51,937 bases of DNA from Terriglobales bacterium (GTDB lineage Bacteria > Acidobacteriota > Terriglobia > Terriglobales > Acidobacteriaceae): NCBI GenBank assembly GCA_035543055.1, contig DATKKJ010000098.1, positions 1 to 51,937 on the forward strand. Reading direction: 5' to 3'. Within the stretch, counting starts at the first letter, position 1, and each line of letters begins with the position of its first letter. Both the position numbers and the translations under genes were made by a program. Below, piece by piece: positions 1 to 51,937 of this stretch. The notes under the pieces were generated by a model. That model was not told where the DNA came from. It saw only the letters and a list, made by a program, of their open reading frames with translations, and ran no database searches.

Positions 1-572
1 GCGCCGGGGAAGTCACCGGGCAGTTGCGCCAGGAGATACTGGAGGGCGTTGGGCCCGCCGGTGGAGATGCCGATGGCGACGATCCGGCTGGCCGTGCCCC
101 GGTGCTTCACCAGAGGCTTACGCACACGGACAGCCTCGGCAAGAAAGCCCGCCTGCACCGCCGGCAGTTTGGTGTGGGCCGCCGCCTTGATCTTGGAGAC
201 GAGTTCGCTGCCGATCTCATCCATACGGCAAGAGGCGGCGTCGCGCGGTTTGGCCACGAAGTCGAAGGCCCCCATCGACAGTGCCTTGAAAGTGGCAGAG
301 GCGCCCTGAGTGCTGTGGGCGCTGACCACGATCACCGGCAGCCGATAAGTGCGCATGATCTCGCGCAAGGTTTCCATGCCGTCCATGCGGGGCATCTCGA
401 GATCGAGGGTGATGACGTCGGGGCGGAGCTCTTCGATCTTGCGGGAGACGAAGGAGCCGTCCATGGCCGTGCCCACCACGCGGATGGAACCATCCCGCTC
501 CAGGATCTGCGGGATAAGTTTCCGCATGAGGGCGGAATCGTCAACCACGAGAACGCGCACCGGGTGGCTCAT
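1..572 (-). CDS. cheB: CheB, chemotaxis methylesterase (partial, C-terminus outside window)
   Basis: Response-regulator methylesterase that removes methyl groups from chemoreceptors. The reading frame starts at an ATG at 572 and is still open at position 1, so only about 190 N-terminal residues are present. The receiver domain shows VLVVDDSALMRK, the phosphoacceptor region VITLDLEMPRMDG and the conserved Lys in FVAKP. A linker follows, then the start of the catalytic domain with VAIGISTGGPNAL, which carries the family's catalytic Ser. The catalytic His and Asp would lie beyond the edge. The start overlaps the cheA stop as ATGA, which indicates translational coupling. It is the last visible gene of chemosensory cluster 1 and probably resets the receptor encoded at 4098-6110. 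Confidence 0.95.
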   Translation of the reverse strand, partial: MSHPVRVLVVDDSALMRKLIPQILERDGSIRVVGTAMDGSFVSRKIEELRPDVITLDLEMPRMDGMETLREIMRTYRLPVIVVSAHSTQGASATFKALSMGAFDFVAKPRDAASCRMDEIGSELVSKIKAAAHTKLPAVQAGFLAEAVRVRKPLVKHRGTASRIVAIGISTGGPNALQYLLAQLPGDFPG

Positions 573-2659
573 GCGTGCGCTCCCACGGCCCGCGACCGGC
601 CCAGACGCTCGACCACAGCGGCAATGTTGAGGATGAGCACGACCGTCCCGTCCCCCAGGATGGAGGCGCCGCTGACCATATCGGTGGCAACCAGGGCGTC
701 GTCTACTGCTTTGATGACCAATTCATCTTCTCCGACCAGGCGGTCCACTGCCAAGCCGAACTTCCGCTCCGCAAGAGTGATGACTACCACGAACATCTTT
801 CCTTTCGAACTCGCTTCGGCCGGGGCCAGTTTGCCCAGGCGGACGAGGGTGAGAACTTCTTCGCGGAGCTGCAGGACCTCATGCTGGTCCACGCGGTGAA
901 CGTCGCTTTCGTCAGCGCGGGTGATCTCGACCACCGAACTGAGGGGTACGGCGTAGATACGGTCCGCGACGCGGAAGAGGAGAGCCTTGATGATGGCCAG
1001 GGTCAGCGGCACCTTGAGCAGGAAACGGGTGCCGTGGCCGGGATCGGTCTCGATGGAAATGGTGCCCTTCAGCCGTTCCAGGACGCTGCGCACGACATCC
1101 ATGCCGACGCCGCGGCCGGAGAGCCCGGTGACCTGCTCGGCGGTGCTCAGGCCGGAGTGGAAGATCAGGTTCAAGGCATCGGTGTCGCCCAAGCGGGCCG
1201 CTTCTTCGGACTCGAGGAGGCCGTGTTCAACCGCCTTGCCGATGACCTTGGCGCGGTCGATGCCGCGACCATCGTCGGTGATCTCGATGACGATCTGGTT
1301 GCCCTGGTGGTAGGCGTTGAGGCGGACCGTGCCCTGGGGCGGTTTGCCGGCGGCGACGCGCTCGGCCGGCGATTCGATGCCGTGGTCCACGGCATTGCGC
1401 ACCAGGTGGGTGAGCGGTTCGGCCAGCGCGTCGAGGATGCTCTTGTCCAGGTCGGTGTCCTCGCCGCTGATCACCAGCTCGACTTCCTTGCCCGCCACCT
1501 TAGCCACGTCGCGCACTACTCGCGGGAAGCGGCGGAAGAGTTGTTCGACCGGTACCATGCGGATCTTCATCACCGACTTCTGCAGATCGTTCAGCACCCG
1601 GGCCTGGAACGCCGTGGCGTCGGCGAAACGGGCCCGCAGCGGGTCCCGGCCGAAACGCTGGTCGAACTCGGTCATCGCCTGGTGGAGCATGGACTTCCCG
1701 ATGATCAGCTCGCCAACCAGGTTCAGGACGGCATCGATGCGGTCGGCGTCCACGCGCAACAAATTCTCCGGCGCGCTGCCGAAAGGCGTGGTCTGGACCG
1801 GTGCCGCTTTGATCTCGGCGGCGGAGGGAAGGGTGATGTCGGCCAGCGGCTCCTCGGTGGAGGGTGCCAGCGAAGGCGCTGGAGTCTCGACGACTTCCTG
1901 GATGTCAAGTACGTCCTCCTCGGCGGCGGCCGCTTCGTACGGCCGCACAAGGAGTTCGTTCACCACCGACGGGATACGGCATTTCTTTTCCAGCCAGGTC
2001 TGCTTGTGGCGGGTGGTGATGGCGGTTTCGATCAGCGTAGCGTCAGGACAGTCTTCGTCGGGGTGGATGGCCAGCAACCGGCCCGCCTCCGTCAGTACGT
2101 TGCGTGCGAGCTGGACCGCGGCGGCGCGCATCGGGCAATCTGGATCGATGCCCAGGGCGATGAAGAAGATCTTCTGGCCCTTGGCGGCGGCATCGGCAAT
2201 CACCACCTGTTCGTACTCCGTCCAGGCGAAAGCAGGCGCAAAGGCCGACTTGGCCGGCTGGGCCGGCGCTTCGACCAGGTTCTTGATCTGGGCACGCACC
2301 CCATCCGGCGCGGGCGGCTGGGTCTTGGCGCGATAGGCGGCCAGCATCTCGTGGAAGGCGTCGGCAGCGGAGAGCACGACCTCGGCGATGCGGCCGTTAT
2401 GGCGGGCGGCGATCTCCGGGGTCAGCACATCTTCCAGTTCGTGCGCCAGCTCGCTGAGGTCCGAGTACCCGCACGCGGCCGAATCACCCTTCAGGGTGTG
2501 GACGGTGCGGCGGATGCTGCGCACGATCTCCGTATCGCCGGGGTGCTTCTCCAGGCGCAGGCCGTCCTCGTTGAGCGTCTGCAGGAGCTCCTGCGCGCTC
2601 TCGAAGAAGAGCTCTTTGAGCTCGGCGCCCTGTTCCTCGGAGAAGAAGCCCATGGTCAT
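569..2659 (-). CDS. cheA: CheA chemotaxis histidine kinase
   Basis: Cytoplasmic kinase of chemosensory cluster 1, 696 residues. The HPt domain has its phosphorylated His near residue 54 (RTVHTLKGD). A middle region containing DPDCPMRAAAVQLARNVL resembles CheY-binding (P2-like) modules. The dimerisation and HATPase domains follow (HLVRNAVDHGIE, TDDGRGID, GLSGRGVGMDVV), then a C-terminal CheW-like domain (LLFRVADRIYAVPL). There is no fused receiver, unlike the CheA of cluster 2. The start chosen is the ATG at 2659, which overlaps the cheR stop as ATGA; a longer reading frame to 2845 exists but would run through cheR. An ATG at 2653 is an alternative. Function follows from family knowledge; the input signal is unknown. 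Confidence 0.95.
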   Translation of the reverse strand: MTMGFFSEEQGAELKELFFESAQELLQTLNEDGLRLEKHPGDTEIVRSIRRTVHTLKGDSAACGYSDLSELAHELEDVLTPEIAARHNGRIAEVVLSAADAFHEMLAAYRAKTQPPAPDGVRAQIKNLVEAPAQPAKSAFAPAFAWTEYEQVVIADAAAKGQKIFFIALGIDPDCPMRAAAVQLARNVLTEAGRLLAIHPDEDCPDATLIETAITTRHKQTWLEKKCRIPSVVNELLVRPYEAAAAEEDVLDIQEVVETPAPSLAPSTEEPLADITLPSAAEIKAAPVQTTPFGSAPENLLRVDADRIDAVLNLVGELIIGKSMLHQAMTEFDQRFGRDPLRARFADATAFQARVLNDLQKSVMKIRMVPVEQLFRRFPRVVRDVAKVAGKEVELVISGEDTDLDKSILDALAEPLTHLVRNAVDHGIESPAERVAAGKPPQGTVRLNAYHQGNQIVIEITDDGRGIDRAKVIGKAVEHGLLESEEAARLGDTDALNLIFHSGLSTAEQVTGLSGRGVGMDVVRSVLERLKGTISIETDPGHGTRFLLKVPLTLAIIKALLFRVADRIYAVPLSSVVEITRADESDVHRVDQHEVLQLREEVLTLVRLGKLAPAEASSKGKMFVVVITLAERKFGLAVDRLVGEDELVIKAVDDALVATDMVSGASILGDGTVVLILNIAAVVERLGRSRAVGAHA

Positions 2660-3561
2660 CCAACCTCGATCCGCTGGTAGGCGGTGCCATTGTTCAGGTG
2701 CATCATCTTGAAGCGATCGGTCAGGCCGAAGAGGCTCTCGGCGTGGCCGACGAATAGATACCCCTCGGGATTCAAACAGCGGTAGAACTTGTCGATCAGC
2801 CGCTTCTGCTCGGCTTCGTCGAAGTAGATCATGACGTTGCGGCAAAAGATGATGTCATTGCGCTGGGGCAGGAACTCGGTCTTCAGGTTGTGAAAATCGA
2901 AGTGGACCAGTTCCTTCACGGCTTTCTTGATGGCGTAGCGGTCGCCCACCTTGTCGAAATAACGCAGGCGGAAGGTGTAATCCACCGGTTCCATGTGATT
3001 CTCAGGGTATAAACCCTCCTGGGCGACCCGCAGGACCGAATAGCTGATGTCGGAAGCCAGGATCTCGACCTTCCAGGGCGGAGGGATCAGGGGCTTAGGC
3101 GAGGGCATTTCGAAGGGCAGAGGATTGCGCAGGTAGTAATAAGCGAGGGCGTCGCAGACCTGCATGGCCAGGGTGTACGGTTCCTGGCCGGTGGAGCAGC
3201 CGGCGCTCCAGATGCGCAGCGACCAGTCGCGGCGCTCCTGCTTGCGGTGCAGCATCTGCTCCAGCACCACCTTGGCGAAGAGGTCGAGCTGCGGCTTGTT
3301 GCGGAAGAAACTGGTCTCGTTGACGGTGAGGTTCTCGAGCAGAGCGGCCAGCTCGGCCTTGCCCTCGCGGCTGGTGAGCAGGCGGTAATAGTGGTAGAAG
3401 GAATCCAGCTGGGTGGCCTTGAGACGCCGTTGCAGGCGGTCCTGCAGGAAGTGCACCCGGCGCTCGTCGAAGTACATGCCGCACTCCTGGTAGACGAGGG
3501 TCTGGAGCAGCTTCAGTTCGGCATCACTCAGCTGGACAGGAATGGACGTCGTGGTCACCAT
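2656..3561 (-). CDS. cheR: CheR chemoreceptor methyltransferase
   Basis: SAM-dependent methyltransferase that methylates glutamates on chemoreceptors, 301 residues. The N-terminal helical domain (LSDAELKLLQTLVYQECGMY) is followed by the catalytic Rossmann domain with IWSAGCSTGQEPYTLAM (SAM-binding loop), ILASDIS and the region DIIFCRNVMIYFD. The C-terminal GYLFVGHAESL is typical of CheR. No TPR or other extension is present, and the receptor in the same cluster has no C-terminal pentapeptide tether, so methylation is probably tether-independent. Lies 45 bp downstream of cheW and overlaps cheA by 4 bp. Confidence 0.95.
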   Translation of the reverse strand: MVTTTSIPVQLSDAELKLLQTLVYQECGMYFDERRVHFLQDRLQRRLKATQLDSFYHYYRLLTSREGKAELAALLENLTVNETSFFRNKPQLDLFAKVVLEQMLHRKQERRDWSLRIWSAGCSTGQEPYTLAMQVCDALAYYYLRNPLPFEMPSPKPLIPPPWKVEILASDISYSVLRVAQEGLYPENHMEPVDYTFRLRYFDKVGDRYAIKKAVKELVHFDFHNLKTEFLPQRNDIIFCRNVMIYFDEAEQKRLIDKFYRCLNPEGYLFVGHAESLFGLTDRFKMMHLNNGTAYQRIEVG

Positions 3562-3606
3562 GGAGTCCTTCTGCCGGGTCGGTGACCCGGACGTTCAGCA
3601 ACGCGA

Positions 3607-4086
3607 TCACGCCGGCACCTCAGCCTGCGCCTCGGCAAAGCGGTCAAGCCGGCGCAGTTCGCCGGGCTTGAGGATCCGAGAGAGGTCGACCAGGATGATG
3701 AGCCGGCCGTTCAGCTTTCCCACTCCCGTGACGTAATTCAGTTCGTTCTCCTCGTACACCTGGGGAGGCTGGTCGATCTCGGCGGCGGGGATCTTCAGGA
3801 CTTCGGAAGCCGAGTCCACGACCAGGCCGACCAGCTTGCCCTCGACCTCGGCCACCAAGATGCGGTTCTTCTTACCGCGCGCGATCTCCTTCTCCCCGAA
3901 ACGCTTGCGCAGGTCCACCACCGAGATGATGCGACCGCGCAGGTTGATGACCCCTTCGACGCAGGCCGGAGCCTCGGGGACGGCGGTGATCTCGGGCACG
4001 CGCACGATCTCGTGCACCAGGGCGATGGGGACGCCGAAGGTCTCCTTACCGATGCGGAAGCCGACGATGTGCAGTTCCTTGGCCAT
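3607..4086 (-). CDS. cheW: CheW chemotaxis adaptor
   Basis: Single-domain CheW of 159 residues that couples the receptor to CheA. Hallmarks are FRIGKETFGVPIALVHEIVR near the N-terminus, VEGVINLRGRIISVVDLRKR in the middle and GLVVDSASEVLKIP. The ATG at 4086 lies 11 bp after the receptor stop, so it is co-transcribed with the MCP. It is a canonical CheW, in contrast to the two divergent CheW proteins at the end of cluster 2. Its likely partner is the CheA at 569-2659. Confidence 0.95.
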   Translation of the reverse strand: MAKELHIVGFRIGKETFGVPIALVHEIVRVPEITAVPEAPACVEGVINLRGRIISVVDLRKRFGEKEIARGKKNRILVAEVEGKLVGLVVDSASEVLKIPAAEIDQPPQVYEENELNYVTGVGKLNGRLIILVDLSRILKPGELRRLDRFAEAQAEVPA

Positions 4087-4097
4087 TGCGTCCTCGC

Positions 4098-6110
4098 TCA
4101 GGAACGGGCCGCGGCGGCGTAATGCGTCGCGTGGCTGCGCTCCTCGCCGAACGGCGCCTGCTTGGAAGCGTGGCGGCCGTGGCCGTTGCTTCCGCTTGCG
4201 GAGGCTTCCAGCGCGAAGCGGTCCATCGCTTCGAGCAGGCTGCGGGCCATCTTCGACATCTGCTCCGCCGAGGCCGCCAGCTCGGTGGAGCTGGAAGTGG
4301 ATTGCTGAGTCAGTTCGCGCATCCGCTCCATGGCTTTGACCACGGCCTGGGCGCCCGAGGCCTGCTCCTCGACCGAGGAGTTGATCTCGTGCGTGATCTC
4401 GTTCAGGCGGGTAGTGGCCTTGGCGATCTGCGAGGAGCCGTGCGACTGCTCGTTGGTGGCCGCGCCGATCTCTTGGGCGAACTTGTACACCTCGGTCACC
4501 ACGTTGGAGATCTTCTTGAGCGCGGCGCTCAGGTCGCTGCCCAGGGTCAGACCGTCGTTGACGATGGCGGTGCTCTTCTCCATGTTGTCCACGGCCTTGC
4601 GCGATTCGTTCTGGATGCTGCGGATCAGGTCGCTGATCTCCTTGGTGGACTGCGCCGATTTCTCCGCCAGTTTGCGGACCTCGTCGGCGACCACGGCGAA
4701 GCCCAGCCCGTGCTCGCCCGCGCGCGCCGCCTCGTTGGCGGCGTTCAGGGCCAGCAGGTTGGTCTGCTCGGCCAGGTCGTCGATGACCTCGATGATCTTG
4801 CCAATGTCGTCGGCGCGCTGTCCCAACACCCCGATGATGCCGGACGAGGTATGGATGGAATCGTTGATCTTGTTCAGCCCCTGGGTGGCCTTGTCCATGG
4901 TGACGATTCCACTCTGCACTTCCTCGCGCGAGCGCTGGGAAATGTCGAGCAGCACCTTGGCGGTGTCGGCCACGCGCTGGATGGAGGCGACCATCTCGTC
5001 GATGGAGGCCGAGGTCTCGCTGACGCTGGAGGCCTGCACTTGGGTGTTCTTCACCATGTTCTGCACATTGATGGACATCTCGTGCATGGTGCTGGTGACC
5101 TCGTCGATCGCCTGCGAGGCCTGGATGCTGACCTTGGCGGATTCCTCGCTGGCGCCGGCCACCTGGTTGGAACCACTGGCGACCTGCGAGGCGCTGTCGC
5201 GCACGCTAGTGACCAGCTTGCGCAGGCCGCCGATCATGCTGGTGAACGCTAACGCGAGCGTGTCCTTGTCGGAACGGGGCTGCACTTCCAGCCCCAGATT
5301 GCCGCCGGCGATGGCCTCGGAAACGGCTGCCATCTCCTTCAGGTAAGTGACCATGCGCTCGAAGGTGCGTGCCAGTTCGCCGATCTCGTCGTTGCGGCTG
5401 ATGTCGACCGACTGGTTCAGGTCGCCGGATTCGCCGATCTGACGGGCTACGGCCATCAGATGCGAGAGCGGATGAGTGATGGACCGCGCCGTGAATACTG
5501 CGACCCCGGCGCCGCAGATGAGCGCCAGCAGCGTGCCCAGGATCGAGACCACCAAGGTGATGGTGGAAGCGGTCTCGTTGAACTTCTGTTGCGATTCCCG
5601 ATTGGCGGCCGTGGCTTGCTTGGCATCGTCGAGGGGCTCAGCGGATTTCCGCAGCCATTCGGTGGGATTCTGCTGCAGATAGAAGATCTGGAGTTCCGCG
5701 ACCGTGGCGTTGCCGCCATCCACGTCTTTGCGCTTGCTGATCATGGCGCCGGCGAACGAGGTCACCCAGCTCTGTTCCGCTTCCTTGACCCGGGTCAGGG
5801 CGGTGCGTTCCCGCTCCGAATCCGCCAGCCTGAGGGCGTGGTTGAGCAGTTCGTTCAGCTTGGAGACGCCTGCGTTCATCTGGTCCAGTTCGCGGGTGTC
5901 ACCGCTGAGCAGGTAATTGCCCAACAGGAGGCGGTTCTGCATCATCTGGAAGCGAACCGCCTCGGTGGCCTGTTCCATCTCCGCCGACCTGGCCGCGGCC
6001 GACCGCGCCGACCGCTCGCGCAGCATCGCCGCCATGCTGAGCAGGAACAGCACCATCACGATGGAAAGGATCGCTCCAAAGCCCACGTATAGTTTCTTGC
6101 GGATACTCAT
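4098..6110 (-). CDS. Methyl-accepting chemotaxis protein with four-helix sensor domain
   Basis: Membrane chemoreceptor of 670 residues. TM1 is at about residues 8-30. A roughly 150-residue, largely helical periplasmic region follows and looks like a four-helix-bundle sensor (CHASE3/4HB type by appearance only). TM2 (STITLVVSILGTLLALICGA) leads into a HAMP domain (ITHPLSHLMAVARQIGESGD), with a possible second HAMP after it. The cytoplasmic signalling tip reads [20 protein letters not shown], with ANEAARAGE in place of the usual AIEAARAGE. The C-terminus has no pentapeptide docking motif. It is the second gene of the sigma-54-driven cluster 1 operon, 27 bp after the TonB-like gene. The ligand cannot be read from the sequence. 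Confidence 0.93.
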   Translation of the reverse strand: MSIRKKLYVGFGAILSIVMVLFLLSMAAMLRERSARSAAARSAEMEQATEAVRFQMMQNRLLLGNYLLSGDTRELDQMNAGVSKLNELLNHALRLADSERERTALTRVKEAEQSWVTSFAGAMISKRKDVDGGNATVAELQIFYLQQNPTEWLRKSAEPLDDAKQATAANRESQQKFNETASTITLVVSILGTLLALICGAGVAVFTARSITHPLSHLMAVARQIGESGDLNQSVDISRNDEIGELARTFERMVTYLKEMAAVSEAIAGGNLGLEVQPRSDKDTLALAFTSMIGGLRKLVTSVRDSASQVASGSNQVAGASEESAKVSIQASQAIDEVTSTMHEMSINVQNMVKNTQVQASSVSETSASIDEMVASIQRVADTAKVLLDISQRSREEVQSGIVTMDKATQGLNKINDSIHTSSGIIGVLGQRADDIGKIIEVIDDLAEQTNLLALNAANEAARAGEHGLGFAVVADEVRKLAEKSAQSTKEISDLIRSIQNESRKAVDNMEKSTAIVNDGLTLGSDLSAALKKISNVVTEVYKFAQEIGAATNEQSHGSSQIAKATTRLNEITHEINSSVEEQASGAQAVVKAMERMRELTQQSTSSSTELAASAEQMSKMARSLLEAMDRFALEASASGSNGHGRHASKQAPFGEERSHATHYAAAARS

Positions 6111-6137
6111 ATCTGCCTCTTCACGTACTGCTTCGCG

Positions 6138-6482
6138 CTAGCTCGCGGGATTAAAGTTGAACTGCACGATGGTCGTGGTCTCGTCTTTCCCCGGTTCGTA
6201 CTTCCATTTCTTGACGGCGTCGACGGCGGGGTCGATCAGCAGGGGGTGTCCCCCGAGAGCCTTTGCCGACTTCACGCTGCCGTTGGGTGCGATGGTGACT
6301 TGCACCTTTACGGTGCCGCTCACGTTCATCTTGCGGGCCAGCTCGGGATACATCGGCGATACCTTTGTCTTGACCTTGCGCTCGGCCTCTTCCTGGGCCG
6401 AAGCGGTTTGCGCCGCCACCATGACAGCCAGCAGCGCGATGATTGCGATTCCCATCCAACGCATGATCTTTCGCAGCAGCAC
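6138..6482 (-). CDS. Small secreted TonB C-terminal domain protein
   Basis: A protein of about 114 residues with an N-terminal hydrophobic segment (MGIAIIALLAVMVAAQTASA) that looks like a signal peptide, then a TonB/energy-transducer C-terminal fold (SPMYPELARKMNVSGTVKVQ and AVDAVKKWKYEPG). I chose the GTG at 6482 because GGAGGA lies 4 nt upstream and the sigma-54 promoter at 6539-6524 predicts a transcript start near 6514; the longer frame from 6563 would begin upstream of that. ATG codons at 6464 and 6455 are alternatives. It is the first gene of the cluster 1 operon, an unusual partner for a chemoreceptor. It lacks the long Pro-rich spacer of a true TonB, so a periplasmic role is inferred. 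Confidence 0.8.
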   Translation of the reverse strand: MLLRKIMRWMGIAIIALLAVMVAAQTASAQEEAERKVKTKVSPMYPELARKMNVSGTVKVQVTIAPNGSVKSAKALGGHPLLIDPAVDAVKKWKYEPGKDETTTIVQFNFNPAS

Positions 6483-6523
6483 AGAATCCTCCAGAAGCGT
6501 GAGGTTCAACCCGCCGACATAAG

Positions 6524-6539
6524 TGCAAGGCCGATGCCA
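6524..6539 (-). promoter_or_regulatory. Sigma-54 promoter of chemosensory cluster 1
   Basis: On the minus strand the sequence reads TGGCATCGGCCTTGCA, a strong match to the -24/-12 consensus TGGCACG-N4-TTGCA with the required GG-N10-GC spacing. The expected start is near 6514, about 30 nt before the GTG at 6482. The bases after the -12 box (CACTT) are shared with the promoters at 11616 and 14222. TCTCA/TGAGA sites lie upstream at 6558-6562, 6651-6657 and 6684-6696. Confidence 0.8.
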
Positions 6540-6683
6540 ATGTGCAGAAAGTGCCAGTCTCAACCTAATAATTTCAAATAAATAACTTATTTTCAGACAT
6601 TTACATCAATGTTTATAGGCCGAGAAAGGGGCGTGCTTGGAGGCCGGGAGCGTCTCATGAGCAGCCTTGGCAGCGCCTATCTG

Positions 6684-6696
6684 TCTCAGGCTGAGA
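6684..6696. promoter_or_regulatory. TCTCA-N3-TGAGA dyad, candidate NtrC-type activator site
   Basis: Perfect dyad TCTCAGGCTGAGA, about 150 bp upstream of the cluster 1 sigma-54 promoter and about 40 bp upstream of the weaker one facing the kinase operon. The same dyad recurs exactly at 14092-14104, with one mismatch at 6752-6764 and at 11519-11531. Single heptamers CGTCTCA occur at 6651-6657 and 6784-6790 in the same divergent region. The placement is typical of an enhancer; the bound protein is inferred. Confidence 0.6.
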
Positions 6697-6733
6697 TGCG
6701 GCCGGAGACTGGCTTCCTCGGGAGTAACTATCT

Positions 6734-6750
6734 GGGACTCTTATTTGCTT
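6734..6750 (+). promoter_or_regulatory. Possible sigma-54 promoter of the kinase operon
   Basis: GGGACTCTTATTTGCTT keeps GG-N10-GC spacing and a TTTGC -12 element, but the -24 element is only partly conserved. A dyad ACTCA-N3-TGAGA at 6752-6764 would overlap the start site, which could allow autorepression. A sigma-70 alternative, TTGACT-N18-TACTTT at 6749-6778, overlaps it, so the promoter type is undecided. The remainder of 6566-6680 is AT-rich and without a recognisable gene. Confidence 0.4.
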
Positions 6751-6824
6751 GACTCAATTTGAGATTAGACGGTACTTTCGCACCGTCTCAGCACCCAGTC
6801 CGGGTTCCTAAGCGCCGCCACACC

Positions 6825-9659
6825 ATGAGTATCCGCAACGAATCCGCAACCCCGGATACCTCGCCAGGTGTGGACAGTCCTTTCCAAGCTTTGTTGCTCG
6901 AGATCTCTACTGCCTGCCGTGAAGGACGCACCCTGGCGGAGCTGATCTCACTGTTCTGCAAGGCGACGCGGGGGTTCTTCGCCTTGGATGGGGTGTATTA
7001 CTGGAGACTGGCGGACGGGGAGCAGTTGGTCGGCGTGGATGCCGACGGCTTCCAGGCGGAGCGGTTCCGCGCCTCCACCTTGCGCATGAGCGAAAGCGCG
7101 GTCGCGGTGGAGGCGGTCAAGAGCCGGCACACGGTGTATGCGAACCATCTCGACCCGCTGAAATACCCGATGGCGGGGGATTTCCAGGCGAAGTCGTTGA
7201 TGGCGGCGCCACTGATCGTTGGCGGGGATGTGATCGGGGCCATCGTCTTTCTCAGCCGTGACGACGGCGAGCACTTCGATGAAGACTTGGCCGGCAAGGC
7301 CACCATCCTGGCGTCGTACCTGGGCAGCCTGATCGAAACCCTGCAGCGCTCCGAGCGGCACCGCAAGCGCGCCGAGGACCTGATGGCCCTCGCCCTGGAA
7401 TTGAGCGCGTCGTTGCGCTTGCCGGAGTTCGCCCGTAGCTTCACCGAGCGGGTCACCGGGATGTTAGGGGCGCAAGCCGGCGCCCTGGCGCTCTCGCAGG
7501 GCTCCAGCCTGGAGACTATCGTCCTCCATGAGCCGGGCGAGCCCAGCGACAAGGCACAGGTGCGGCGGCTGACTGCGGCTCTGAGCGACGTGGCCGCGGA
7601 ACGCTCCTCCGCCCTGCTGCAGGGCGATGCTGCCCAATTGCTGGGACCGGGCATCGCCGCGGCGTTGGGCTGGCGCGACCTGGTCGTGGTACGGCTGGTG
7701 GGCGCGGATCAGGAGCTGCTGGGGCTGCTCTGCCTGGCGAATCTCGATCACGAGTTGTCCCAGCCCGACCGCAACCTGCTGCAAGCGGTCTCGGCGCACG
7801 CTTCGGTGGCGCTGGAGAACTCGCGCCTGTTCTCCCGCATCGCGCAATCCAACAAGCACTGGGCGGAGATCTTCGATTCCATCACCGACTTCATCGTGGT
7901 GCACGACGACGCCCACCGCGTGTTGCGGGTGAACCTGCCCCTGGCGCAATTCATCGGGGTGCGGCCGGCGGAGCTGATCGGGGTGGGCATGCGCGCCCTG
8001 GTCTCGATCGCCGCCGACGCCGGCGACCAGCCGTGCCCCTTCTGCCGCGTGGGGATGGAGAAGAGCGACGAGTACATCCACCCGGTGCTGGACCGGACGT
8101 ACCTGGTCTCGACCTCGCGGGTGCGGGGAGCGCTGAACGAGGGGTTGCAGACCATCCACGTGCTCAGGGACATCACCGACCGGCGGGAGGCGGAACGGCG
8201 CTATCGCGAGTTGCTGGACAACATCCAGGAAGGCATCTTCTTCTCCACGCCGGAAGGGCACTTCGTCGAGGTCAATGACGCGCTGGTCCGCATGCTCGGC
8301 TATGACAGCCGCGAGCAACTCCTGCAGATCGACATCCGCACCGAGCTCTATCCCGAGCCGGAGCAACGGCGGCGGTTCATCGAGGCCATCGAGAAGCAAG
8401 GCATGGTGCGGAACTTCGAAGAAGCGCTGCGGCGGCGTGACGGCACCCTCGTGCATACCCTGGAGAATGCGTTCGCAGTGCGCGACGCGAAGGGCGTGGT
8501 CATCCAGTATCGCGGGGTGATGCTCGACATCAGTGAAGTCAAGGCCTTCCAGGCGCAGCTGCAGCGGGAGCGCGACTTCAACACCAAGATCCTGAACAAC
8601 ACCCAGAGCATGATCCTGGTAGCGGACACCGCCGGGTTGGTGAGCTACGCCAACCGCCGCTGCTTCGAGCACGGCAATTTTCGCGAAAGCGAGCTGCTCG
8701 GCCATCAACTGCTGGAATTCGTCGCCCCCCAGCGGCGGGAAGCGATGGCCGCGGCTTTCGAAGCCGTCCTGGCCGGCCAGCAAGTGAACAATCTCGAGCT
8801 TCCCATGATGCGGCCGGACGGCAAGCTGTCGCAGTTCTCCATCAATCTCAGCCCCATGCGGGACGAGCGTGGGGAGGTGAACAGCATGGTGGCGGTCATG
8901 ACCGACGTCACCGACGCCGCCATGCTGCAAGGCAAGCTGATGCACGCCGAGAAGATGGCGGCGGTCGGCCAGCTGGTCTCCGGCGTCGCCCACGAGGTCA
9001 ACAACCCGCTGACCGCGATCCTGGGATTCGCCGACCTGCTGCTGGAGCAGGAGGACGTCCCGGAATCGGCGCACAAGAACCTGAAGGTGATCGTGCAGGA
9101 GGCGCAGCGAACCAAGACCATCGTGCAGAACCTGCTCAGCTTCGCGCGGCAGATGCCGGCGGAGCACCGCGCCGTCCAGGTGAACCCGATCCTGCGGCGC
9201 ACCCTGCAACTGCGCGCCTACGACTTCGCCAGCCACGGGGTGGACATCGTGGAGCGGCTACGCGACGGGATGCCGGATATCGTGGGCGACGCCCAGCAAC
9301 TGCAGCAGGTCTTCCTGAACATCATCAACAACGCCTACGACGCGGTGCGGGAGACGGAGCGCCGCGGCACCATCGAGGTGGAGACTTCTTACGTCAACGG
9401 CGGCATCGAGGTCGCGTTCCGCGATAACGGCCGCGGCATCCAGTTCCCGGAGCGCATCTTCGATCCGTTCTTCACCACCAAAGAGGTTGGCAAGGGCACC
9501 GGACTGGGGCTGAGCATCTGTTACGGCATCGTGCGCGAGCACGGAGGCGACATCATCTGCCATAACAATGAGGGCAGGCCGGGGGCCACATTCATCGTAC
9601 GCTTGCCGGCGGCTGCGGGGCCGGCGGCAGTGGCGGCCGCGGCGGGAGCGCAGGCATGA
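6825..9659 (+). CDS. Soluble multi-sensor histidine kinase (GAF-GAF-PAS-PAS-PAS)
   Basis: A 944-residue kinase without any membrane segment, so it senses a cytoplasmic signal. Two GAF-like domains (about 20-350) are followed by three PAS modules (about 350-720). The first PAS carries a Cys pair (DQPCPFCRVGMEK) that could be redox- or metal-sensitive. The H-box is GVAHEVNNPLTAILGFADLL near residue 722, and the ATPase boxes are INNAYDAV, DNGRGI and GTGLGLSI. The start is the ATG at 6825; upstream in-frame codons would lie in the promoter region. Its stop overlaps the next gene as ATGA. It most likely phosphorylates the receiver protein and the NtrC-type activator immediately downstream. Confidence 0.9.
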   Translation: MSIRNESATPDTSPGVDSPFQALLLEISTACREGRTLAELISLFCKATRGFFALDGVYYWRLADGEQLVGVDADGFQAERFRASTLRMSESAVAVEAVKSRHTVYANHLDPLKYPMAGDFQAKSLMAAPLIVGGDVIGAIVFLSRDDGEHFDEDLAGKATILASYLGSLIETLQRSERHRKRAEDLMALALELSASLRLPEFARSFTERVTGMLGAQAGALALSQGSSLETIVLHEPGEPSDKAQVRRLTAALSDVAAERSSALLQGDAAQLLGPGIAAALGWRDLVVVRLVGADQELLGLLCLANLDHELSQPDRNLLQAVSAHASVALENSRLFSRIAQSNKHWAEIFDSITDFIVVHDDAHRVLRVNLPLAQFIGVRPAELIGVGMRALVSIAADAGDQPCPFCRVGMEKSDEYIHPVLDRTYLVSTSRVRGALNEGLQTIHVLRDITDRREAERRYRELLDNIQEGIFFSTPEGHFVEVNDALVRMLGYDSREQLLQIDIRTELYPEPEQRRRFIEAIEKQGMVRNFEEALRRRDGTLVHTLENAFAVRDAKGVVIQYRGVMLDISEVKAFQAQLQRERDFNTKILNNTQSMILVADTAGLVSYANRRCFEHGNFRESELLGHQLLEFVAPQRREAMAAAFEAVLAGQQVNNLELPMMRPDGKLSQFSINLSPMRDERGEVNSMVAVMTDVTDAAMLQGKLMHAEKMAAVGQLVSGVAHEVNNPLTAILGFADLLLEQEDVPESAHKNLKVIVQEAQRTKTIVQNLLSFARQMPAEHRAVQVNPILRRTLQLRAYDFASHGVDIVERLRDGMPDIVGDAQQLQQVFLNIINNAYDAVRETERRGTIEVETSYVNGGIEVAFRDNGRGIQFPERIFDPFFTTKEVGKGTGLGLSICYGIVREHGGDIICHNNEGRPGATFIVRLPAAAGPAAVAAAAGAQA

Positions 9660-10051
9660 GCACCGCGAGTCAGCAGGTCTTGCCCATCCTGGTGATCGAG
9701 GATGAAGCGTCGGTGATGGGCTTCCTGGTGGCCGCGCTGGAGCGCGCCGGCTACCGCACCGCCCAGGCCGCGAGCGGGGCGGATGCCCTGCGCATGCTGG
9801 CGGTCGCCAGTTATCTGGGAGTGGTCTCCGACATGCGCACCCCGGGCGGGGTGAACGGCGCCGATGTCCACGCCTGGCTGGCCGCCAATCGGCCGGAACT
9901 GGTCTCCCGCGTCGTCTTTATCACCGGCGACACGGTCAACGAGGAGACGCAGCAGATTCTCCGCCACACCGGGGCGCCCTGTATCGAGAAGCCGTTCCGG
10001 GTGCAGCAGCTGATCCAGTGCGTGGAAAAGACCATTGGGAAGGCCCGATGA
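9656..10051 (+). CDS. Single-domain response regulator
   Basis: A 131-residue receiver with no output domain. The acidic pair is IEDE near the N-terminus, the phosphoacceptor is in GVVSDMRTPGG, Thr in FITGD and Lys in IEKPF. It sits between the kinase and the sigma-54 activator, with 4-bp ATGA overlaps on both sides, which points to fixed stoichiometry in one operon. It may act as a phosphate sink or as an intermediate that tunes phosphotransfer to the activator. Receiver identity is clear; that role is inference. Confidence 0.9.
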   Translation: MSTASQQVLPILVIEDEASVMGFLVAALERAGYRTAQAASGADALRMLAVASYLGVVSDMRTPGGVNGADVHAWLAANRPELVSRVVFITGDTVNEETQQILRHTGAPCIEKPFRVQQLIQCVEKTIGKAR

Positions 10052-11478
10052 CCGACGACTACCGCATCAAGTTCCTGATCGTGGACGACGAGCAGAGCAT
10101 CCGCAAGCTGTGCATGACCATCGGCGCTTCGCTGGGCTTCGACTGCACCGAGGCGGAGAGCGGTGAGGCCGCCCTGGTACAGCTGGAAGCCGAGTGCCCC
10201 GACATCCTGATCGCCGACCTGATGCTGCCCAAGATGAGCGGCGTGGAGCTGTTGCAGCAGGTCAAGAACCTGCAGCCCGGTTGCGAGGTGGCCATCATGA
10301 CCGGCCACGGCTCCATCGAGAGCGCGGTGCAGGCTATGAAACTGGGCGCGTACCACTACATCCAGAAGCCGTTCCGGGTGGAAGAGGTCAAACTCATCCT
10401 GCAGCGCATGGCGGAGAAGGTACGCCTGGTAGCCGAACGCGATTTTCTGCGCGACCGGCTGAGCACGGAGAGCCAGCTCAATGACATCACCGGCTCGTCG
10501 GCCAAGATCCAGGATGTGCTGCGCATGATCGCCCGCCTGAAGGACACCCGCACCCCGGTGCTCATCACCGGGGAGAGCGGAACGGGCAAGGAGTTGGTGG
10601 CGCGCGCCATTCACTTCCGCGGGTCCTTCGCCAAGCGTCCCTTCGTCGCGGTGGATTGCGGCGCCCTGGTGCCCACGCTGATCGAGAGCGAGCTGTTCGG
10701 CTATGAGAAGGGCGCCTTCACCGGGGCGCTCAAGTCGAAGCACGGGCTCTTCCAGGCGGCCAACGGCGGCACCATCTTCCTGGACGAGATCGGCGAGCTG
10801 CCGCAGGAGATGCAGGCCAAACTTCTGCGCGTGCTGCAAGAGAAAGAGGTCCGACCGGTGGGCAGCAACGATCGGCAGAAGGTGGACGTGCGGGTGATCG
10901 CAGCCACCAACCGCGACCTGGAGGCAGCCTACAAGGCCGGCACCTTCCGCAAGGACCTTTTCTTCCGCCTCAATGTGGTGACCATCCACCTGCCGCCGCT
11001 AAGGGAGCGGAAGTCGGACATCCCCAGCCTAGTGCGGTGCTTCCTGCTGGACCATTCACCCGACACCCCCATCCAGGTGATGCCCGAAGTGCTGCGCTGC
11101 CTGCTGCGGTATGACTGGCCGGGGAACGTGCGCGAGTTGCAGAACTGCATCGAGCGGGCGATCGCCTTGGGGAACAAGCAGACCATCGACATCGCCGACC
11201 TGCCGCCGGCCATACGGGAAGCTCGCGCCGGGGCGCCTGCGGTCTTCGAAACCGAGGCCATCCCTGAGCACGATGGGGAAGCGGCCTCGGGATCGGCAAC
11301 CGACCTGGAAGATATCGAACGCATGACCATCCAGCGCGTCTTCGAACAGGTGGGCGGCGACAAGGCGCTGGCTGGCAAGATGTTGGGCATCAGCCGGGCA
11401 ACGCTCTACCGAAAGCTCAAGCGCTACAACATCAGCCTGGAGCGCGCCAAGGGCGTTGGCGCTACCTCTGAAGGGTAG
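10048..11478 (+). CDS. NtrC-family sigma-54-dependent transcriptional activator
   Basis: A 476-residue enhancer-binding protein. The receiver (1-120) has LIVDDEQSIRK and the phosphoacceptor in ILIADLMLPKMSG. The AAA+ domain has Walker A GESGTGKE (near residue 174), the sigma-54 contact loop GAFTGA (near 221) and Walker B GGTIFLDEIGEL. The C-terminal Fis-type helix-turn-helix reads GKMLGISRATLYRKLKRYNI. The GAFTGA loop is intact, so it should drive sigma-54 RNA polymerase. Sigma-54 promoters precede cluster 1, the next operon and cluster 2, all within a few kb, making these its most likely targets. The ATG at 10048 overlaps the receiver stop. Confidence 0.95.
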   Translation: MTDDYRIKFLIVDDEQSIRKLCMTIGASLGFDCTEAESGEAALVQLEAECPDILIADLMLPKMSGVELLQQVKNLQPGCEVAIMTGHGSIESAVQAMKLGAYHYIQKPFRVEEVKLILQRMAEKVRLVAERDFLRDRLSTESQLNDITGSSAKIQDVLRMIARLKDTRTPVLITGESGTGKELVARAIHFRGSFAKRPFVAVDCGALVPTLIESELFGYEKGAFTGALKSKHGLFQAANGGTIFLDEIGELPQEMQAKLLRVLQEKEVRPVGSNDRQKVDVRVIAATNRDLEAAYKAGTFRKDLFFRLNVVTIHLPPLRERKSDIPSLVRCFLLDHSPDTPIQVMPEVLRCLLRYDWPGNVRELQNCIERAIALGNKQTIDIADLPPAIREARAGAPAVFETEAIPEHDGEAASGSATDLEDIERMTIQRVFEQVGGDKALAGKMLGISRATLYRKLKRYNISLERAKGVGATSEG

Positions 11479-11507
11479 GCCCGGCCTGCGACGCGACACC
11501 GGCTGGG

Positions 11508-11545
11508 CTGAGAAACTGTTTCAACCTGAGACGCCGACCCCGGCT
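11508..11545 (+). promoter_or_regulatory. Upstream activator block, architecture TGAGA-N5-TTTCA-N3-TGAGACG
   Basis: Half-sites lie at 11509-11513, 11519-11523 and 11527-11533. Position by position, 29 of 38 bases match the block at 14081-14118, including half-site order and spacing. The block is 108 bp from the -24 promoter start at 11616; the second block is 141 bp from its promoter, a difference of 33 bp or about three helical turns. This is what an enhancer for the activator encoded just upstream would look like. Confidence 0.6.
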
Positions 11546-11615
11546 TTCCGCTAAGCACCGAGCGAAGCCTTCTGATTTTTCAAGAACTTACGACTTCTGG
11601 TGTGGCCTGAATCTT

Positions 11616-11631
11616 TGGCCGTCGTCGTGCA
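11616..11631 (+). promoter_or_regulatory. Sigma-54 promoter of the three-gene operon
   Basis: TGGCCGTCGTCGTGCA has GG-N10-GC spacing; the -12 box is GTGCA rather than TTGCA. The flanking sequence strongly resembles the cluster 2 promoter: both have TGGCCG, then TGCACTTC and TCTGCG at matching positions. The expected transcript start is near 11643, which rules out the GTG at 11600 as the start of the following gene. Confidence 0.7.
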
Positions 11632-11677
11632 CTTCCACTCTGCGAATCGAAGTGGCTTTCCGCCCGAAGGCTGGGCG

Positions 11678-12031
11678 GTGCGAGGTCATGTGGCGCAAAA
11701 GGCCGTCATTTCTCCGTGGGCAGAGGAACAGTCGGACGTGGCCAGGCTGGCGGGGTTCTTTCCCGCGGCTACCGCCATCCGGGTGCCGGTGCGGGTGGGT
11801 CGCATCGAGGGTGACGAAGAAGAAGAGACGGTCATTGAGTTCGGCACTCCGCGAGAGGTCTTGTTCGCCGCCAGGCTGCCGCTGGAGTTCGGCGATCGCA
11901 TCCGGCTGGTGAATGCGGAGGGGCTGCTGGAGGCGGAAGCCGAAGTTGTCGCTGTGCAATACCACGAGGGCAAGACCGCAGTCGCTGCCCGCTTTATCGG
12001 GCCGGTTGCGAATTGGGTCATTCGAAAATGA
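11678..12031 (+). CDS. Small PilZ-like domain protein (degenerate)
   Basis: About 117 residues. The core (FPAATAIRVPVRVGRI, PREVLFAARLPLEFGDRIRL, EAEAEVVAVQYHEGKTAVAA) resembles the beta-barrel of PilZ proteins, in which a strand is followed by a distance-controlled second motif. However, the c-di-GMP-binding RxxxR and D/NxSxxG motifs are not evident, so binding is doubtful. The start is uncertain: GTG at 11678 has AAGG 7 nt upstream; GTG at 11690 is an alternative; the frame extends up to 11600 but that lies before the predicted transcript start. It overlaps the next gene as ATGA and is first in a sigma-54-driven operon. PilZ assignment is tentative. Confidence 0.6.
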   Translation: MRGHVAQKAVISPWAEEQSDVARLAGFFPAATAIRVPVRVGRIEGDEEEETVIEFGTPREVLFAARLPLEFGDRIRLVNAEGLLEAEAEVVAVQYHEGKTAVAARFIGPVANWVIRK

Positions 12032-13452
12032 GCACCGCCACCATGTCATTGCGCGAGATCGCCGCCCAATGGCGAGCGGACCGCCGCATTTATCCCATCT
12101 ACGCCAGCATCGTGCGCCAGTTCGAACTCGGGATCGAGCCCTGCCGCGACCTGGAATCTCCGATCGACCGCAACGACCCCGAGGTCCTGGAGAAGATCGC
12201 TGCCTGGTTCGACGCCGTGGACGCGCGCAGCCATGCAGGACACCTGCGCCAGGCGCTGCAGACCGCCAAGGTCGCCAAGGAAGACAACTTGAGGGCGCTG
12301 CTGGGACGCTTTCTCGGCAAGGAAAAGAAAAGCCCCGCCGACCGTGACAAGGTGGATTTCCTGCTGGTCCAGTACTTCTCCCAGTGTGCTCCCCACTCCA
12401 TGCACGATCGCGAACTGGAGCTCGACGACATCGCCCAGGTGCTGGAGCCGGTGCTGGGCGAGACGGTCCCCCATCAGCCGCGCTGGCTCGAAGTGCTCGA
12501 TGGCGAACTGGCGAGACTGAAGGAATGCAAGACGTTCCACGAGCTGTTGGAGAAGGGAATCCTGGCGCACGTCCGCCAGCTCAAGGAAGAGGCCGGGGAG
12601 ATGTATTTCGGCTCGGGGGCTATGCTGGCCTTTACCCGATTCAATTTTGTCGCCCGGCATGCCTTCTTCCGGCTCCTGCATGCGGACCTGGGAACCATGC
12701 GTCACGCGCTGCACGAACTCGAGAAGCGGGGTATCAAGCACTTGGATTGCCGGGCCGCGGGACTCTCGGACAAGGAGCCGCTGAACAACGTGGCGGCGAT
12801 CTGGCACGACTGGAAGACCCCGTTCCGGGCGCCCTACGCGGCAGGTCAGCCGTTCGAGCGCATGATGAAGGTTGCGCGCATCGTGGAGCAGGAGGCCACA
12901 AAGCCTGTGCCCGCACCACAGCCGGCGCCCGAGCCGCCAAAAGCAACCGCAGCGCCGAAGCCGGCCGCTGAGAAAGCGAAGCCCGCGCCGCTACCCGCAG
13001 TGGCGAAACCATCCCCCGCTCCGACCAAGGCGGAAACTCAGCCAGTGATGGATGTGCAGTCCTGCCTGGAGCACATCGCCGAACAACTCATCGGCGAGGT
13101 GCAGGCGACGCCCACCTCGGTGGCCACCATCCACTACCACGATTCGAAGGTCCTGCTTTCCTCGTGGGAAGTGGCGGCATTCACCAAGGGTGGCAATGAC
13201 GCCGCCGACGCGCTGCAACGCGCGGTGGCCGGCCGGACCATCCTGCTGGAAGCGGTCGAACGGAAGAAGAAGGGTGTTCCGGCGGCCGATCTGCCGGAGG
13301 CGACCAAGCTGGCCCACGCCGAGGTCGCACTCCTGCAGGAGAGCATCGCGAAGGCCAAGGAGCGCAAAGACATCGACGCGGCGGTGAACCTGGCCGCGAC
13401 TTGCAAGCGGATGCTGGGGCTGATCGAGGAAGCGGAGAAGCTGAGCCGTTAG
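12028..13452 (+). CDS. Conserved-looking hypothetical protein, 474 aa
   Basis: I do not recognise a family. The N-terminal part (about 1-300) is a mostly helical globular domain (LREIAAQWRADRRIYPIYAS, ARHAFFRLLHADLGTMRHAL) with scattered Cys residues. A Pro/Ala/Lys-rich linker spans roughly 300-345. The C-terminal part is again helical, with a strand-like segment (SVATIHYHDSKVLLSSWEVA) and a charged amphipathic tail. No signal peptide or membrane segment is seen, so it is probably cytoplasmic. It is coupled by ATGA to the PilZ-like gene and followed 12 bp later by the phosphotransferase-like gene. Its place between two chemosensory clusters under a sigma-54 promoter suggests a signalling adaptor or scaffold, but this is inference from context only. 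Confidence 0.75.
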   Translation: MSTATMSLREIAAQWRADRRIYPIYASIVRQFELGIEPCRDLESPIDRNDPEVLEKIAAWFDAVDARSHAGHLRQALQTAKVAKEDNLRALLGRFLGKEKKSPADRDKVDFLLVQYFSQCAPHSMHDRELELDDIAQVLEPVLGETVPHQPRWLEVLDGELARLKECKTFHELLEKGILAHVRQLKEEAGEMYFGSGAMLAFTRFNFVARHAFFRLLHADLGTMRHALHELEKRGIKHLDCRAAGLSDKEPLNNVAAIWHDWKTPFRAPYAAGQPFERMMKVARIVEQEATKPVPAPQPAPEPPKATAAPKPAAEKAKPAPLPAVAKPSPAPTKAETQPVMDVQSCLEHIAEQLIGEVQATPTSVATIHYHDSKVLLSSWEVAAFTKGGNDAADALQRAVAGRTILLEAVERKKKGVPAADLPEATKLAHAEVALLQESIAKAKERKDIDAAVNLAATCKRMLGLIEEAEKLSR

Positions 13453-13464
13453 GGAGAGATTGAC

Positions 13465-14142
13465 GTGGACAATGTTCTGATCATCGCGGACGACGCCGAT
13501 TTCACCCGCAGTCTGGTCGGTCGCTGGCAGATGGAGCGCGCCGTGCCGACCTTCACCCAGGTGACCAGCGAACTGTGGACGCCGTCTGTGCAGGCGGGCT
13601 ATCCGCTCACCGTGATCGGCCCGATTGCGCCGGCGCGCCTGGATAGCATCCTCAGCAGCCTGGAGGCGTATCACGCGCTGGGGATCTGCGTCACCGATGA
13701 CGGCAGCCGGGTGCAGGGGATCCGCACCGCCCATCCCCGTATCCTGGTGTTCCGCCAGTACGACGGTTGGGTGGATACGCTGGTGCTCCTGGCCGCCGAG
13801 ATGCTCAAGCGCGTCGATGTCCTCTCGCAGTTGCGGCGTGCCGAACAGGCCGCGGCCAGCGACCATCGCCATGCCACCCTCGGCCGCTACATCCTGGAGA
13901 TGCGGCACAGTTTCAACAACGCCCTCACCTCCGTGCTGGGCAATGCCGAATTGCTGCTGCTGGAACCGGGAGCGGTGTCGGCGCAGGTGCGCGAGCAGAT
14001 CGACACCATCCACAGCATGGCGCTACGCATGCACGAAATCATGCAGCGGCTGTCCTCGCTGGAAGCGGAGATGAACTGCACTGAGAAATTCTCTCAAAAT
14101 GAGACGTCGCCCTCGTCTCAGGCCTATGCCATCCGTTTCTAG
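13465..14142 (+). CDS. Pseudo-receiver fused to a His phosphotransfer (DHp) helix pair, no ATPase
   Basis: A 225-residue protein. The first 120 residues look like a receiver fold (VLIIADDADFTRS, ILVFRQYDG) but lack the central phosphoacceptor Asp: the equivalent strand reads YPLTVIGPIAP. Residues 130-205 form a histidine kinase dimerisation helix pair with H-box EMRHSFNNALTSVLGNAELL (His near residue 148). No ATP-binding domain follows; the frame stops after a short Ser/Thr/Asn-rich tail. This matches the layout of phosphotransferases such as Spo0B and ChpT, which lack kinase activity. GTG start at 13465 with GGGAGA upstream. The last 20 codons contain the activator block for the next promoter, so coding and control overlap. 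It could relay phosphate between the island's kinases and receivers. Confidence 0.75.
   Translation: MDNVLIIADDADFTRSLVGRWQMERAVPTFTQVTSELWTPSVQAGYPLTVIGPIAPARLDSILSSLEAYHALGICVTDDGSRVQGIRTAHPRILVFRQYDGWVDTLVLLAAEMLKRVDVLSQLRRAEQAAASDHRHATLGRYILEMRHSFNNALTSVLGNAELLLLEPGAVSAQVREQIDTIHSMALRMHEIMQRLSSLEAEMNCTEKFSQNETSPSSQAYAIRF
14081..14118 (+). promoter_or_regulatory. Upstream activator block within the end of the preceding gene
   Basis: Alternating half-sites TGAGA (14082), TCTCA (14092), TGAGACG (14100) and CGTCTCA (14114-14120). TCTCA-N3-TGAGA at 14092-14104 is a perfect dyad. The block has the same architecture as 11508-11545 and lies 141 bp from the -24 promoter start at 14222. It sits inside the coding end of the phosphotransferase-like gene. 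A similar GAGACG palindrome occurs in dispersed repeats of this genome, which is the main alternative explanation. Confidence 0.6.
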
Positions 14143-14221
14143 TGCACCGCAGAGCTTAGCTAAGTAACTGATTCCCTTATAGTTAAAAAAAGTGATACAA
14201 AGGGTCCAGGCTGCGGTAACG

Positions 14222-14237
14222 TGGCCGCGCAATTGCA
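14222..14237 (+). promoter_or_regulatory. Sigma-54 promoter of chemosensory cluster 2
   Basis: TGGCCGCGCAATTGCA fits the -24/-12 consensus with GG-N10-GC spacing and an intact TTGCA. The predicted start is near 14249, 27 nt before the GTG of the first gene. It shares TGGCCG and TGCACTTC with the promoter at 11616. It lies in a 133-bp gap after the stop of the preceding gene and would drive the whole cluster 2 operon to 24322. Confidence 0.8.
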
Positions 14238-14275
14238 CTTCTATCTGCGGACCATCAGCTTATGAGGTTTGGTGC

Positions 14276-14638
14276 GTGAAGAAGATCCTGATCGTGGACG
14301 ATTCGCAGTCGGAGGCCAAGGTGATGCAGTCGGTGCTCCAGCAGGCAGGCTACTGGCCGGTGGCCATCCACGATTCCACCAAGATCGAGCAGACCATCGA
14401 CGTGGAGCGTCCGGCGCTGATCCTGCTGGATGTGGTGATGCCGCAGCGCAATGGCTTTCAGGCGTGCCGCGAGTTGAAGGGAAGCGCCGAGTACGGCCGC
14501 ATCCCCATCGTCCTGGTGACGTCGAAGAGCAGCGACAGCGACAAGTTCTGGGGCCAGCAGCAAGGGGCCGATGGGTACGTGGTCAAGCCCTTCACCCCGG
14601 CGCAGCTCCTGGTGGCGGTCCAGAAGTTCGTAGGCTGA
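14276..14638 (+). CDS. CheY-like response regulator (PilG/PilH position)
   Basis: A 120-residue receiver: LIVDDSQSEAK, phosphoacceptor in LILLDVVMPQRNG, Thr in VLVTSK and Lys in VVKPFTP. GTG at 14276 is chosen because TGAGG lies 8 nt upstream and the predicted transcript starts near 14249; the frame extends to 14192 but that is upstream of the promoter. It heads a cluster whose order matches the Pseudomonas pil-chp genes, where PilG/PilH are the output regulators for type IV pili. No pilus genes are in the window, so the output is not shown. Confidence 0.92.
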   Translation: MKKILIVDDSQSEAKVMQSVLQQAGYWPVAIHDSTKIEQTIDVERPALILLDVVMPQRNGFQACRELKGSAEYGRIPIVLVTSKSSDSDKFWGQQQGADGYVVKPFTPAQLLVAVQKFVG

Positions 14639-15163
14639 GTGAAGATGGCGGAGAACCCACAACTCGAACCGCAAGCGCAGCCGGCGGAAACCGCTGAACC
14701 ACAGGTTGCGCCAGAGGAGCAACTGCCCGAGTCGCAGTACTGCATCTTTCGGGCAGGGCGGGAGCGCTTCTCTCTGTCCGTGCTGGACGTCGAGGAAGTG
14801 GTGGAATGGCCGGCGGTGACGCGCATGCCGCTGTCGCCGGCGTTCCTGATGGGAATCTTCAACCTGCGCGGTTCCATCGTGCCGGTGATCGACATCGCCT
14901 TCACCGAAGGCCGGCGTCCGGACCTGCCCCCCAAGCACGTCGTGGTCGGCGTGCTGAAGGGAGATGGCGAGCGCGACGACCTGCGTTTGGGCATCGCCGC
15001 CGACGAAGTCATCGGGACTTACAGCACCAGCGAATCGCTCCTGGTGGACGAGGCCCCGAAGGATGTGCCGCACTGCTGCGGCATGCTGCGCCACGACGAT
15101 CGTCTGGCGCTGCACCTGGATTTGAAGAAAGTCACCGAGACGTTCCCCGTCCCGGTGATCTAG
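14639..15163 (+). CDS. cheW: CheW-like adaptor (PilI position)
   Basis: A 174-residue CheW with a 30-residue N-terminal tail rich in Glu, Gln and Pro, followed by the conserved fold: YCIFRAGRERFSLSVLDVEE, LSPAFLMGIFNLRGSIVPVI and GIAADEVIGTYS. Start at GTG 14639, directly after the TGA of the receiver gene, or ATG 14645. It should link the receptor at 15206 to the CheA at 17545. The stop codon at 15161-15163 lies at the beginning of a 7-bp-period repeat tract. Confidence 0.92.
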   Translation: MKMAENPQLEPQAQPAETAEPQVAPEEQLPESQYCIFRAGRERFSLSVLDVEEVVEWPAVTRMPLSPAFLMGIFNLRGSIVPVIDIAFTEGRRPDLPPKHVVVGVLKGDGERDDLRLGIAADEVIGTYSTSESLLVDEAPKDVPHCCGMLRHDDRLALHLDLKKVTETFPVPVI

Positions 15164-15190
15164 CCGGCAGCTAGGAGCTAGCCGCCGGTT
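15161..15190. repeat. 7-bp-period repeat tract overlapping a stop codon
   Basis: Degenerate heptamers TAGCCGG, CAGCTAG, GAGCTAG, CCGCCGG begin at the cheW stop codon. The same period occurs at six other loci in the window (24409, 26476, 35033, 36709, 45531, 47085). It lies in the 42-bp gap before the receptor gene. Confidence 0.6.
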
Positions 15191-15205
15191 GTACTTGGAG
15201 GCCGT

Positions 15206-16642
15206 ATGAAAGGTCGAGTGAATTCGACGATCTGGATGCTGGTCCTGGTGAACGTGGTCGCCATGGCCGCGATGCTGGGGCTGGGCTACGGAGCCGGAGC
15301 CTGGGCCAAGGGCCTGCCCATCCTGGACGCGGTGAGCGCGTCCAGCCAGGCGGGCATGCGCCTGCTGGGCGGGCTGCTGGTGCTCTTCATCGCCGCGGGC
15401 ATCACGTTCATCGTGCTGGGCAGCAAGGTGTCCAAGCCGGTGAAGGAGCTGACGGAGTTCTCCGAGCGTCTGGCGGCGGGCGATTACCGCGCCTCGGCCG
15501 ACATCGACTCGCAGGACGACTTCGGCTTCATCGCCCAGAACATGAACCGCACCGCGGAGAAGATCTCCAAAACGGTCTTCCACCAGGAGGCGCAGGAGAA
15601 CCTGCAGCGCTCGGTGACCGACTTCCTGACCATCGTCAGCCAGATCGCGCGCGGCGACCTGACCCTGCGCGGCAAGGTCACCAACGATGCGCTGGGCAAC
15701 GTGGTGGACTCGGTCAACTACATGCTCGACAACTTCACCAAGGTGCTGGAGCGCGTGCGCAAGGGCGCCCTCGACGTCTCCAGCAGCTCCAACCAGATCC
15801 TGGTGGCCTCCGAGCAGATGCTCAATGGCGCGGTGCAGCAGGACCAGGAGATCACCAACACCTCGTCGGCGGTGGAAGAGCTGACGGTGTCGATGAAGCA
15901 GGTGTCGAACAACGCCGAGGCGAGCGCCGAAGCCGCCCGCCGCGCGCTGGACGCCGCCGAGCAGGGCAACCGCGCGGTGCGCGACACGCTGGACGGCATG
16001 CAGCGCATCCGGGCGTCGGTGCAGGCCACGGCCAAGAAGATCAAGTCGCTGGGCGACCGCTCGCTGGAGATCAGCGAGATCATCAGCGTCATCAACGACA
16101 TCACCGAGCAGACCAACCTGCTGGCGCTCAACGCCGCCATCGAAGCGGCGCGCGCCGGCGAGGCCGGTCGCGGGTTCGCGGTGGTTGCCGACGAAGTCCG
16201 CAAGCTGGCCGAGCACTCGCGCAACGCCACCAAGGACATCGCCGCCCTGATCAAGGCCATCCAGGCGGAAACCAACGAGGCCGTGGTGGTCATGGAGGAG
16301 GGCACCAAGGAAGTGGAAGTCGGCGCCCGCCTGGCCGACCAGGCCGGCAAGGCGCTGGAAGCCATTTCGTCCGTCGTCCGCCAGTCGGCCGAGCTGGTGC
16401 AGGAGATCTCACTGGCTTCGAAGCAGCAGGTGCGCGGCACCGAAGGCGTGGCCAACGCCATGCAGATCATCTCCAACATCACGCGCCAGACCTCGCAGGG
16501 CGCCCGCCAGACGGCGCGCACCGTCGAAGAGCTGGTGAAGCTCTCCGAGCAATTGAACGAGGCCCTGTCGCAGTTCCGCGTCAGCACGGCCGCGGGTCCG
16601 GTCGAAGTGAAAGAACTCTCGGCCGCCATCAGCCGCCGGTAA
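15206..16642 (+). CDS. Methyl-accepting chemotaxis protein with minimal periplasmic loop
   Basis: A 478-residue receptor. TM1 covers about 8-30 and TM2 about 50-72, leaving only some 20 residues between them, so there is no room for a periplasmic ligand domain. A HAMP-like segment ([20 protein letters not shown]) and a second HAMP-like region ([20 protein letters not shown]) precede the signalling hairpin, whose tip is [20 protein letters not shown]. No C-terminal pentapeptide is seen. PilJ of Pseudomonas, which holds this position, has a larger periplasmic part. This receptor may sense membrane state, the cytoplasm or a partner protein. Start ATG 15206 with TTGGAGG upstream. Confidence 0.93.
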
Positions 16643-16666
16643 ACCGAGGACAGGCGGGAAGGTCCC

Positions 16667-17548
16667 ATGGTGGAGAGGAACCAGGGCACGGTCAGCAGCC
16701 ACGAGTTGTCGGAGATCCGCGCGCTCATCGAGCAGCGCTCGGGCATCCACTTCGACGACTCGCGCGAGCGCTTTCTCATCGCCCGCGTGCGCGAGCACAT
16801 GAGCGACAAGCGCATGCTGCACGGGACCGACCTGATGCGCCTCATCCGCGGCTCCAACGTGGAATACGACGCCCTGGTGGAGCGGCTGCTCACCCAGGAA
16901 ACCTCCTTCTTCCGCTATCCCGCCGTGTTCGCCGCGCTAGAGCGCAAGGTACTGCCCGAACTGCACATGAAGAAGTTCTGGGAGAACCCGCGCAGCCTGC
17001 GCATCTGGTCGGCGGGTTGCGCTTCCGGCGAAGAGCCCTATTCCGTCGCTATCACCCTGGCGGAGTCGCTGGAATTCGCCGACGCCTGGAACATCCACAT
17101 CCTGGCCACCGATATCAGCAAGCAGGCGCTGCAGCATGCCGAGCGCGGTGTCTACCCCCGGCGCGAGCTGGCCAGCCTCGACCTGCGGCAGCTGGAGAAC
17201 TATTTCGTGCGGGTGGGCGACCAGTTCATGGTCAAGCCCCGCATCCGCAACATGGTCAGCTTCGCCCCGGTGAACCTGGCCAACGGCGTGTACATGGGAC
17301 GGTTCGACTGCATCTTCTGCATGAACGTCCTGATCTACTTCACCGAGGAGCGGCGCTCACAGGTCATCCAGCGCTTCTACGATTACCTCGAGCCCGGCGG
17401 TTATCTGTTCCTCGGCCACTCCGAGTCGGTGGCGCGGCTGCCGGTGAACTTCGAGACCACCGTGGCCGGCGACTGCCTCCTCTACCAGAGGCCCAACAGC
17501 AGCGTTGCGCGGCGCTCCAACGCAGCCGCTGCCCGGGAGAGCCTATGA
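16667..17548 (+). CDS. cheR: CheR-type methyltransferase (PilK position)
   Basis: A 293-residue chemoreceptor methyltransferase. N-terminal helical domain (ALIEQRSGIHFDDSRERFLI), then the SAM-binding motif IWSAGCASGEEPYSVAI, ILATDISKQAL and CIFCMNVLIYFTEERRSQVI. The C-terminal GYLFLGHSESVARLP is conserved in the family. It lies 24 bp after the receptor gene and overlaps the CheA start by 4 bp (ATGA). It is distinct in sequence from the CheR of cluster 1, so each array has its own adaptation enzyme pair. Confidence 0.94.
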   Translation: MVERNQGTVSSHELSEIRALIEQRSGIHFDDSRERFLIARVREHMSDKRMLHGTDLMRLIRGSNVEYDALVERLLTQETSFFRYPAVFAALERKVLPELHMKKFWENPRSLRIWSAGCASGEEPYSVAITLAESLEFADAWNIHILATDISKQALQHAERGVYPRRELASLDLRQLENYFVRVGDQFMVKPRIRNMVSFAPVNLANGVYMGRFDCIFCMNVLIYFTEERRSQVIQRFYDYLEPGGYLFLGHSESVARLPVNFETTVAGDCLLYQRPNSSVARRSNAAAARESL

Positions 17549-20500
17549 GCGCCCCGGGCCAGGATTTCGTCGAAGTCTTCCTCCAGGAAGCGTCCGAGCA
17601 CCTGCAGTTCCTGCGGGAGTACTCGGGGCTGCTGTTGGACCCTTATCCGGCGGCCGACGACTTGGACCGCCTGTACGTTTCCGCCCACACCCTGGGCGGC
17701 GCCTCGGCGATGTACGGCTTCCCGCTGTTCTCGGAGATCGCGGGCAAGCTGGCGCACATCTTCCAGTACGCGATGAATGCGACCATCGGAGCGGAAGCGG
17801 CCCCTCCGCTGGTCGAATTCATCTCGGAAGCGGTGGCGGTACTGGAGTCGGACCTGCTGATGATCAGCGCCACCGGAGGCGAAGCCGCCGAAGACATCAC
17901 CGCCTTCAAGCAGAAGTATCCCTTCGCCTTCACCGGGCCCACGCCGGAGGAGCGAGAGAAGGAAGCGGCGCTGGAAGCGGCGGCGTCGGTCGAGCATCCG
18001 GCAGCGGCTCCGGAACCGCCGCCGCAGTTCGCCGAGCTGCCCCAGGACGGCGATGTGCCGCCCGAGATCCTCGAGTTCTTCGTGCCCGAGGCGGAAGAGC
18101 ACCTGCAAGTCGTCACCGATTGCCTGCTCTCCCTCGAAACCAATCCGAATCCCGAAGAGATCCACCGCCTGTTCCGGGCCATGCACACCATCAAGGGGTC
18201 GGCGGCACAGGTGGGGCTGCACCGCATCGCGCATGTCGCCCACCGGGCCGAGGACCTGGTGGGACGCCTGCGCGACGGTGAGCTGATGCCTTCCGCCCAG
18301 ATCGTGGACATCTGCCTGGAAGCGGTGGACACGCTCAAGAAGTTCCTCTACCGCCAGTGGCCTGACGACCAGGCGATGCAGTCGGCGGTGACGTCGCTGC
18401 TGACCCGCATCGCGCACCTGGCGCCGGAAGAGAGGGAACCTGCTGTCGCGGCAGCCGTGCCCACGCAGGTAGCCGAGACCTTGGTAGAGACGCCACTTGG
18501 GACGTCTTCTGAGACGCAGCAAGCTGCGTCTCTACCAGAACTTGCCGCCGAAGCCCAGACCCTTGCCGCTCAGGCCGCCGAACTCTCGCAAGAGCTGGAA
18601 GCCGCGCGCGCCCAGACCCAGGCCCTCCGTGCCGAGCTTGTGGAAGCCGCCAGGCCGGAGCCGGCAGTCGAATCCAAGGAAGCGGAGGCCGAGGCGGCCA
18701 AGAAAGAGCCCGCGGGCGTGCCGCAGTCCAAGTCCGTCCGCATCGCTCTGGAGCGCCTGGACCGCATGATGAATGCGGTCGGCGAACTGGTCATCAACCG
18801 TACCCGCATGGTGGGACGTCTCAACGAACTGGAGAAGCTGGCCGACGTGCTGAACTTCTCCAAGGCCCGCATGTCCGACAAGGTCGCCGAATTCCAGGAG
18901 AAGTACGAGTTCGGCCGCCTGGCGAGCGGCAACTTCGCTCCCACCCCGAAGCACGTCGATCCGTACCCGTTCTCCGGGGGCTACTCCAGCTATTCTCATT
19001 CCTTCGATCCCGCGCTGGCCGAGTTCAGCGAGCTGGAGATGGACCGCTACGACGACTTCAACATCCTCTCGCGCTCGCTGACCGAGATCTCCGCCGACAT
19101 CACCGAGGTGCTGACCCAGCTCGACGGCTTCGTGCGCCGCGTGGATTCCGACATCGACGAGTTCACCAAGCTGGCCCACCGCCTGCAGGATGAGATCACC
19201 CAGGCCCGCATGGTACCCATTGGCAACCTCTACACCCGCCTGACCCGCACCGTGCGCGACGCCGCCAAGGCCGCGGGCAAGCATGTGGAGCTCACCCTGG
19301 CCGGGGCCGAGACTGAGCTCGACAACAACATCATCCAGCAGATCTCCGACCCGCTCATCCACCTGGTGCGCAACGCGGTGGCCCACGGCATCGAGCGTCA
19401 CGACGACCGCTACGCCGCCGGCAAGCCTGACCAGGGCAACGTCGCGGTTCGCGCCTACCACCGCGGCAATCACATCTACATCGAGGTCGAGGACGACGGG
19501 CGGGGCATCGACTACGAGAAGGTCCGCAGCACCGCGGTCGAGAATAGCCTGGTCAGCGCGGAAGACGCTGCCAAGCTGGGCGAGCGCGACCTGCTCGAAC
19601 TCCTCTTCCACCCCGGCTTCTCAACCGCGCCGCGCAAGACGGAACTCGCCGGCCGCGGCGTCGGCCTGGACGTGGTGCGGGCCAACCTTTCGCAGCTGAA
19701 TGGCGAGATCGAGATCGAGACCCAGAAGGGAGTGGGCTCGCGCTTCACCCTCAAGGTCCCGCTCACCCTCATCATTTCCCAGGCGCTGTTCGTGCGCTGC
19801 GGCGAGAGCGTGTTCGCCCTGCCTTTGGCCTTCGTCGAAGAGATCCGCCGCCTGAAGGAGTCGGACATCGAGGAAGTCGGTGGCAAGCTGCTGACCAAGG
19901 TGCGCGACGTGGTCACCGAGGTGGTCCGGCTCGACCAGTCGCTCGGCCTGGAACGCGTCGAGCCGGTCAACGGCTACTACCGGCTGGTGATCGTCAATGT
20001 CGCAGGGCGGCAGGTTGGCGTGGTGGTCGAAGAGGTCATCCGCAAGGACGAGATCGTCATCAAGAGCCTGGGCGAGTACATGCGCAATGTGAAGCTGTTC
20101 CCCGGGGCCACCATCGCGCCCGACGGCAGCCTCATCCTGCTGATCGACGTCAACCGCCTGGTCGCCGGCGAATCCATCGAGCGGCGGCCGCTGATGACCA
20201 GCGCCACCGCGGCCCGCATCTTCGCTCCCGGCGCCGCCGCCGTGGCCCGCGGCGAGATCCCGGCGGAAGCCATCGACCAAGTGGCGCCCGAGAAAGTCGT
20301 CGTGCTGGCGGACGATTCCATCAGCGTCCGCAAGTTCGTGGGCCGCATGCTGGAGAAGGCCGGCTACCGCGTGCGCCTGGCGGCCGACGGTCTCGAGGCG
20401 TTAGAGATCGCAACCCAGAATCGCTGCGACCTGGTGATCACCGACCTGGAGATGCCGCGCACCAACGGCTACGAGCTGATGACCCACCTGCGGCAGCAAC

Positions 20501-20697
20501 CCGAGACCCGCTCCCTCCCGGTCATGGTGGTGACCTCGCGCGCCGGCGTCAAGCATCGCGAGCGCGCGCTCAAGGAAGGCGCATCGGCGTTCCTGACCAA
20601 GCCGGTGCAGGAAGACCAGTTCATTGCGGCGGTGGCGCAGCTGATCGGCAGCGCCGCCCCCGTGCACAAAGACGCTGCGGCCGAGACGGTGCCCTGA
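17545..20697 (+). CDS. cheA: CheA-type hybrid kinase with two HPt domains and a receiver (ChpA-like)
   Basis: A 1050-residue hybrid kinase. HPt1 near residue 49 (SAHTLGGASAMYG) deviates from the usual HTLKG. HPt2 near residue 214 is canonical (AMHTIKGSAAQVG). An Ala/Glu-rich coiled coil (about 320-395) follows, then a dimerisation domain with a long insert, the ATPase domain (HLVRNAVAHGIE, DDGRGIDYE, AGRGVGLDVV), a CheW domain and a C-terminal receiver (VLADDSISVRK, phosphoacceptor in VITDLEMPRTNG). Two HPt domains plus a receiver resemble ChpA/PilL, which has more HPt copies. The ATG at 17545 overlaps the CheR stop. A palindromic repeat is embedded in frame at 18483-18536. Confidence 0.94.
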   Translation: MSAPGQDFVEVFLQEASEHLQFLREYSGLLLDPYPAADDLDRLYVSAHTLGGASAMYGFPLFSEIAGKLAHIFQYAMNATIGAEAAPPLVEFISEAVAVLESDLLMISATGGEAAEDITAFKQKYPFAFTGPTPEEREKEAALEAAASVEHPAAAPEPPPQFAELPQDGDVPPEILEFFVPEAEEHLQVVTDCLLSLETNPNPEEIHRLFRAMHTIKGSAAQVGLHRIAHVAHRAEDLVGRLRDGELMPSAQIVDICLEAVDTLKKFLYRQWPDDQAMQSAVTSLLTRIAHLAPEEREPAVAAAVPTQVAETLVETPLGTSSETQQAASLPELAAEAQTLAAQAAELSQELEAARAQTQALRAELVEAARPEPAVESKEAEAEAAKKEPAGVPQSKSVRIALERLDRMMNAVGELVINRTRMVGRLNELEKLADVLNFSKARMSDKVAEFQEKYEFGRLASGNFAPTPKHVDPYPFSGGYSSYSHSFDPALAEFSELEMDRYDDFNILSRSLTEISADITEVLTQLDGFVRRVDSDIDEFTKLAHRLQDEITQARMVPIGNLYTRLTRTVRDAAKAAGKHVELTLAGAETELDNNIIQQISDPLIHLVRNAVAHGIERHDDRYAAGKPDQGNVAVRAYHRGNHIYIEVEDDGRGIDYEKVRSTAVENSLVSAEDAAKLGERDLLELLFHPGFSTAPRKTELAGRGVGLDVVRANLSQLNGEIEIETQKGVGSRFTLKVPLTLIISQALFVRCGESVFALPLAFVEEIRRLKESDIEEVGGKLLTKVRDVVTEVVRLDQSLGLERVEPVNGYYRLVIVNVAGRQVGVVVEEVIRKDEIVIKSLGEYMRNVKLFPGATIAPDGSLILLIDVNRLVAGESIERRPLMTSATAARIFAPGAAAVARGEIPAEAIDQVAPEKVVVLADDSISVRKFVGRMLEKAGYRVRLAADGLEALEIATQNRCDLVITDLEMPRTNGYELMTHLRQQPETRSLPVMVVTSRAGVKHRERALKEGASAFLTKPVQEDQFIAAVAQLIGSAAPVHKDAAAETVP
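18483..18536. repeat. REP-like palindrome inside the cheA coding region
   Basis: GGTAGAGACGC at 18483-18493 is mirrored by GCGTCTCTACC at 18526-18536, and a perfect 10-bp stem with a 2-nt loop lies within it (18511-18520/18523-18532). The same GTAGAGACGC core forms dispersed palindromes at 28107 and 50025. Here it stays in frame within the linker after HPt2, so the protein tolerates it. Confidence 0.7.
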
Positions 20698-20699
20698 TC

Positions 20700-21836
20700 A
20701 TGGCAGGCAAACGAATCCGGGTGTTGATCGTGGACGATTCGGCGTTCATGCGCAAGGTGCTGCAAAGCATCCTGACCGCCGAGCCCGACATGGAAGTGTG
20801 CGGGGAAGCGCGCGACGGGCGCGAAGCCTTGGCCCAGAGCGATGCCCTGTCTCCCGACGTCATCACCATGGACATTAACATGCCGCACATGGACGGGCTC
20901 CAGGCCACCGAGCTCATCATGTCGCAGAAGCCGCGGCCCATCCTGATCGTCAGCTCGGAGTCGCGCGAAGGCGCCGACACCACCCTCAAGGCGCTGGAGC
21001 TCGGGGCCATCGATTTCGTTGCCAAGCCCTCGGCCGGCGTGGACCTGGACATGAATTCGGTGCGCGCGGAATTGACCCGCAAGCTCAAGATGGCGGCCAA
21101 AGTGCGCGTGGTGCGCACCGCGGTGCGCAGCAAGCTCCAGCAAGAGATCGCGACCTCGGCGCCGCGGGTCGAGCCGGCGCCCATGCCACCGCGCCCGGCC
21201 CCGACCACTCCCGGGGCGGCGCTGGTCAGCCGGGCCAACGGCAAGTTCCCGGTCGTGGTCATTGCCTCCTCCACCGGCGGGCCCGCGACCCTGATGAAGT
21301 TCGTCCCTATGTTCCCCAAGGACTTTCCCGGCACTGTCATCTTGGTGCAGCACATGCCGGGGACCTTTACCTCGCAGTTCGCGCAGCAGTTGGGCGAGAT
21401 CGCGCAGATCAAGGTCAAGGACGCGGAGCAGGGCGAGATCCTGCAGCCCTCGACCTTCTACGTCTGTCCGGGCTCGCACCACCTGCGCATCACGCCCACC
21501 GGGCGCATCACCCTGGACAATGGCCCGCGCATCACCGGCTACCGGCCCTGCGCCGACGTTTCCATGGAGACGGCTGCCGCATTCGCCGGTCCCATGAGCA
21601 TCGCCGTCGTGCTCACCGGCATGGGCAATGACGCCTCCCTGGGCGTGCAGAAAGTGAAGGCCGCCGGCGGCCACGTGATCGCCCAGGACGAAAGCACCTC
21701 CGTGATCTTCGGCATGAACGCGGAAGCCATCAAGACCGGCTGCGTGGACCAGGTGCTCCCCTTGGACAATGTCTTTGCCGCCATCGAGAAGCGCGTGCTG
21801 TACGTTTTCGGCGCCGCGCGGGTAGGTGCCCTGTGA
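20700..21836 (+). CDS. cheB: CheB chemotaxis methylesterase (ChpB position)
   Basis: A complete CheB of 378 residues. The receiver has VLIVDDSAFMRK, phosphoacceptor in VITMDINMPHMDG and Lys in FVAKPS. A Pro/Ala linker leads to the catalytic domain with Ser in VVIASSTGGPATL, His in LVQHMPGTFTSQF and Asp in VLTGMGNDASLG, the complete triad known for the family. It starts 2 bp after the CheA stop. Together with the CheR at 16667 it should set the methylation state of the receptor at 15206. Confidence 0.95.
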   Translation: MAGKRIRVLIVDDSAFMRKVLQSILTAEPDMEVCGEARDGREALAQSDALSPDVITMDINMPHMDGLQATELIMSQKPRPILIVSSESREGADTTLKALELGAIDFVAKPSAGVDLDMNSVRAELTRKLKMAAKVRVVRTAVRSKLQQEIATSAPRVEPAPMPPRPAPTTPGAALVSRANGKFPVVVIASSTGGPATLMKFVPMFPKDFPGTVILVQHMPGTFTSQFAQQLGEIAQIKVKDAEQGEILQPSTFYVCPGSHHLRITPTGRITLDNGPRITGYRPCADVSMETAAAFAGPMSIAVVLTGMGNDASLGVQKVKAAGGHVIAQDESTSVIFGMNAEAIKTGCVDQVLPLDNVFAAIEKRVLYVFGAARVGAL

Positions 21837-22348
21837 GGATCGTCCGGGCCGAGACGCGCAAGCGGGTGCACCATGGCGAGCCGATGATTCTGTTCGCCGT
21901 GGGCGGCACCACCTTCGCCATCGCCGCCGCCGAGGTGGACGAGATCCGCGACCTCTCCGGCCTGGAGCCTCTGCACCCCGCGCACCTCGGGCCCAAGTTC
22001 GCCAAGTTCAAACACACCCTGCAGCGCGACGGGCGCACTTATTTCGTGGTGGACGCCAACACCCACTTCCGCGTGCTGCCCACGCGTCACACCCGCCTGC
22101 TGGTGCTGCGCGGCGCGCCCGCTGCTGTCCTGGTGGACGCCATCGACCGCATGACCGAGATCGCCAGCCTGCGCCCCCTGCCCAAGGCATTCGCCGGCGA
22201 GGAGCGTGATTGGTATCGTGGGCTGGCTCTCTTGAAGGAGGATGTCGTGCCCGTGGTGGCCCCGGGCGCTTTCCTTAGCAAGGCGGAGGGCATAGTCTTG
22301 AAGGCAGCGCTCGAGAAGCAGGCCGCGAAGGGAGCGGTCGCCGGATGA
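21833..22348 (+). CDS. Divergent CheW-like protein (ChpC position)
   Basis: A 171-residue CheW-fold protein: MILFAVGGTTFAIAAAEVDE, then RTYFVVDANTHFRVL and VLVDAIDRMTEIASLRPLP. The conserved loop NLRG of canonical CheW is replaced by LQRDGRT, so binding to CheA or receptors may differ. The GTG start at 21833 overlaps the CheB stop as GTGA. A basic helical tail (KAALEKQAAKGAV) ends the protein. In the pil-chp cluster the equivalent position holds ChpC, also an atypical CheW. Confidence 0.8.
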   Translation: MRIVRAETRKRVHHGEPMILFAVGGTTFAIAAAEVDEIRDLSGLEPLHPAHLGPKFAKFKHTLQRDGRTYFVVDANTHFRVLPTRHTRLLVLRGAPAAVLVDAIDRMTEIASLRPLPKAFAGEERDWYRGLALLKEDVVPVVAPGAFLSKAEGIVLKAALEKQAAKGAVAG

Positions 22349-22779
22349 CACGCACCTTCAAAGGCGAGCCGTCCTTCGTCCTCTTCCCCCTGGGGAAGAA
22401 GCGCTTTGCCTTGCCCGCCGGCGTCGTGACCGAACTGGCCCGCCCCGACCGCCTGCGGTCCTTCCCGCACACTACGCGGATGCTGGCTGGCGTGCTGTTG
22501 CGGCGCGGCCAGATCGTGCCGGTCTGCGACATCGCTCCGGTACTGGTGGGCGAAGATGCGGCGCCCCGCAAGTTCTTCCTCATCGCCAATCGCTACTTTG
22601 GAAACACCCGCGAGTGGACCGCCATCCCGGTCAGCGGCGAATGCGAATTGGCGAGCACCGAGTTGCTGCCGGTCACGGGCAAGCTCCCCCGGTACGTGAT
22701 CGGGTTGCTCTCGCTGGCGGATGAGATCGTGCAAGTCCTGGACCTGGGGCTGCTGCACGCAGCGGAGGCGACCGCATGA
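22345..22779 (+). CDS. Second divergent CheW-like protein
   Basis: A 144-residue CheW-fold protein: FVLFPLGKKRFALPAGVVTE, RMLAGVLLRRGQIVPVCDIA and YVIGLLSLADEIVQVLDLGL. It keeps the G-x-LLRRGQIVPV motif that aligns with the NLRG loop. It overlaps both neighbours by 4 bp (ATGA), so cluster 2 has three CheW-type proteins in addition to the CheW domain of CheA. It might form a distinct layer of the array or connect to another receptor. Confidence 0.8.
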   Translation: MTRTFKGEPSFVLFPLGKKRFALPAGVVTELARPDRLRSFPHTTRMLAGVLLRRGQIVPVCDIAPVLVGEDAAPRKFFLIANRYFGNTREWTAIPVSGECELASTELLPVTGKLPRYVIGLLSLADEIVQVLDLGLLHAAEATA

Positions 22780-23546
22780 ACACCATGTCCGCTGAGGCGC
22801 CCAAGCTGCTGCTCATCGACAGCAACGTCTTCTTCGCCAGGCGCCTGTCCGATGCCCTGAAGTCCGAAGGCTTTGACGTGGAGCATTGCACCCAATCGGC
22901 CTACGCCCTGACCATGCTGGAGTGGAACACGCCCTCCGCCATCCTGTGCGCCACCAATCTGCGCGAGATGGGCGCCTACGAGATCCCGCGCATCCTGCAC
23001 TCCGACATCAAGACCGCGCACATCCCCATCATCGCCATGGGCGACGGCGGCGACCAGGCGCTGATGGAGGCGTTCCGCGCCGGCTGCGACGATTACGTGG
23101 ACCGCCGCCTCGGGCCTGAGCACATCGCCACCCACATCCGCACCTTCCTGAGGAGCCACACCGAGGGCTTCCAGCCGACGCAGATGCTGGGCGCCACCGA
23201 CACTGCGCTGAGCGGCAGCCTGTCGCATCTCGACCTGCCGGGTGTGGTGCAAATGCTTTGTCATTCCCGCCAGAGCGGGGCGCTGCACGTGAACAGCAGG
23301 CTCGTGGACGGCATCATCTTCTTCGATTCCGGCGACATCTCTCACGCCGAGGCCGGCGACATGATCGGCGACGACGCGGTGGTGCAGATCGTGAAATGCT
23401 GTAACGGCGAGGAGATTGGCGTGTACAAGTTCGTCCCCGGGGCCGCCGCCACCACCCGCACCGTCCTGCGCGGGGCCACCGAGCTCATGCTGGAAGCGCT
23501 GCGCGAGGTGGACGAAGACGCCAAGACCACCGAAGGAGGCGCATGA
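22776..23546 (+). CDS. Pseudo-receiver with DUF4388 (PatA-type) output domain
   Basis: A 256-residue protein. Residues 10-125 have a receiver fold (LLLIDSNVFFARRLSD) but the phosphoacceptor position reads AILCATNLREMG instead of the usual D-x-x-MP, so it is unlikely to be phosphorylated there. Residues 145-245 match the DUF4388/PatA N-terminal type (GSLSHLDLPGVVQMLCHSRQ, GALHVNSRLVDGIIFFDSG), common in Acidobacteria and Myxococcota signalling proteins. It is coupled to both neighbours by ATGA overlaps. It probably acts as a protein-interaction output or adaptor of the array. Confidence 0.82.
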   Translation: MNTMSAEAPKLLLIDSNVFFARRLSDALKSEGFDVEHCTQSAYALTMLEWNTPSAILCATNLREMGAYEIPRILHSDIKTAHIPIIAMGDGGDQALMEAFRAGCDDYVDRRLGPEHIATHIRTFLRSHTEGFQPTQMLGATDTALSGSLSHLDLPGVVQMLCHSRQSGALHVNSRLVDGIIFFDSGDISHAEAGDMIGDDAVVQIVKCCNGEEIGVYKFVPGAAATTRTVLRGATELMLEALREVDEDAKTTEGGA

Positions 23547-24322
23547 TGGCCGACCTGGCGCCCGCCGCGGCCCCCACGGTGTATTTCATCGATGACTCGG
23601 CCACCATGCGCGAGGTCATCAAAATCGCTTTCCGCCGCGAGAACATCCACGTCGTCGCCTGCCACGACGCCGCCTCCGCCTTCCAGCAGATCGAGCAGGT
23701 CAAGCCCGACGTGGTCATCAGCGACGTCATCATGCCCGACAAGGACGGCTACGAGGTCTGCCAGTACATCAAGCAGCACCCGGCGCTCGGCAAGACTCCG
23801 GTGATCCTGATGTCGGGTGTGGTGAACCGCGCGGTGGCGGAGAAGGCGTTTGCGGTCAAGGCCGACGAGCTTATCCGCAAGCCGTTCCAGCCCCAGGACC
23901 TGATCACCCGCGTGCGCCACCTGCTGCGGCCCGGCGCCGCGGCGCCGCCGCCTCCGCCGGCTGCGGCTGCCGCTTCCGTGGCCGCGCTCAGCAGCATCTT
24001 CGCCGCGACCAACGCGCCCGCCGGGCGCCCGCGCACCGCCGCTCCGCCGGCGATGTCGCGGCCCCCAGTGGTTCCCGACCAGCCCGCGCCGCCTTCGAAC
24101 ATCACCCCCTTTCCGGCGCCGCCGCCCGCTGCGCCGGCTGCGGCACCGCCTGTGCCTCAGCCTCCGCCGCGTCCGAGCGCCGGCATGGACATGGCCAAGA
24201 TGAAGCTGGAGGTGTTGCGCCTGGAGGGATTGGTCAAGAAGCTCCAGGCCGAGCTGGAGGCCGAGCGCGAATACAGCCGCGCGCTGGAAGCGCACATCAA
24301 AACATTACAGGAGTCCGAATAG
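23543..24322 (+). CDS. Response regulator with Pro-rich linker and C-terminal coiled coil
   Basis: A 259-residue protein. The receiver (about 10-130) is intact: YFIDDSATMREV, phosphoacceptor in VVISDVIMPDKDG, LMSG and Lys in LIRKPFQP. A long Ala/Pro-rich linker (about 130-215) ends in a charged coiled coil (LEGLVKKLQAELEAEREYSR). The tail could oligomerise or dock on an array or pilus component. The last gene of cluster 2; an intrinsic terminator follows at 24368. Start ATG 23543 overlapping the previous stop; the second ATG at 23546 is also possible. Confidence 0.88.
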   Translation: MMADLAPAAAPTVYFIDDSATMREVIKIAFRRENIHVVACHDAASAFQQIEQVKPDVVISDVIMPDKDGYEVCQYIKQHPALGKTPVILMSGVVNRAVAEKAFAVKADELIRKPFQPQDLITRVRHLLRPGAAAPPPPPAAAAASVAALSSIFAATNAPAGRPRTAAPPAMSRPPVVPDQPAPPSNITPFPAPPPAAPAAAPPVPQPPPRPSAGMDMAKMKLEVLRLEGLVKKLQAELEAEREYSRALEAHIKTLQESE

Positions 24323-24367
24323 TCTGCGAACGAGGTTAGCGCCGCCGGCAATTTTGGACGGCGCAAG

Positions 24368-24405
24368 AAAGCGTCCCGAGTGGTTTCGCGGGACGCTTTT
24401 CTGTT
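24368..24405 (+). terminator. Intrinsic terminator of chemosensory cluster 2
   Basis: A perfect 11-bp stem, AAAGCGTCCCG (24368-24378) with CGGGACGCTTT (24389-24399), has a 10-nt loop and is followed by TTTTCTGTT. It lies 46 bp after the last cluster 2 stop. Confidence 0.85.
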
Positions 24406-24408
24406 GAA

Positions 24409-24478
24409 AGTGGCCAGTGGTCAGTGGTCGGTGGTCAGAAGCTCGAGCTGACCACTGGCCACTGCCCACTGCCCACTT
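24409..24478. repeat. 7-bp-period inverted repeat (AGTGGCC/AGTGGTC type)
   Basis: Heptamers AGTGGCC, AGTGGTC, AGTGGTC, GGTGGTC on the left are mirrored on the right; 24409-24424 and 24448-24463 form a perfect 16-bp inverted repeat around GCTCGAGC. It fills the gap between convergent cluster 2 and uvrB and may help to terminate both. Confidence 0.7.
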
Positions 24479-24480
24479 GC

Positions 24481-26469
24481 TCAAGCGAAGAGGAATTCCT
24501 TCGTCCGCAGGTCCTTGATCGTGTCCCTGAGTTTCGCCGCCCGCTCGAATTCGAATTTCTTCGCCGCCTCGCGCATCTCGGTCTCGAGCTTGGCGATGTA
24601 GGCATCCACCTCGTCCTGCGACCTGAACTCTGGCACACCCTCGGCGGCCTCGGTCACGTCCACGTAATCGGCTTCGACGATCTGCGCCAGCGACATCTCC
24701 ACCGGCCGCACGATCGACTCCGGCGTGATCCCGTGCTCGTCGTTGTAGGCCTGCTGGATGGCGCGCCGCCGGTTGGTCTCGTCTATCGCCTTCTGCATGG
24801 AGTCGGTCATCCGGTCGGCGTACATGATCGCCCGCCCGTTCAGGTTGCGCGCGCAGCGTCCCATGGTCTGGATGAGCGAGCCGCTGGAGCGCAGGAATCC
24901 TTCCTTGTCCGCGTCCAGGATCGCGACCAGCGACACCTCCGGCAGGTCCAGCCCTTCGCGCAGCAGGTTGATGCCGATGAGCACGTCGAACTCGCCCTTA
25001 CGCAGGTCGCGCAGGATCTTGATGCGCTCCAGGGTCTCGATCTCCGAGTGCATGTAGCGGCAGCGCACCCCGACCTCGCTGTAGTACTCCGCCAGGTCCT
25101 CGGCCATGCGCTTGGTCAGCGTGGTCACCAGCACGCGTTCGCGCTTCTCGGCCCGCTGCCGGATCTCGTGCAACAGGTCGTCGATCTGCCCCTTCACCGC
25201 CCTGACTTCGACCTCCGGATCGATCAGCCCCGTGGGCCGGATGATCTGCTCCACCACGACCCCGGCGGCCTTCGTCAGCTCGTACGGTCCGGGCGTCGCC
25301 GAGACGTAGATTGCCTGGTTGACGCGGTGCTCGAACTCGTCGAAGGTCAGCGGGCGGTTGTCGAGCGCGGACGGCAGCCGGAAGCCGTACTCCACCAGCG
25401 TCTCCTTGCGCGAGCGGTCGCCGTGGTACATCCCGTGGAGCTGCGGGACGGTCTGGTGCGATTCGTCGATGAACAGCAGGTAATCCCGCGGCACGTAATC
25501 GAGCAGCGTCGGTGGCGCCTCGCCCGGCAGCCGTCCCGAGAAATGCCGGCTGTAGTTCTCGACTCCGTGGCAGTAGCCGACCGATTTGATCATCTCCAGG
25601 TCGAACATGGTGCGCTGGTGCACCCGCTGCGATTCCACCAGCCGCCCGTTCTTCTGCAGCTCCTCCTCCCACCACTTCAGCTCTTCCTTGATGGATTCGA
25701 TCGCCTTGTTCTTGGTCTGCGCCGACATGACGTAATGGGTCTTGGGATAGATGGGCAGGCGCACGTATTTCTGCTTGACCGTCCCGAACAGGGGATCAAT
25801 CTGGCTGAGCTGCTCCACCGAGTCGCCCCACAGCTCGATGCGGTAGGCGTTGTCATCGTAGGTGGGGAAGACCTCGATGATGTCGCCGCGCACCCGGAAA
25901 GTGCCTCGCCTGAAGTCGGTGTCCGAGCGCTCGTACAGGATCTCGACCAGGCGGCGGGTGATGTCCTCGCGCTTGATCTTCTGCCCCTTCTCCAGGAACA
26001 TCATCATCCCGTAGTACGCGTCGGGTGAGCCCAGGCCGTAGATGCAGCTCACCGAAGCCACGATGACGCAGTCGCGCCGCTCGAACAGCGACTTGGTCGC
26101 CGACAGCCGCAGCTTGTCCAGCTCGTCGTTGATGGTCGCTTCTTTCTCGATGTACACGTCGCCCGAGGGGATATACGCCTCCGGCTGGTAATAGTCGTAA
26201 TACGAGACAAAGTATTCGACCGCGTTGTGGGGGAAGAAGCCTTTGAACTCGTGGTACAGCTGCGCGGCCAGGGTCTTGTTGTGGGCCAGCACCAGCGTCG
26301 GCCGGTTAGCGTTCTCGATGAGCTTGGCCATGGTGAAAGTCTTGCCCGAGCCGGTCACGCCCAACAGTACCTGGTGCTTTTCGGCCTCGGCCACACCCCG
26401 GGTGAGCTGCTCGATGGCGCGCCCCTGGTCGCCCCGCGGCTTATAGTCGCTGACTAGTGTGAAATCCAT
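24481..26469 (-). CDS. uvrB: UvrB, excinuclease ABC subunit B
   Basis: DNA repair helicase-like subunit that loads onto damage with UvrA and recruits UvrC. The length of 662 residues is normal. Motifs: [10 protein letters not shown], Walker [15 protein letters not shown], the beta-hairpin region [37 protein letters not shown] and a C-terminal UVR motif ([19 protein letters not shown]). The ATG at 26469 fits the family N-terminus although its ribosome binding site is weak; a 7-bp-period repeat begins 7 bp upstream. A TATAAT box on the minus strand at 26634-26629 may be its promoter. It is monocistronic. Confidence 0.97.
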
Positions 26470-26475
26470 GAAAAA

Positions 26476-26510
26476 GGTCGTCGGTCTCTGGTCGTCGGTC
26501 GTTGGCCACC
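26476..26510. repeat. 7-bp-period repeat tract (GGTCGTC)
   Basis: Heptamers GGTCGTC, GGTCTCT, GGTCGTC, GGTCGTT, GGCCACC lie immediately upstream of the uvrB start, inside the expected leader. Same period as the tracts at 24409 and 47085. Confidence 0.6.
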
Positions 26511-26526
26511 CAGGCCTGCGTGTCAG

Positions 26527-26690
26527 GCGACGGCTTCAGCCGTCGCGCAGCGGCTCCCTTGCTTTGCGGCTTTTAGCCGCTGGGGAGAGCGCTCTCAGGC
26601 GCAAATTTCGGCGGGTGGGCATCTCTCTATTATACCGAGCAAGTAGAGATCCTTCGGGGCAGGAGGCCCCTCAGGATGACGCCGGCGGGC
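26527..26690. repeat. Cluster of dispersed palindromes upstream of uvrB
   Basis: Stems GCGACGGCT/AGCCGTCGC at 26527-26546 and CAGCGGCT/AGCCGCTG at 26548-26582 (with GCGGCT/AGCCGC nested). Then AGATCCTTCG at 26647-26656 and CTCAGGATGACGCC at 26670-26683, which are shared with the repeat at 48670-48758. No gene is seen in 26470-26711. Confidence 0.6.
26629..26634 (-). promoter_or_regulatory. TATAAT box, possible uvrB promoter
   Basis: A perfect -10 hexamer on the minus strand about 160 nt before the uvrB start. No convincing -35 hexamer lies 16-18 bp upstream, so the call is weak. Confidence 0.35.
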
Positions 26691-26711
26691 TCAGACGCCC
26701 GCCAAACGGCG

Positions 26712-27332
26712 TCACTTCCACCGGTGCCCGACCAGCTCCGCGTCATACAGCCGCTGGTCTACGGTGTGCAGCGACTTCAACTGCCTGGGCGTGAGAAGGG
26801 ACTTGTGGGGAATGTCGCAGAGATAGTTGGGAATGAACCAGACATCCTTTTCGGTGGTCATCCAATTGAGGTGGTCGAATCGCTTCAGGTTCACCGGATT
26901 GGAATAGCGCCGCAGCGACCTCTGTTTGGCCAGGTTGAAATAGAGGTTGAAGTAGCTCATCGCCAGCTCGCGCAGCGTCCGATAGACCGGCTCGCGGTAG
27001 CGGCAGCCGGCGAAGTTCGAAGCCGCCACTGCCCCCCAGCACCCGTTCTGGCGGAAGATGGCCAGCACGTGGTCGGTATCGCGCTCGGCCTCCAGGTCCC
27101 ACAGCAGCGGCGGATAGCCGAGCACCCGCAGCGCGGCAGCGCCGAAGATGGCGCCCTCCAGGCAGTGCACGGTCCGCGTCCGCAGCACTTTGCGCGGTGA
27201 CCAGCAGGTCGGCGCCAGGTGGTAGGGCAGGCTGTTCAGGAAGTTCTGCACGCCGTTGGGGTCCTTCATGGCGCGGATGGTGCGCAGCTCCGCGGGCGTG
27301 AACCCAAAAGTTTGGCTAGTCTTCTTAGGCAT
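26712..27332 (-). CDS. Hypothetical protein with conserved-looking Cys and His (possible transglutaminase-like fold)
   Basis: A soluble 206-residue protein without signal peptide. A Cys begins a helix (RTVHCLEGAIFGAAALRVLG), followed by LLWDLEAERDTDHVLAIFR, in which an Asp-His pair sits on a strand. This Cys-helix then His-strand order is reminiscent of transglutaminase/papain-like folds, where a Cys-His-Asp triad is used. The similarity is by pattern only and the activity is not established. Basic tail region (AKQRSLRRYSNPVNLKRF). It lies downstream of gph on the same strand, separated by a repeat-rich 86-bp gap, so co-transcription is possible. Family not recognised with certainty. Confidence 0.7.
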   Translation of the reverse strand: MPKKTSQTFGFTPAELRTIRAMKDPNGVQNFLNSLPYHLAPTCWSPRKVLRTRTVHCLEGAIFGAAALRVLGYPPLLWDLEAERDTDHVLAIFRQNGCWGAVAASNFAGCRYREPVYRTLRELAMSYFNLYFNLAKQRSLRRYSNPVNLKRFDHLNWMTTEKDVWFIPNYLCDIPHKSLLTPRQLKSLHTVDQRLYDAELVGHRWK

Positions 27333-27355
27333 TTGTTAGAGACGAAATCCGATTT

Positions 27356-27420
27356 AACCACAGAGACACTGAGACACGACGAAGAAACAATTCAAAACCT
27401 CTGTGTCTGTGTCTGTGGTT
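27356..27420. repeat. Inverted CACAGAGACA-type repeat
   Basis: AACCACAGAGACACTGAGAC on the left (27356-27375) faces GTGTCTGTGTCTGTGGTT (27403-27420) on the right. The right arm touches the gph stop. A related GTGTC-rich tract lies at 35077-35104. Confidence 0.65.
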
Positions 27421-28102
27421 AGGTTTTGAAAATGTCGGGCAATTCCGAGGGGCTGTCGATCAGCACATCGGGCGGGGTCAGCTTCAGGCGCGCCGGCATG
27501 AAGCCGTAGTTCACCCCCACCGTCCATATCCCTGCGTTCTGCCCGGTCAGGACATCGATGTCGGAATCGCCGATGATCACCGCCTGCTCCGGCCGCACCC
27601 CGGTCTCGGAGCACAGCGCCAGCGCGCCCTGCGGGTCGGGTTTCTTGGTAGGGAAGCTGTTGCCGCCGTAGACCTGCACGAAGAACGGGCTGATCCCCAG
27701 CGCCTCGCAGATGCCCCGCGAGGGATTCACCGGCTTGTTCGACAGCACTGCCATTTTCCGCCCGCCACCATCCCGCAGCGCCTCCAGCGCCTGCTGCACG
27801 CCCTCGTACAAGGTGGTGTTGTCCAGCTTGTGCTGGCGGTAGTAGAGGATGAAATACTCCAGCGCCTCGCGCATCAGGTCACCGCTGTCGGGGTCGCCGA
27901 GAGCGCGGCGGATCAGCATGGGAGCGCCGTCCCCGACGTAACTCTCGACCACCTCCATGGGCAGCTCCACCCGCCCGAACTTGCGCAGCATGGCGTTGAC
28001 CGCGTTGGTCAGGTCCACGCGCGAATCCACCAGCGTGCCGTCCAGATCGAAGATCAGCAGCTTGATCGTCTCAGCAGGAATCTTGCGGCGTACTCGGATC
28101 AT
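27419..28102 (-). CDS. gph: HAD-superfamily phosphatase, phosphoglycolate phosphatase-like
   Basis: A 227-residue HAD hydrolase. Motif I is LLIFDLDGTLVDSRVDL, motif II is MAVLSNKPV, and motif III/IV is KKPDPQGALAL...VIIGDSDIDVLTGQNAG. The helical cap region between motifs I and II fits the Gph group, which dephosphorylates 2-phosphoglycolate; related enzymes such as pyrophosphatase PpaX share these motifs, so the substrate is not certain. The start ATG at 28102 has no clear ribosome binding site and a REP-like palindrome begins 5 bp upstream. Confidence 0.88.
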   Translation of the reverse strand: MIRVRRKIPAETIKLLIFDLDGTLVDSRVDLTNAVNAMLRKFGRVELPMEVVESYVGDGAPMLIRRALGDPDSGDLMREALEYFILYYRQHKLDNTTLYEGVQQALEALRDGGGRKMAVLSNKPVNPSRGICEALGISPFFVQVYGGNSFPTKKPDPQGALALCSETGVRPEQAVIIGDSDIDVLTGQNAGIWTVGVNYGFMPARLKLTPPDVLIDSPSELPDIFKT

Positions 28103-28106
28103 CTTC

Positions 28107-28137
28107 GGTAGAGACGCCCGTCAGGGCGTCTCTAACC
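28107..28137. repeat. REP-like palindrome (GTAGAGACGCCC type)
   Basis: GGTAGAGACGCCC at 28107-28119 faces GGGCGTCTCTAACC at 28124-28137. The same family occurs at 50025 and, in altered form, at 18483. Sits between the divergent gph and E1 genes. Confidence 0.75.
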
Positions 28138-28219
28138 TCAGTATATCCGGCGAGCGTCCGACCATTTACAATGTCCCCAACGCACTGCCCCCGCTGCATC
28201 TAAGACATCTGAGGACTGA

Positions 28220-30415
28220 ATGGCAACCAAGGCAGACGCCAAACCGCCGGTCGAGGCGGCCGCAGTCGAAAAAGCAGAGAAGAAGCCGAGGACCTACGAG
28301 GGCCTGACCCTCGAGCAGCTCATCCAGATGTACCGGGTCATGTTCCTCTCCCGCCGGCTGGATGACCGCGAGATCCTGCTCAAGCGCCAGCAGCGCATCT
28401 TCTTCCAGATCTCGGGCGCGGGGCACGAAGCTTTCCTCACCGCCGCCGCCATGGCGTTGAAGCCCGGCCACGACTGGTTCTATCCCTATTATCGCGACCG
28501 CGCGCTCTGCCTCACTCTGGGCGTGACCCCGCTCGACATGCTGCTGCAAGCGGTCGGCGCCGCCGACGATCCCAGCTCCGGCGGACGCCAGATGCCCTCG
28601 CATTGGGCCAGCCGCAAGCTCAACATCGTCACCCAGTCTTCGCCCACCGGCTCCCAGTTCCTGCAAGCTGTGGGATGCGCCCAGGCCGGTCGCTATTTTG
28701 CCAAGCATCCCGAGGCCGCCGAGAAGGCCGAGGGCGACTACCGCCAGTTCAAGGACGTGGTCTTCCACGGCGACGAGGTCACGTACGTCTCCTGCGGCGA
28801 CGGCACCACCAGCCAGGGCGAGTTCTGGGAGGCGCTGAACACGGCCTCCAACCTCAAGCTGCCGGTCTTGTTCGTGGTCGAGGACAACGAGTACGCCATC
28901 TCCGTCCCGGTCGAGGTGAACACCGCCGGGGGCAACATCTCGCGCCTGGTAGCGAACTTCCCCAACTTCCATTTCGCCGAGTGCGACGGGACCGACCCCA
29001 TCTCCAGCTACGCCGAGTTCCGCCGCGCCGTGGACTACATCCGCGCCGGCAAAGGTCCGGCATTCATCCATGGGCACGTCGTAAGGCCGTACTCGCATTC
29101 GCTCTCCGACGACGAGCGGCTCTACCGGCCGGAGTCCGAGCGCCAGGACGAAGCTCGCCGCGACCCGATTACCCGCCTGCAGATGTTCCTGGTGCGCGAG
29201 GGCATCCTCGACGAGGAGGGCGTCAGCCGCTTGGAAAAGGAAGTGGACGAAGAAGTCCAGGAGGCCAGCGACCGGGCCCTCGAAGCCGCGCTGCCGGCAC
29301 TCGACTCCTACAAGAAGTTCGTTTACTCCCCCGACCTCGACCCGACCTCGGCCAGCTTCAGTTCCGCCCCCGCCTCCGAGGGCGGCGACAGGACCATGGC
29401 TGACCTCATCAACGCCTGTCTGCGTGACGAGATGAAGCGCGACCCGCGCATCGTCCTCTTCGGCGAGGACGTGGCCGACTGTTCCCGCGAGGAGTATCTG
29501 AAGAAGAAGCTGGTGAAAGGGAAGGGCGGGGTCTTCAAGCTGACCGCCGGCCTGCAAGGCGAGTTCGGCCCTGACCGCGTCTTCAACTCACCCCTGGCGG
29601 AGGCCAACATCGTCGGGCGCGCGGTGGGCATGGGCACCCGCGGCCTGAAACCGGTGGTCGAGATCCAGTTCTTCGACTACATCTGGCCCGCCATGCACCA
29701 GTTGCGCAACGAGATGCCGCTCATCCGCTGGCGCTCCAACAACGCTTTCTCCTGCCCGGCGGTGGTGCGCGTGGCCATCGGCGGCTATCTGACCGGCGGC
29801 GCCGTCTATCACTCGCAGTGCGGCGAGAGCATCTTTACCCATACTCCAGGCATCCGCGTCTGCTTCCCCTCCAACGCCCTCGACGCCAACGGCCTGTTGC
29901 GCACCGCCATCCGCTGCGACGACCCGGTGCTGTTCCTGGAGCACAAGCGTCTCTACCGCGAGCCCTTCGGACGCGCCCCCTACCCCGGACCCGACCACAT
30001 GGTGCCCTTCGGCAAAGCGCGCGTCTGGAAAGAGGGGAGGGACATCACCCTCGTCTCCTACGGTGCCGTCATTCCTCGCGCTCTGCAGGCCGCGCAGCGC
30101 CTGGAGCGCGAGCGCGGCCTCAGCGTCGAGGTCCTGGACCTGCGCACTCTGAACCCGTACGACTGGGAGGCGATCGCCAACTCGGTGCGCAAGACCAGCC
30201 GCGTGCTGGTCGCGCACGAGGACACGCTCAGCTGGGGCTATGGCGCCGAGCTCGCCGCCCGCATCGCCGACGAACTCTTCGATTACCTCGATGCCCCGGT
30301 CCGCCGCCTGGCCGCCGAGGACACCTTCGTCGCCTACCAGCCGGTGCTGGAGGACGAGATCCTGCCCCAGGCGGACGACGTGTACCAAGCCCTGGTTTCG
30401 CTGGCAGAGTTCTAG
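28220..30415 (+). CDS. 2-oxoacid dehydrogenase E1, fused alpha and beta subunits
   Basis: A 731-residue thiamine-diphosphate enzyme that decarboxylates a 2-oxo acid for a lipoyl E2. The alpha part (about 1-380) has the TPP motif [20 protein letters not shown] and [12 protein letters not shown]. The beta part (from about 390) begins [19 protein letters not shown] and contains [23 protein letters not shown] and [15 protein letters not shown]. Many bacteria encode the two as separate genes; here they are one chain. Substrate (pyruvate or branched-chain 2-oxo acids) cannot be decided from sequence alone, though the alpha part resembles the 2-oxoisovalerate type. Start ATG 28220 with GAGGA 5 nt upstream. 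No E2 or E3 gene is nearby. Confidence 0.9.
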
Positions 30416-30532
30416 CCCGTGCCTCGACCGGGGCGGCGGAAACCCGGAAAGCACGCCATTCCCGGCGCTGCCTGTGCCACAATTCCCGTATCGGGTCCTG
30501 AGCGGGCCTCTGTGTTCGACCGCACGTAGGCT

Positions 30533-30548
30533 TGTGACGCGCGTCACC
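30533..30548. promoter_or_regulatory. CRP/FNR-type site upstream of the flavoprotein gene
   Basis: TGTGA-N6-TCACC, with a perfect 14-bp dyad GTGACGCGCGTCAC at 30534-30547. It matches nine of ten positions of the TGTGA-N6-TCACA consensus known for CRP-family regulators. It lies about 100 bp before the GTG at 30649. The rest of the 233-bp gap shows no gene. Confidence 0.5.
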
Positions 30549-30648
30549 GCCCGGGGTGTGGACGGCGGGCTACTTTGCTGTAGCGGCATCCCTCGCGGGC
30601 TGCCGTCTGCATTCCTACATCCGCATGCCTGCTCAGGAGGAGGGGCCA

Positions 30649-32004
30649 GTGAAGACTGTTTTCGTCGTGGGGGCCGGCCCGGCCGGGCTCTTCGCCGCTC
30701 AAAAGATCGCTCAGGCGGGACACACCGTGGTGGTGTTCAACCGGGACATCAAGCCCGGCGGGCTCGCCGAATACGGCATTTATCCCGTCAAGGACAAGAT
30801 GAAGTTCGGGCTGCGCAAGCAGTTCGCCAAGATCTTCGCCCTGCCCAACGTGTACTACTTCGGGGGAGTGAAAGTCGGCACCGAGTGCCCGCTGAAGATC
30901 GAAGACCTGCGCCAGTTCAATCCCTCGGCCATGCTGTTCAGCGTGGGCGCCCAGGGCACCAAGAGCCTGGGCCTGCCCGGCGAGAATGCCAAGGGCGTTT
31001 ATTCCGCCAAGGACTTTGTGTACTTCTACAACCAGCTGCCGCCCTTCGCCTCGCAGGACTTTTCCACCGGCAAGCGCATCGCCATCGTGGGCATGGGCAA
31101 CGTCATGGTGGACATCGCCCGCTGGGTCATGCAGGACGATCCCAACCGCGTGACCGAAGAGGTCATCGTGGTCGCCCGCCGCGGCCCCTTCGAGGCCAAG
31201 TTCGACGAGAAGGAGATCGCCCACCTCGAAGAGCACCTCGACCAGGACGAGTTCCGCGCCGAGGTCGAGCGCATCAAGGACAAGCTGGCCGCGGTCGGCC
31301 AGGACCCCTCCAAGATCGCCGACGAGAATTTCCCCTTCCTCAAGAAGCCGGCCTACGTGCGCAAGAAGCCGGGCATCCGCTTCCGCTTCCTGTGCTCGCC
31401 CAAGGAGATCCACGCCGGCCCCGACGGCCGCATCAACCGTCTGACCGTTACCGAGAACCTCCTGGTGGCCAAGGGCAGCGGCACCGCCGCCAAGGCCACC
31501 GAGCAGACCACCGACCTCGATGTGGACACCATGATCTTCGCCATCGGCGACGCTCACGATCCCAAGGTCGGCCTGCCCATGGGGCCGGAAGGCTACGCCA
31601 CCCGTCCTCCGGCCGAGCCCGGCAAGCCCGTGTACCAGGTCTATGACCCGGCCACCGGCAAGGACTTGGAAGGCGTGTACGTCGGCGGATGGGCCCGCCG
31701 GGCCAGCGAAGGCCTGGTCGGCATCGCCCGTCACGACGGCGAAGTCGCCGCCGCCGAGGTCCTCCAGTATCTCGAGAAGGCCTCGGAACAGGCGGCCACG
31801 AGTCCGGCCGACATTCAGCGCAACCTGGAGCGGCGCGGACTGCGCCCGGTGAACAAGGCCGACCTTGAGCTGCTCGACGCCGCCGCTGACCGCGAAGCCA
31901 AGGCCCGCGGCCTCGGCTTCTTCAAGTTCTCCGACAACGAGACCATGCTCAAGGTCATCGCCGGGGAGAAGGCGAAGAAGAACGAGCTGGTGAGCGCCGA
32001 TTAA
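30649..32004 (+). CDS. FprA-like ferredoxin--NADP+ reductase (adrenodoxin reductase family)
   Basis: A 451-residue flavoprotein predicted to transfer electrons between NADPH and ferredoxin. FAD site VFVVGAGPAGLFAAQKIAQA, second half GGLAEYGIYPVKDKMK, NADP site RIAIVGMGNVMVDIARWV and C-terminal GVYVGGWARRASEGLVGIAR. The GTG at 30649 is chosen because AGGAGGAGGGG precedes it; the frame continues upstream to 30556 without a better start. The middle region (about 180-230) is charged and helical, and a C-terminal extension of about 60 residues follows. A glutamate synthase small-subunit-like role is the main alternative. A CRP-type site lies upstream. Confidence 0.85.
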   Translation: MKTVFVVGAGPAGLFAAQKIAQAGHTVVVFNRDIKPGGLAEYGIYPVKDKMKFGLRKQFAKIFALPNVYYFGGVKVGTECPLKIEDLRQFNPSAMLFSVGAQGTKSLGLPGENAKGVYSAKDFVYFYNQLPPFASQDFSTGKRIAIVGMGNVMVDIARWVMQDDPNRVTEEVIVVARRGPFEAKFDEKEIAHLEEHLDQDEFRAEVERIKDKLAAVGQDPSKIADENFPFLKKPAYVRKKPGIRFRFLCSPKEIHAGPDGRINRLTVTENLLVAKGSGTAAKATEQTTDLDVDTMIFAIGDAHDPKVGLPMGPEGYATRPPAEPGKPVYQVYDPATGKDLEGVYVGGWARRASEGLVGIARHDGEVAAAEVLQYLEKASEQAATSPADIQRNLERRGLRPVNKADLELLDAAADREAKARGLGFFKFSDNETMLKVIAGEKAKKNELVSAD

Positions 32005-32016
32005 GCGAGGTTTCGA

Positions 32017-32045
32017 TTGACACCCCGCCTGAATTCGGGCAGAAT
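32017..32045 (+). promoter_or_regulatory. Sigma-70 promoter of the DAHP synthase leader
   Basis: TTGACA (32017-32022), 17-bp spacer, CAGAAT (32040-32045). The expected start is near 32052, about 16 nt before the leader ATG. The -35 box matches the consensus fully. Confidence 0.8.
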
Positions 32046-32067
32046 GCACGGATTCAGGCGGATTTCT

Positions 32068-32160
32068 ATGCGCGCCCTTCGATTTACGGGCTTTACCTAC
32101 GCTGGCTTCCGATTTACCGGGAGCGGCTGGGGCGAAGCTTGGACGCGCATCACCAGATGA
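32068..32160 (+). CDS. Aromatic-amino-acid leader peptide (attenuator)
   Basis: A 30-residue open frame with Phe at 6, 9, 14 and 16, Tyr at 11, and Trp at 21 and 25: seven aromatic residues in 30. The first half reads [16 protein letters not shown]. An AGGCGG box lies 6 nt upstream of the ATG. It sits between a strong promoter and an intrinsic terminator that precedes DAHP synthase, the first enzyme of aromatic amino acid synthesis. In known attenuators (trp, pheA) ribosome stalling at such codons prevents terminator formation. Here GCGGCTG (32123-32129), in the leader at Ser19-Trp21, can pair with CAGCCGC (32186-32192) of the terminator stem, and ATGCGCG (32068-32074) with CGCGCAT (32144-32150). 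Confidence 0.8.
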
Positions 32161-32185
32161 ACTGACCGCCAAGATTTCAGCCAAT

Positions 32186-32218
32186 CAGCCGCGACCCCGG
32201 TCGCGGCTGTTGCTTTTT
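32186..32218 (+). terminator. Attenuator terminator before DAHP synthase
   Basis: Perfect 10-bp stem CAGCCGCGAC/GTCGCGGCTG (32186-32195/32200-32209), loop CCCG, then TTGCTTTTT. It lies 25 bp after the leader stop and 22 bp before the DAHP synthase ATG, so readthrough is required for expression. Confidence 0.85.
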
Positions 32219-32239
32219 CGGGAGACAGGGAGGCCCAAC

Positions 32240-33328
32240 ATGATCGTCAACATGAAAGATGTCGCCAGCGAAGAACAGATCCAGCACGTGATCAAGCGGG
32301 TGCAGGAAGCGGGCTACCAGGCCCACGTGACCCGCGGCACGGAGCGCACCATCATCGCCTGCGTGGGCAGTTCCGGCCGCCGCCACGAGATCGAGGCGCT
32401 GCAGGCCGCTCCCGGCGTGGACAACTGCGTCCCCATCGCCACCCCGTTCAAGCTGGTGAGCCGGCAGACCCGTCCCACCGGCACCGTGGTCAAGGTCGGC
32501 AACGTCAGCATCGGCGCCCACAAGGTGGTGGTCATCGCCGGGCCGTGCTCGGTGGAATCGCGCGAGCAGATGCTGACCGCCGCTCACGGCGTCAAGGCCT
32601 CCGGCGCCACCATGCTGCGCGGCGGAGCCTACAAGCCTCGCACCTCCCCCTACGACTTCCAGGGCCTGGGCGTGGAAGCGCTGGAGATCCTGCGCGCCGC
32701 CCGCGAGGAGACCGGCTTGCCCGTGGTCACCGAGGTTATGGGCAGCGAGGACGTGGACCTGATCTCGGAGTACGCCGACATGCTGCAGGTCGGCGCCCGT
32801 AACATGCAGAACTACAATCTGCTGCGCCGCCTGGCGCGCGCCGACAAGCCCGTCCTGCTGAAGCGCGGGCCCTCGGCCACCATCAAGGAGTGGTTGCTCG
32901 CCGCCGAGTACCTGCTCTCCGGCGGCAACGCCAATGTGGTGCTCTGCGAGCGCGGCATCAAGACCTTCGAGACCGACCTGCGCAACACCATCGACCTGGC
33001 GGCCGTCGCCCTGGCCAAGGAACTCTCCCACCTGCCGGTGATCGCCGATCCCTCGCACGGCACCGGACGGCGCAGCCTGATCGCTCCGGTCTCGCGCGCC
33101 GCGGTGGCGCTGGGGGCCGACGGGCTCATCATCGAGGTGCATCCGTGTCCGGAGCGCGCGCTTTCTGATGGCGCGCAGTCTCTCGACCTGGACGGCTTCG
33201 CCGAAGTGATGCGCGGCTTGGGCGATCCCATGCGCGCTGTCGCCACCCCGCAGGAGGTTCCGCGCAAGTATGCGGCGCGGGCGGCCAGCGCCTCCGGCTC
33301 GCACGACATCCAGAGCTTCAGTTTCTGA
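32240..33328 (+). CDS. aroF: DAHP synthase (3-deoxy-7-phosphoheptulonate synthase), type I-beta
   Basis: Condenses phosphoenolpyruvate and erythrose 4-phosphate in the first shikimate pathway step; 362 residues. An N-terminal ferredoxin-like domain (about 1-85, [20 protein letters not shown]) is typical of the Thermotoga-type I-beta enzymes, where it mediates feedback inhibition by Tyr and Phe. The barrel has [64 protein letters not shown] and [13 protein letters not shown]. The ATG at 32240 has GGGAGG 6 nt upstream. An attenuator precedes it, so transcription and enzyme activity may both respond to aromatic amino acids. Confidence 0.96.
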
Positions 33329-33329
33329 A

Positions 33330-33362
33330 ACGTGGGCGCGGGTCTCCGACCTGCGCCCACGT
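33330..33362. terminator. Bidirectional hairpin between convergent genes
   Basis: ACGTGGGCGC/GCGCCCACGT is a perfect 10-bp stem (33330-33339/33353-33362) between the stops of DAHP synthase and DoxX. U-tracts on both sides are weak. Confidence 0.6.
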
Positions 33363-33782
33363 CTATTTGGACTTGGACGGCCCGCCGCCGCCGCGCATCA
33401 CCGCGTCCAGCGCGATTGGTCCTCCGCCGAAGAAGATGAGTGCGAACGCCAGGGCGGCGCACGCCAGGGGAAATCCGTAACCTAGCGGTCCTCTCAATCC
33501 ATGCGGCCAGGTGACCTTGGCGATGGCCACGCACATCTCGACGAACAGGGCGAGGGCAGCCACGCGCGTCAGGAGCCCCAGCACCAGCAGCGTACCGCCG
33601 CCCAGTTCCGCCACCACCGCCACGTAAGCCATCCACCAGGGGAAGCCGAAGCCCTTGACGATGCTCACAAATGCCGACATCCCGCCGAGCGCCTTCTGCG
33701 CCCCGTAGGCGATCATGATGGCGCCCAGGGCCAGGCGCATCACCAGCAAGCCCAGCGGCTGCAGGCGGTCCAGGAATCGCAA
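33363..33782 (-). CDS. DoxX family membrane protein
   Basis: A 139-residue protein with four predicted hydrophobic segments: LLVMRLALGAIMIAYGAQKA, MAYVAVVAELGGGTLLVLGL, RVAALALFVEMCVAIAKV and ACAALAFALIFFGGGPIAL. This pattern fits the DoxX family, whose members are small four-helix membrane proteins linked to thiosulfate oxidation or redox stress in some organisms; the role here is unknown. The frame begins at a TTG (33782) 1 bp after the stop of the upstream gene, suggesting coupling. The C-terminal tail is short and basic. Confidence 0.85.
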   Translation of the reverse strand: MRFLDRLQPLGLLVMRLALGAIMIAYGAQKALGGMSAFVSIVKGFGFPWWMAYVAVVAELGGGTLLVLGLLTRVAALALFVEMCVAIAKVTWPHGLRGPLGYGFPLACAALAFALIFFGGGPIALDAVMRGGGGPSKSK

Positions 33783-33783
33783 G

Positions 33784-34983
33784 CTAGCCCCTCCCCGATA
33801 CGTAAGCCTGGATCTTGCCTGTTTCGCTGAGCTTCGCGGATTCCTCCGAATAGCTCAGGCTTACCCCGCGGCGCTGCATCTCGGCCACGAATTCCGGGGT
33901 CGGCACGTCGCTCTCCTGGTAGATGCCGCCGCGCTTGGCGATCTTCCCGCTGCACATCATCTGCAGTACGATCGACGCCGGCCAGGCGGTGGTGCGCATC
34001 ATCGCCGACATCTTCGTGCTCGGATCGTAGTCGTCGAACAGGGAATACGAGTACACCGAGCCCTGGGCGTGCGCCTCCACCCGCAGGATGCAGATGTCGG
34101 GATCGTTGCCAGCGAATTTCTCGCTTAGGATCTGCGCCGTCAGCTCCCGCGGGGCGATCGTCGCTTTTCCCACTTTCCGTTTTGCGCTGGAGAACAGCCC
34201 CAGGTCGTAGAGCAGCCGCACCATGGCGAAGTGGATGGGATAGCGCAGCGTCTTCTCGAAGCACTCGCCCACCTTGCCCTGGAAGGTCTCGGGCAGGGTC
34301 GAAGTCCCGCCCGAGGTGTGGAAGGCGATCAGCCGGGGCAGGCCGCGGATCTCGAAGTCTTCGGGCTCGGTCAGCGGCTCGAGGTAGGTGATCTTGCCGC
34401 CGCGCAGTACCTTGGCCGGTTCCACGTATTCGTTGATCAGCCCCTCCACCGAGAACACCAGTTGGTAGTAGAACGGCGGCTTGGGATTCCTGGGCAGGCC
34501 GCCGACGTAGATCTTCAGCGCGTCGGCCTTGCCGCCCGCCTTGCGCATCAGCTCGCCCGCCATGATCGACGCCATGCCCGGCGACAGCCCGCAGTCCGGC
34601 GCGATGCCCACGCCCTTCTTCTCCGCCTGCTTGCTGAGCGCATATTCCTGCTTGACCACGGTGTTGTTGCCGCCCAGGTCGGCAAAATGGCAGCCCGCCT
34701 CGATGGCCGCCTTGCACAGACCAAGGTTGAAGAAGTAGGGGATGGCGGAGAGCACGCCATCGTGCCCGCGCATCAGCTTCTTCGCCGCCGCCGGTTTGCG
34801 GGCGTCGAACACAACCGCCCGCACCTTCTTACCGCTGGCCAGCTTGTTCACCCGCGCCGCGGCAGCTTTGGCTTTCCTGCCGTCACTGTCGGCCAAAGTG
34901 ACCGATTCCACCTGCTCGGCGCGCGCCATGTCGTACGCCGCCGCCGACCCCATCATGCCCGCGCCGATCACTAAGAGCTTCAT
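33784..34983 (-). CDS. Saccharopine dehydrogenase family protein, possible lysine 6-dehydrogenase
   Basis: A 399-residue NAD(P)-dependent enzyme. Rossmann motif MKLLVIGAGMMGSAAAYDMA, then VLSAIPYFFNLGLCKAAIEA, CHFADLGGNN, GIAPDCGLSPGMASIMAGEL and the C-terminal catalytic half (RLIAFHTSGGTSTLPETF). The size and motifs resemble bacterial L-lysine 6-dehydrogenases more than saccharopine reductases, but related family members act on other amino acids. The start ATG at 34983 fits the family; the frame extends to 35118 through repeat sequence, which is unlikely to be coding. It is followed by DoxX with 1 bp spacing. Confidence 0.82.
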   Translation of the reverse strand: MKLLVIGAGMMGSAAAYDMARAEQVESVTLADSDGRKAKAAAARVNKLASGKKVRAVVFDARKPAAAKKLMRGHDGVLSAIPYFFNLGLCKAAIEAGCHFADLGGNNTVVKQEYALSKQAEKKGVGIAPDCGLSPGMASIMAGELMRKAGGKADALKIYVGGLPRNPKPPFYYQLVFSVEGLINEYVEPAKVLRGGKITYLEPLTEPEDFEIRGLPRLIAFHTSGGTSTLPETFQGKVGECFEKTLRYPIHFAMVRLLYDLGLFSSAKRKVGKATIAPRELTAQILSEKFAGNDPDICILRVEAHAQGSVYSYSLFDDYDPSTKMSAMMRTTAWPASIVLQMMCSGKIAKRGGIYQESDVPTPEFVAEMQRRGVSLSYSEESAKLSETGKIQAYVSGRG

Positions 34984-35032
34984 AAGAGCACTTCCCGCAT
35001 GGAGTAAAGAACCGCTCAGGTTACAGGAAAGA

Positions 35033-35104
35033 AGTAGCTGGTAGCTAGTGGCCGGTAGGTTGGTGTGTCTGCCTTCGTGTCTTCCTTTGTGTCCTTTGTG
35101 GTGA
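35033..35104. repeat. 7-bp-period tract followed by GTGTC-rich repeat
   Basis: AGTAGCT, GGTAGCT, AGTGGCC, GGTAGGT, TGGTGTG at 35033-35067, then a pyrimidine/GTGTC-rich stretch at 35077-35104 that resembles the right arm of the repeat at 27403. No gene is seen in this 148-bp gap. Confidence 0.55.
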
Positions 35105-35131
35105 GTCTTCTTGCTCACGTCGCCCGGGTAT

Positions 35132-36517
35132 TCACGGCCTCCCGGAACGCCTCCAATAGAGATATCCGGGCACCCCGATCAGCATGATGACCGCGCCCGC
35201 AATCGCTTCCTTGGGCCGCTCGTAGGCGACGATCACTGCCCAGATGGTTCCCGCCACCAGGTACAGCGCCGGCAGGACTGGATATCCCGTGCAGCGGTAC
35301 GGCCGCTCGACGTTCGGACGCTTCTTGCGCAGCACGAACACCGCCGCCACCGTGCCCACGTAGGCGATGACCCCGACCAGCATCACGTAGGTGTACAGCT
35401 CATCGTACTTGCCGCTCAACGCCAGCACCGCCGACCACGCCCCCAGCAGCACCAGCGACCGCGACGGCGTGCGATAGCGCGGGTGCACGTAAGAAAGCGC
35501 GGGGAAGAAGGCTCGGTCGCAAGCCATGGCATACACCACGCGCGCCCCCGCCAGGGTGCACGCCGACGCCGCCCCGAAGCAGGAAGTGGTGATCAGCAGG
35601 GACATCCAGCGCCCTGCGCCCGGCGAGAACAGGGTCATGGCCGCCGCCTGCGCGATGGTGCGCTCCTGCTTGATCTGCGACAGCGGCAATGCGTAGAGGT
35701 ACGCCAGGTTCAGGCTCAGGTAGATGACGCCCACCGCGATCACGCCCAGCACCAGCGCCCGCGGGATGTTGCGCTGCGGCTCCTTCACTTCGCCCGCCGC
35801 ACACGTAACGTAGTTCCATCCGTCGAACGCCCAGAAGACCCCGGTCAGGGCCAGGAATACCGCGACCGGCAGCGCTGGGGGATGTTCCATCGGCGCCAGC
35901 GTCGAGAAATGCTGCATCGAGCCCTTGCCCACCAGGAACCCGAGCGCGACGAACACGGCGATAGCAGCGAACTTCATCCACGTCGCGATGTTCTGGAAGG
36001 TGGCCGCCCGCCGCAACCCGACCACGTTGATCCAGGTCACGAAGGCGATGGCCAGCACCGCAACCAGCTGTCCGCGGGTCGGCGACCACGCGCCCAACGT
36101 GAACAGCGCCTGCCTGGCGCCGTAGGGCAGGACCTCGTCGCCGTAGGTGGCGAAGCCGACGCACAGCGCCGCGGTGGTGCCGCTGAAGTTGATGAACAAC
36201 ACCATCCAGCCGAACAGGAAGCCGTAGAACTCGCCGTAGGCCTCGCGCAGATAGACGTACTGCCCGCCGGCGCTGGGGAACATCGCGCCCAACTCCGCGA
36301 AGGCGAAGCAGGCCAGCAGCGAGATGCCGCCGCCCAGTACCCACACACCCAGGAAGACCAGCGGATTAACCAAGTGCTCGGCGACGTCGCTCACCGCCAG
36401 AAAGACCGCCGAACCGATGATGCCGCCTACCAGCAGCAGGACGGAATCCAGCAGCGACAGCCCGCGGATGAGGGTGGCTTTGGATTCCGCCGCGGTTGCG
36501 GGCCCGGTAGGGCTCAT
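35132..36517 (-). CDS. APC-family amino acid permease
   Basis: A 461-residue membrane transporter with about 12 hydrophobic segments. N-terminal helix SVLLLVGGIIGSAVFLAVSD contains the G-S-G-like signature of APC transporters (IIGSAVF). Others include FAFAELGAMFPSAGGQYVYL (helix 2/3 region), PVAVFLALTGVFWAFDGWN and VVYAMACDRAFFPALSYVHP, a conserved loop. This resembles LAT-type exchangers; the substrate cannot be told. ATG at 36517 overlaps the small zinc-ribbon gene as ATGA; the frame extends upstream through that gene to 36622 but the shorter start fits the family. Confidence 0.9.
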   Translation of the reverse strand: MSPTGPATAAESKATLIRGLSLLDSVLLLVGGIIGSAVFLAVSDVAEHLVNPLVFLGVWVLGGGISLLACFAFAELGAMFPSAGGQYVYLREAYGEFYGFLFGWMVLFINFSGTTAALCVGFATYGDEVLPYGARQALFTLGAWSPTRGQLVAVLAIAFVTWINVVGLRRAATFQNIATWMKFAAIAVFVALGFLVGKGSMQHFSTLAPMEHPPALPVAVFLALTGVFWAFDGWNYVTCAAGEVKEPQRNIPRALVLGVIAVGVIYLSLNLAYLYALPLSQIKQERTIAQAAAMTLFSPGAGRWMSLLITTSCFGAASACTLAGARVVYAMACDRAFFPALSYVHPRYRTPSRSLVLLGAWSAVLALSGKYDELYTYVMLVGVIAYVGTVAAVFVLRKKRPNVERPYRCTGYPVLPALYLVAGTIWAVIVAYERPKEAIAGAVIMLIGVPGYLYWRRSGRP

Positions 36518-36699
36518 CCGATCCCCAACTCGTCGGGCGATTCCAGGGGCGTCCCGCACACCCGGCAGATCACCGCCGAGCAATCGCCGCAGGTGAGGGG
36601 GTCCTCCACTTCGCGCTCGCACTTCGGGCAGTAGAGCGCCTCCGGTTTCACCTGCGACTGTTCGGCCATGCGGAAAGCGAACTCTACCACAGCGCCCAT
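36514..36699 (-). CDS. Small zinc-ribbon protein
   Basis: A 61-residue protein with two Cys pairs followed by another pair: LYCPKCEREVEDPLTCGDCS and VICRVCGTPLESP. These CxxC knuckles should bind zinc, giving a rubredoxin- or RING-like mini domain. It overlaps the permease start as ATGA and is therefore probably translated with it. Start ATG 36699 has GGAG about 10 nt upstream; an internal ATG at 36669 is an alternative. No function can be assigned. Confidence 0.7.
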   Translation of the reverse strand: MGAVVEFAFRMAEQSQVKPEALYCPKCEREVEDPLTCGDCSAVICRVCGTPLESPDELGIG

Positions 36700-36708
36700 T
36701 TACAATGA

Positions 36709-36736
36709 CTCCTAGCTCCTAGCTCCTAGCTACTCG
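36709..36736. repeat. 7-bp-period repeat tract (CTCCTAG)
   Basis: Three exact CTCCTAG copies followed by CTACTCG, directly before the methyltransferase start. A TACAAT box precedes it at 36701-36706 without a matching -35 hexamer. Confidence 0.65.
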
Positions 36737-36739
36737 ACC

Positions 36740-37474
36740 ATGACCCCGGACGAACAGCTTCGCTCCGAATTCAACAAGTGGGCCGAGGCCGGCCGCGGCG
36801 AGGAGATGGAGCGCCATCACCTCGACATCACCGAGAAGACCATACGCCGCATGGCCCTGCGTCCCGGGGAGCGCGTGCTCGACCTGGGCTGTGGCGCGGG
36901 CTGGGCCACCCGCATCCTGGCCCGCCTGGTCGGCGAAGGCCCTGAAGGCCACGGCCAGGTCATCGGCATCGACATCTCCGACGAGATGATCCGCCGTGCC
37001 CGCACCGCCTCCAAGGACTTCGAGAACGTGATGTTCGTGGTCGGCTCGGCCGACAAGATCCCCTGGGAAGAGAACTTCTTCGACAAGGTGCTCTCGGTCG
37101 AGTCCTTCTATTACTATCCCGACCAGGACCGGGCGCTGAACGAACTCTTCCGCGTGATGGCGCCGCGCGGACGGCTGTTCATTCTCATCAACCTCTACAA
37201 GGACAACCCCTACTCCCTGCGTTGGGTGGAAGAGCTCAAGGTCCCAGTGCACGCCCGCTCCAGGCAGGAGTACGTGGAGCTGCTCCAGAAGCACGCTTTC
37301 GAGGACGTCGAGGCTGTCCACATCCCCGACGACACGCCCACCCCCGACGACTACTCCGGCAAGTGGTTCAAGAACGCCCAGGAGCTGCGTGACTTCAAGC
37401 GCATCGGCGCCCTGCTGCTGATGGCCACCAAGCCCAATCTCCGCTCCCCGGCGCCGGGATACCAGATCTACTGA
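36740..37474 (+). CDS. Class I SAM-dependent methyltransferase
   Basis: A 244-residue soluble methyltransferase. SAM-binding motif I is VLDLGCGAGWATRILARLVG, motif II is VIGIDISDEMIRRAR, and FVVGSADKIPWEENFFDKVL and LNELFRVMAPRGRLFILINL fit motifs III-IV of the UbiE/Methyltransf_11 type. No substrate-specific domain is seen. Its ATG at 36740 follows a CTCCTAG repeat, so the leader is short and repeat-derived. Stands alone, divergent from the zinc-ribbon/permease pair. Substrate unknown. Confidence 0.88.
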   Translation: MTPDEQLRSEFNKWAEAGRGEEMERHHLDITEKTIRRMALRPGERVLDLGCGAGWATRILARLVGEGPEGHGQVIGIDISDEMIRRARTASKDFENVMFVVGSADKIPWEENFFDKVLSVESFYYYPDQDRALNELFRVMAPRGRLFILINLYKDNPYSLRWVEELKVPVHARSRQEYVELLQKHAFEDVEAVHIPDDTPTPDDYSGKWFKNAQELRDFKRIGALLLMATKPNLRSPAPGYQIY

Positions 37475-37521
37475 CCCGGTTCCGAACTGACACTCCGCAG
37501 CCTGGGCTCTGCAGTATCTGT

Positions 37522-37550
37522 TTGACCCACCCGATGTTCCCGCCTAGTAT
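37522..37550 (+). promoter_or_regulatory. Sigma-70 promoter of the Ser/Thr kinase gene
   Basis: TTGACC (37522-37527), 17-bp spacer, TAGTAT (37545-37550). The predicted start is about 23 nt before the GTG at 37580, which has GGGGAAGGGG upstream. Confidence 0.7.
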
Positions 37551-37579
37551 GGCGCGCACAGCCCAAGAGTGGGGAAGGG

Positions 37580-39823
37580 GTGTCGGTGGACGGTAGAACA
37601 GTCTCGCATTACCGGGTTCTGGAGAAGCTCGGCGGCGGCGGCATGGGGGTGGTACACCGCGCGGAAGATACCGTACTAGGCCGTACCGTGGCCCTCAAAT
37701 TCCTGCCTCAGGACACGATGCGCGACCAGCAGACGCTCGACCGCTTCCTGCGCGAGGCCCGGGCCGCGGCCGGTCTCACCCATCCTCATATCTGCACCGT
37801 CCACGAGGTCGGTGAGCAGGACGGCGAGCCCTTCATCGTCATGGAGCTGCTCGAAGGCGCGACCCTGAAGCACCTCATCGAAGGGGATTCGCTGAAGATC
37901 GAGCGGGTCATCGACCTGGGCATCCAGATCGCCGATGCCCTCGACCTGGCCCACGGCCGCGGCATCATCCACCGCGATATCAAGCCGGCGAACATCTTCG
38001 TCACCCGCGCCGGACACGCCAAGGTGCTGGACTTCGGTGTCGCCAAGTTCACCCAGAAATCCATCCGTGTAGCCGAAGTGGTCGGGGCGGGCATGGCGAC
38101 CGCGGCGTCCGATTCCCATCTGACCAGCCCCGGCTCCACGGTCGGCACCGCTTCCTACATGTCTCCGGAACAGACCCTGGGCAAGGAATTGGATGCGCGC
38201 ACCGACCTGTTCTCCTTCGGCAGCGTGCTGTACGAGATGACCACGGGCTCGGTCGCGTTCCCCGGCGGCACCCCAGCTGCCATCTCCGACGCCATCCTGC
38301 ATGGCATGCCCAAATCCGCGCTGGACCTGAATCCCAACACGCCCGCCGAGCTGGACCGCATCATCAACAAGGCCCTGGAGAAGGACCCGGACATGCGCTA
38401 CCAGAGCGCCGCCGAACTGCGCGGCGACCTCAAGCGCCTGAAGCGCGATCTGGATTCGGGCAGCCGGACATCCGTGGCCCGGCCCGCGGGAGCCGCGCCA
38501 ACCCCGGCCCGCCAGGCGGTCGCCCCTGCCGCCGAGAACTCGGTTGCCGTGCTCTATTTCGAGAACCTGAGCGGCGCGAAAGACGACGAGTACTTCCGCG
38601 ACGGCATGACCGAGGACATCATCACCGAGCTCTCCAAGATCAGCCAGTTGCGGGTCTTTCCCCGCTCGGAAGTGCTGGGATTCCGCAACAAGCCGGTCAC
38701 CGCGCCCGAGGTCGGGCAGCAACTGAACGCCTCCTTCGTTCTGGAGGGAAGCATTCGGCGCGCCGGGAACCGGCTGCGCATCACCGCGCAACTGGTCGAG
38801 ACCCGCACTCGCCACTCGGCTTGGGCGGAGCGATACGACCGCGAACTGGAGGACGTCTTCGTCATCCAGGACGAGATCGCCCGCAGCATCGCCCAGGCGC
38901 TGCGCATCACCCTTTCGCCGCAGGAAGAGAAGACCATCGCCCGCAAACCGACGGAGAACCTCCAGGCTTACGATTACTACCTGCGCGGGCGCAGCTATAC
39001 CCGGCGCGAGAACCTGGAGTTCGCCCTGCAGATGTTCGAGCAGGCCATCAAGCTCGATCCCAACTTCGCTCTCGCCCATGCCGGTGTCGCCAATGTCTGT
39101 GGCTTGTACTACGAACTGCGCGAGCAGAACCCGAAGTGGATCGAGCGCGGGGTCGCCGCTTGCGATCAGGCGTCGTCCCTGGACCCGCAGCTGGCCGAGG
39201 TGCTGGCGGCCCGCGCCCGCCTGTTCTACGGCGAGAAAAGGCCCGAGGATGCGGTCCAGTACGCCCGCATGGCGCTGGAGCGAAACCCGAACTGCGACGG
39301 CGCCTACAACATCCTGGCCCGGGCCTACTTCGTGTCCGGCCGCTACCAGGACGCGCTCGCCATCAAGGACCGGGCGCTGGAGACCAGCGGCGACGATTAC
39401 AACGTTTACATCCCCTTCATCAACAGTCTGGTGAAGCTCGGCCATGCGGAGGCCGCCACGCGGCTGCGGGAACGCCAGTCCGTCATCCTGGAGCAGCAAC
39501 TGGAGCTGGTGCCGGAAGACGTCCGCGCCCGCATCCTGCTGGCCTGCATCTATGCCACCCTGGGCAAGGAGGAGGATGCCGTTCGCCAGGCCCAGACTGC
39601 GGTGGCCCTGCGGCCCAATGAGCCCAGTGTCCTGTACAACGCCGCCTGTACCTACGGAGTGCTCTCCCGGAAAGCAGATGCACTCGACAGCCTGAAGAAA
39701 GCGGTGGCGGCGGGCTACGGGAACATCGAATGGGCGTCCCGCGACCCCGACCTTACCTGCCTCTACGACGATCCTGAATTCCAGGAACTGTGCCGCTCGA
39801 AACGGGCGAAAGCGAGCTCGTAA
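37580..39823 (+). CDS. Ser/Thr protein kinase with TolB-like and TPR domains
   Basis: A 747-residue protein. The kinase domain (about 8-280) has the P-loop [19 protein letters not shown], Lys in VALKFLP, catalytic [16 protein letters not shown] and the APE-like [20 protein letters not shown]. Residues 315-450 resemble the TolB N-terminal/FlgO-like module ([38 protein letters not shown]) often fused to such kinases. TPR-like repeats (about 460-740) follow ([19 protein letters not shown]-type segments). No membrane helix is evident, so it is probably cytoplasmic. Common in Acidobacteria; targets unknown. GTG start at 37580; GTG 37586 is also possible. Confidence 0.9.
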
Positions 39824-39873
39824 GCGCTCCTACCGCCAAGAGCGTCGACTGGCGGCCGGAGCCTGACGACGCC

Positions 39874-41256
39874 TCAGATCGCGTCCGACACGCTCGCCAT
39901 GTTGAAGTCGTGGGTCTTGATGGCGGGCACGATAGCGCGCTCCGTCCGCACCGGGCGGCTGAGCATCTCGGCGTTGGCCAGCACGTTGACCGGGCTCTCG
40001 TTCCAGCGGAAATTGTTCACCGGGTACGCGATCTGGCCGTTCTCGATCATGAATACGCCGTCGCGGGTGAGGCCGGTGTACTGCTGGGTCTGGGGCTGCA
40101 CGAAGCGGATGTAGAAGAAGTGGGTGATCAGCAGGCCGCGCTCGGTGGACTTGATGAGGTCATCCAGCGAGTGGTCCTCGCCGTGGATGATGGTCGCCCA
40201 ACTCGCGGGGCCGGTGGGCGCGGTGTTCTTCTGCTTCGCCCAGTAGCGGCTGTAGCTCAGGCCCTTGACCACGCCCTTCTCCACCCAAGTGCGCCGCTCC
40301 ACCGGCAGGAAGCTGGCGCCACCGCCACCTCCGCCGCCGAAGAAGAACTGCCCGACGCCGGCCAGCTGGGTGGAGATGCCGCCGTACCAGGGCACGGTGG
40401 GGATGCGTATATCGAAGGGGTCGCTGCGCACGGTGATGCGGTCGGAGAACATTTTTTCGCCGACGCGGGTGCCGCCGCCTTTCTTGCTCATCACCGACCG
40501 GCCTTCGTCGGCGGCCCGGGCATCGAAGCCGCCACCGAAGAGCAGCAGGACGAGGTCTTCCACCGCGGCCGGCTCCAGGATGACGGTGTAGCGGCCGGGA
40601 TCGAGCTTGCGCGGCTTCTGCGACAGAATGGCCTTGTCGATGGCGACCCGCGCCACCGCGCGGGAGTCCATCGCGCCGAGCTCGTGGCCCGCGGACAGGG
40701 CCCACCCGGAGCCGGTGCCGTCGGGCGTGCGCACCGTCGTGGTGTAGTTGTAGTCGGTGAGCGTGGTGTAGCCGAAATTGCCTTTCTTGTTGCCCAGGGC
40801 GTAGGCGCTGGCTTCGCGTTCCAGGAAGCCGCTGGACTCCAGTTTCTTGGCGGCGGCGCCCTCGATGGTGGCGCGCACCGCCTCTGCCAGCTCTTTAGCA
40901 CCGGAATCGGCGGTGCGCTGGTCGAATCCCTCGATCTGCGGATACTTCTGCGCGCCGAGCGGCTCGACGTACTCGGGATCGGGCGGCGCCAGCTTGGCCA
41001 GCTCTTCGGATCTCGCCACCGCACCCTTGAGCGCTTCGGCGGAGGTCTCGTTGGTGGCGACGCTTCCGGTGCGCGCGTCGAAGGTCGATGAGATGCGCAG
41101 GGCGATGCGCTGTTGGCGTCCGCTGGTGGTGACGCTGTTGTTGGCGAAGCGGATGTTGGCCGCGTCCCCGGCGCCGATCCGCACTTCGCAGTTGTCGGCC
41201 TTGGAGTAGGAGAGCACCTGGTCCACGAGTTTGCGCGCTTGGTCGTTGCTGAGCAT
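39874..41256 (-). CDS. pmbA: PmbA/TldE-type subunit of the TldD/TldE protease
   Basis: A 460-residue TldD/PmbA family member lacking the HExxxH metal site, so it is the likely non-catalytic partner of the TldD at 41266-42861. Characteristic parts: SKADNCEVRIGAGDAANIRF (N-terminal), PGRYTVILEPAAVEDLVLLL and GLTRDGVFMIENGQIAYPVN. In Escherichia coli TldD/TldE matures microcin B17 and degrades CcdA. A run of seven Gly (FFFGGGGGGG) interrupts the middle region and may be a loop expansion. It follows tldD by 9 bp. Confidence 0.9.
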   Translation of the reverse strand: MLSNDQARKLVDQVLSYSKADNCEVRIGAGDAANIRFANNSVTTSGRQQRIALRISSTFDARTGSVATNETSAEALKGAVARSEELAKLAPPDPEYVEPLGAQKYPQIEGFDQRTADSGAKELAEAVRATIEGAAAKKLESSGFLEREASAYALGNKKGNFGYTTLTDYNYTTTVRTPDGTGSGWALSAGHELGAMDSRAVARVAIDKAILSQKPRKLDPGRYTVILEPAAVEDLVLLLFGGGFDARAADEGRSVMSKKGGGTRVGEKMFSDRITVRSDPFDIRIPTVPWYGGISTQLAGVGQFFFGGGGGGGASFLPVERRTWVEKGVVKGLSYSRYWAKQKNTAPTGPASWATIIHGEDHSLDDLIKSTERGLLITHFFYIRFVQPQTQQYTGLTRDGVFMIENGQIAYPVNNFRWNESPVNVLANAEMLSRPVRTERAIVPAIKTHDFNMASVSDAI

Positions 41257-41265
41257 GTTTCTCTC

Positions 41266-42861
41266 CTAGTCGGTGAGGATGACGTTGACCTGGCGGAAAC
41301 GCGAGGGCGCGCAGCCGTGGCTCATGGCGTTGATCTGCCCAGGCTGCCCTTTGCCGTCGCTGGTCAGGCCGTGGTTCTGCCAGAACCGCTTATCGCAGAT
41401 GCCGTCGAGCGAGGCCCAGAAGTCGGGGGTGCGCGCCTGGTAGGCGACGCGCGACAACATCTTGCCGCGCTTGCCGCCCTTGATCTCCCAAAAGAGGTCG
41501 CCGCCGAACTGGAAGTTGTAGCGCTGGTGGTCGATGGACCAGGAGCCGCGGCCGTCGATGAGCACCCCGTCGTCCACCCCGGCGATCAGCTGGTCGAGCG
41601 ACATCGCTTTCTCGCCCGGCTTGAGCCAGACGTTGGGGATGCGTTGGAAGGGGACGGAATCAAAGGAGTCGGCGTAGCAGCAGCCCATGGACTCCTTGTC
41701 GCCGATCAGGTGGGCCTGGTCGCGGATGGTCTGGTAGTGGACGAAGATGCCGTTCTTGACGATGTCGAAGGCGCGGGCCTTCACCCCATCGTCGTCGTAG
41801 CCGACGGTGGACATGCCGCGGGGCAGGGTGCGGTCGCCGACGATGTTCATCCACTCGCTGCCGTAGCGGAACTTGCCCAGCTTGTCGGTGGTCATGAAGC
41901 TGGTGCCGGCGAAGTTGGCTTCGTAGCCCAGGGCGCGGTCCAGTTCGGTGGCGTGCCCGATGGACTCGTGGATGGTCAGCGCCAGGTGGCTGGGCATCAG
42001 CACCAGGTCCTTCTTGCCCGGCGTGACCGGCGGAGCGGAGAGGTGCGCGACCGCTTCTTCTCCGATGCGCTTGCCGTTGCCGGGAAGGTCGGCCTCGATC
42101 ACGGCCTCGTATCCGGCGGTGACCGGCGAGGGCGTGTAGGAGCGGGTGCGCGAGATCCGGGTCTGGCGGTCGGTGGCGCGCGCCGTCGCCTGGCCGTAGC
42201 TCTGCACGATGTACTGCTGGATGCGCGAGCCCTCGGTGGAGGCGAAGTACTTGTCCTCCGAGTGCACCACCAGATTGGAGTTAGCGGAGAACACCTGGGA
42301 GACCGACTTGATGGCGTCGTTGGTGCGCCGCAGGAGGTCCAGCTTCTCGGCGATGGGGACGGCGAACGGATCCTGGGTGTGCGGCGTGGTCCACTTGTCC
42401 ACGTAAGCGCGAACGGGCGCGAGCTGGACCGGCTGCTTCTGCAGGACCGAGTTCGCCTTCGCCATGGCCACCGCCTGTTCGATGACCCGCGCGATCTCGT
42501 CAGGCGTCACCGCATAGCCGCCGGCAAATCCCCAGGTATGGTTGGCCAGGACGCGCACCCCGAAGCCGAACGACTGGGTCTCGCCCACCGAAGGCACATG
42601 GTTCACCTTGCCGCCCGGAGAGGGAGTGGAGAAGAGCGAGACCACCTGGTCGCGATAGCGGTTGATGCGGATGTCGGCGTAGCTGGCGCCGAGCTTCTTG
42701 GCCCGCGAAAGCGCAACCTCCGCCAGCTTCGCCAGCTCAGGCGAGGGCTTGCCTCCGGTGTTGGCTGCGTTCAGCTCGGGAAGCCCGAAGAGTTCGGTGG
42801 CGAAGGCGGCGGCCGCGGCGGTGCCGGTCAATTCCAGAAAACGGCGTCGGGAGATGCTCAT
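41266..42861 (-). CDS. tldD: TldD metalloprotease with Tat signal peptide
   Basis: A 531-residue TldD with the zinc site HESIGHATELDRALG near residue 297. The N-terminus, MSISRRRFLELTGTAAAAAF, is a twin-arginine signal, so this copy is probably exported, unlike the cytoplasmic Escherichia coli protein. Other motifs: SYADIRINRYRDQVVSLFST, FAGTSFMTTDKLGKFRYGSE. Start ATG 42861 with GGAG 7 nt upstream; the frame reaches 42933 but lacks a better start. It forms an operon with pmbA, although pmbA shows no signal peptide. A CRP-type site at 42923-42938 lies in front of it. Confidence 0.92.
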   Translation of the reverse strand: MSISRRRFLELTGTAAAAAFATELFGLPELNAANTGGKPSPELAKLAEVALSRAKKLGASYADIRINRYRDQVVSLFSTPSPGGKVNHVPSVGETQSFGFGVRVLANHTWGFAGGYAVTPDEIARVIEQAVAMAKANSVLQKQPVQLAPVRAYVDKWTTPHTQDPFAVPIAEKLDLLRRTNDAIKSVSQVFSANSNLVVHSEDKYFASTEGSRIQQYIVQSYGQATARATDRQTRISRTRSYTPSPVTAGYEAVIEADLPGNGKRIGEEAVAHLSAPPVTPGKKDLVLMPSHLALTIHESIGHATELDRALGYEANFAGTSFMTTDKLGKFRYGSEWMNIVGDRTLPRGMSTVGYDDDGVKARAFDIVKNGIFVHYQTIRDQAHLIGDKESMGCCYADSFDSVPFQRIPNVWLKPGEKAMSLDQLIAGVDDGVLIDGRGSWSIDHQRYNFQFGGDLFWEIKGGKRGKMLSRVAYQARTPDFWASLDGICDKRFWQNHGLTSDGKGQPGQINAMSHGCAPSRFRQVNVILTD

Positions 42862-42922
42862 GGATGTCTCCGAAGGGACTGTATCTTCTACTCTATCGCG
42901 GGGCCCGACCGCAACCGCGGCA

Positions 42923-42938
42923 TGTGACGGCAATCACA
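42923..42938. promoter_or_regulatory. Consensus CRP-type site
   Basis: TGTGACGGCAATCACA matches TGTGA-N6-TCACA at all ten defined positions. It is between the divergent tldD and the inserted element. If the element were removed, its centre would lie about 62 bp upstream of the nuoB transcription start, the class I position known for CRP. The binding protein is inferred. Confidence 0.6.
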
Positions 42939-42948
42939 GGCAAGGGTG

Positions 42949-42962
42949 CGGGTTTCGTTGAC
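42949..42962 (+). repeat. Left 14-bp direct repeat (probable target-site duplication)
   Basis: CGGGTTTCGTTGAC directly abuts the left terminal inverted repeat and is identical to 44912-44925 beyond the right one. It includes the -35 bases TTGAC of the nuoB promoter. Confidence 0.8.
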
Positions 42963-43080
42963 GGGTAGGATGTGGCAACGGGAAAAACGGCTCCACCCCC
43001 CTCTTTGGGGCGCGCGGGTCATGCGCGTATGCGGCAGCGTGTGCAGCGGCGGCGGCCGGAGGGGCGGGCGCGCGCACGGG
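42963..43080 (+). repeat. Left terminal inverted repeat region
   Basis: 37 bp identical to the right end, followed by a GC-rich stretch partly conserved in the right arm. Contains about 40 bp absent from the right arm. Confidence 0.75.
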
Positions 43081-43287
43081 GGGTCACAGACACGCGAAGC
43101 GAAAGCCACACTTGCTAAGACGATTGTTGGGCATGACATCCTAGCGGGCAGGGGCGCTCCGGGCCGTACTAGGATCGAGCGCGGAATGGAAAAGAAAGTC
43201 GGGTTGACCAAGTTCCTGGACTAGAATTCCTCCGTTACGGCATCCAGCGCGGCTTGTCGCCAAGCAAGCGCCCCATCGAGGCCCCAA

Positions 43288-44493
43288 ATGGGTCTTAAAG
43301 TCAAAGAATTCAGGTCAACCCGCGAGTACAGCTCGTGGCTGAACAAAAGCGGTAACAGCGTACGGGTCGTCAACGTCTCTACGACAAAGCGGTGGTCGCT
43401 CTTCACCGGATTCCTCGGTGACAATAAGACTTACACGGTCACCTACGAAGATCAGCCCCTTGCAGCCGCTGCTGTCGCTGGTGCGGGAATAACCGCCGGA
43501 CAATCCAGTAATACGTTCTGTACGAGCTGTGGGCAGCACATGTCCGCCGACGCTCGGTTCTGCCCAGCCTGTGGCGCGTCTTTACCAGGTCAAAGTCCGC
43601 AGCCCAGTGCTGAGGGTGTTGGCGCACCAACTCAAATAAGCTCTGGAGGGCAAGCGAAGTTCATCGCTGCTCTAGTGTTGGCGATTGTCGCTGCGGTGCT
43701 TCTCAAAGGGTGGGCGGCGCTTGCAGGATTCCTAGCGGTCTTTGGGTTCTTTTACGTGGTTCCGCGCTTAAAGATCCCACCGCGGAAAAAGCTCATGGTG
43801 GTAGGGGCTGTCGTCGGAATCGTCCTGGTTGTCGAAGTCGTGGAAGTTGTTATCAGCGATTTCGAGGAACGTGCTGCTCAAAGGCAGGCAGACGTTCAGA
43901 AGAACGCGGACGCGAAGGTTGCACAAGAGAGGGCAAGGAAGGCTGCTGAAGAACAAGCAGCAGCGCAACAGCGGTTCAATGCGATGACGCCCGCTGAACA
44001 CCTAGCGGAAGCGAAGAAGCTGTTGCAGCCTGGAGCGATTCCTCAATCGGAATCGCAGGGTTTTCTGCATATCGGCGCCATACCAGCCGGAGCTTTTGAA
44101 GCACATACCGCCGCAGACATCAAGTCTCGGTTCTTGGTGGAAAAACAGAAGCGCGCCGCCGAAGCTGCTCGTCAGAGCAAAATCAAAGCTGCTGAAGCCG
44201 AGAGGGCGAAAGCTGCGACCGACGAGGCCGCTCGAATTGCGTTTGCGAAGATTGTTGAAAACCAAATGCTGGATGAAGGCTGGAACATGGACGTGACTGC
44301 GATTGGAGCGAAGCACACCACACTGCGAATGAAGTGGGCCCTAGTCAGCAAAGTGATGGCGCATCAGATGTCGCAAAAGAGCGATATCTTTGATACAGCC
44401 AGGCAGCTAGGCTTCAAGCGCTTGGAACTGACGGACGGCTTCGACGAGACGTGGACTTGGAACTTAGATTCAGCAAAGCGTAATCAGGATTGA
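43288..44493 (+). CDS. Zinc-ribbon membrane protein with coiled coil, passenger of the element
   Basis: A 401-residue protein I cannot assign to a named family. The N-terminal 60 residues (YSSWLNKSGNSVRVVNVSTT) could be a small beta domain. A zinc ribbon follows (FCTSCGQHMSADARFCPACG), then two hydrophobic segments (FIAALVLAIVAAVLLKGWAA and LMVVGAVVGIVLVVEVVEVV), a charged coiled coil, and a C-terminal domain ending in FDETWTWNLDSAKRNQD. It should sit in the membrane with the ribbon and the coiled coil on the same side. Start ATG 43288 with GAGG 7 nt upstream. Codon use is less GC-biased than in neighbours, consistent with transfer. No nuclease, transposase or toxin motif is seen. Confidence 0.8.
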   Translation: MGLKVKEFRSTREYSSWLNKSGNSVRVVNVSTTKRWSLFTGFLGDNKTYTVTYEDQPLAAAAVAGAGITAGQSSNTFCTSCGQHMSADARFCPACGASLPGQSPQPSAEGVGAPTQISSGGQAKFIAALVLAIVAAVLLKGWAALAGFLAVFGFFYVVPRLKIPPRKKLMVVGAVVGIVLVVEVVEVVISDFEERAAQRQADVQKNADAKVAQERARKAAEEQAAAQQRFNAMTPAEHLAEAKKLLQPGAIPQSESQGFLHIGAIPAGAFEAHTAADIKSRFLVEKQKRAAEAARQSKIKAAEAERAKAATDEAARIAFAKIVENQMLDEGWNMDVTAIGAKHTTLRMKWALVSKVMAHQMSQKSDIFDTARQLGFKRLELTDGFDETWTWNLDSAKRNQD

Positions 44494-44826
44494 GATTTCA
44501 CATCTACAATGATTCTTCTTCCGCCCGCTCCTCACCATTTGAATGACAAGCTCCACGGACGTTCTGACCTCTTGCGCGCCTGCCCGCGCCGGACGCAACT
44601 GTCGATAACAGCCCGTATCACTTGTTACGACATGCCACTTCCGCCTATTGTGACAGGATCACAGACCACTATCGGGACCGGGCGGAGAGACATGTCTCCT
44701 CCCTGTTTTGGGGCCCCGTTGAATTCCTGCGATTGTCCCTCGCAGGTATTTATCGCCGCCCTTGTATCACAATGGACCAGTGCAAGAAAGGACTTCGTGC
44801 ACTTGTTTCTGCAAACAGCACATCTT

Positions 44827-44911
44827 CCCCCCCCGCGCGCCCGCCCCTCCCCCGCGCACCCCGAAGAAGGGGGTGGGGTGGAGCCGTTTTTCCCGTTGCC
44901 ACATCCTACCC
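44827..44911 (-). repeat. Right terminal inverted repeat region
   Basis: Read on the minus strand from 44911 it begins with the same 37 bp as the left end, and at 44850-44834 repeats the 17-bp block. Confidence 0.75.
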
Positions 44912-44925
44912 CGGGTTTCGTTGAC
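44912..44925 (+). repeat. Right 14-bp direct repeat (probable target-site duplication)
   Basis: CGGGTTTCGTTGAC, identical to 42949-42962; its last five bases form the -35 box of the nuoB promoter together with the next A. Confidence 0.8.
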
Positions 44926-44949
44926 ACTGGGGGATGGGAAACCTAGACT
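44921..44949 (+). promoter_or_regulatory. Sigma-70 promoter of nuoB
   Basis: TTGACA (44921-44926), 17-bp spacer, TAGACT (44944-44949). The predicted start is about 19 nt before the nuoB ATG. The -35 box is at the edge of the inserted element. Confidence 0.8.
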
Positions 44950-44974
44950 GAAAGGTCATACCAAGAGGGTCCGA

Positions 44975-45535
44975 ATGGGCTGGCTGCAGAACCGGTTCGA
45001 GAAGAACTTCCTCATCACCACCGTCGATTACGTCTTCAACTGGGCGCGGAAATCCGCCCTCTGGCCGATGACCTTCGGCCTGGCCTGCTGCGCCATCGAG
45101 ATGATCGCCAGCTCCACCGCCCGCTTCGACATCGCCCGCTTCGGGGCCGAGGTGTTCCGTCCCAGTCCCCGCCAGTCCGACCTGATGATCGTCTCGGGCA
45201 CGGTGACCCTGAAGATGGCGCCGGTGGTCAAGCGCATCTACGACCAGATGCCCGATCCCAAGTGGGTGATCTCGATGGGCGCCTGCTCCTCGGTCGGCGG
45301 CCCGTTCAACACCTACGCCGTGTTGCAGGGCGTGGACCGTATCGTGCCCGTGGACGTCTATGTGATCGGCAGCCCGCCGCGTCCGGAGAACCTCTTTTAC
45401 GCCCTGCTCAAGCTGCAGGACAAGATCGACGGCATGACCATCGCCAAGAAGCCCACCGAGGTGCGGCTGGATGAGAGCATGGTGGAGTCGTTCAAGAAGC
45501 AGGTGATGATTGCGCAGACGCTGCAACCGAAGTAG
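44975..45535 (+). CDS. nuoB: NuoB-like subunit of NADH-quinone oxidoreductase, isolated gene
   Basis: A 186-residue iron-sulfur subunit carrying cluster N2 in complex I. The four Cys ligands are visible: GLACCAIEM (two adjacent Cys), [11 protein letters not shown] and [13 protein letters not shown]; in the last motif the usual Cys (GCPPRPE) is replaced by Ser. That leaves three of the four usual cluster ligands, so N2 binding may be altered. ATG at 44975 with GAGGG 6 nt upstream; a frame extending to 44762 crosses the inverted repeat and is rejected. No other nuo gene is adjacent: an intrinsic terminator and a Rieske gene follow. It may complement a nuo operon elsewhere or have a separate job. 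Confidence 0.93.
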
Positions 45536-45565
45536 CTAGTAGCTGGTAGTTAGTAGCCAGGAAGC
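45531..45565. repeat. 7-bp-period repeat tract at the nuoB stop
   Basis: AGTAGCT, AGTAGCT, GGTAGTT, AGTAGCC, AGGAAGC. The first copy contains the nuoB stop codon TAG. Confidence 0.65.
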
Positions 45566-45592
45566 CCGCGAATGAAGCGGGCTTTTGCTTTT
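45562..45592 (+). terminator. Intrinsic terminator of nuoB
   Basis: Stem AAGCCCGC/GCGGGCTT (45562-45569/45577-45584), 7-nt loop, followed by TTGCTTTT. It lies 27 bp after the nuoB stop. Confidence 0.85.
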
Positions 45593-45633
45593 CATCTGCG
45601 CAGGTCTGCGTTAGTCTGCGGATGAGGTTTCTG

Positions 45634-45942
45634 ATGGCGGAATACGTGAAGATCGGCACCAGGGCCGACCTGCCGGGGGAGAACGAGGCCAAGGAGTTTC
45701 AGGTCGCCGGGAAAGTCATCTGCGTGGCCAACGTGGACGGCACGTGCTCGGCCATGGACAACCTCTGCCTGCACCGCGGTGGGCCCATCGGGCAGGGTGT
45801 GGTGATGGACGGAAAAGTCATCTGTCCCTGGCACGGCTGGATGTGGGACCCGAAGACCGGCCAGGCGGTCCACAGCAGCGAAGCCAAGGTCGCGGTGTAT
45901 CCGCTGAAGATTGATGGCGACGACGTGCTGGTCGAAGTATGA
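45634..45942 (+). CDS. Rieske [2Fe-2S] ferredoxin
   Basis: A 102-residue Rieske protein. The cluster ligands are in NLCLHRGGPIGQG and VICPWHGWMWDPKTG (CxH and CxxH), typical of ferredoxins of dioxygenase or nitrite-reductase small-subunit type. No membrane anchor is present, so it is a soluble electron carrier. ATG at 45634 is chosen for its GAGG 7 nt upstream; an ATG at 45622 is alternative. It is not in an obvious operon with a catalytic partner. The leader contains a repeat with TCTGCG units. Confidence 0.93.
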   Translation: MAEYVKIGTRADLPGENEAKEFQVAGKVICVANVDGTCSAMDNLCLHRGGPIGQGVVMDGKVICPWHGWMWDPKTGQAVHSSEAKVAVYPLKIDGDDVLVEV

Positions 45943-46017
45943 CAGCCCCTCGACTCCCGCCGCGTTTCCGGGTACCATCGAAGTCCCCCGAAAGCTGCAC
46001 TGACAGCGGAGGCTCAG

Positions 46018-47082
46018 GTGCCGGCGCCAAAACCCAAGGGCGAAGAAGCACGTCTCGCGGCTCTGCGCGATTACCGGCTCCTGGAGACGGAAGCGGAGCC
46101 GGCCTTTGACGACCTGGCGCAACTGGCTGTAGCGCTGTGCCGCACCCCGATCGCACTGGTGAGCCTGATCGAATCGGAGCGGCAGTGGTTCAAGGCGCGG
46201 GTCGGGATCCAGGCGACCGAGTGCCCACGCGATATCTCGTTCTGCTCCTACGCCATCCTGCAAAGCGACCTGATGGTGGTGCGCGACACGCTTTCCGACC
46301 CGCGCTTCGCCGCCAACCCGCTGGTGCTCAGCGAGCCGAGGATCCGCTTCTATGCGGGGCTCCCTCTGTTCAGCGCCGACGGCAAGCATGCGTTGGGGAC
46401 CTTGTGCGTGCTCGACGTCGTGCCGCGCGACCTGACGGGCGATCAGATCACGGCGCTGCGCGCGCTGGCCCGACAGGCGGAGGCGCTGCTGGAGTCCGCC
46501 CGCCTGCGCGCCGAGCTCAAGAAGGCGCGTGCCGACGCGCAGCACGCCGAACATGAACTGCAGATGGCGTATGACCGGGAGCCGGAACTGGCGCGGGTGG
46601 ACCTGCTCACCGGCCTGATGAACCGCCGGGCGTTCCTGGAGGTCGCCGACCGCGAGCGCAAGCGCGCGCAACGCTACGAAGTGCCGATCAGCATCATCGC
46701 GTTCGACCTGGAGAACCTGGCGCGCATCCGCGAACAACAGGGAGACCAGGTGGCGGACGCGCTGCTGGTGTCGGTGGCCAACCTGCTGCGCAACCGTGTC
46801 CGCCATACTGACGTGCTGGCGCGCACCGGCGACGCCGAGTTCATGGTGCTGCTGCCGACCACGGCCGCCGATTCCGCCAAACAATTCGCGGGCAAGATCC
46901 GCGAGCTGATGCTGGAAGCCATCCAGCAGCACGATTGGCCGCTCCTGTTCGCCATCAGCGTGGTCACGCACGTCAAGGCGCCGGAAGTCCTGGAAGACCT
47001 GCTGCGCAAGGCGGACCACGTGAAAGCGTTCGTCAAGACCAGCGACAAGATCGTCGTGCGCGAGCAGGCGGTCGGGGCGTAA
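46018..47082 (+). CDS. GAF-GGDEF protein with degenerate active site
   Basis: A 354-residue protein. The GAF domain (about 20-170; LCRTPIALVSLIESERQWFK, ISFCSYAILQSDLMVV) is linked by a coiled coil to a GGDEF domain (about 190-345) with DLLTGLMNRRAFLEVADRE. The signature reads ARTGDAEFMVLLP: GDAEF instead of GGDEF, so diguanylate cyclase activity is doubtful and a regulatory or binding role is possible. GTG start at 46018 with GGAGG 5 nt upstream. No inhibitory RxxD site is clear upstream of the signature. It is monocistronic and followed by a long 7-bp-period repeat. Confidence 0.88.
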   Translation: MPAPKPKGEEARLAALRDYRLLETEAEPAFDDLAQLAVALCRTPIALVSLIESERQWFKARVGIQATECPRDISFCSYAILQSDLMVVRDTLSDPRFAANPLVLSEPRIRFYAGLPLFSADGKHALGTLCVLDVVPRDLTGDQITALRALARQAEALLESARLRAELKKARADAQHAEHELQMAYDREPELARVDLLTGLMNRRAFLEVADRERKRAQRYEVPISIIAFDLENLARIREQQGDQVADALLVSVANLLRNRVRHTDVLARTGDAEFMVLLPTTAADSAKQFAGKIRELMLEAIQQHDWPLLFAISVVTHVKAPEVLEDLLRKADHVKAFVKTSDKIVVREQAVGA

Positions 47083-47084
47083 AG

Positions 47085-47146
47085 CAGTCGCCAGGCGTCA
47101 GTCGTCAGCGAGGTCGTCGGTCGCAGGTCGTCGGCCGTCGGCCAAC
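47085..47146. repeat. 7-bp-period repeat tract (CAGTCGC/GTCGTCG)
   Basis: Nine successive degenerate heptamers from CAGTCGC to GCCGTCG fill most of the gap before the next gene; the longest tract of this kind in the window. Confidence 0.7.
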
Positions 47147-47173
47147 AACATCCGGAAATCCGGGAGTGGAGAA

Positions 47174-48598
47174 ATGCGTCTTCCTAAGATCGTCCTCGTT
47201 TGCTTGATGCTGGTGGGCCTGTGTTCCGCGGATTCGAAGATCAAGACGCGGAGGACAATGATGGGCCAGGCCATGGAGAGCACCGTTTACGTGAAAGGAG
47301 CGCGGGAGCGCAGGGAAGATACGGGCATGATGGGCATGGGCTCGACCACCATCGTGCAATGCGACCAGAAGCGGATCATCACCATCAACACCTGCACCAA
47401 GACGTACATGGTCACGCCGATGGACGAGATGGGGCCGGGGATGAGCCCGGCAGCGGCGATGGCAGGGGGAGAACAGGCCGACCGCGGCGCGCCCCAAAAG
47501 GGTGGCGTGCTGACCATCGTCAATGAGTACAGCGACACCAAGGAACGGCAAAAGATGTTCGGGCTGGAAGCGCGGCATATCCGCACGACCATGTCCATGG
47601 AGCCGAGCCCCGACGCCTGCCAGAAGCAGGGAATGAAGATGGAGAAGGACGGCTGGTACGTGAGCCTGTCTCCGCAATTCACTTGTGATGCGGGCACGCA
47701 CCGCTATGCGGGCGGCATGGTAGGGCGCGGCGCGCGTCCGTCATGCCGGGACACCATCCGCATGAAGGGTGGCATGAGCAACCCGGGCTTCCCGCTGAAA
47801 GAAACCATCACGTTCATGGCGGAAGGACGTCCGTTCACCATGACCGAGGAGGTCACCGAGCTTTCGACAGCGAACCTGAATCCGGCGCTGTTCGACATCC
47901 CCGCCGGATACCGTCAGGTGAATGATCCTCAAGCGATGATGGGAGATCCGCGGGCGATGGCGTCGGGCGGCGGCAGCTGCAGCCAGGGGATCCCGATCGA
48001 AGTGGCGGGCGCTCCCGCCGAACCCGCGCCGGCGGCTGCGCCGGCAGCGCCGACGACGCTAAAGGCTGCCGTGGTCACGACCGCCCCGCCCAAGGCATCG
48101 GGCGTATTGCGCGTCGGCGTGGTGAAGATCGCGGACAAGACCGGGCAGTACCTGCCGGTCTTTAATCTGCGGCTGGATCTGATGTACGAGATTCAGATCC
48201 GGAAGATGGAGCCGATCCCGCTGGACGCCCAGGAGCTGAAGGAGGCCATCGAGGAAGGGAAAGCCAAGGATTGCGATTACGTCCTGTTCACCGAAGCGGC
48301 GGCCCTCGGCGATCCCGGACAGCCGGCGCCGGCGATCCCGGGCCGAGTGATCAAGACGGCTGCGGGTCCGGACGACTACCACGCGAAACTGGACATCCAG
48401 CTCTTCCGCACCATCAGACCGCTTCCGGAGTTGAAGACGAGCCTGCTGGGCGCTGCCCCGGTGCGGGCCGTGGATGCGGTGATGAATGGGTTCGAGCATG
48501 AGGCCGATGCGGTGCGGGAACAGATCGACAAGGACCTGCACCCGCAGAAAGCAGTGCCGGCCAAAGCGCCGGTGAAGAAAGCGCCGGCGAAGAAGTAG
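47174..48598 (+). CDS. Secreted protein of unknown function, 474 aa
   Basis: The N-terminus MRLPKIVLVCLMLVGLCSA is a signal peptide, so the protein is exported. The first half is rich in Met and Gly (GMMGMGSTTIVQCDQ) and has Cys residues that could form disulfides. A Pro/Ala linker (about 275-300) follows, then a domain beginning GVLRVGVVKIADKTGQYLPV with KDCDYVLFTEAAALG, which looks like a nucleotide- or TolB-like alpha/beta module. The C-terminus is Lys/Ala/Pro-rich (KAPVKKAPAKK). I do not recognise the family. A GC-rich hairpin follows at 48616. Met-rich segments may hint at metal binding, but this is speculative. Confidence 0.78.
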   Translation: MRLPKIVLVCLMLVGLCSADSKIKTRRTMMGQAMESTVYVKGARERREDTGMMGMGSTTIVQCDQKRIITINTCTKTYMVTPMDEMGPGMSPAAAMAGGEQADRGAPQKGGVLTIVNEYSDTKERQKMFGLEARHIRTTMSMEPSPDACQKQGMKMEKDGWYVSLSPQFTCDAGTHRYAGGMVGRGARPSCRDTIRMKGGMSNPGFPLKETITFMAEGRPFTMTEEVTELSTANLNPALFDIPAGYRQVNDPQAMMGDPRAMASGGGSCSQGIPIEVAGAPAEPAPAAAPAAPTTLKAAVVTTAPPKASGVLRVGVVKIADKTGQYLPVFNLRLDLMYEIQIRKMEPIPLDAQELKEAIEEGKAKDCDYVLFTEAAALGDPGQPAPAIPGRVIKTAAGPDDYHAKLDIQLFRTIRPLPELKTSLLGAAPVRAVDAVMNGFEHEADAVREQIDKDLHPQKAVPAKAPVKKAPAKK

Positions 48599-48615
48599 GG
48601 AAGCTGGTCAGGATG

Positions 48616-48640
48616 AACGGCGCGGCTGGCCGCGCCGTTT
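48616..48640 (+). terminator. GC-rich hairpin after the secreted protein gene
   Basis: AACGGCGCGG/CCGCGCCGTT perfect 10-bp stem (48616-48625/48630-48639), loop CTGG; the T-tract is short, so termination may be weak. Confidence 0.55.
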
Positions 48641-48669
48641 GGTAGTGCCGAGAAAGCGTTCCACTCCTA

Positions 48670-48758
48670 TGGCGTCATGCTGAGGGCCTTCAGGCCCGAA
48701 GCATCTCGCGTGTTGTACGCGAGATCCTTCGCGGCTAAAGCTGCTCAGGATGACGCCA
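48670..48758. repeat. Dispersed inverted repeat (ATGCTGAG...CTCAGGATGACGCC type)
   Basis: TGGCGTCATGCTGAG at 48670-48684 faces CTCAGGATGACGCCA at 48744-48758, with GCATCTCGCG/CGCGAGATCC as an inner stem. Parts recur at 26647-26683. It occupies the gap between the convergent secreted protein gene and the DUF1501 gene. Confidence 0.7.
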
Positions 48759-48779
48759 TCAAAACAGTACCCGTCCGTC

Positions 48780-50021
48780 CTAAGTCCGCAGCAGCCCCGG
48801 GAATCGCCTTACGTCATTCTCAAAGCCCGGGAAGACCGTGGCCAGGTCGCTGTTGCCGAGGTGGCGATAGACGGCCTCGCCCAGCACACGGCGGAAATCT
48901 GTGGTCAGAGCGAGGTCGCGGCCTTCGTAGAGTTGGCCCGGGTTGAGGCCGGGCCAGTCGCCGTACACCCGTCCGCCTTTCACCGGTCCCCCGAGAACGA
49001 ACATCACATTGGCGTGGCCGTGGTCGGTGCCGCGGTTGCCGTTCTCGCGGGCGGTGCGGCCGAACTCCGACATGCTGACCAGCACGGTGTCGCCGGCGAG
49101 ATCGCCAAGGTCGGTCCAGAAGGCGGCAATGGCGCCGCCGAACTCGCGCAGCAGGTTGGCCAGCTGTCCCTGGGTGTTGCCCTCGTTGACATGGTGGTCC
49201 CAGCCGCCGATGTCGGCGAAGGCGACCTCGACGCCGAGATCGGCCTTCAGCAACTGCGCGATCTGGCGCAGGCTGTCTCCGAAACGCCCGCGAGGGTAGT
49301 TCGCGCCGGGCGCCGGGGTGTAGCGGCCCGGATCGGCGGACTTCAGCATCTTGACCGCGTCGAAGGTCTCTTGGCCGGTGCCGTGCAGCACGGCGTCCAC
49401 CGACTGCGCGTACATCGCCTCGAAAGTGTTGGCTAACGGCGCGGCGGCAGGATTGCGCCCCCCGACCCCGAACTCGTTCACGTTCGAGATGGCGATAGCG
49501 GGAGCCGAGCCGGCAAGCATCCGGGGCAGGCCGGTGCCGAGAGCGACGGCGCGGAAGGGACTCTCCTCGGCCTTCTTGTCGCGCAGGGCACGGTTCAACC
49601 AGCCGTCTTCGGTGGACTTCACGCCCGGGGTGCCCGATTCCATGTAGTCCTGGGCGTCGAAGTGGGAGCGCGTGGTGTCGGGTGAGCCGGCGGCGTGCAC
49701 CAGTGCCAGGTGCTTCTGGTTCCAAAGCGGCTTGAGCGGCGCCAGAGAAGGGTGCAGGCCGAAGAAACCGTCCAGGTCGAGCACACTCTGGCGAGGAATG
49801 GCGATGCTGGGACGCATGCCGTAGTAGGCGCCCTCGCCGTGGGGCACGACGATGTTCAGGCCGTCGGCGGCGCCGCGCTGGAAGAGCACCACCAGGCGTT
49901 TGCGGCGGCTGTTCTCGGCGCCGTAGACCGCGCGGGTGAGGAAGCCGGGAACGGCGGCGGTGGCGGCGATGGCCATCGCACTGCCCTTGAGGAAGACCCG
50001 TCGAGTGATTCTCATATCCAT
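48780..50021 (-). CDS. DUF1501 family protein with Tat signal
   Basis: A protein of about 413 residues. The N-terminus MRITRRVFLKGSAMAIAATA is a twin-arginine signal peptide. DUF1501 features: LVVLFQRGAADGLNIVVPHG, ALVHAAGSPDTTRSHFDAQD, DIGGWDHHVNEGNTQG, VLVSMSEFGRTARENGN and DHGHANVMFVLGGPVKGGRV. These resemble sulfatase/alkaline-phosphatase-like metal sites with conserved His and Asp. The pair DUF1800-DUF1501 is typical of Acidobacteria and Planctomycetes; function unknown. Start at ATG 50021 or 50015; further upstream is a palindromic repeat. It probably follows DUF1800 in one operon. Confidence 0.9.
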   Translation of the reverse strand: MDMRITRRVFLKGSAMAIAATAAVPGFLTRAVYGAENSRRKRLVVLFQRGAADGLNIVVPHGEGAYYGMRPSIAIPRQSVLDLDGFFGLHPSLAPLKPLWNQKHLALVHAAGSPDTTRSHFDAQDYMESGTPGVKSTEDGWLNRALRDKKAEESPFRAVALGTGLPRMLAGSAPAIAISNVNEFGVGGRNPAAAPLANTFEAMYAQSVDAVLHGTGQETFDAVKMLKSADPGRYTPAPGANYPRGRFGDSLRQIAQLLKADLGVEVAFADIGGWDHHVNEGNTQGQLANLLREFGGAIAAFWTDLGDLAGDTVLVSMSEFGRTARENGNRGTDHGHANVMFVLGGPVKGGRVYGDWPGLNPGQLYEGRDLALTTDFRRVLGEAVYRHLGNSDLATVFPGFENDVRRFPGLLRT

Positions 50022-50024
50022 TCC

Positions 50025-50051
50025 GTAGAGACGCCCGTCAGGGCGTCTCAC
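50025..50051. repeat. REP-like palindrome between DUF1800 and DUF1501
   Basis: GTAGAGACGCCC at 50025-50036 faces GGGCGTCTC at 50041-50049. Same family as 28107. It fills the gap between the two genes and may replace normal leader sequence. Confidence 0.75.
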
Positions 50052-50055
50052 AGTC

Positions 50056-51937
50056 CTATCGCCGCTGGAACTCCGGGGAGCCCAGGATCAGGCCGGCGAT
50101 GACGCCGGCTTTCACCGGCCGCGGCGAATCGTCCAGCCGCCGCCCGGTGACCTGGGGATCGTTCAACTGCTTCTCGATGGTCTCGTGCGTCTGCCGGGAG
50201 ACGTCGCCGGAAAGCAAGGCGTTCTCCAGCACGGCAAGCGTCTGCCTTGGGTCCTCAGACGGGGCATTGCCGAGCAGCGACTCGGGTTCGAGCCGGACCC
50301 CGGGCAGGCGTCCGGTGCCCATGGCGAGGGCCAGGTTCATGCGGTTGAGCAGGGCCGCCGAGTTCACCCAGGCGTCGGCCTTCATGGAATATCCGGTGGG
50401 CGGCTGCGCGCCGTACAGCGGCATGCCCATGCGGTTCAGCGCCTGCGCCAAAGGCATGGCGTTCTGCACGTCGATTGCGCCCGCACGCACGGCGGAGGCC
50501 ACGAATTCCAGCGGGGTCTTCACCTTGGCGCGATAGGACTCGGGCGCCCAGAACTCCGGCGAGCGGTACATGGCGCGCAGGACCTCGCGGATGTCGCCGT
50601 CGGTCTTTAGAAAAGTTTCGGCCATGCGGTCCACCAGCGCCGGCGGAGGTTCGTCGGAGACGAAGCGCATGGCCAGCTTGGTGGAGATGAAGCGGGCGGT
50701 CGAGGGATGGCGGGAGAGCATCTCGATCACTTCCTCGCCCTCTTTCTGGCCGTGTTCCTTGATCCTCTTGCCGAGGAAATTCTTTTCGCCGGGCTGGTGC
50801 ATGCGCTCGTTGAAATCGAAGCCGCCGCCCTGGCGCGGTTGCCTGATGGTCCAGCCGGTGAGGATCTTGGCCAGTTCGGTGACGTCCTGCTGGCTATAGC
50901 CGCCGTTCACCCCGAGGGTGTGCAGCTCCATGATCTCGCGGGCGTAGTTCTCGTTCAGGCCGCTGCGCTTGTTCTTGGCCTGTTGCTGGCGCTGCTGGGC
51001 GTTGGGATTCTGCCGCGGCTGGCCGAGGGGCCCGCCGAAGCGTCCGCGCCGATAGCCTCCGCGGCCCTGGGCGCGGCGCTGGCCGCCGGGGCCGTACCTG
51101 GCAAACTCGGAATCGGTCCCGACACTCAGCCAGTTGTCGAGGTAAAAGAGCATGGCTGGGCTCTTGGCCGTGGCTTCGAGCAGATCCTTGAACTTGCCCA
51201 GGGCGTGGGAACGGATCACGTCGCGCTCATAGGCGGTGATCAGGTAGCGGTCTGCGCCCTTGTTGATGAAGACGTTGAAGTGGTTGAACCAGAAGTCGGT
51301 CATCACTTCTTCAAGCTGACGCTCGCTGTAGGCGGCGCGCAGCAGCTTGCCCTGCTGGAGCTCGCCGACGATGGCCTGCTGCGGCGCGACCATGCGCATC
51401 AGGTTCTCGCGTTGCTGCGGAGTGAACTCGCCCATCAACTGCTGGCGCTGTTCCGGAGAGAGCGCCCGGTTGAAGCTGCGGAGCTCCTGGGGCGACATGC
51501 GGCCCAGTTCCTGCATGCGCTCTTCGGGAGTCATGTCGAGCATGGCGTCGGCCTTCTGCTGGGCCTGCATGCGCGCCTGGCGCCGCTCGGCCTGCTGCTC
51601 GGGCGACATCTCCTGCGGGTCGGCATCGGCGGCATCCGGATTCTCTCGCTTGGCCGCTTTGCGCTCCTGGTAGATCTCGATCTGCTTCTGATAGATGGCG
51701 CGCTCCTGGGGATCACGCGGCATGGGGGCCTTGCCCTCAGCCACCGCCTTCACCAGCGCGGGAGGCGGGAATCTCTCCACCATCTCGCGAGTGCTCATGG
51801 CCAGGGTCGGATAATTCGCGAGGCGCGCCTGCAGCTCGCGGTCGTCGATCCTCTCCGGATGGCGCTGCTGCTCGAACCACTTGTCGAGGCCCATGGCGCG
51901 GACCCGCTCCACCTCACCGGGACGCGGGCCGAAGCTG
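50056..51937 (-). CDS. DUF1800 family protein (partial, N-terminus outside window)
   Basis: The frame is open to the window edge: reading upstream of the GTG at 51912 gives SFGPRPGEVERVRAMGLDKW, the conserved DUF1800 N-terminal motif, so the gene begins beyond 51937. More than 620 residues are visible. Conserved parts: DFWFNHFNVFINKGADRYLI, NENYAREIMELHTLGVNGGY, LAKILTGWTI and MLSRHPSTARFISTKLAMRF. A Gln/Glu/Met/Arg-rich insert (about residues 60-180 of the visible part) and a Gly/Arg/Gln-rich insert (GGQRRAQGRGGYRRGRFGG) enlarge it relative to typical members. Function is unknown; usually exported. It pairs with DUF1501 downstream. Confidence 0.9.
   Translation of the reverse strand, partial: SFGPRPGEVERVRAMGLDKWFEQQRHPERIDDRELQARLANYPTLAMSTREMVERFPPPALVKAVAEGKAPMPRDPQERAIYQKQIEIYQERKAAKRENPDAADADPQEMSPEQQAERRQARMQAQQKADAMLDMTPEERMQELGRMSPQELRSFNRALSPEQRQQLMGEFTPQQRENLMRMVAPQQAIVGELQQGKLLRAAYSERQLEEVMTDFWFNHFNVFINKGADRYLITAYERDVIRSHALGKFKDLLEATAKSPAMLFYLDNWLSVGTDSEFARYGPGGQRRAQGRGGYRRGRFGGPLGQPRQNPNAQQRQQQAKNKRSGLNENYAREIMELHTLGVNGGYSQQDVTELAKILTGWTIRQPRQGGGFDFNERMHQPGEKNFLGKRIKEHGQKEGEEVIEMLSRHPSTARFISTKLAMRFVSDEPPPALVDRMAETFLKTDGDIREVLRAMYRSPEFWAPESYRAKVKTPLEFVASAVRAGAIDVQNAMPLAQALNRMGMPLYGAQPPTGYSMKADAWVNSAALLNRMNLALAMGTGRLPGVRLEPESLLGNAPSEDPRQTLAVLENALLSGDVSRQTHETIEKQLNDPQVTGRRLDDSPRPVKAGVIAGLILGSPEFQRR

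Follow-up and report, generated by a model that had tools for sequence, protein, structure and literature searches.

A conserved TCTCA-N3-TGAGA dyad is the predicted operator of an NtrC-type activator located between two chemosensory operons

Introduction

The window analysed here, one entire 51.9-kb contig of a draft genome (3.32 Mb, 255 contigs), carries the gene of a sigma54-type activator that sits between two complete chemosensory operons. Which DNA sites might this activator recognise, and which promoters would it serve? A sequence-only reading had singled out two similar blocks, at 11508-11545 and 14081-14118, together with two dyads in the divergent region, and had predicted that they form the operator of the activator encoded from 10048. 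We examined this prediction through pattern searches of the whole host genome and through comparison with related genomes.

Results

The activator and its locus

The genes of the locus are arranged as follows.

572..6473, minus strand: predicted target operon TonB-like - MCP (CHASE3/HAMP/MCPsignal) - CheW - CheR - CheA (profile matches)
6826..10051, plus strand: sensor kinase (GAF-PAS-HisKA-HATPase) and single-domain REC, 5' of the activator (Pfam; syntenic)
10048..11478, plus strand: activator, response regulator - Sigma54_activat AAA+ - Fis-type HTH_8, an NtrC-type enhancer-binding protein (Pfam)
11600..12031, plus strand: small protein without Pfam family (ORF list; syntenic)
12028..13452, plus strand: conserved protein without Pfam family, in the same operon as the small protein (Pfam search; syntenic)
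13465..14142, plus strand: protein with HisKA-like domain, with the 14092 operator inside its 3' end (Pfam; syntenic)
14276..23546, plus strand: predicted target operon REC - CheW - MCP - CheR - CheA(REC) - CheB - CheW - CheW - REC/DUF4388 (Pfam/NCBIfam)

The small protein resembles PilZ by eye only; its listed ORF start overlaps a promoter, and the true start is probably the GTG near 11690. The activator is the sole DNA-binding protein that Pfam recognises in the conserved block. PilT genes are present in the host genome, in which flagellin gave no match.

Matches to PF00072, PF00158 (235.7 bits) and PF02954 identify the activator as a sigma54-dependent response regulator of the NtrC family (REC, Sigma54_activat AAA+ and Fis-type HTH), and both the one rpoN gene of the genome (PF04552, 203 bits, on contig C20) and the location of the dyad sites upstream of -24/-12 promoters agree with this assignment. 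Its scores remain below the equivalog cut-offs for NtrC (TIGR01818, 421.9 versus 558.6 bits), LuxO (NF041946, 350.9 versus 800), AtoC (NF008469, the best NCBIfam match, 438.3 versus 714) and PrsR, the PEP-CTERM regulator (TIGR02915, 354.1 versus 502.6). Judged by the activator, the closest named relatives are Acidobacteria MAGs, Candidatus Sulfotelmatobacter among them. Orthologs, with 66-76% identity (far above that of paralogs) and synteny kept, were found in approximately 35 of 60 genera in the family, and no genome had more than one clear ortholog. The host genome encodes approximately 15 other full-length sigma54 activators. The recognition helix, GISRATLYRKLKR, is 98% conserved in 32 orthologs, versus 43% in 11 paralogs from the same genome.

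The twin blocks share a core dyad

The two blocks are indeed identical at 29 of 38 positions, and no rival register was found. Taken alone, this match is not significant: composition predicts approximately 0.6 such pairs on the same strand, and 8 clusters of them occur in the window, some of which are paralogous genes or low-complexity sequence. A GGTCGTCGGTC-rich low-complexity repeat, present at two distant places (26475 and 47111), is identical at 32/38 positions. Since chance can account for 29/38 identity in a window of this length, the question was decided by cross-genome comparison, and any significance of the twin blocks rests on their conservation across genomes.

We performed an unbiased search for any 5-bp dyad with a gap of 0-12 bp in the intergenic regions of 33 orthologous loci from approximately 30 genera. 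TCTCA-N3-TGAGA ranked first, with 24/33 loci and 0 in the coding control; the dyad in second place, CTCAA-N1-TTGAG, corresponds to the central portion of site B (6752). Each twin block contains the 13-bp dyad, as TTTCAaccTGAGA at 11519 and TCTCAaaaTGAGA at 14092, and the dyads reported for the divergent region were confirmed (TCTCAggcTGAGA at 6684, here site A, and ACTCAattTGAGA at 6752). The half-site order proposed earlier stood in part: the TGAGA repeats are present (at 11509 and 11527, and at 14082 and 14100), but both the unbiased search and the relatives place the core in the right-hand pair, TCTCA-N3-TGAGA, and make the left TGAGA auxiliary. As a core, TGAGA-N5-TCTCA was found in 6 loci versus 24 in the same search, and its near matches genome-wide number 20 versus 22 for the reversed control.

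6684..6696, minus strand: site A operator TCTCA-GGC-TGAGA, for the leftward operon (exact copy)
6653..6657, minus strand: auxiliary half-site, promoter-proximal to site A (aligned relatives)
11509..11513, plus strand: auxiliary TGAGA, 5 bp upstream of the post-activator dyad (aligned relatives)
11519..11531, plus strand: post-activator operator dyad TTTCA-ACC-TGAGA (equivalent with at most one mismatch after the activator in approximately 20 orthologous loci)
14082..14086, plus strand: auxiliary TGAGA, 5 bp upstream of the pre-REC2 dyad, partly within coding sequence (5/10 aligned pre-REC2 sites)
14092..14104, plus strand: pre-REC2 operator dyad TCTCA-AAA-TGAGA (exact copy; kept in other genomes)
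14116..14120, plus strand: auxiliary TCTCA, 11 bp downstream of the pre-REC2 dyad (5/10 aligned pre-REC2 sites have it at this exact distance)

The auxiliary half-sites differ in spacing and orientation from one site to another. In the majority of aligned post-activator sites a TGAGA precedes the core by 3-8 bp, with a mode of 5, and most loci carry TCTCA approximately 26 (or 14) bp to the left of site A, on the promoter side.

Sigma54 promoters adjoin three of the sites

We scored -24/-12 boxes against shuffled sequence, and the following are conserved in relatives.

6524..6540, minus strand: sigma54-type -24/-12 box TTGGCATCGGCCTTGCA, leftward operon
11615..11631, plus strand: sigma54-type -24/-12 box TTGGCCGTCGTCGTGCA, post-activator
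14221..14237, plus strand: sigma54-type -24/-12 box GTGGCCGCGCAATTGCA, pre-REC2

A minus-strand box with a score of at least 13 was found 117-166 bp away from site A candidates in 26/29 cases, versus a background of 2%. Nearly all of the post-activator sites in the approximately 20 orthologous loci are followed by a sigma54 box; at a score of at least 12.5 and within 260 bp, 22/23 have one (shuffled background 4.6%). For pre-REC2 sites, 4 of the 5 scored have a box of at least 13 (background 2%).

The distances read earlier, from the block starts to the TGG of TTGGccgtcgtcgtGCa (from 11615) and of gTGGccgcgcaatTGCA (from 14221), are correct at 108 and 141 bp. The 33-bp difference does amount to approximately three helical turns, but it does not reflect a constraint conserved across relatives, where operator-to--24 distances are 73-110, 117-166 and 129-135 bp. 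Phasing at 10.5 bp over all distances was not significant (Rayleigh p ~0.10), and the best period was found elsewhere. Because the distances range over 73-166 bp without significant 10.5-bp phasing, the helical-turn argument was not used as evidence.

The dyad is specific to the locus and accompanies the activator

Conservation, geometry and co-occurrence of the sites can be read directly from the genomes. The 3.32 Mb of the host genome contain 3 exact copies of the dyad, 2 of them at the locus, and 14 copies with at most one mismatch, of which 4 are at the locus. A genome of the same genus, G198, has 2 exact copies, both at the locus, and conserves all four sites. Throughout 30 genomes with an ortholog, 79 exact copies were counted versus 36 for a reversed-pattern control, and at least 33 of the 79 are no more than 13 kb away from the activator (manual count). 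The site-B pattern, TTGACTCA-N3-TGAGA, is present in 24/24 ortholog-bearing genomes among 151 of the class, linked in 23, and in 6/127 genomes of the class that have no ortholog; in these six it is never close to homologs of the locus. Fisher's test for the linked pattern versus the ortholog gives 2.8e-26, a value that overstates the evidence because related genomes are non-independent samples. Two same-genus genomes without the ortholog carry TTGACTCATTTTGAGA with identical flanks (L289:6452 and L290:6293), with no locus homolog nearby.

Co-occurrence cannot tell the activator apart from the other proteins conserved at the locus; no domain is recognised in two of these. Where the locus is divided, the operator stays with the operon: in G015 the REC-CheW-MCP operon and the activator are on different contigs, and so they are in G030, whose activator gene lies where a contig ends; in both, the operon still carries the operator.

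Approximately 40 exact copies outside the locus were examined in relatives, and only four lie close to a strong box. In two cases (L242, L247) the operon concerned is again REC-CheW-MCP, located on another contig. The other two, at L241:2037 and L257:2004, have strong sigma54 boxes at distances of 86 and 120 bp. The host genome itself has an exact copy at C65:25537 (L113:10677-10689) and a one-mismatch copy at C65:21946 (L113:7086-7098), in a cluster of genes for TPR, NusG-like, Wzz, sugar transferase, PEP-CTERM and a REC-less enhancer-binding protein. They precede, respectively, the enhancer-binding protein gene of this exopolysaccharide cluster and a PEP-CTERM gene; the latter has a good -24/-12 box, TGGCATTCCACTTGCC, approximately 143 bp after the second copy. 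These copies are possible additional targets; G198 has no exact copy of the C65 type.

Alternative explanations

It is highly improbable that the blocks reflect chance or the dispersed GAGACGCC palindrome family, either of which the earlier reading had named as grounds for abandoning its prediction. The 29/38 identity is by itself at chance level, GAGACGCC hairpins do occur at 28109-28134 and 50028-50049, and TGAGACGCC is found at 11527; these hairpins, however, are built of GAGACGCCC/GGGCGTCTC arms without the TCTCA-N3-TGAGA arrangement, the operator sites have no opposite arm, and orthologous loci keep the dyad constant while differing in the bases that follow TGAGAC. Neither random placement nor family membership was found, the dyad being locus-specific and conserved. 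The two hairpins are near-identical and perfect (TAGAGACGCCC-GTCA-GGGCGTCTCTA type), apparently a dispersed repeat that shares GAGACG and is unrelated to the operator. Nor do we expect the sites to bind a different regulator, be it one of the other enhancer-binding proteins or a DNA-binding protein of the locus that escaped recognition. The genome offers approximately 15 candidates of the first kind, one of the other activator genes, on C65, is preceded by an exact dyad, and two conserved locus proteins lack a Pfam family; but site presence tracks the 10048 ortholog, the recognition helices of the paralogs differ, and exact copies in G198 are confined to the locus. Phylogenetic footprinting, locus specificity, ortholog co-occurrence and adjoining sigma54 boxes strongly favour the prediction that the dyad is the operator of the activator at 10048.

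The role of the fourth site is a separate matter, and it concerns the following features.

6749..6778, plus strand: sigma70-type promoter TTGACT-N18-TACTTT with site B embedded (relatives)
6752..6764, plus strand: site B operator ACTCA-ATT-TGAGA, inside the kinase-activator promoter, flanked by its -35 and -10 (relatives)

All four sites could be activating, with 6752 stimulating its own operon from a sigma54 promoter of the kinase gene. Positive autoregulation is frequent in two-component systems, which counts for this arrangement, and a GG-N10-GC string (GG-ACTCTTATTT-GC, approximately 6734-6748) lies just 5' of 6752 in the window. Against it, the kinase gene shows no sigma54 box above background in relatives, with 0/31 at a score of at least 12, a level reached by 12% of shuffles, whereas TTGACT-N18-TAnnnT is fixed around site B, with an unchanged distance to the TA in 35/37 loci, which is the geometry of a repressor operator. 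Site 6752 lies inside a sigma70-type promoter, not beside a conserved -24/-12 element, and we regard the all-activating arrangement as unlikely. Being between -35 and -10, site B is most simply a repressor site, and its geometry quite likely signifies repression of the kinase-REC-activator operon; NtrC (PMC10746234) and LuxO (PMC3482212) offer precedents for enhancer-binding proteins that regulate themselves negatively.

Discussion

Taken as a whole, the data are best explained if the twin blocks serve as upstream activating sequences for the activator encoded at 10048-11478, a prediction that we make with high confidence. Binding, phosphorylation, activation and autorepression are predicted steps of the model that we propose. 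A dimer of the activator would read the 13-bp dyad TCTCA-N3-TGAGA through its Fis-type HTH, and the nearby auxiliary TGAGA/TCTCA half-sites would probably take up one more protomer or dimer, helping the oligomer to assemble. Once phosphorylated by the upstream GAF-PAS kinase, the activator would loop to the sigma54 polymerase at three promoters, activating the leftward TonB-MCP-CheW-CheR-CheA operon from site 6684, its own downstream operon from 11519, and the REC-CheW-MCP-CheR-CheA-CheB operon from 14092. Binding at 6752 would block polymerase at the sigma70-type promoter and keep the activator level steady. On balance, we consider it probable that a locus-private enhancer-binding protein co-ordinates two complete chemosensory systems via sigma54 while holding its own level constant through a site between -35 and -10, in an arrangement conserved in at least two families of one class.

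The sigma54 networks of Acidobacteriota have been little studied, and this analysis assigns to a conserved, uncharacterised activator of the phylum a small closed regulon and an operator that can be tested. It suggests that soil bacteria with PilT and without flagella produce their two chemosensory arrays jointly and on demand, and that one dyad may serve in two roles, as an enhancer and as a promoter-embedded operator.

An NtrC-type activator with a private operator set is of a kind already known; its operator, TCTCA-N3-TGAGA, had no match in our literature searches, which covered open-licence papers. The system is similar to that of LuxO, in which operators of the form TTGCA-W3-TGCAA precede the Vibrio qrr genes, each sigma54 promoter having one or two of them approximately 90-120 bp upstream (PMC11443567; motifs from ChIP-seq in PMC10328515), and luxO is autorepressed (PMC3482212). 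Both have an NtrC-family response regulator, a 5-3-5 bp dyad and sigma54 promoters, but the half-site is TTGCA in one and TCTCA in the other, and LuxO targets sRNAs whereas the candidate targets here are chemosensory operons. NtrC, with which the activator shares the REC-AAA+-HTH_8 architecture, represses its own ntrBC operon and activates sigma54 promoters from upstream sites in rhizobia (PMC10746234); its operator differs, and the locus described here has no nitrogen genes. In the CrdS-CrdA system of Myxococcus xanthus, for which an operator sequence of CrdA was not found in the literature searched, an NtrC-type activator and a kinase are coupled to the Che3 chemosensory system (PMC3510030). 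This tie between an NtrC-type activator and a chemosensory system is a functional parallel, with the difference that the activator studied here is located between two complete chemosensory operons, whose transcription it appears to control.

Follow-up and report, generated by a model that had tools for sequence, protein, structure and literature searches.

Gene Q (13465 to 14142, forward strand; GTG start, 225 amino acids) lies in a 51,937-nucleotide stretch of Terriglobales DNA, referred to here in its entirety as the window, and is built from sensor-kinase leftovers: a dead receiver and a docking hairpin, with no ATP domain. Its residue signature would make it kinase minus and phosphatase permissive, with the caveat of an alanine at H+5. 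We tentatively favor a role in which Q lowers the phosphorylated form of a neighboring stand-alone receiver, RR1 (RR1~P), by the transmitter phosphatase chemistry of HisKA domains. Q probably serves this one receiver, without an obligatory histidine relay among the receivers of the surrounding island.

The architecture of Q, a pseudo-receiver followed by a HisKA/DHp hairpin without an ATPase domain, is confirmed. Residues 1 to 120 (13465 to 13824) make up the receiver-like part and residues 121 to 210 (13825 to 14094) the hairpin, within which Pfam places HisKA at residues 145 to 199 (28.3 bits versus a curated cutoff of 26.9). A HATPase domain was not matched by Pfam in Q, and the frame ends at residue 225, so the original prediction was correct that an ATP-binding domain is missing. 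An AlphaFold2 model, with only 4 sequences in its alignment and a mean pLDDT of 73.7, has an alternating beta/alpha domain at residues 3 to 97, followed by long helices at residues 102 to 166 and 173 to 210. The hairpin ends at about residue 210, pLDDT falls below 50 over residues 209 to 225, and a C-terminal (degenerate CA-like) domain of the Spo0B/ChpT type is absent from the 225-residue model. The DHp fold is assigned from the Pfam HisKA match and the two predicted long helices; because the matches of the fold search were filled by receiver structures, that search is no independent confirmation of it. A PDB sequence search with Q alone returned only sub-significant HisKA matches, RetS among them (E value of about 0.4), an NCBIfam search gave nothing close to any cutoff, and no match to Q was found in a plasmid collection. 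About 85 full-length orthologues were recovered, all within one family of Acidobacteriota, and the architecture is therefore not a product of chance. All other readable HisKA proteins of the same genome have a downstream ATPase domain except for one 127-amino-acid open reading frame near a contig end (G000:C8:30949-31107, in L140), where the HisKA domain (VHDLKNPL) stands without one.

A receiver-like domain in front of the DHp was likewise anticipated, and the predicted fold agrees: the first domain of Q matches receiver structures in VIA-align with Z scores of up to 14.6 (rmsd of 2.3, 131 residues aligned), despite the lack of a Pfam Response_reg match in Q. The anticipated loss of the phosphoacceptor Asp is also seen. 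Position 52 (codon 13618 to 13620) is Gly in Q and in 48 of the 62 aligned orthologues, with Asp in 7, Ala in 4, and Asn, Ile, and Val in 1 each. Asp at this position occurs in orthologues from genera g17 and g25 (L048, L049, L050, L051, L053, L094-L099, and L101), most others having Gly. The first acidic-pocket residue of the pseudo-receiver is often missing in g17, and several members of that genus have charged low-complexity insertions nearby. A tie between the gain of Asp52 in some g17 and g25 members and the loss of the hairpin histidine was considered and rejected, as His-bearing g17 members also have Asp52.

The hairpin of Q retains His148 (13906 to 13908), the would-be phospho-acceptor, within the motif EMRHSFNN, as had been claimed, but by the standards of a kinase the H-box is not intact: two positions near the histidine depart from that description. 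H+1, which is Glu or Asp in kinases, is Ser149 (13909 to 13911) in Q and nonacidic in 61 of 62 orthologues (Ser in 18, Gly in 17, Asn in 16, Thr in 7, Ala in 3, and Asp in 1), while H+5, usually proline, is Ala. An acidic H+1 is found in 23 of the 24 other HisKA domains of the same genome. As a paired control, the sensor kinase of the same locus reads HEVNN in 29 of 30 loci and HELNN in one, with Glu at H+1 throughout, under a search pattern that demanded H and left E free. Asn152 (H+4; 13918 to 13920), by contrast with H+1, never varies across the 62 orthologues, nor across the 20 sequences from g17. These two positions separate the activities of CrdS and three other HisKA kinases, in which kinase activity alone depends on the H+1 acid and phosphatase activity alone on the H+4 Asn/Thr; CrdS H371A still dephosphorylates CrdA~P, with a half-life of 2.6 min versus 0.7 min for the wild type and 53.5 min without CrdS (PMC3510030). 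Judging from its residues, Q cannot autophosphorylate, having neither an ATP domain nor an H+1 acid, and the near absence of that acid alongside an invariant H+4 Asn speaks for a phosphatase. The Ala at H+5 may speak against one, given that phosphatase activity is markedly reduced in CrdS P376A, which is altered at the H+5 proline.

His148 itself is kept in 57 of 62 orthologues and so matters in most lineages. This weighs against a phosphatase for which the histidine would be dispensable and suits a narrower relay in which phosphate would pass from the sensor kinase (HK) to RR1, then to His148 of Q, and on to the NtrC-type regulator of the same locus, in the manner of Spo0F-Spo0B-Spo0A or SdrG-PhyT-PhyR, with the histidine later lost in g17. 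Six positions of the Q H-box match Spo0B, for which the letters were checked: R(-1), H, N(+4), L(+6), G(+11), and N(+12). R(-1) and N(+12) occur in 0 of the 24 other HisKA domains of the genome. PhyT offers a precedent for passing phosphate via a single-domain regulator: it has a degenerate ATPase domain, was once held to be a phosphatase, and was later shown to transfer phosphate between PhyR and a single-domain regulator, a history that also cautions against our preferred reading. However, Q does not have the H+1 acid that Spo0B keeps as Asp, and its Spo0B-like H-box is a resemblance, not proof of descent. For this and for the reasons given below, we regard such a relay as rather unlikely.

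The conservation of His148 breaks down in genus g17, where Thr, Ser, or Ile replaces it in 16 of the 20 species read. On a g17 tree of Q and its upstream neighbor U, with motif columns excluded, these replacements fall into two losses, one in a Ser pair and one in a Thr/Ile clade of 13. A missing phospho-His is rare among HisKA domains, at 0.9% of 76,471 sampled (PMC12632262). Asn151 and Asn152 are retained in 20 of 20 g17 sequences, and the His-less hairpins also retain NNALT and G-N. Compared pairwise, the 16 hairpins without the His have a median dN/dS of about 0.1, and they are therefore under purifying selection. An internal stop codon was flagged within the matched region of three g17 loci, and the two His-less orthologues that were scanned gave no Pfam match at an E value of ≤0.01. 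Since the histidine was lost twice while the hairpin stayed under purifying selection, phosphate relay via His148 cannot be the obligatory function of the Q family, although it can be a lineage-specific use. The original prediction named a histidine not conserved among orthologues as one outcome that would refute it, and g17 shows this in part. Both losses, with the two asparagines kept, would be in line with phosphatase chemistry. They also offer a direct test of what remains in a DHp that has neither the His nor an ATP domain, replaced as the histidine was twice inside one genus with the rest of the hairpin kept. We asked whether the receiver Asp of RR1 or NtrC was lost wherever Q lost its His, and it was not: the receiver residues of both are kept in nearly all loci read, whether or not Q has its His, with deviations in NtrC in L129 and L130 and in RR1 in L122 and L124. 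Most genomes read retain the RR1 set E/D-D-D-T-K, and the same is true of most of those without the His. Receivers with their catalytic residues in place are what a relay would require, but the histidine was lost twice even though RR1, NtrC, and HK are intact in nearly all of these loci.

The genes upstream of Q, all on the forward strand, are HK (GAF, PAS, HisKA, and HATPase domains; 6759 to 9659, exact start uncertain), RR1 (9656 to 10051), the NtrC-type regulator (REC, sigma-54 AAA+, and Fis HTH domains; 10048 to 11478), a small uncharacterized protein without a Pfam match (11600 to 12031), and, directly before Q, the uncharacterized protein U, with no Pfam family above the cutoff (12028 to 13452). 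The chemotaxis island downstream of Q begins with RR2 (14276 to 14638, forward strand). The HK-RR1-NtrC-U-Q block lies between two separate chemotaxis gene sets, at 1 to 6110 and 14276 to 24322 of the window, which are on opposite strands. We compared gene content across 37 genomes picked by the presence or absence of Q (21 carriers and 16 noncarriers), which are related to one another, so that the counts are not independent. Of the 21 carriers, 19 have an NtrC orthologue (at least 66% identity) and 10 have an RR2 orthologue; none of the 16 noncarriers has the NtrC orthologue. Some carriers have no chemotaxis island after Q; at one locus (L043), Q adjoins uvrB, which in the window lies past the chemotaxis island, and the downstream set between them is missing. 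The receiver at 23543, also of the island, turned up nowhere but beside it. On this gene content, RR2 and the chemotaxis CheA were rejected as partners of Q; RR2 is probably not an obligatory partner. The proposal that Q passes phosphate among the many receivers of the island is thus not supported, the conserved companion being RR1 with HK and NtrC.

The two exceptions to the NtrC pattern belong to genus g25, where HK, U, and NtrC are gone, apart from an NtrC fragment in one genome, and where a recognizable RR1 (41 to 44%) and Q are still adjacent. Since RR1 and Q alone persist side by side there, we infer that RR1 is the smallest common partner of Q. This adjacency and the NtrC distribution argue for RR1; the assignment draws on gene content only, a point against our preferred reading. 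The g25 loci also bear on two of its competitors. They keep Q without an intact NtrC acceptor at the locus, which is a further difficulty for the relay through His148. They are equally awkward for a RetS-like inhibitor, in which a DHp heterodimer of Q and HK would block autophosphorylation of the neighboring sensor kinase. Q constantly co-occurs with the HK-RR1-NtrC system, and RetS does block GacS autophosphorylation (PMC5992135), but both g25 loci retain Q and RR1 without the kinase, and we consider inhibition of this kind improbable.

The small protein at 11600 to 12031 accompanies U and Q in many genomes. At one locus (L051), the small protein, U, and Q occur together, with no RR1, NtrC of the same system, or chemotaxis genes alongside. 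An AlphaFold2 model of U is poor (pLDDT of 55) and gives no clue. The position of U directly upstream of Q in most carriers would suit a pure reader or adaptor, in which Q would bind RR1~P and signal on via its pseudo-receiver or U without any chemistry. DivL is a precedent for such a protein: its His is lost, it can do without kinase activity, it is no phosphatase, and its DHp binds DivK~P (PMC4211667); Q likewise has a dispensable His and a conserved docking helix. Nevertheless, a U orthologue is found in 15 of 21 carriers and is missing in 6, and the invariance of Asn152 is not something that a reader needs, although DHp structure alone could explain it. We think it unlikely that Q is a reader of this kind.

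In the mechanism that we favor, the hairpin of Q would dimerize into the usual four-helix bundle and dock on RR1, the stand-alone receiver of the HK-RR1-NtrC system. Asn152 would then place the attacking water for dephosphorylation of RR1~P, with His148 helpful yet dispensable, and the pseudo-receiver in front might serve as a phosphorylation-independent input or binding surface that tunes this dephosphorylation. A closely related mechanism, which needs no change in architecture, is that Q would act as a reader of RR1~P, in the way of DivL with DivK~P. Precedents point in both directions. The HisKA protein RetS acts as a transmitter phosphatase despite being kinase-dead (PMC5992135), which by analogy supports the phosphatase. 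For the EnvZ DHp by itself, phosphatase activity was reported (Zhu 2000, as cited in PMC8971529), while none was seen in mammalian cells (PMC8971529), and this result, like the binding of DivK~P by DivL without phosphatase activity, would count against it.

The best profile match outside the family of Q is an ATPase-less GAF-GAF-PAS-DHp-receiver protein (L090/L160, family f62), in which the DHp is fused straight to a receiver. The window receivers closest to that receiver are RR1 and NtrC, nearly tied, and the fusion may be taken as further support for RR1 as the partner of Q. A search with the DHp of this relative recovered PAS-DHp proteins from one family and short ATPase-less DHps of ~100 to 140 amino acids from another; in both, the His is preceded by R and followed by E/D. 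Elsewhere in the phylum, ATPase-less DHps with R before the His occur in families f23 (L161, L163, L165, L170, and L172), f28 (L166 and L169), and f62, in designs that comprise a short coiled coil plus DHp, PAS plus DHp, and GAF-GAF-PAS-DHp-REC. In the surroundings that were read, the small ATPase-less DHps from these other families have no receivers beside them; these are unlinked singletons and therefore give no clue to a partner. We put forward, as a tentative proposal, that Q and its relatives belong to an unrecognized group of DHp regulators in Acidobacteriota that stand alone: docking hairpins separated from the kinase, whose phospho-His has become optional. The attached domain is a pseudo-receiver in the Q family and a PAS domain, short coiled coil, or receiver in the others, and the proteins would erase or read phosphate on single-domain receivers. 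Small proteins annotated as histidine kinases can be non-kinases, and such annotations call for caution.

Q resembles several known systems in part. With Spo0B it shares a DHp-type hairpin, the pattern R-H-x-x-x-N-x-L, G-N at H+11/+12, and a likely single-domain receiver as partner. In Spo0B, a C-terminal domain follows the hairpin. Q, in contrast, has no C-terminal domain, carries an N-terminal pseudo-receiver, and has lost the His in some species. The suggestion that Q is a Spo0B/ChpT-like phosphotransferase therefore stands as far as several H-box positions are concerned but is undercut by the two g17 lineages without the His and by the missing C-terminal CA-like domain. ChpT and PhyT are, like Q, DHp proteins without a working ATPase that stand beside a single-domain regulator, although both keep a degenerate CA fold and Q does not. 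DivL, a Caulobacter pseudo-kinase, has a replaceable phospho-His and a DHp that docks on a single-domain regulator, as proposed for Q, but also PAS domains and a CA domain, neither of which Q has. RetS is similarly a kinase-dead HisKA protein, and it acts on another two-component system; unlike Q, it carries receiver domains as well as a degenerate HATPase domain, and its motif is HExxT. Thus, the known pseudo-kinases compared here retain a CA domain or a remnant of it, whereas Q has none. In the HisKA transmitter phosphatases, represented by the K-P+ mutants of CrdS and HK853 (PMC3510030), we find the same H+4 Asn, absence of an H+1 acid, and lack of a strict requirement for the His. Compared with these mutants, Q has no CA domain and no H+5 proline, uses a pseudo-receiver in place of a sensor, and is a natural protein.
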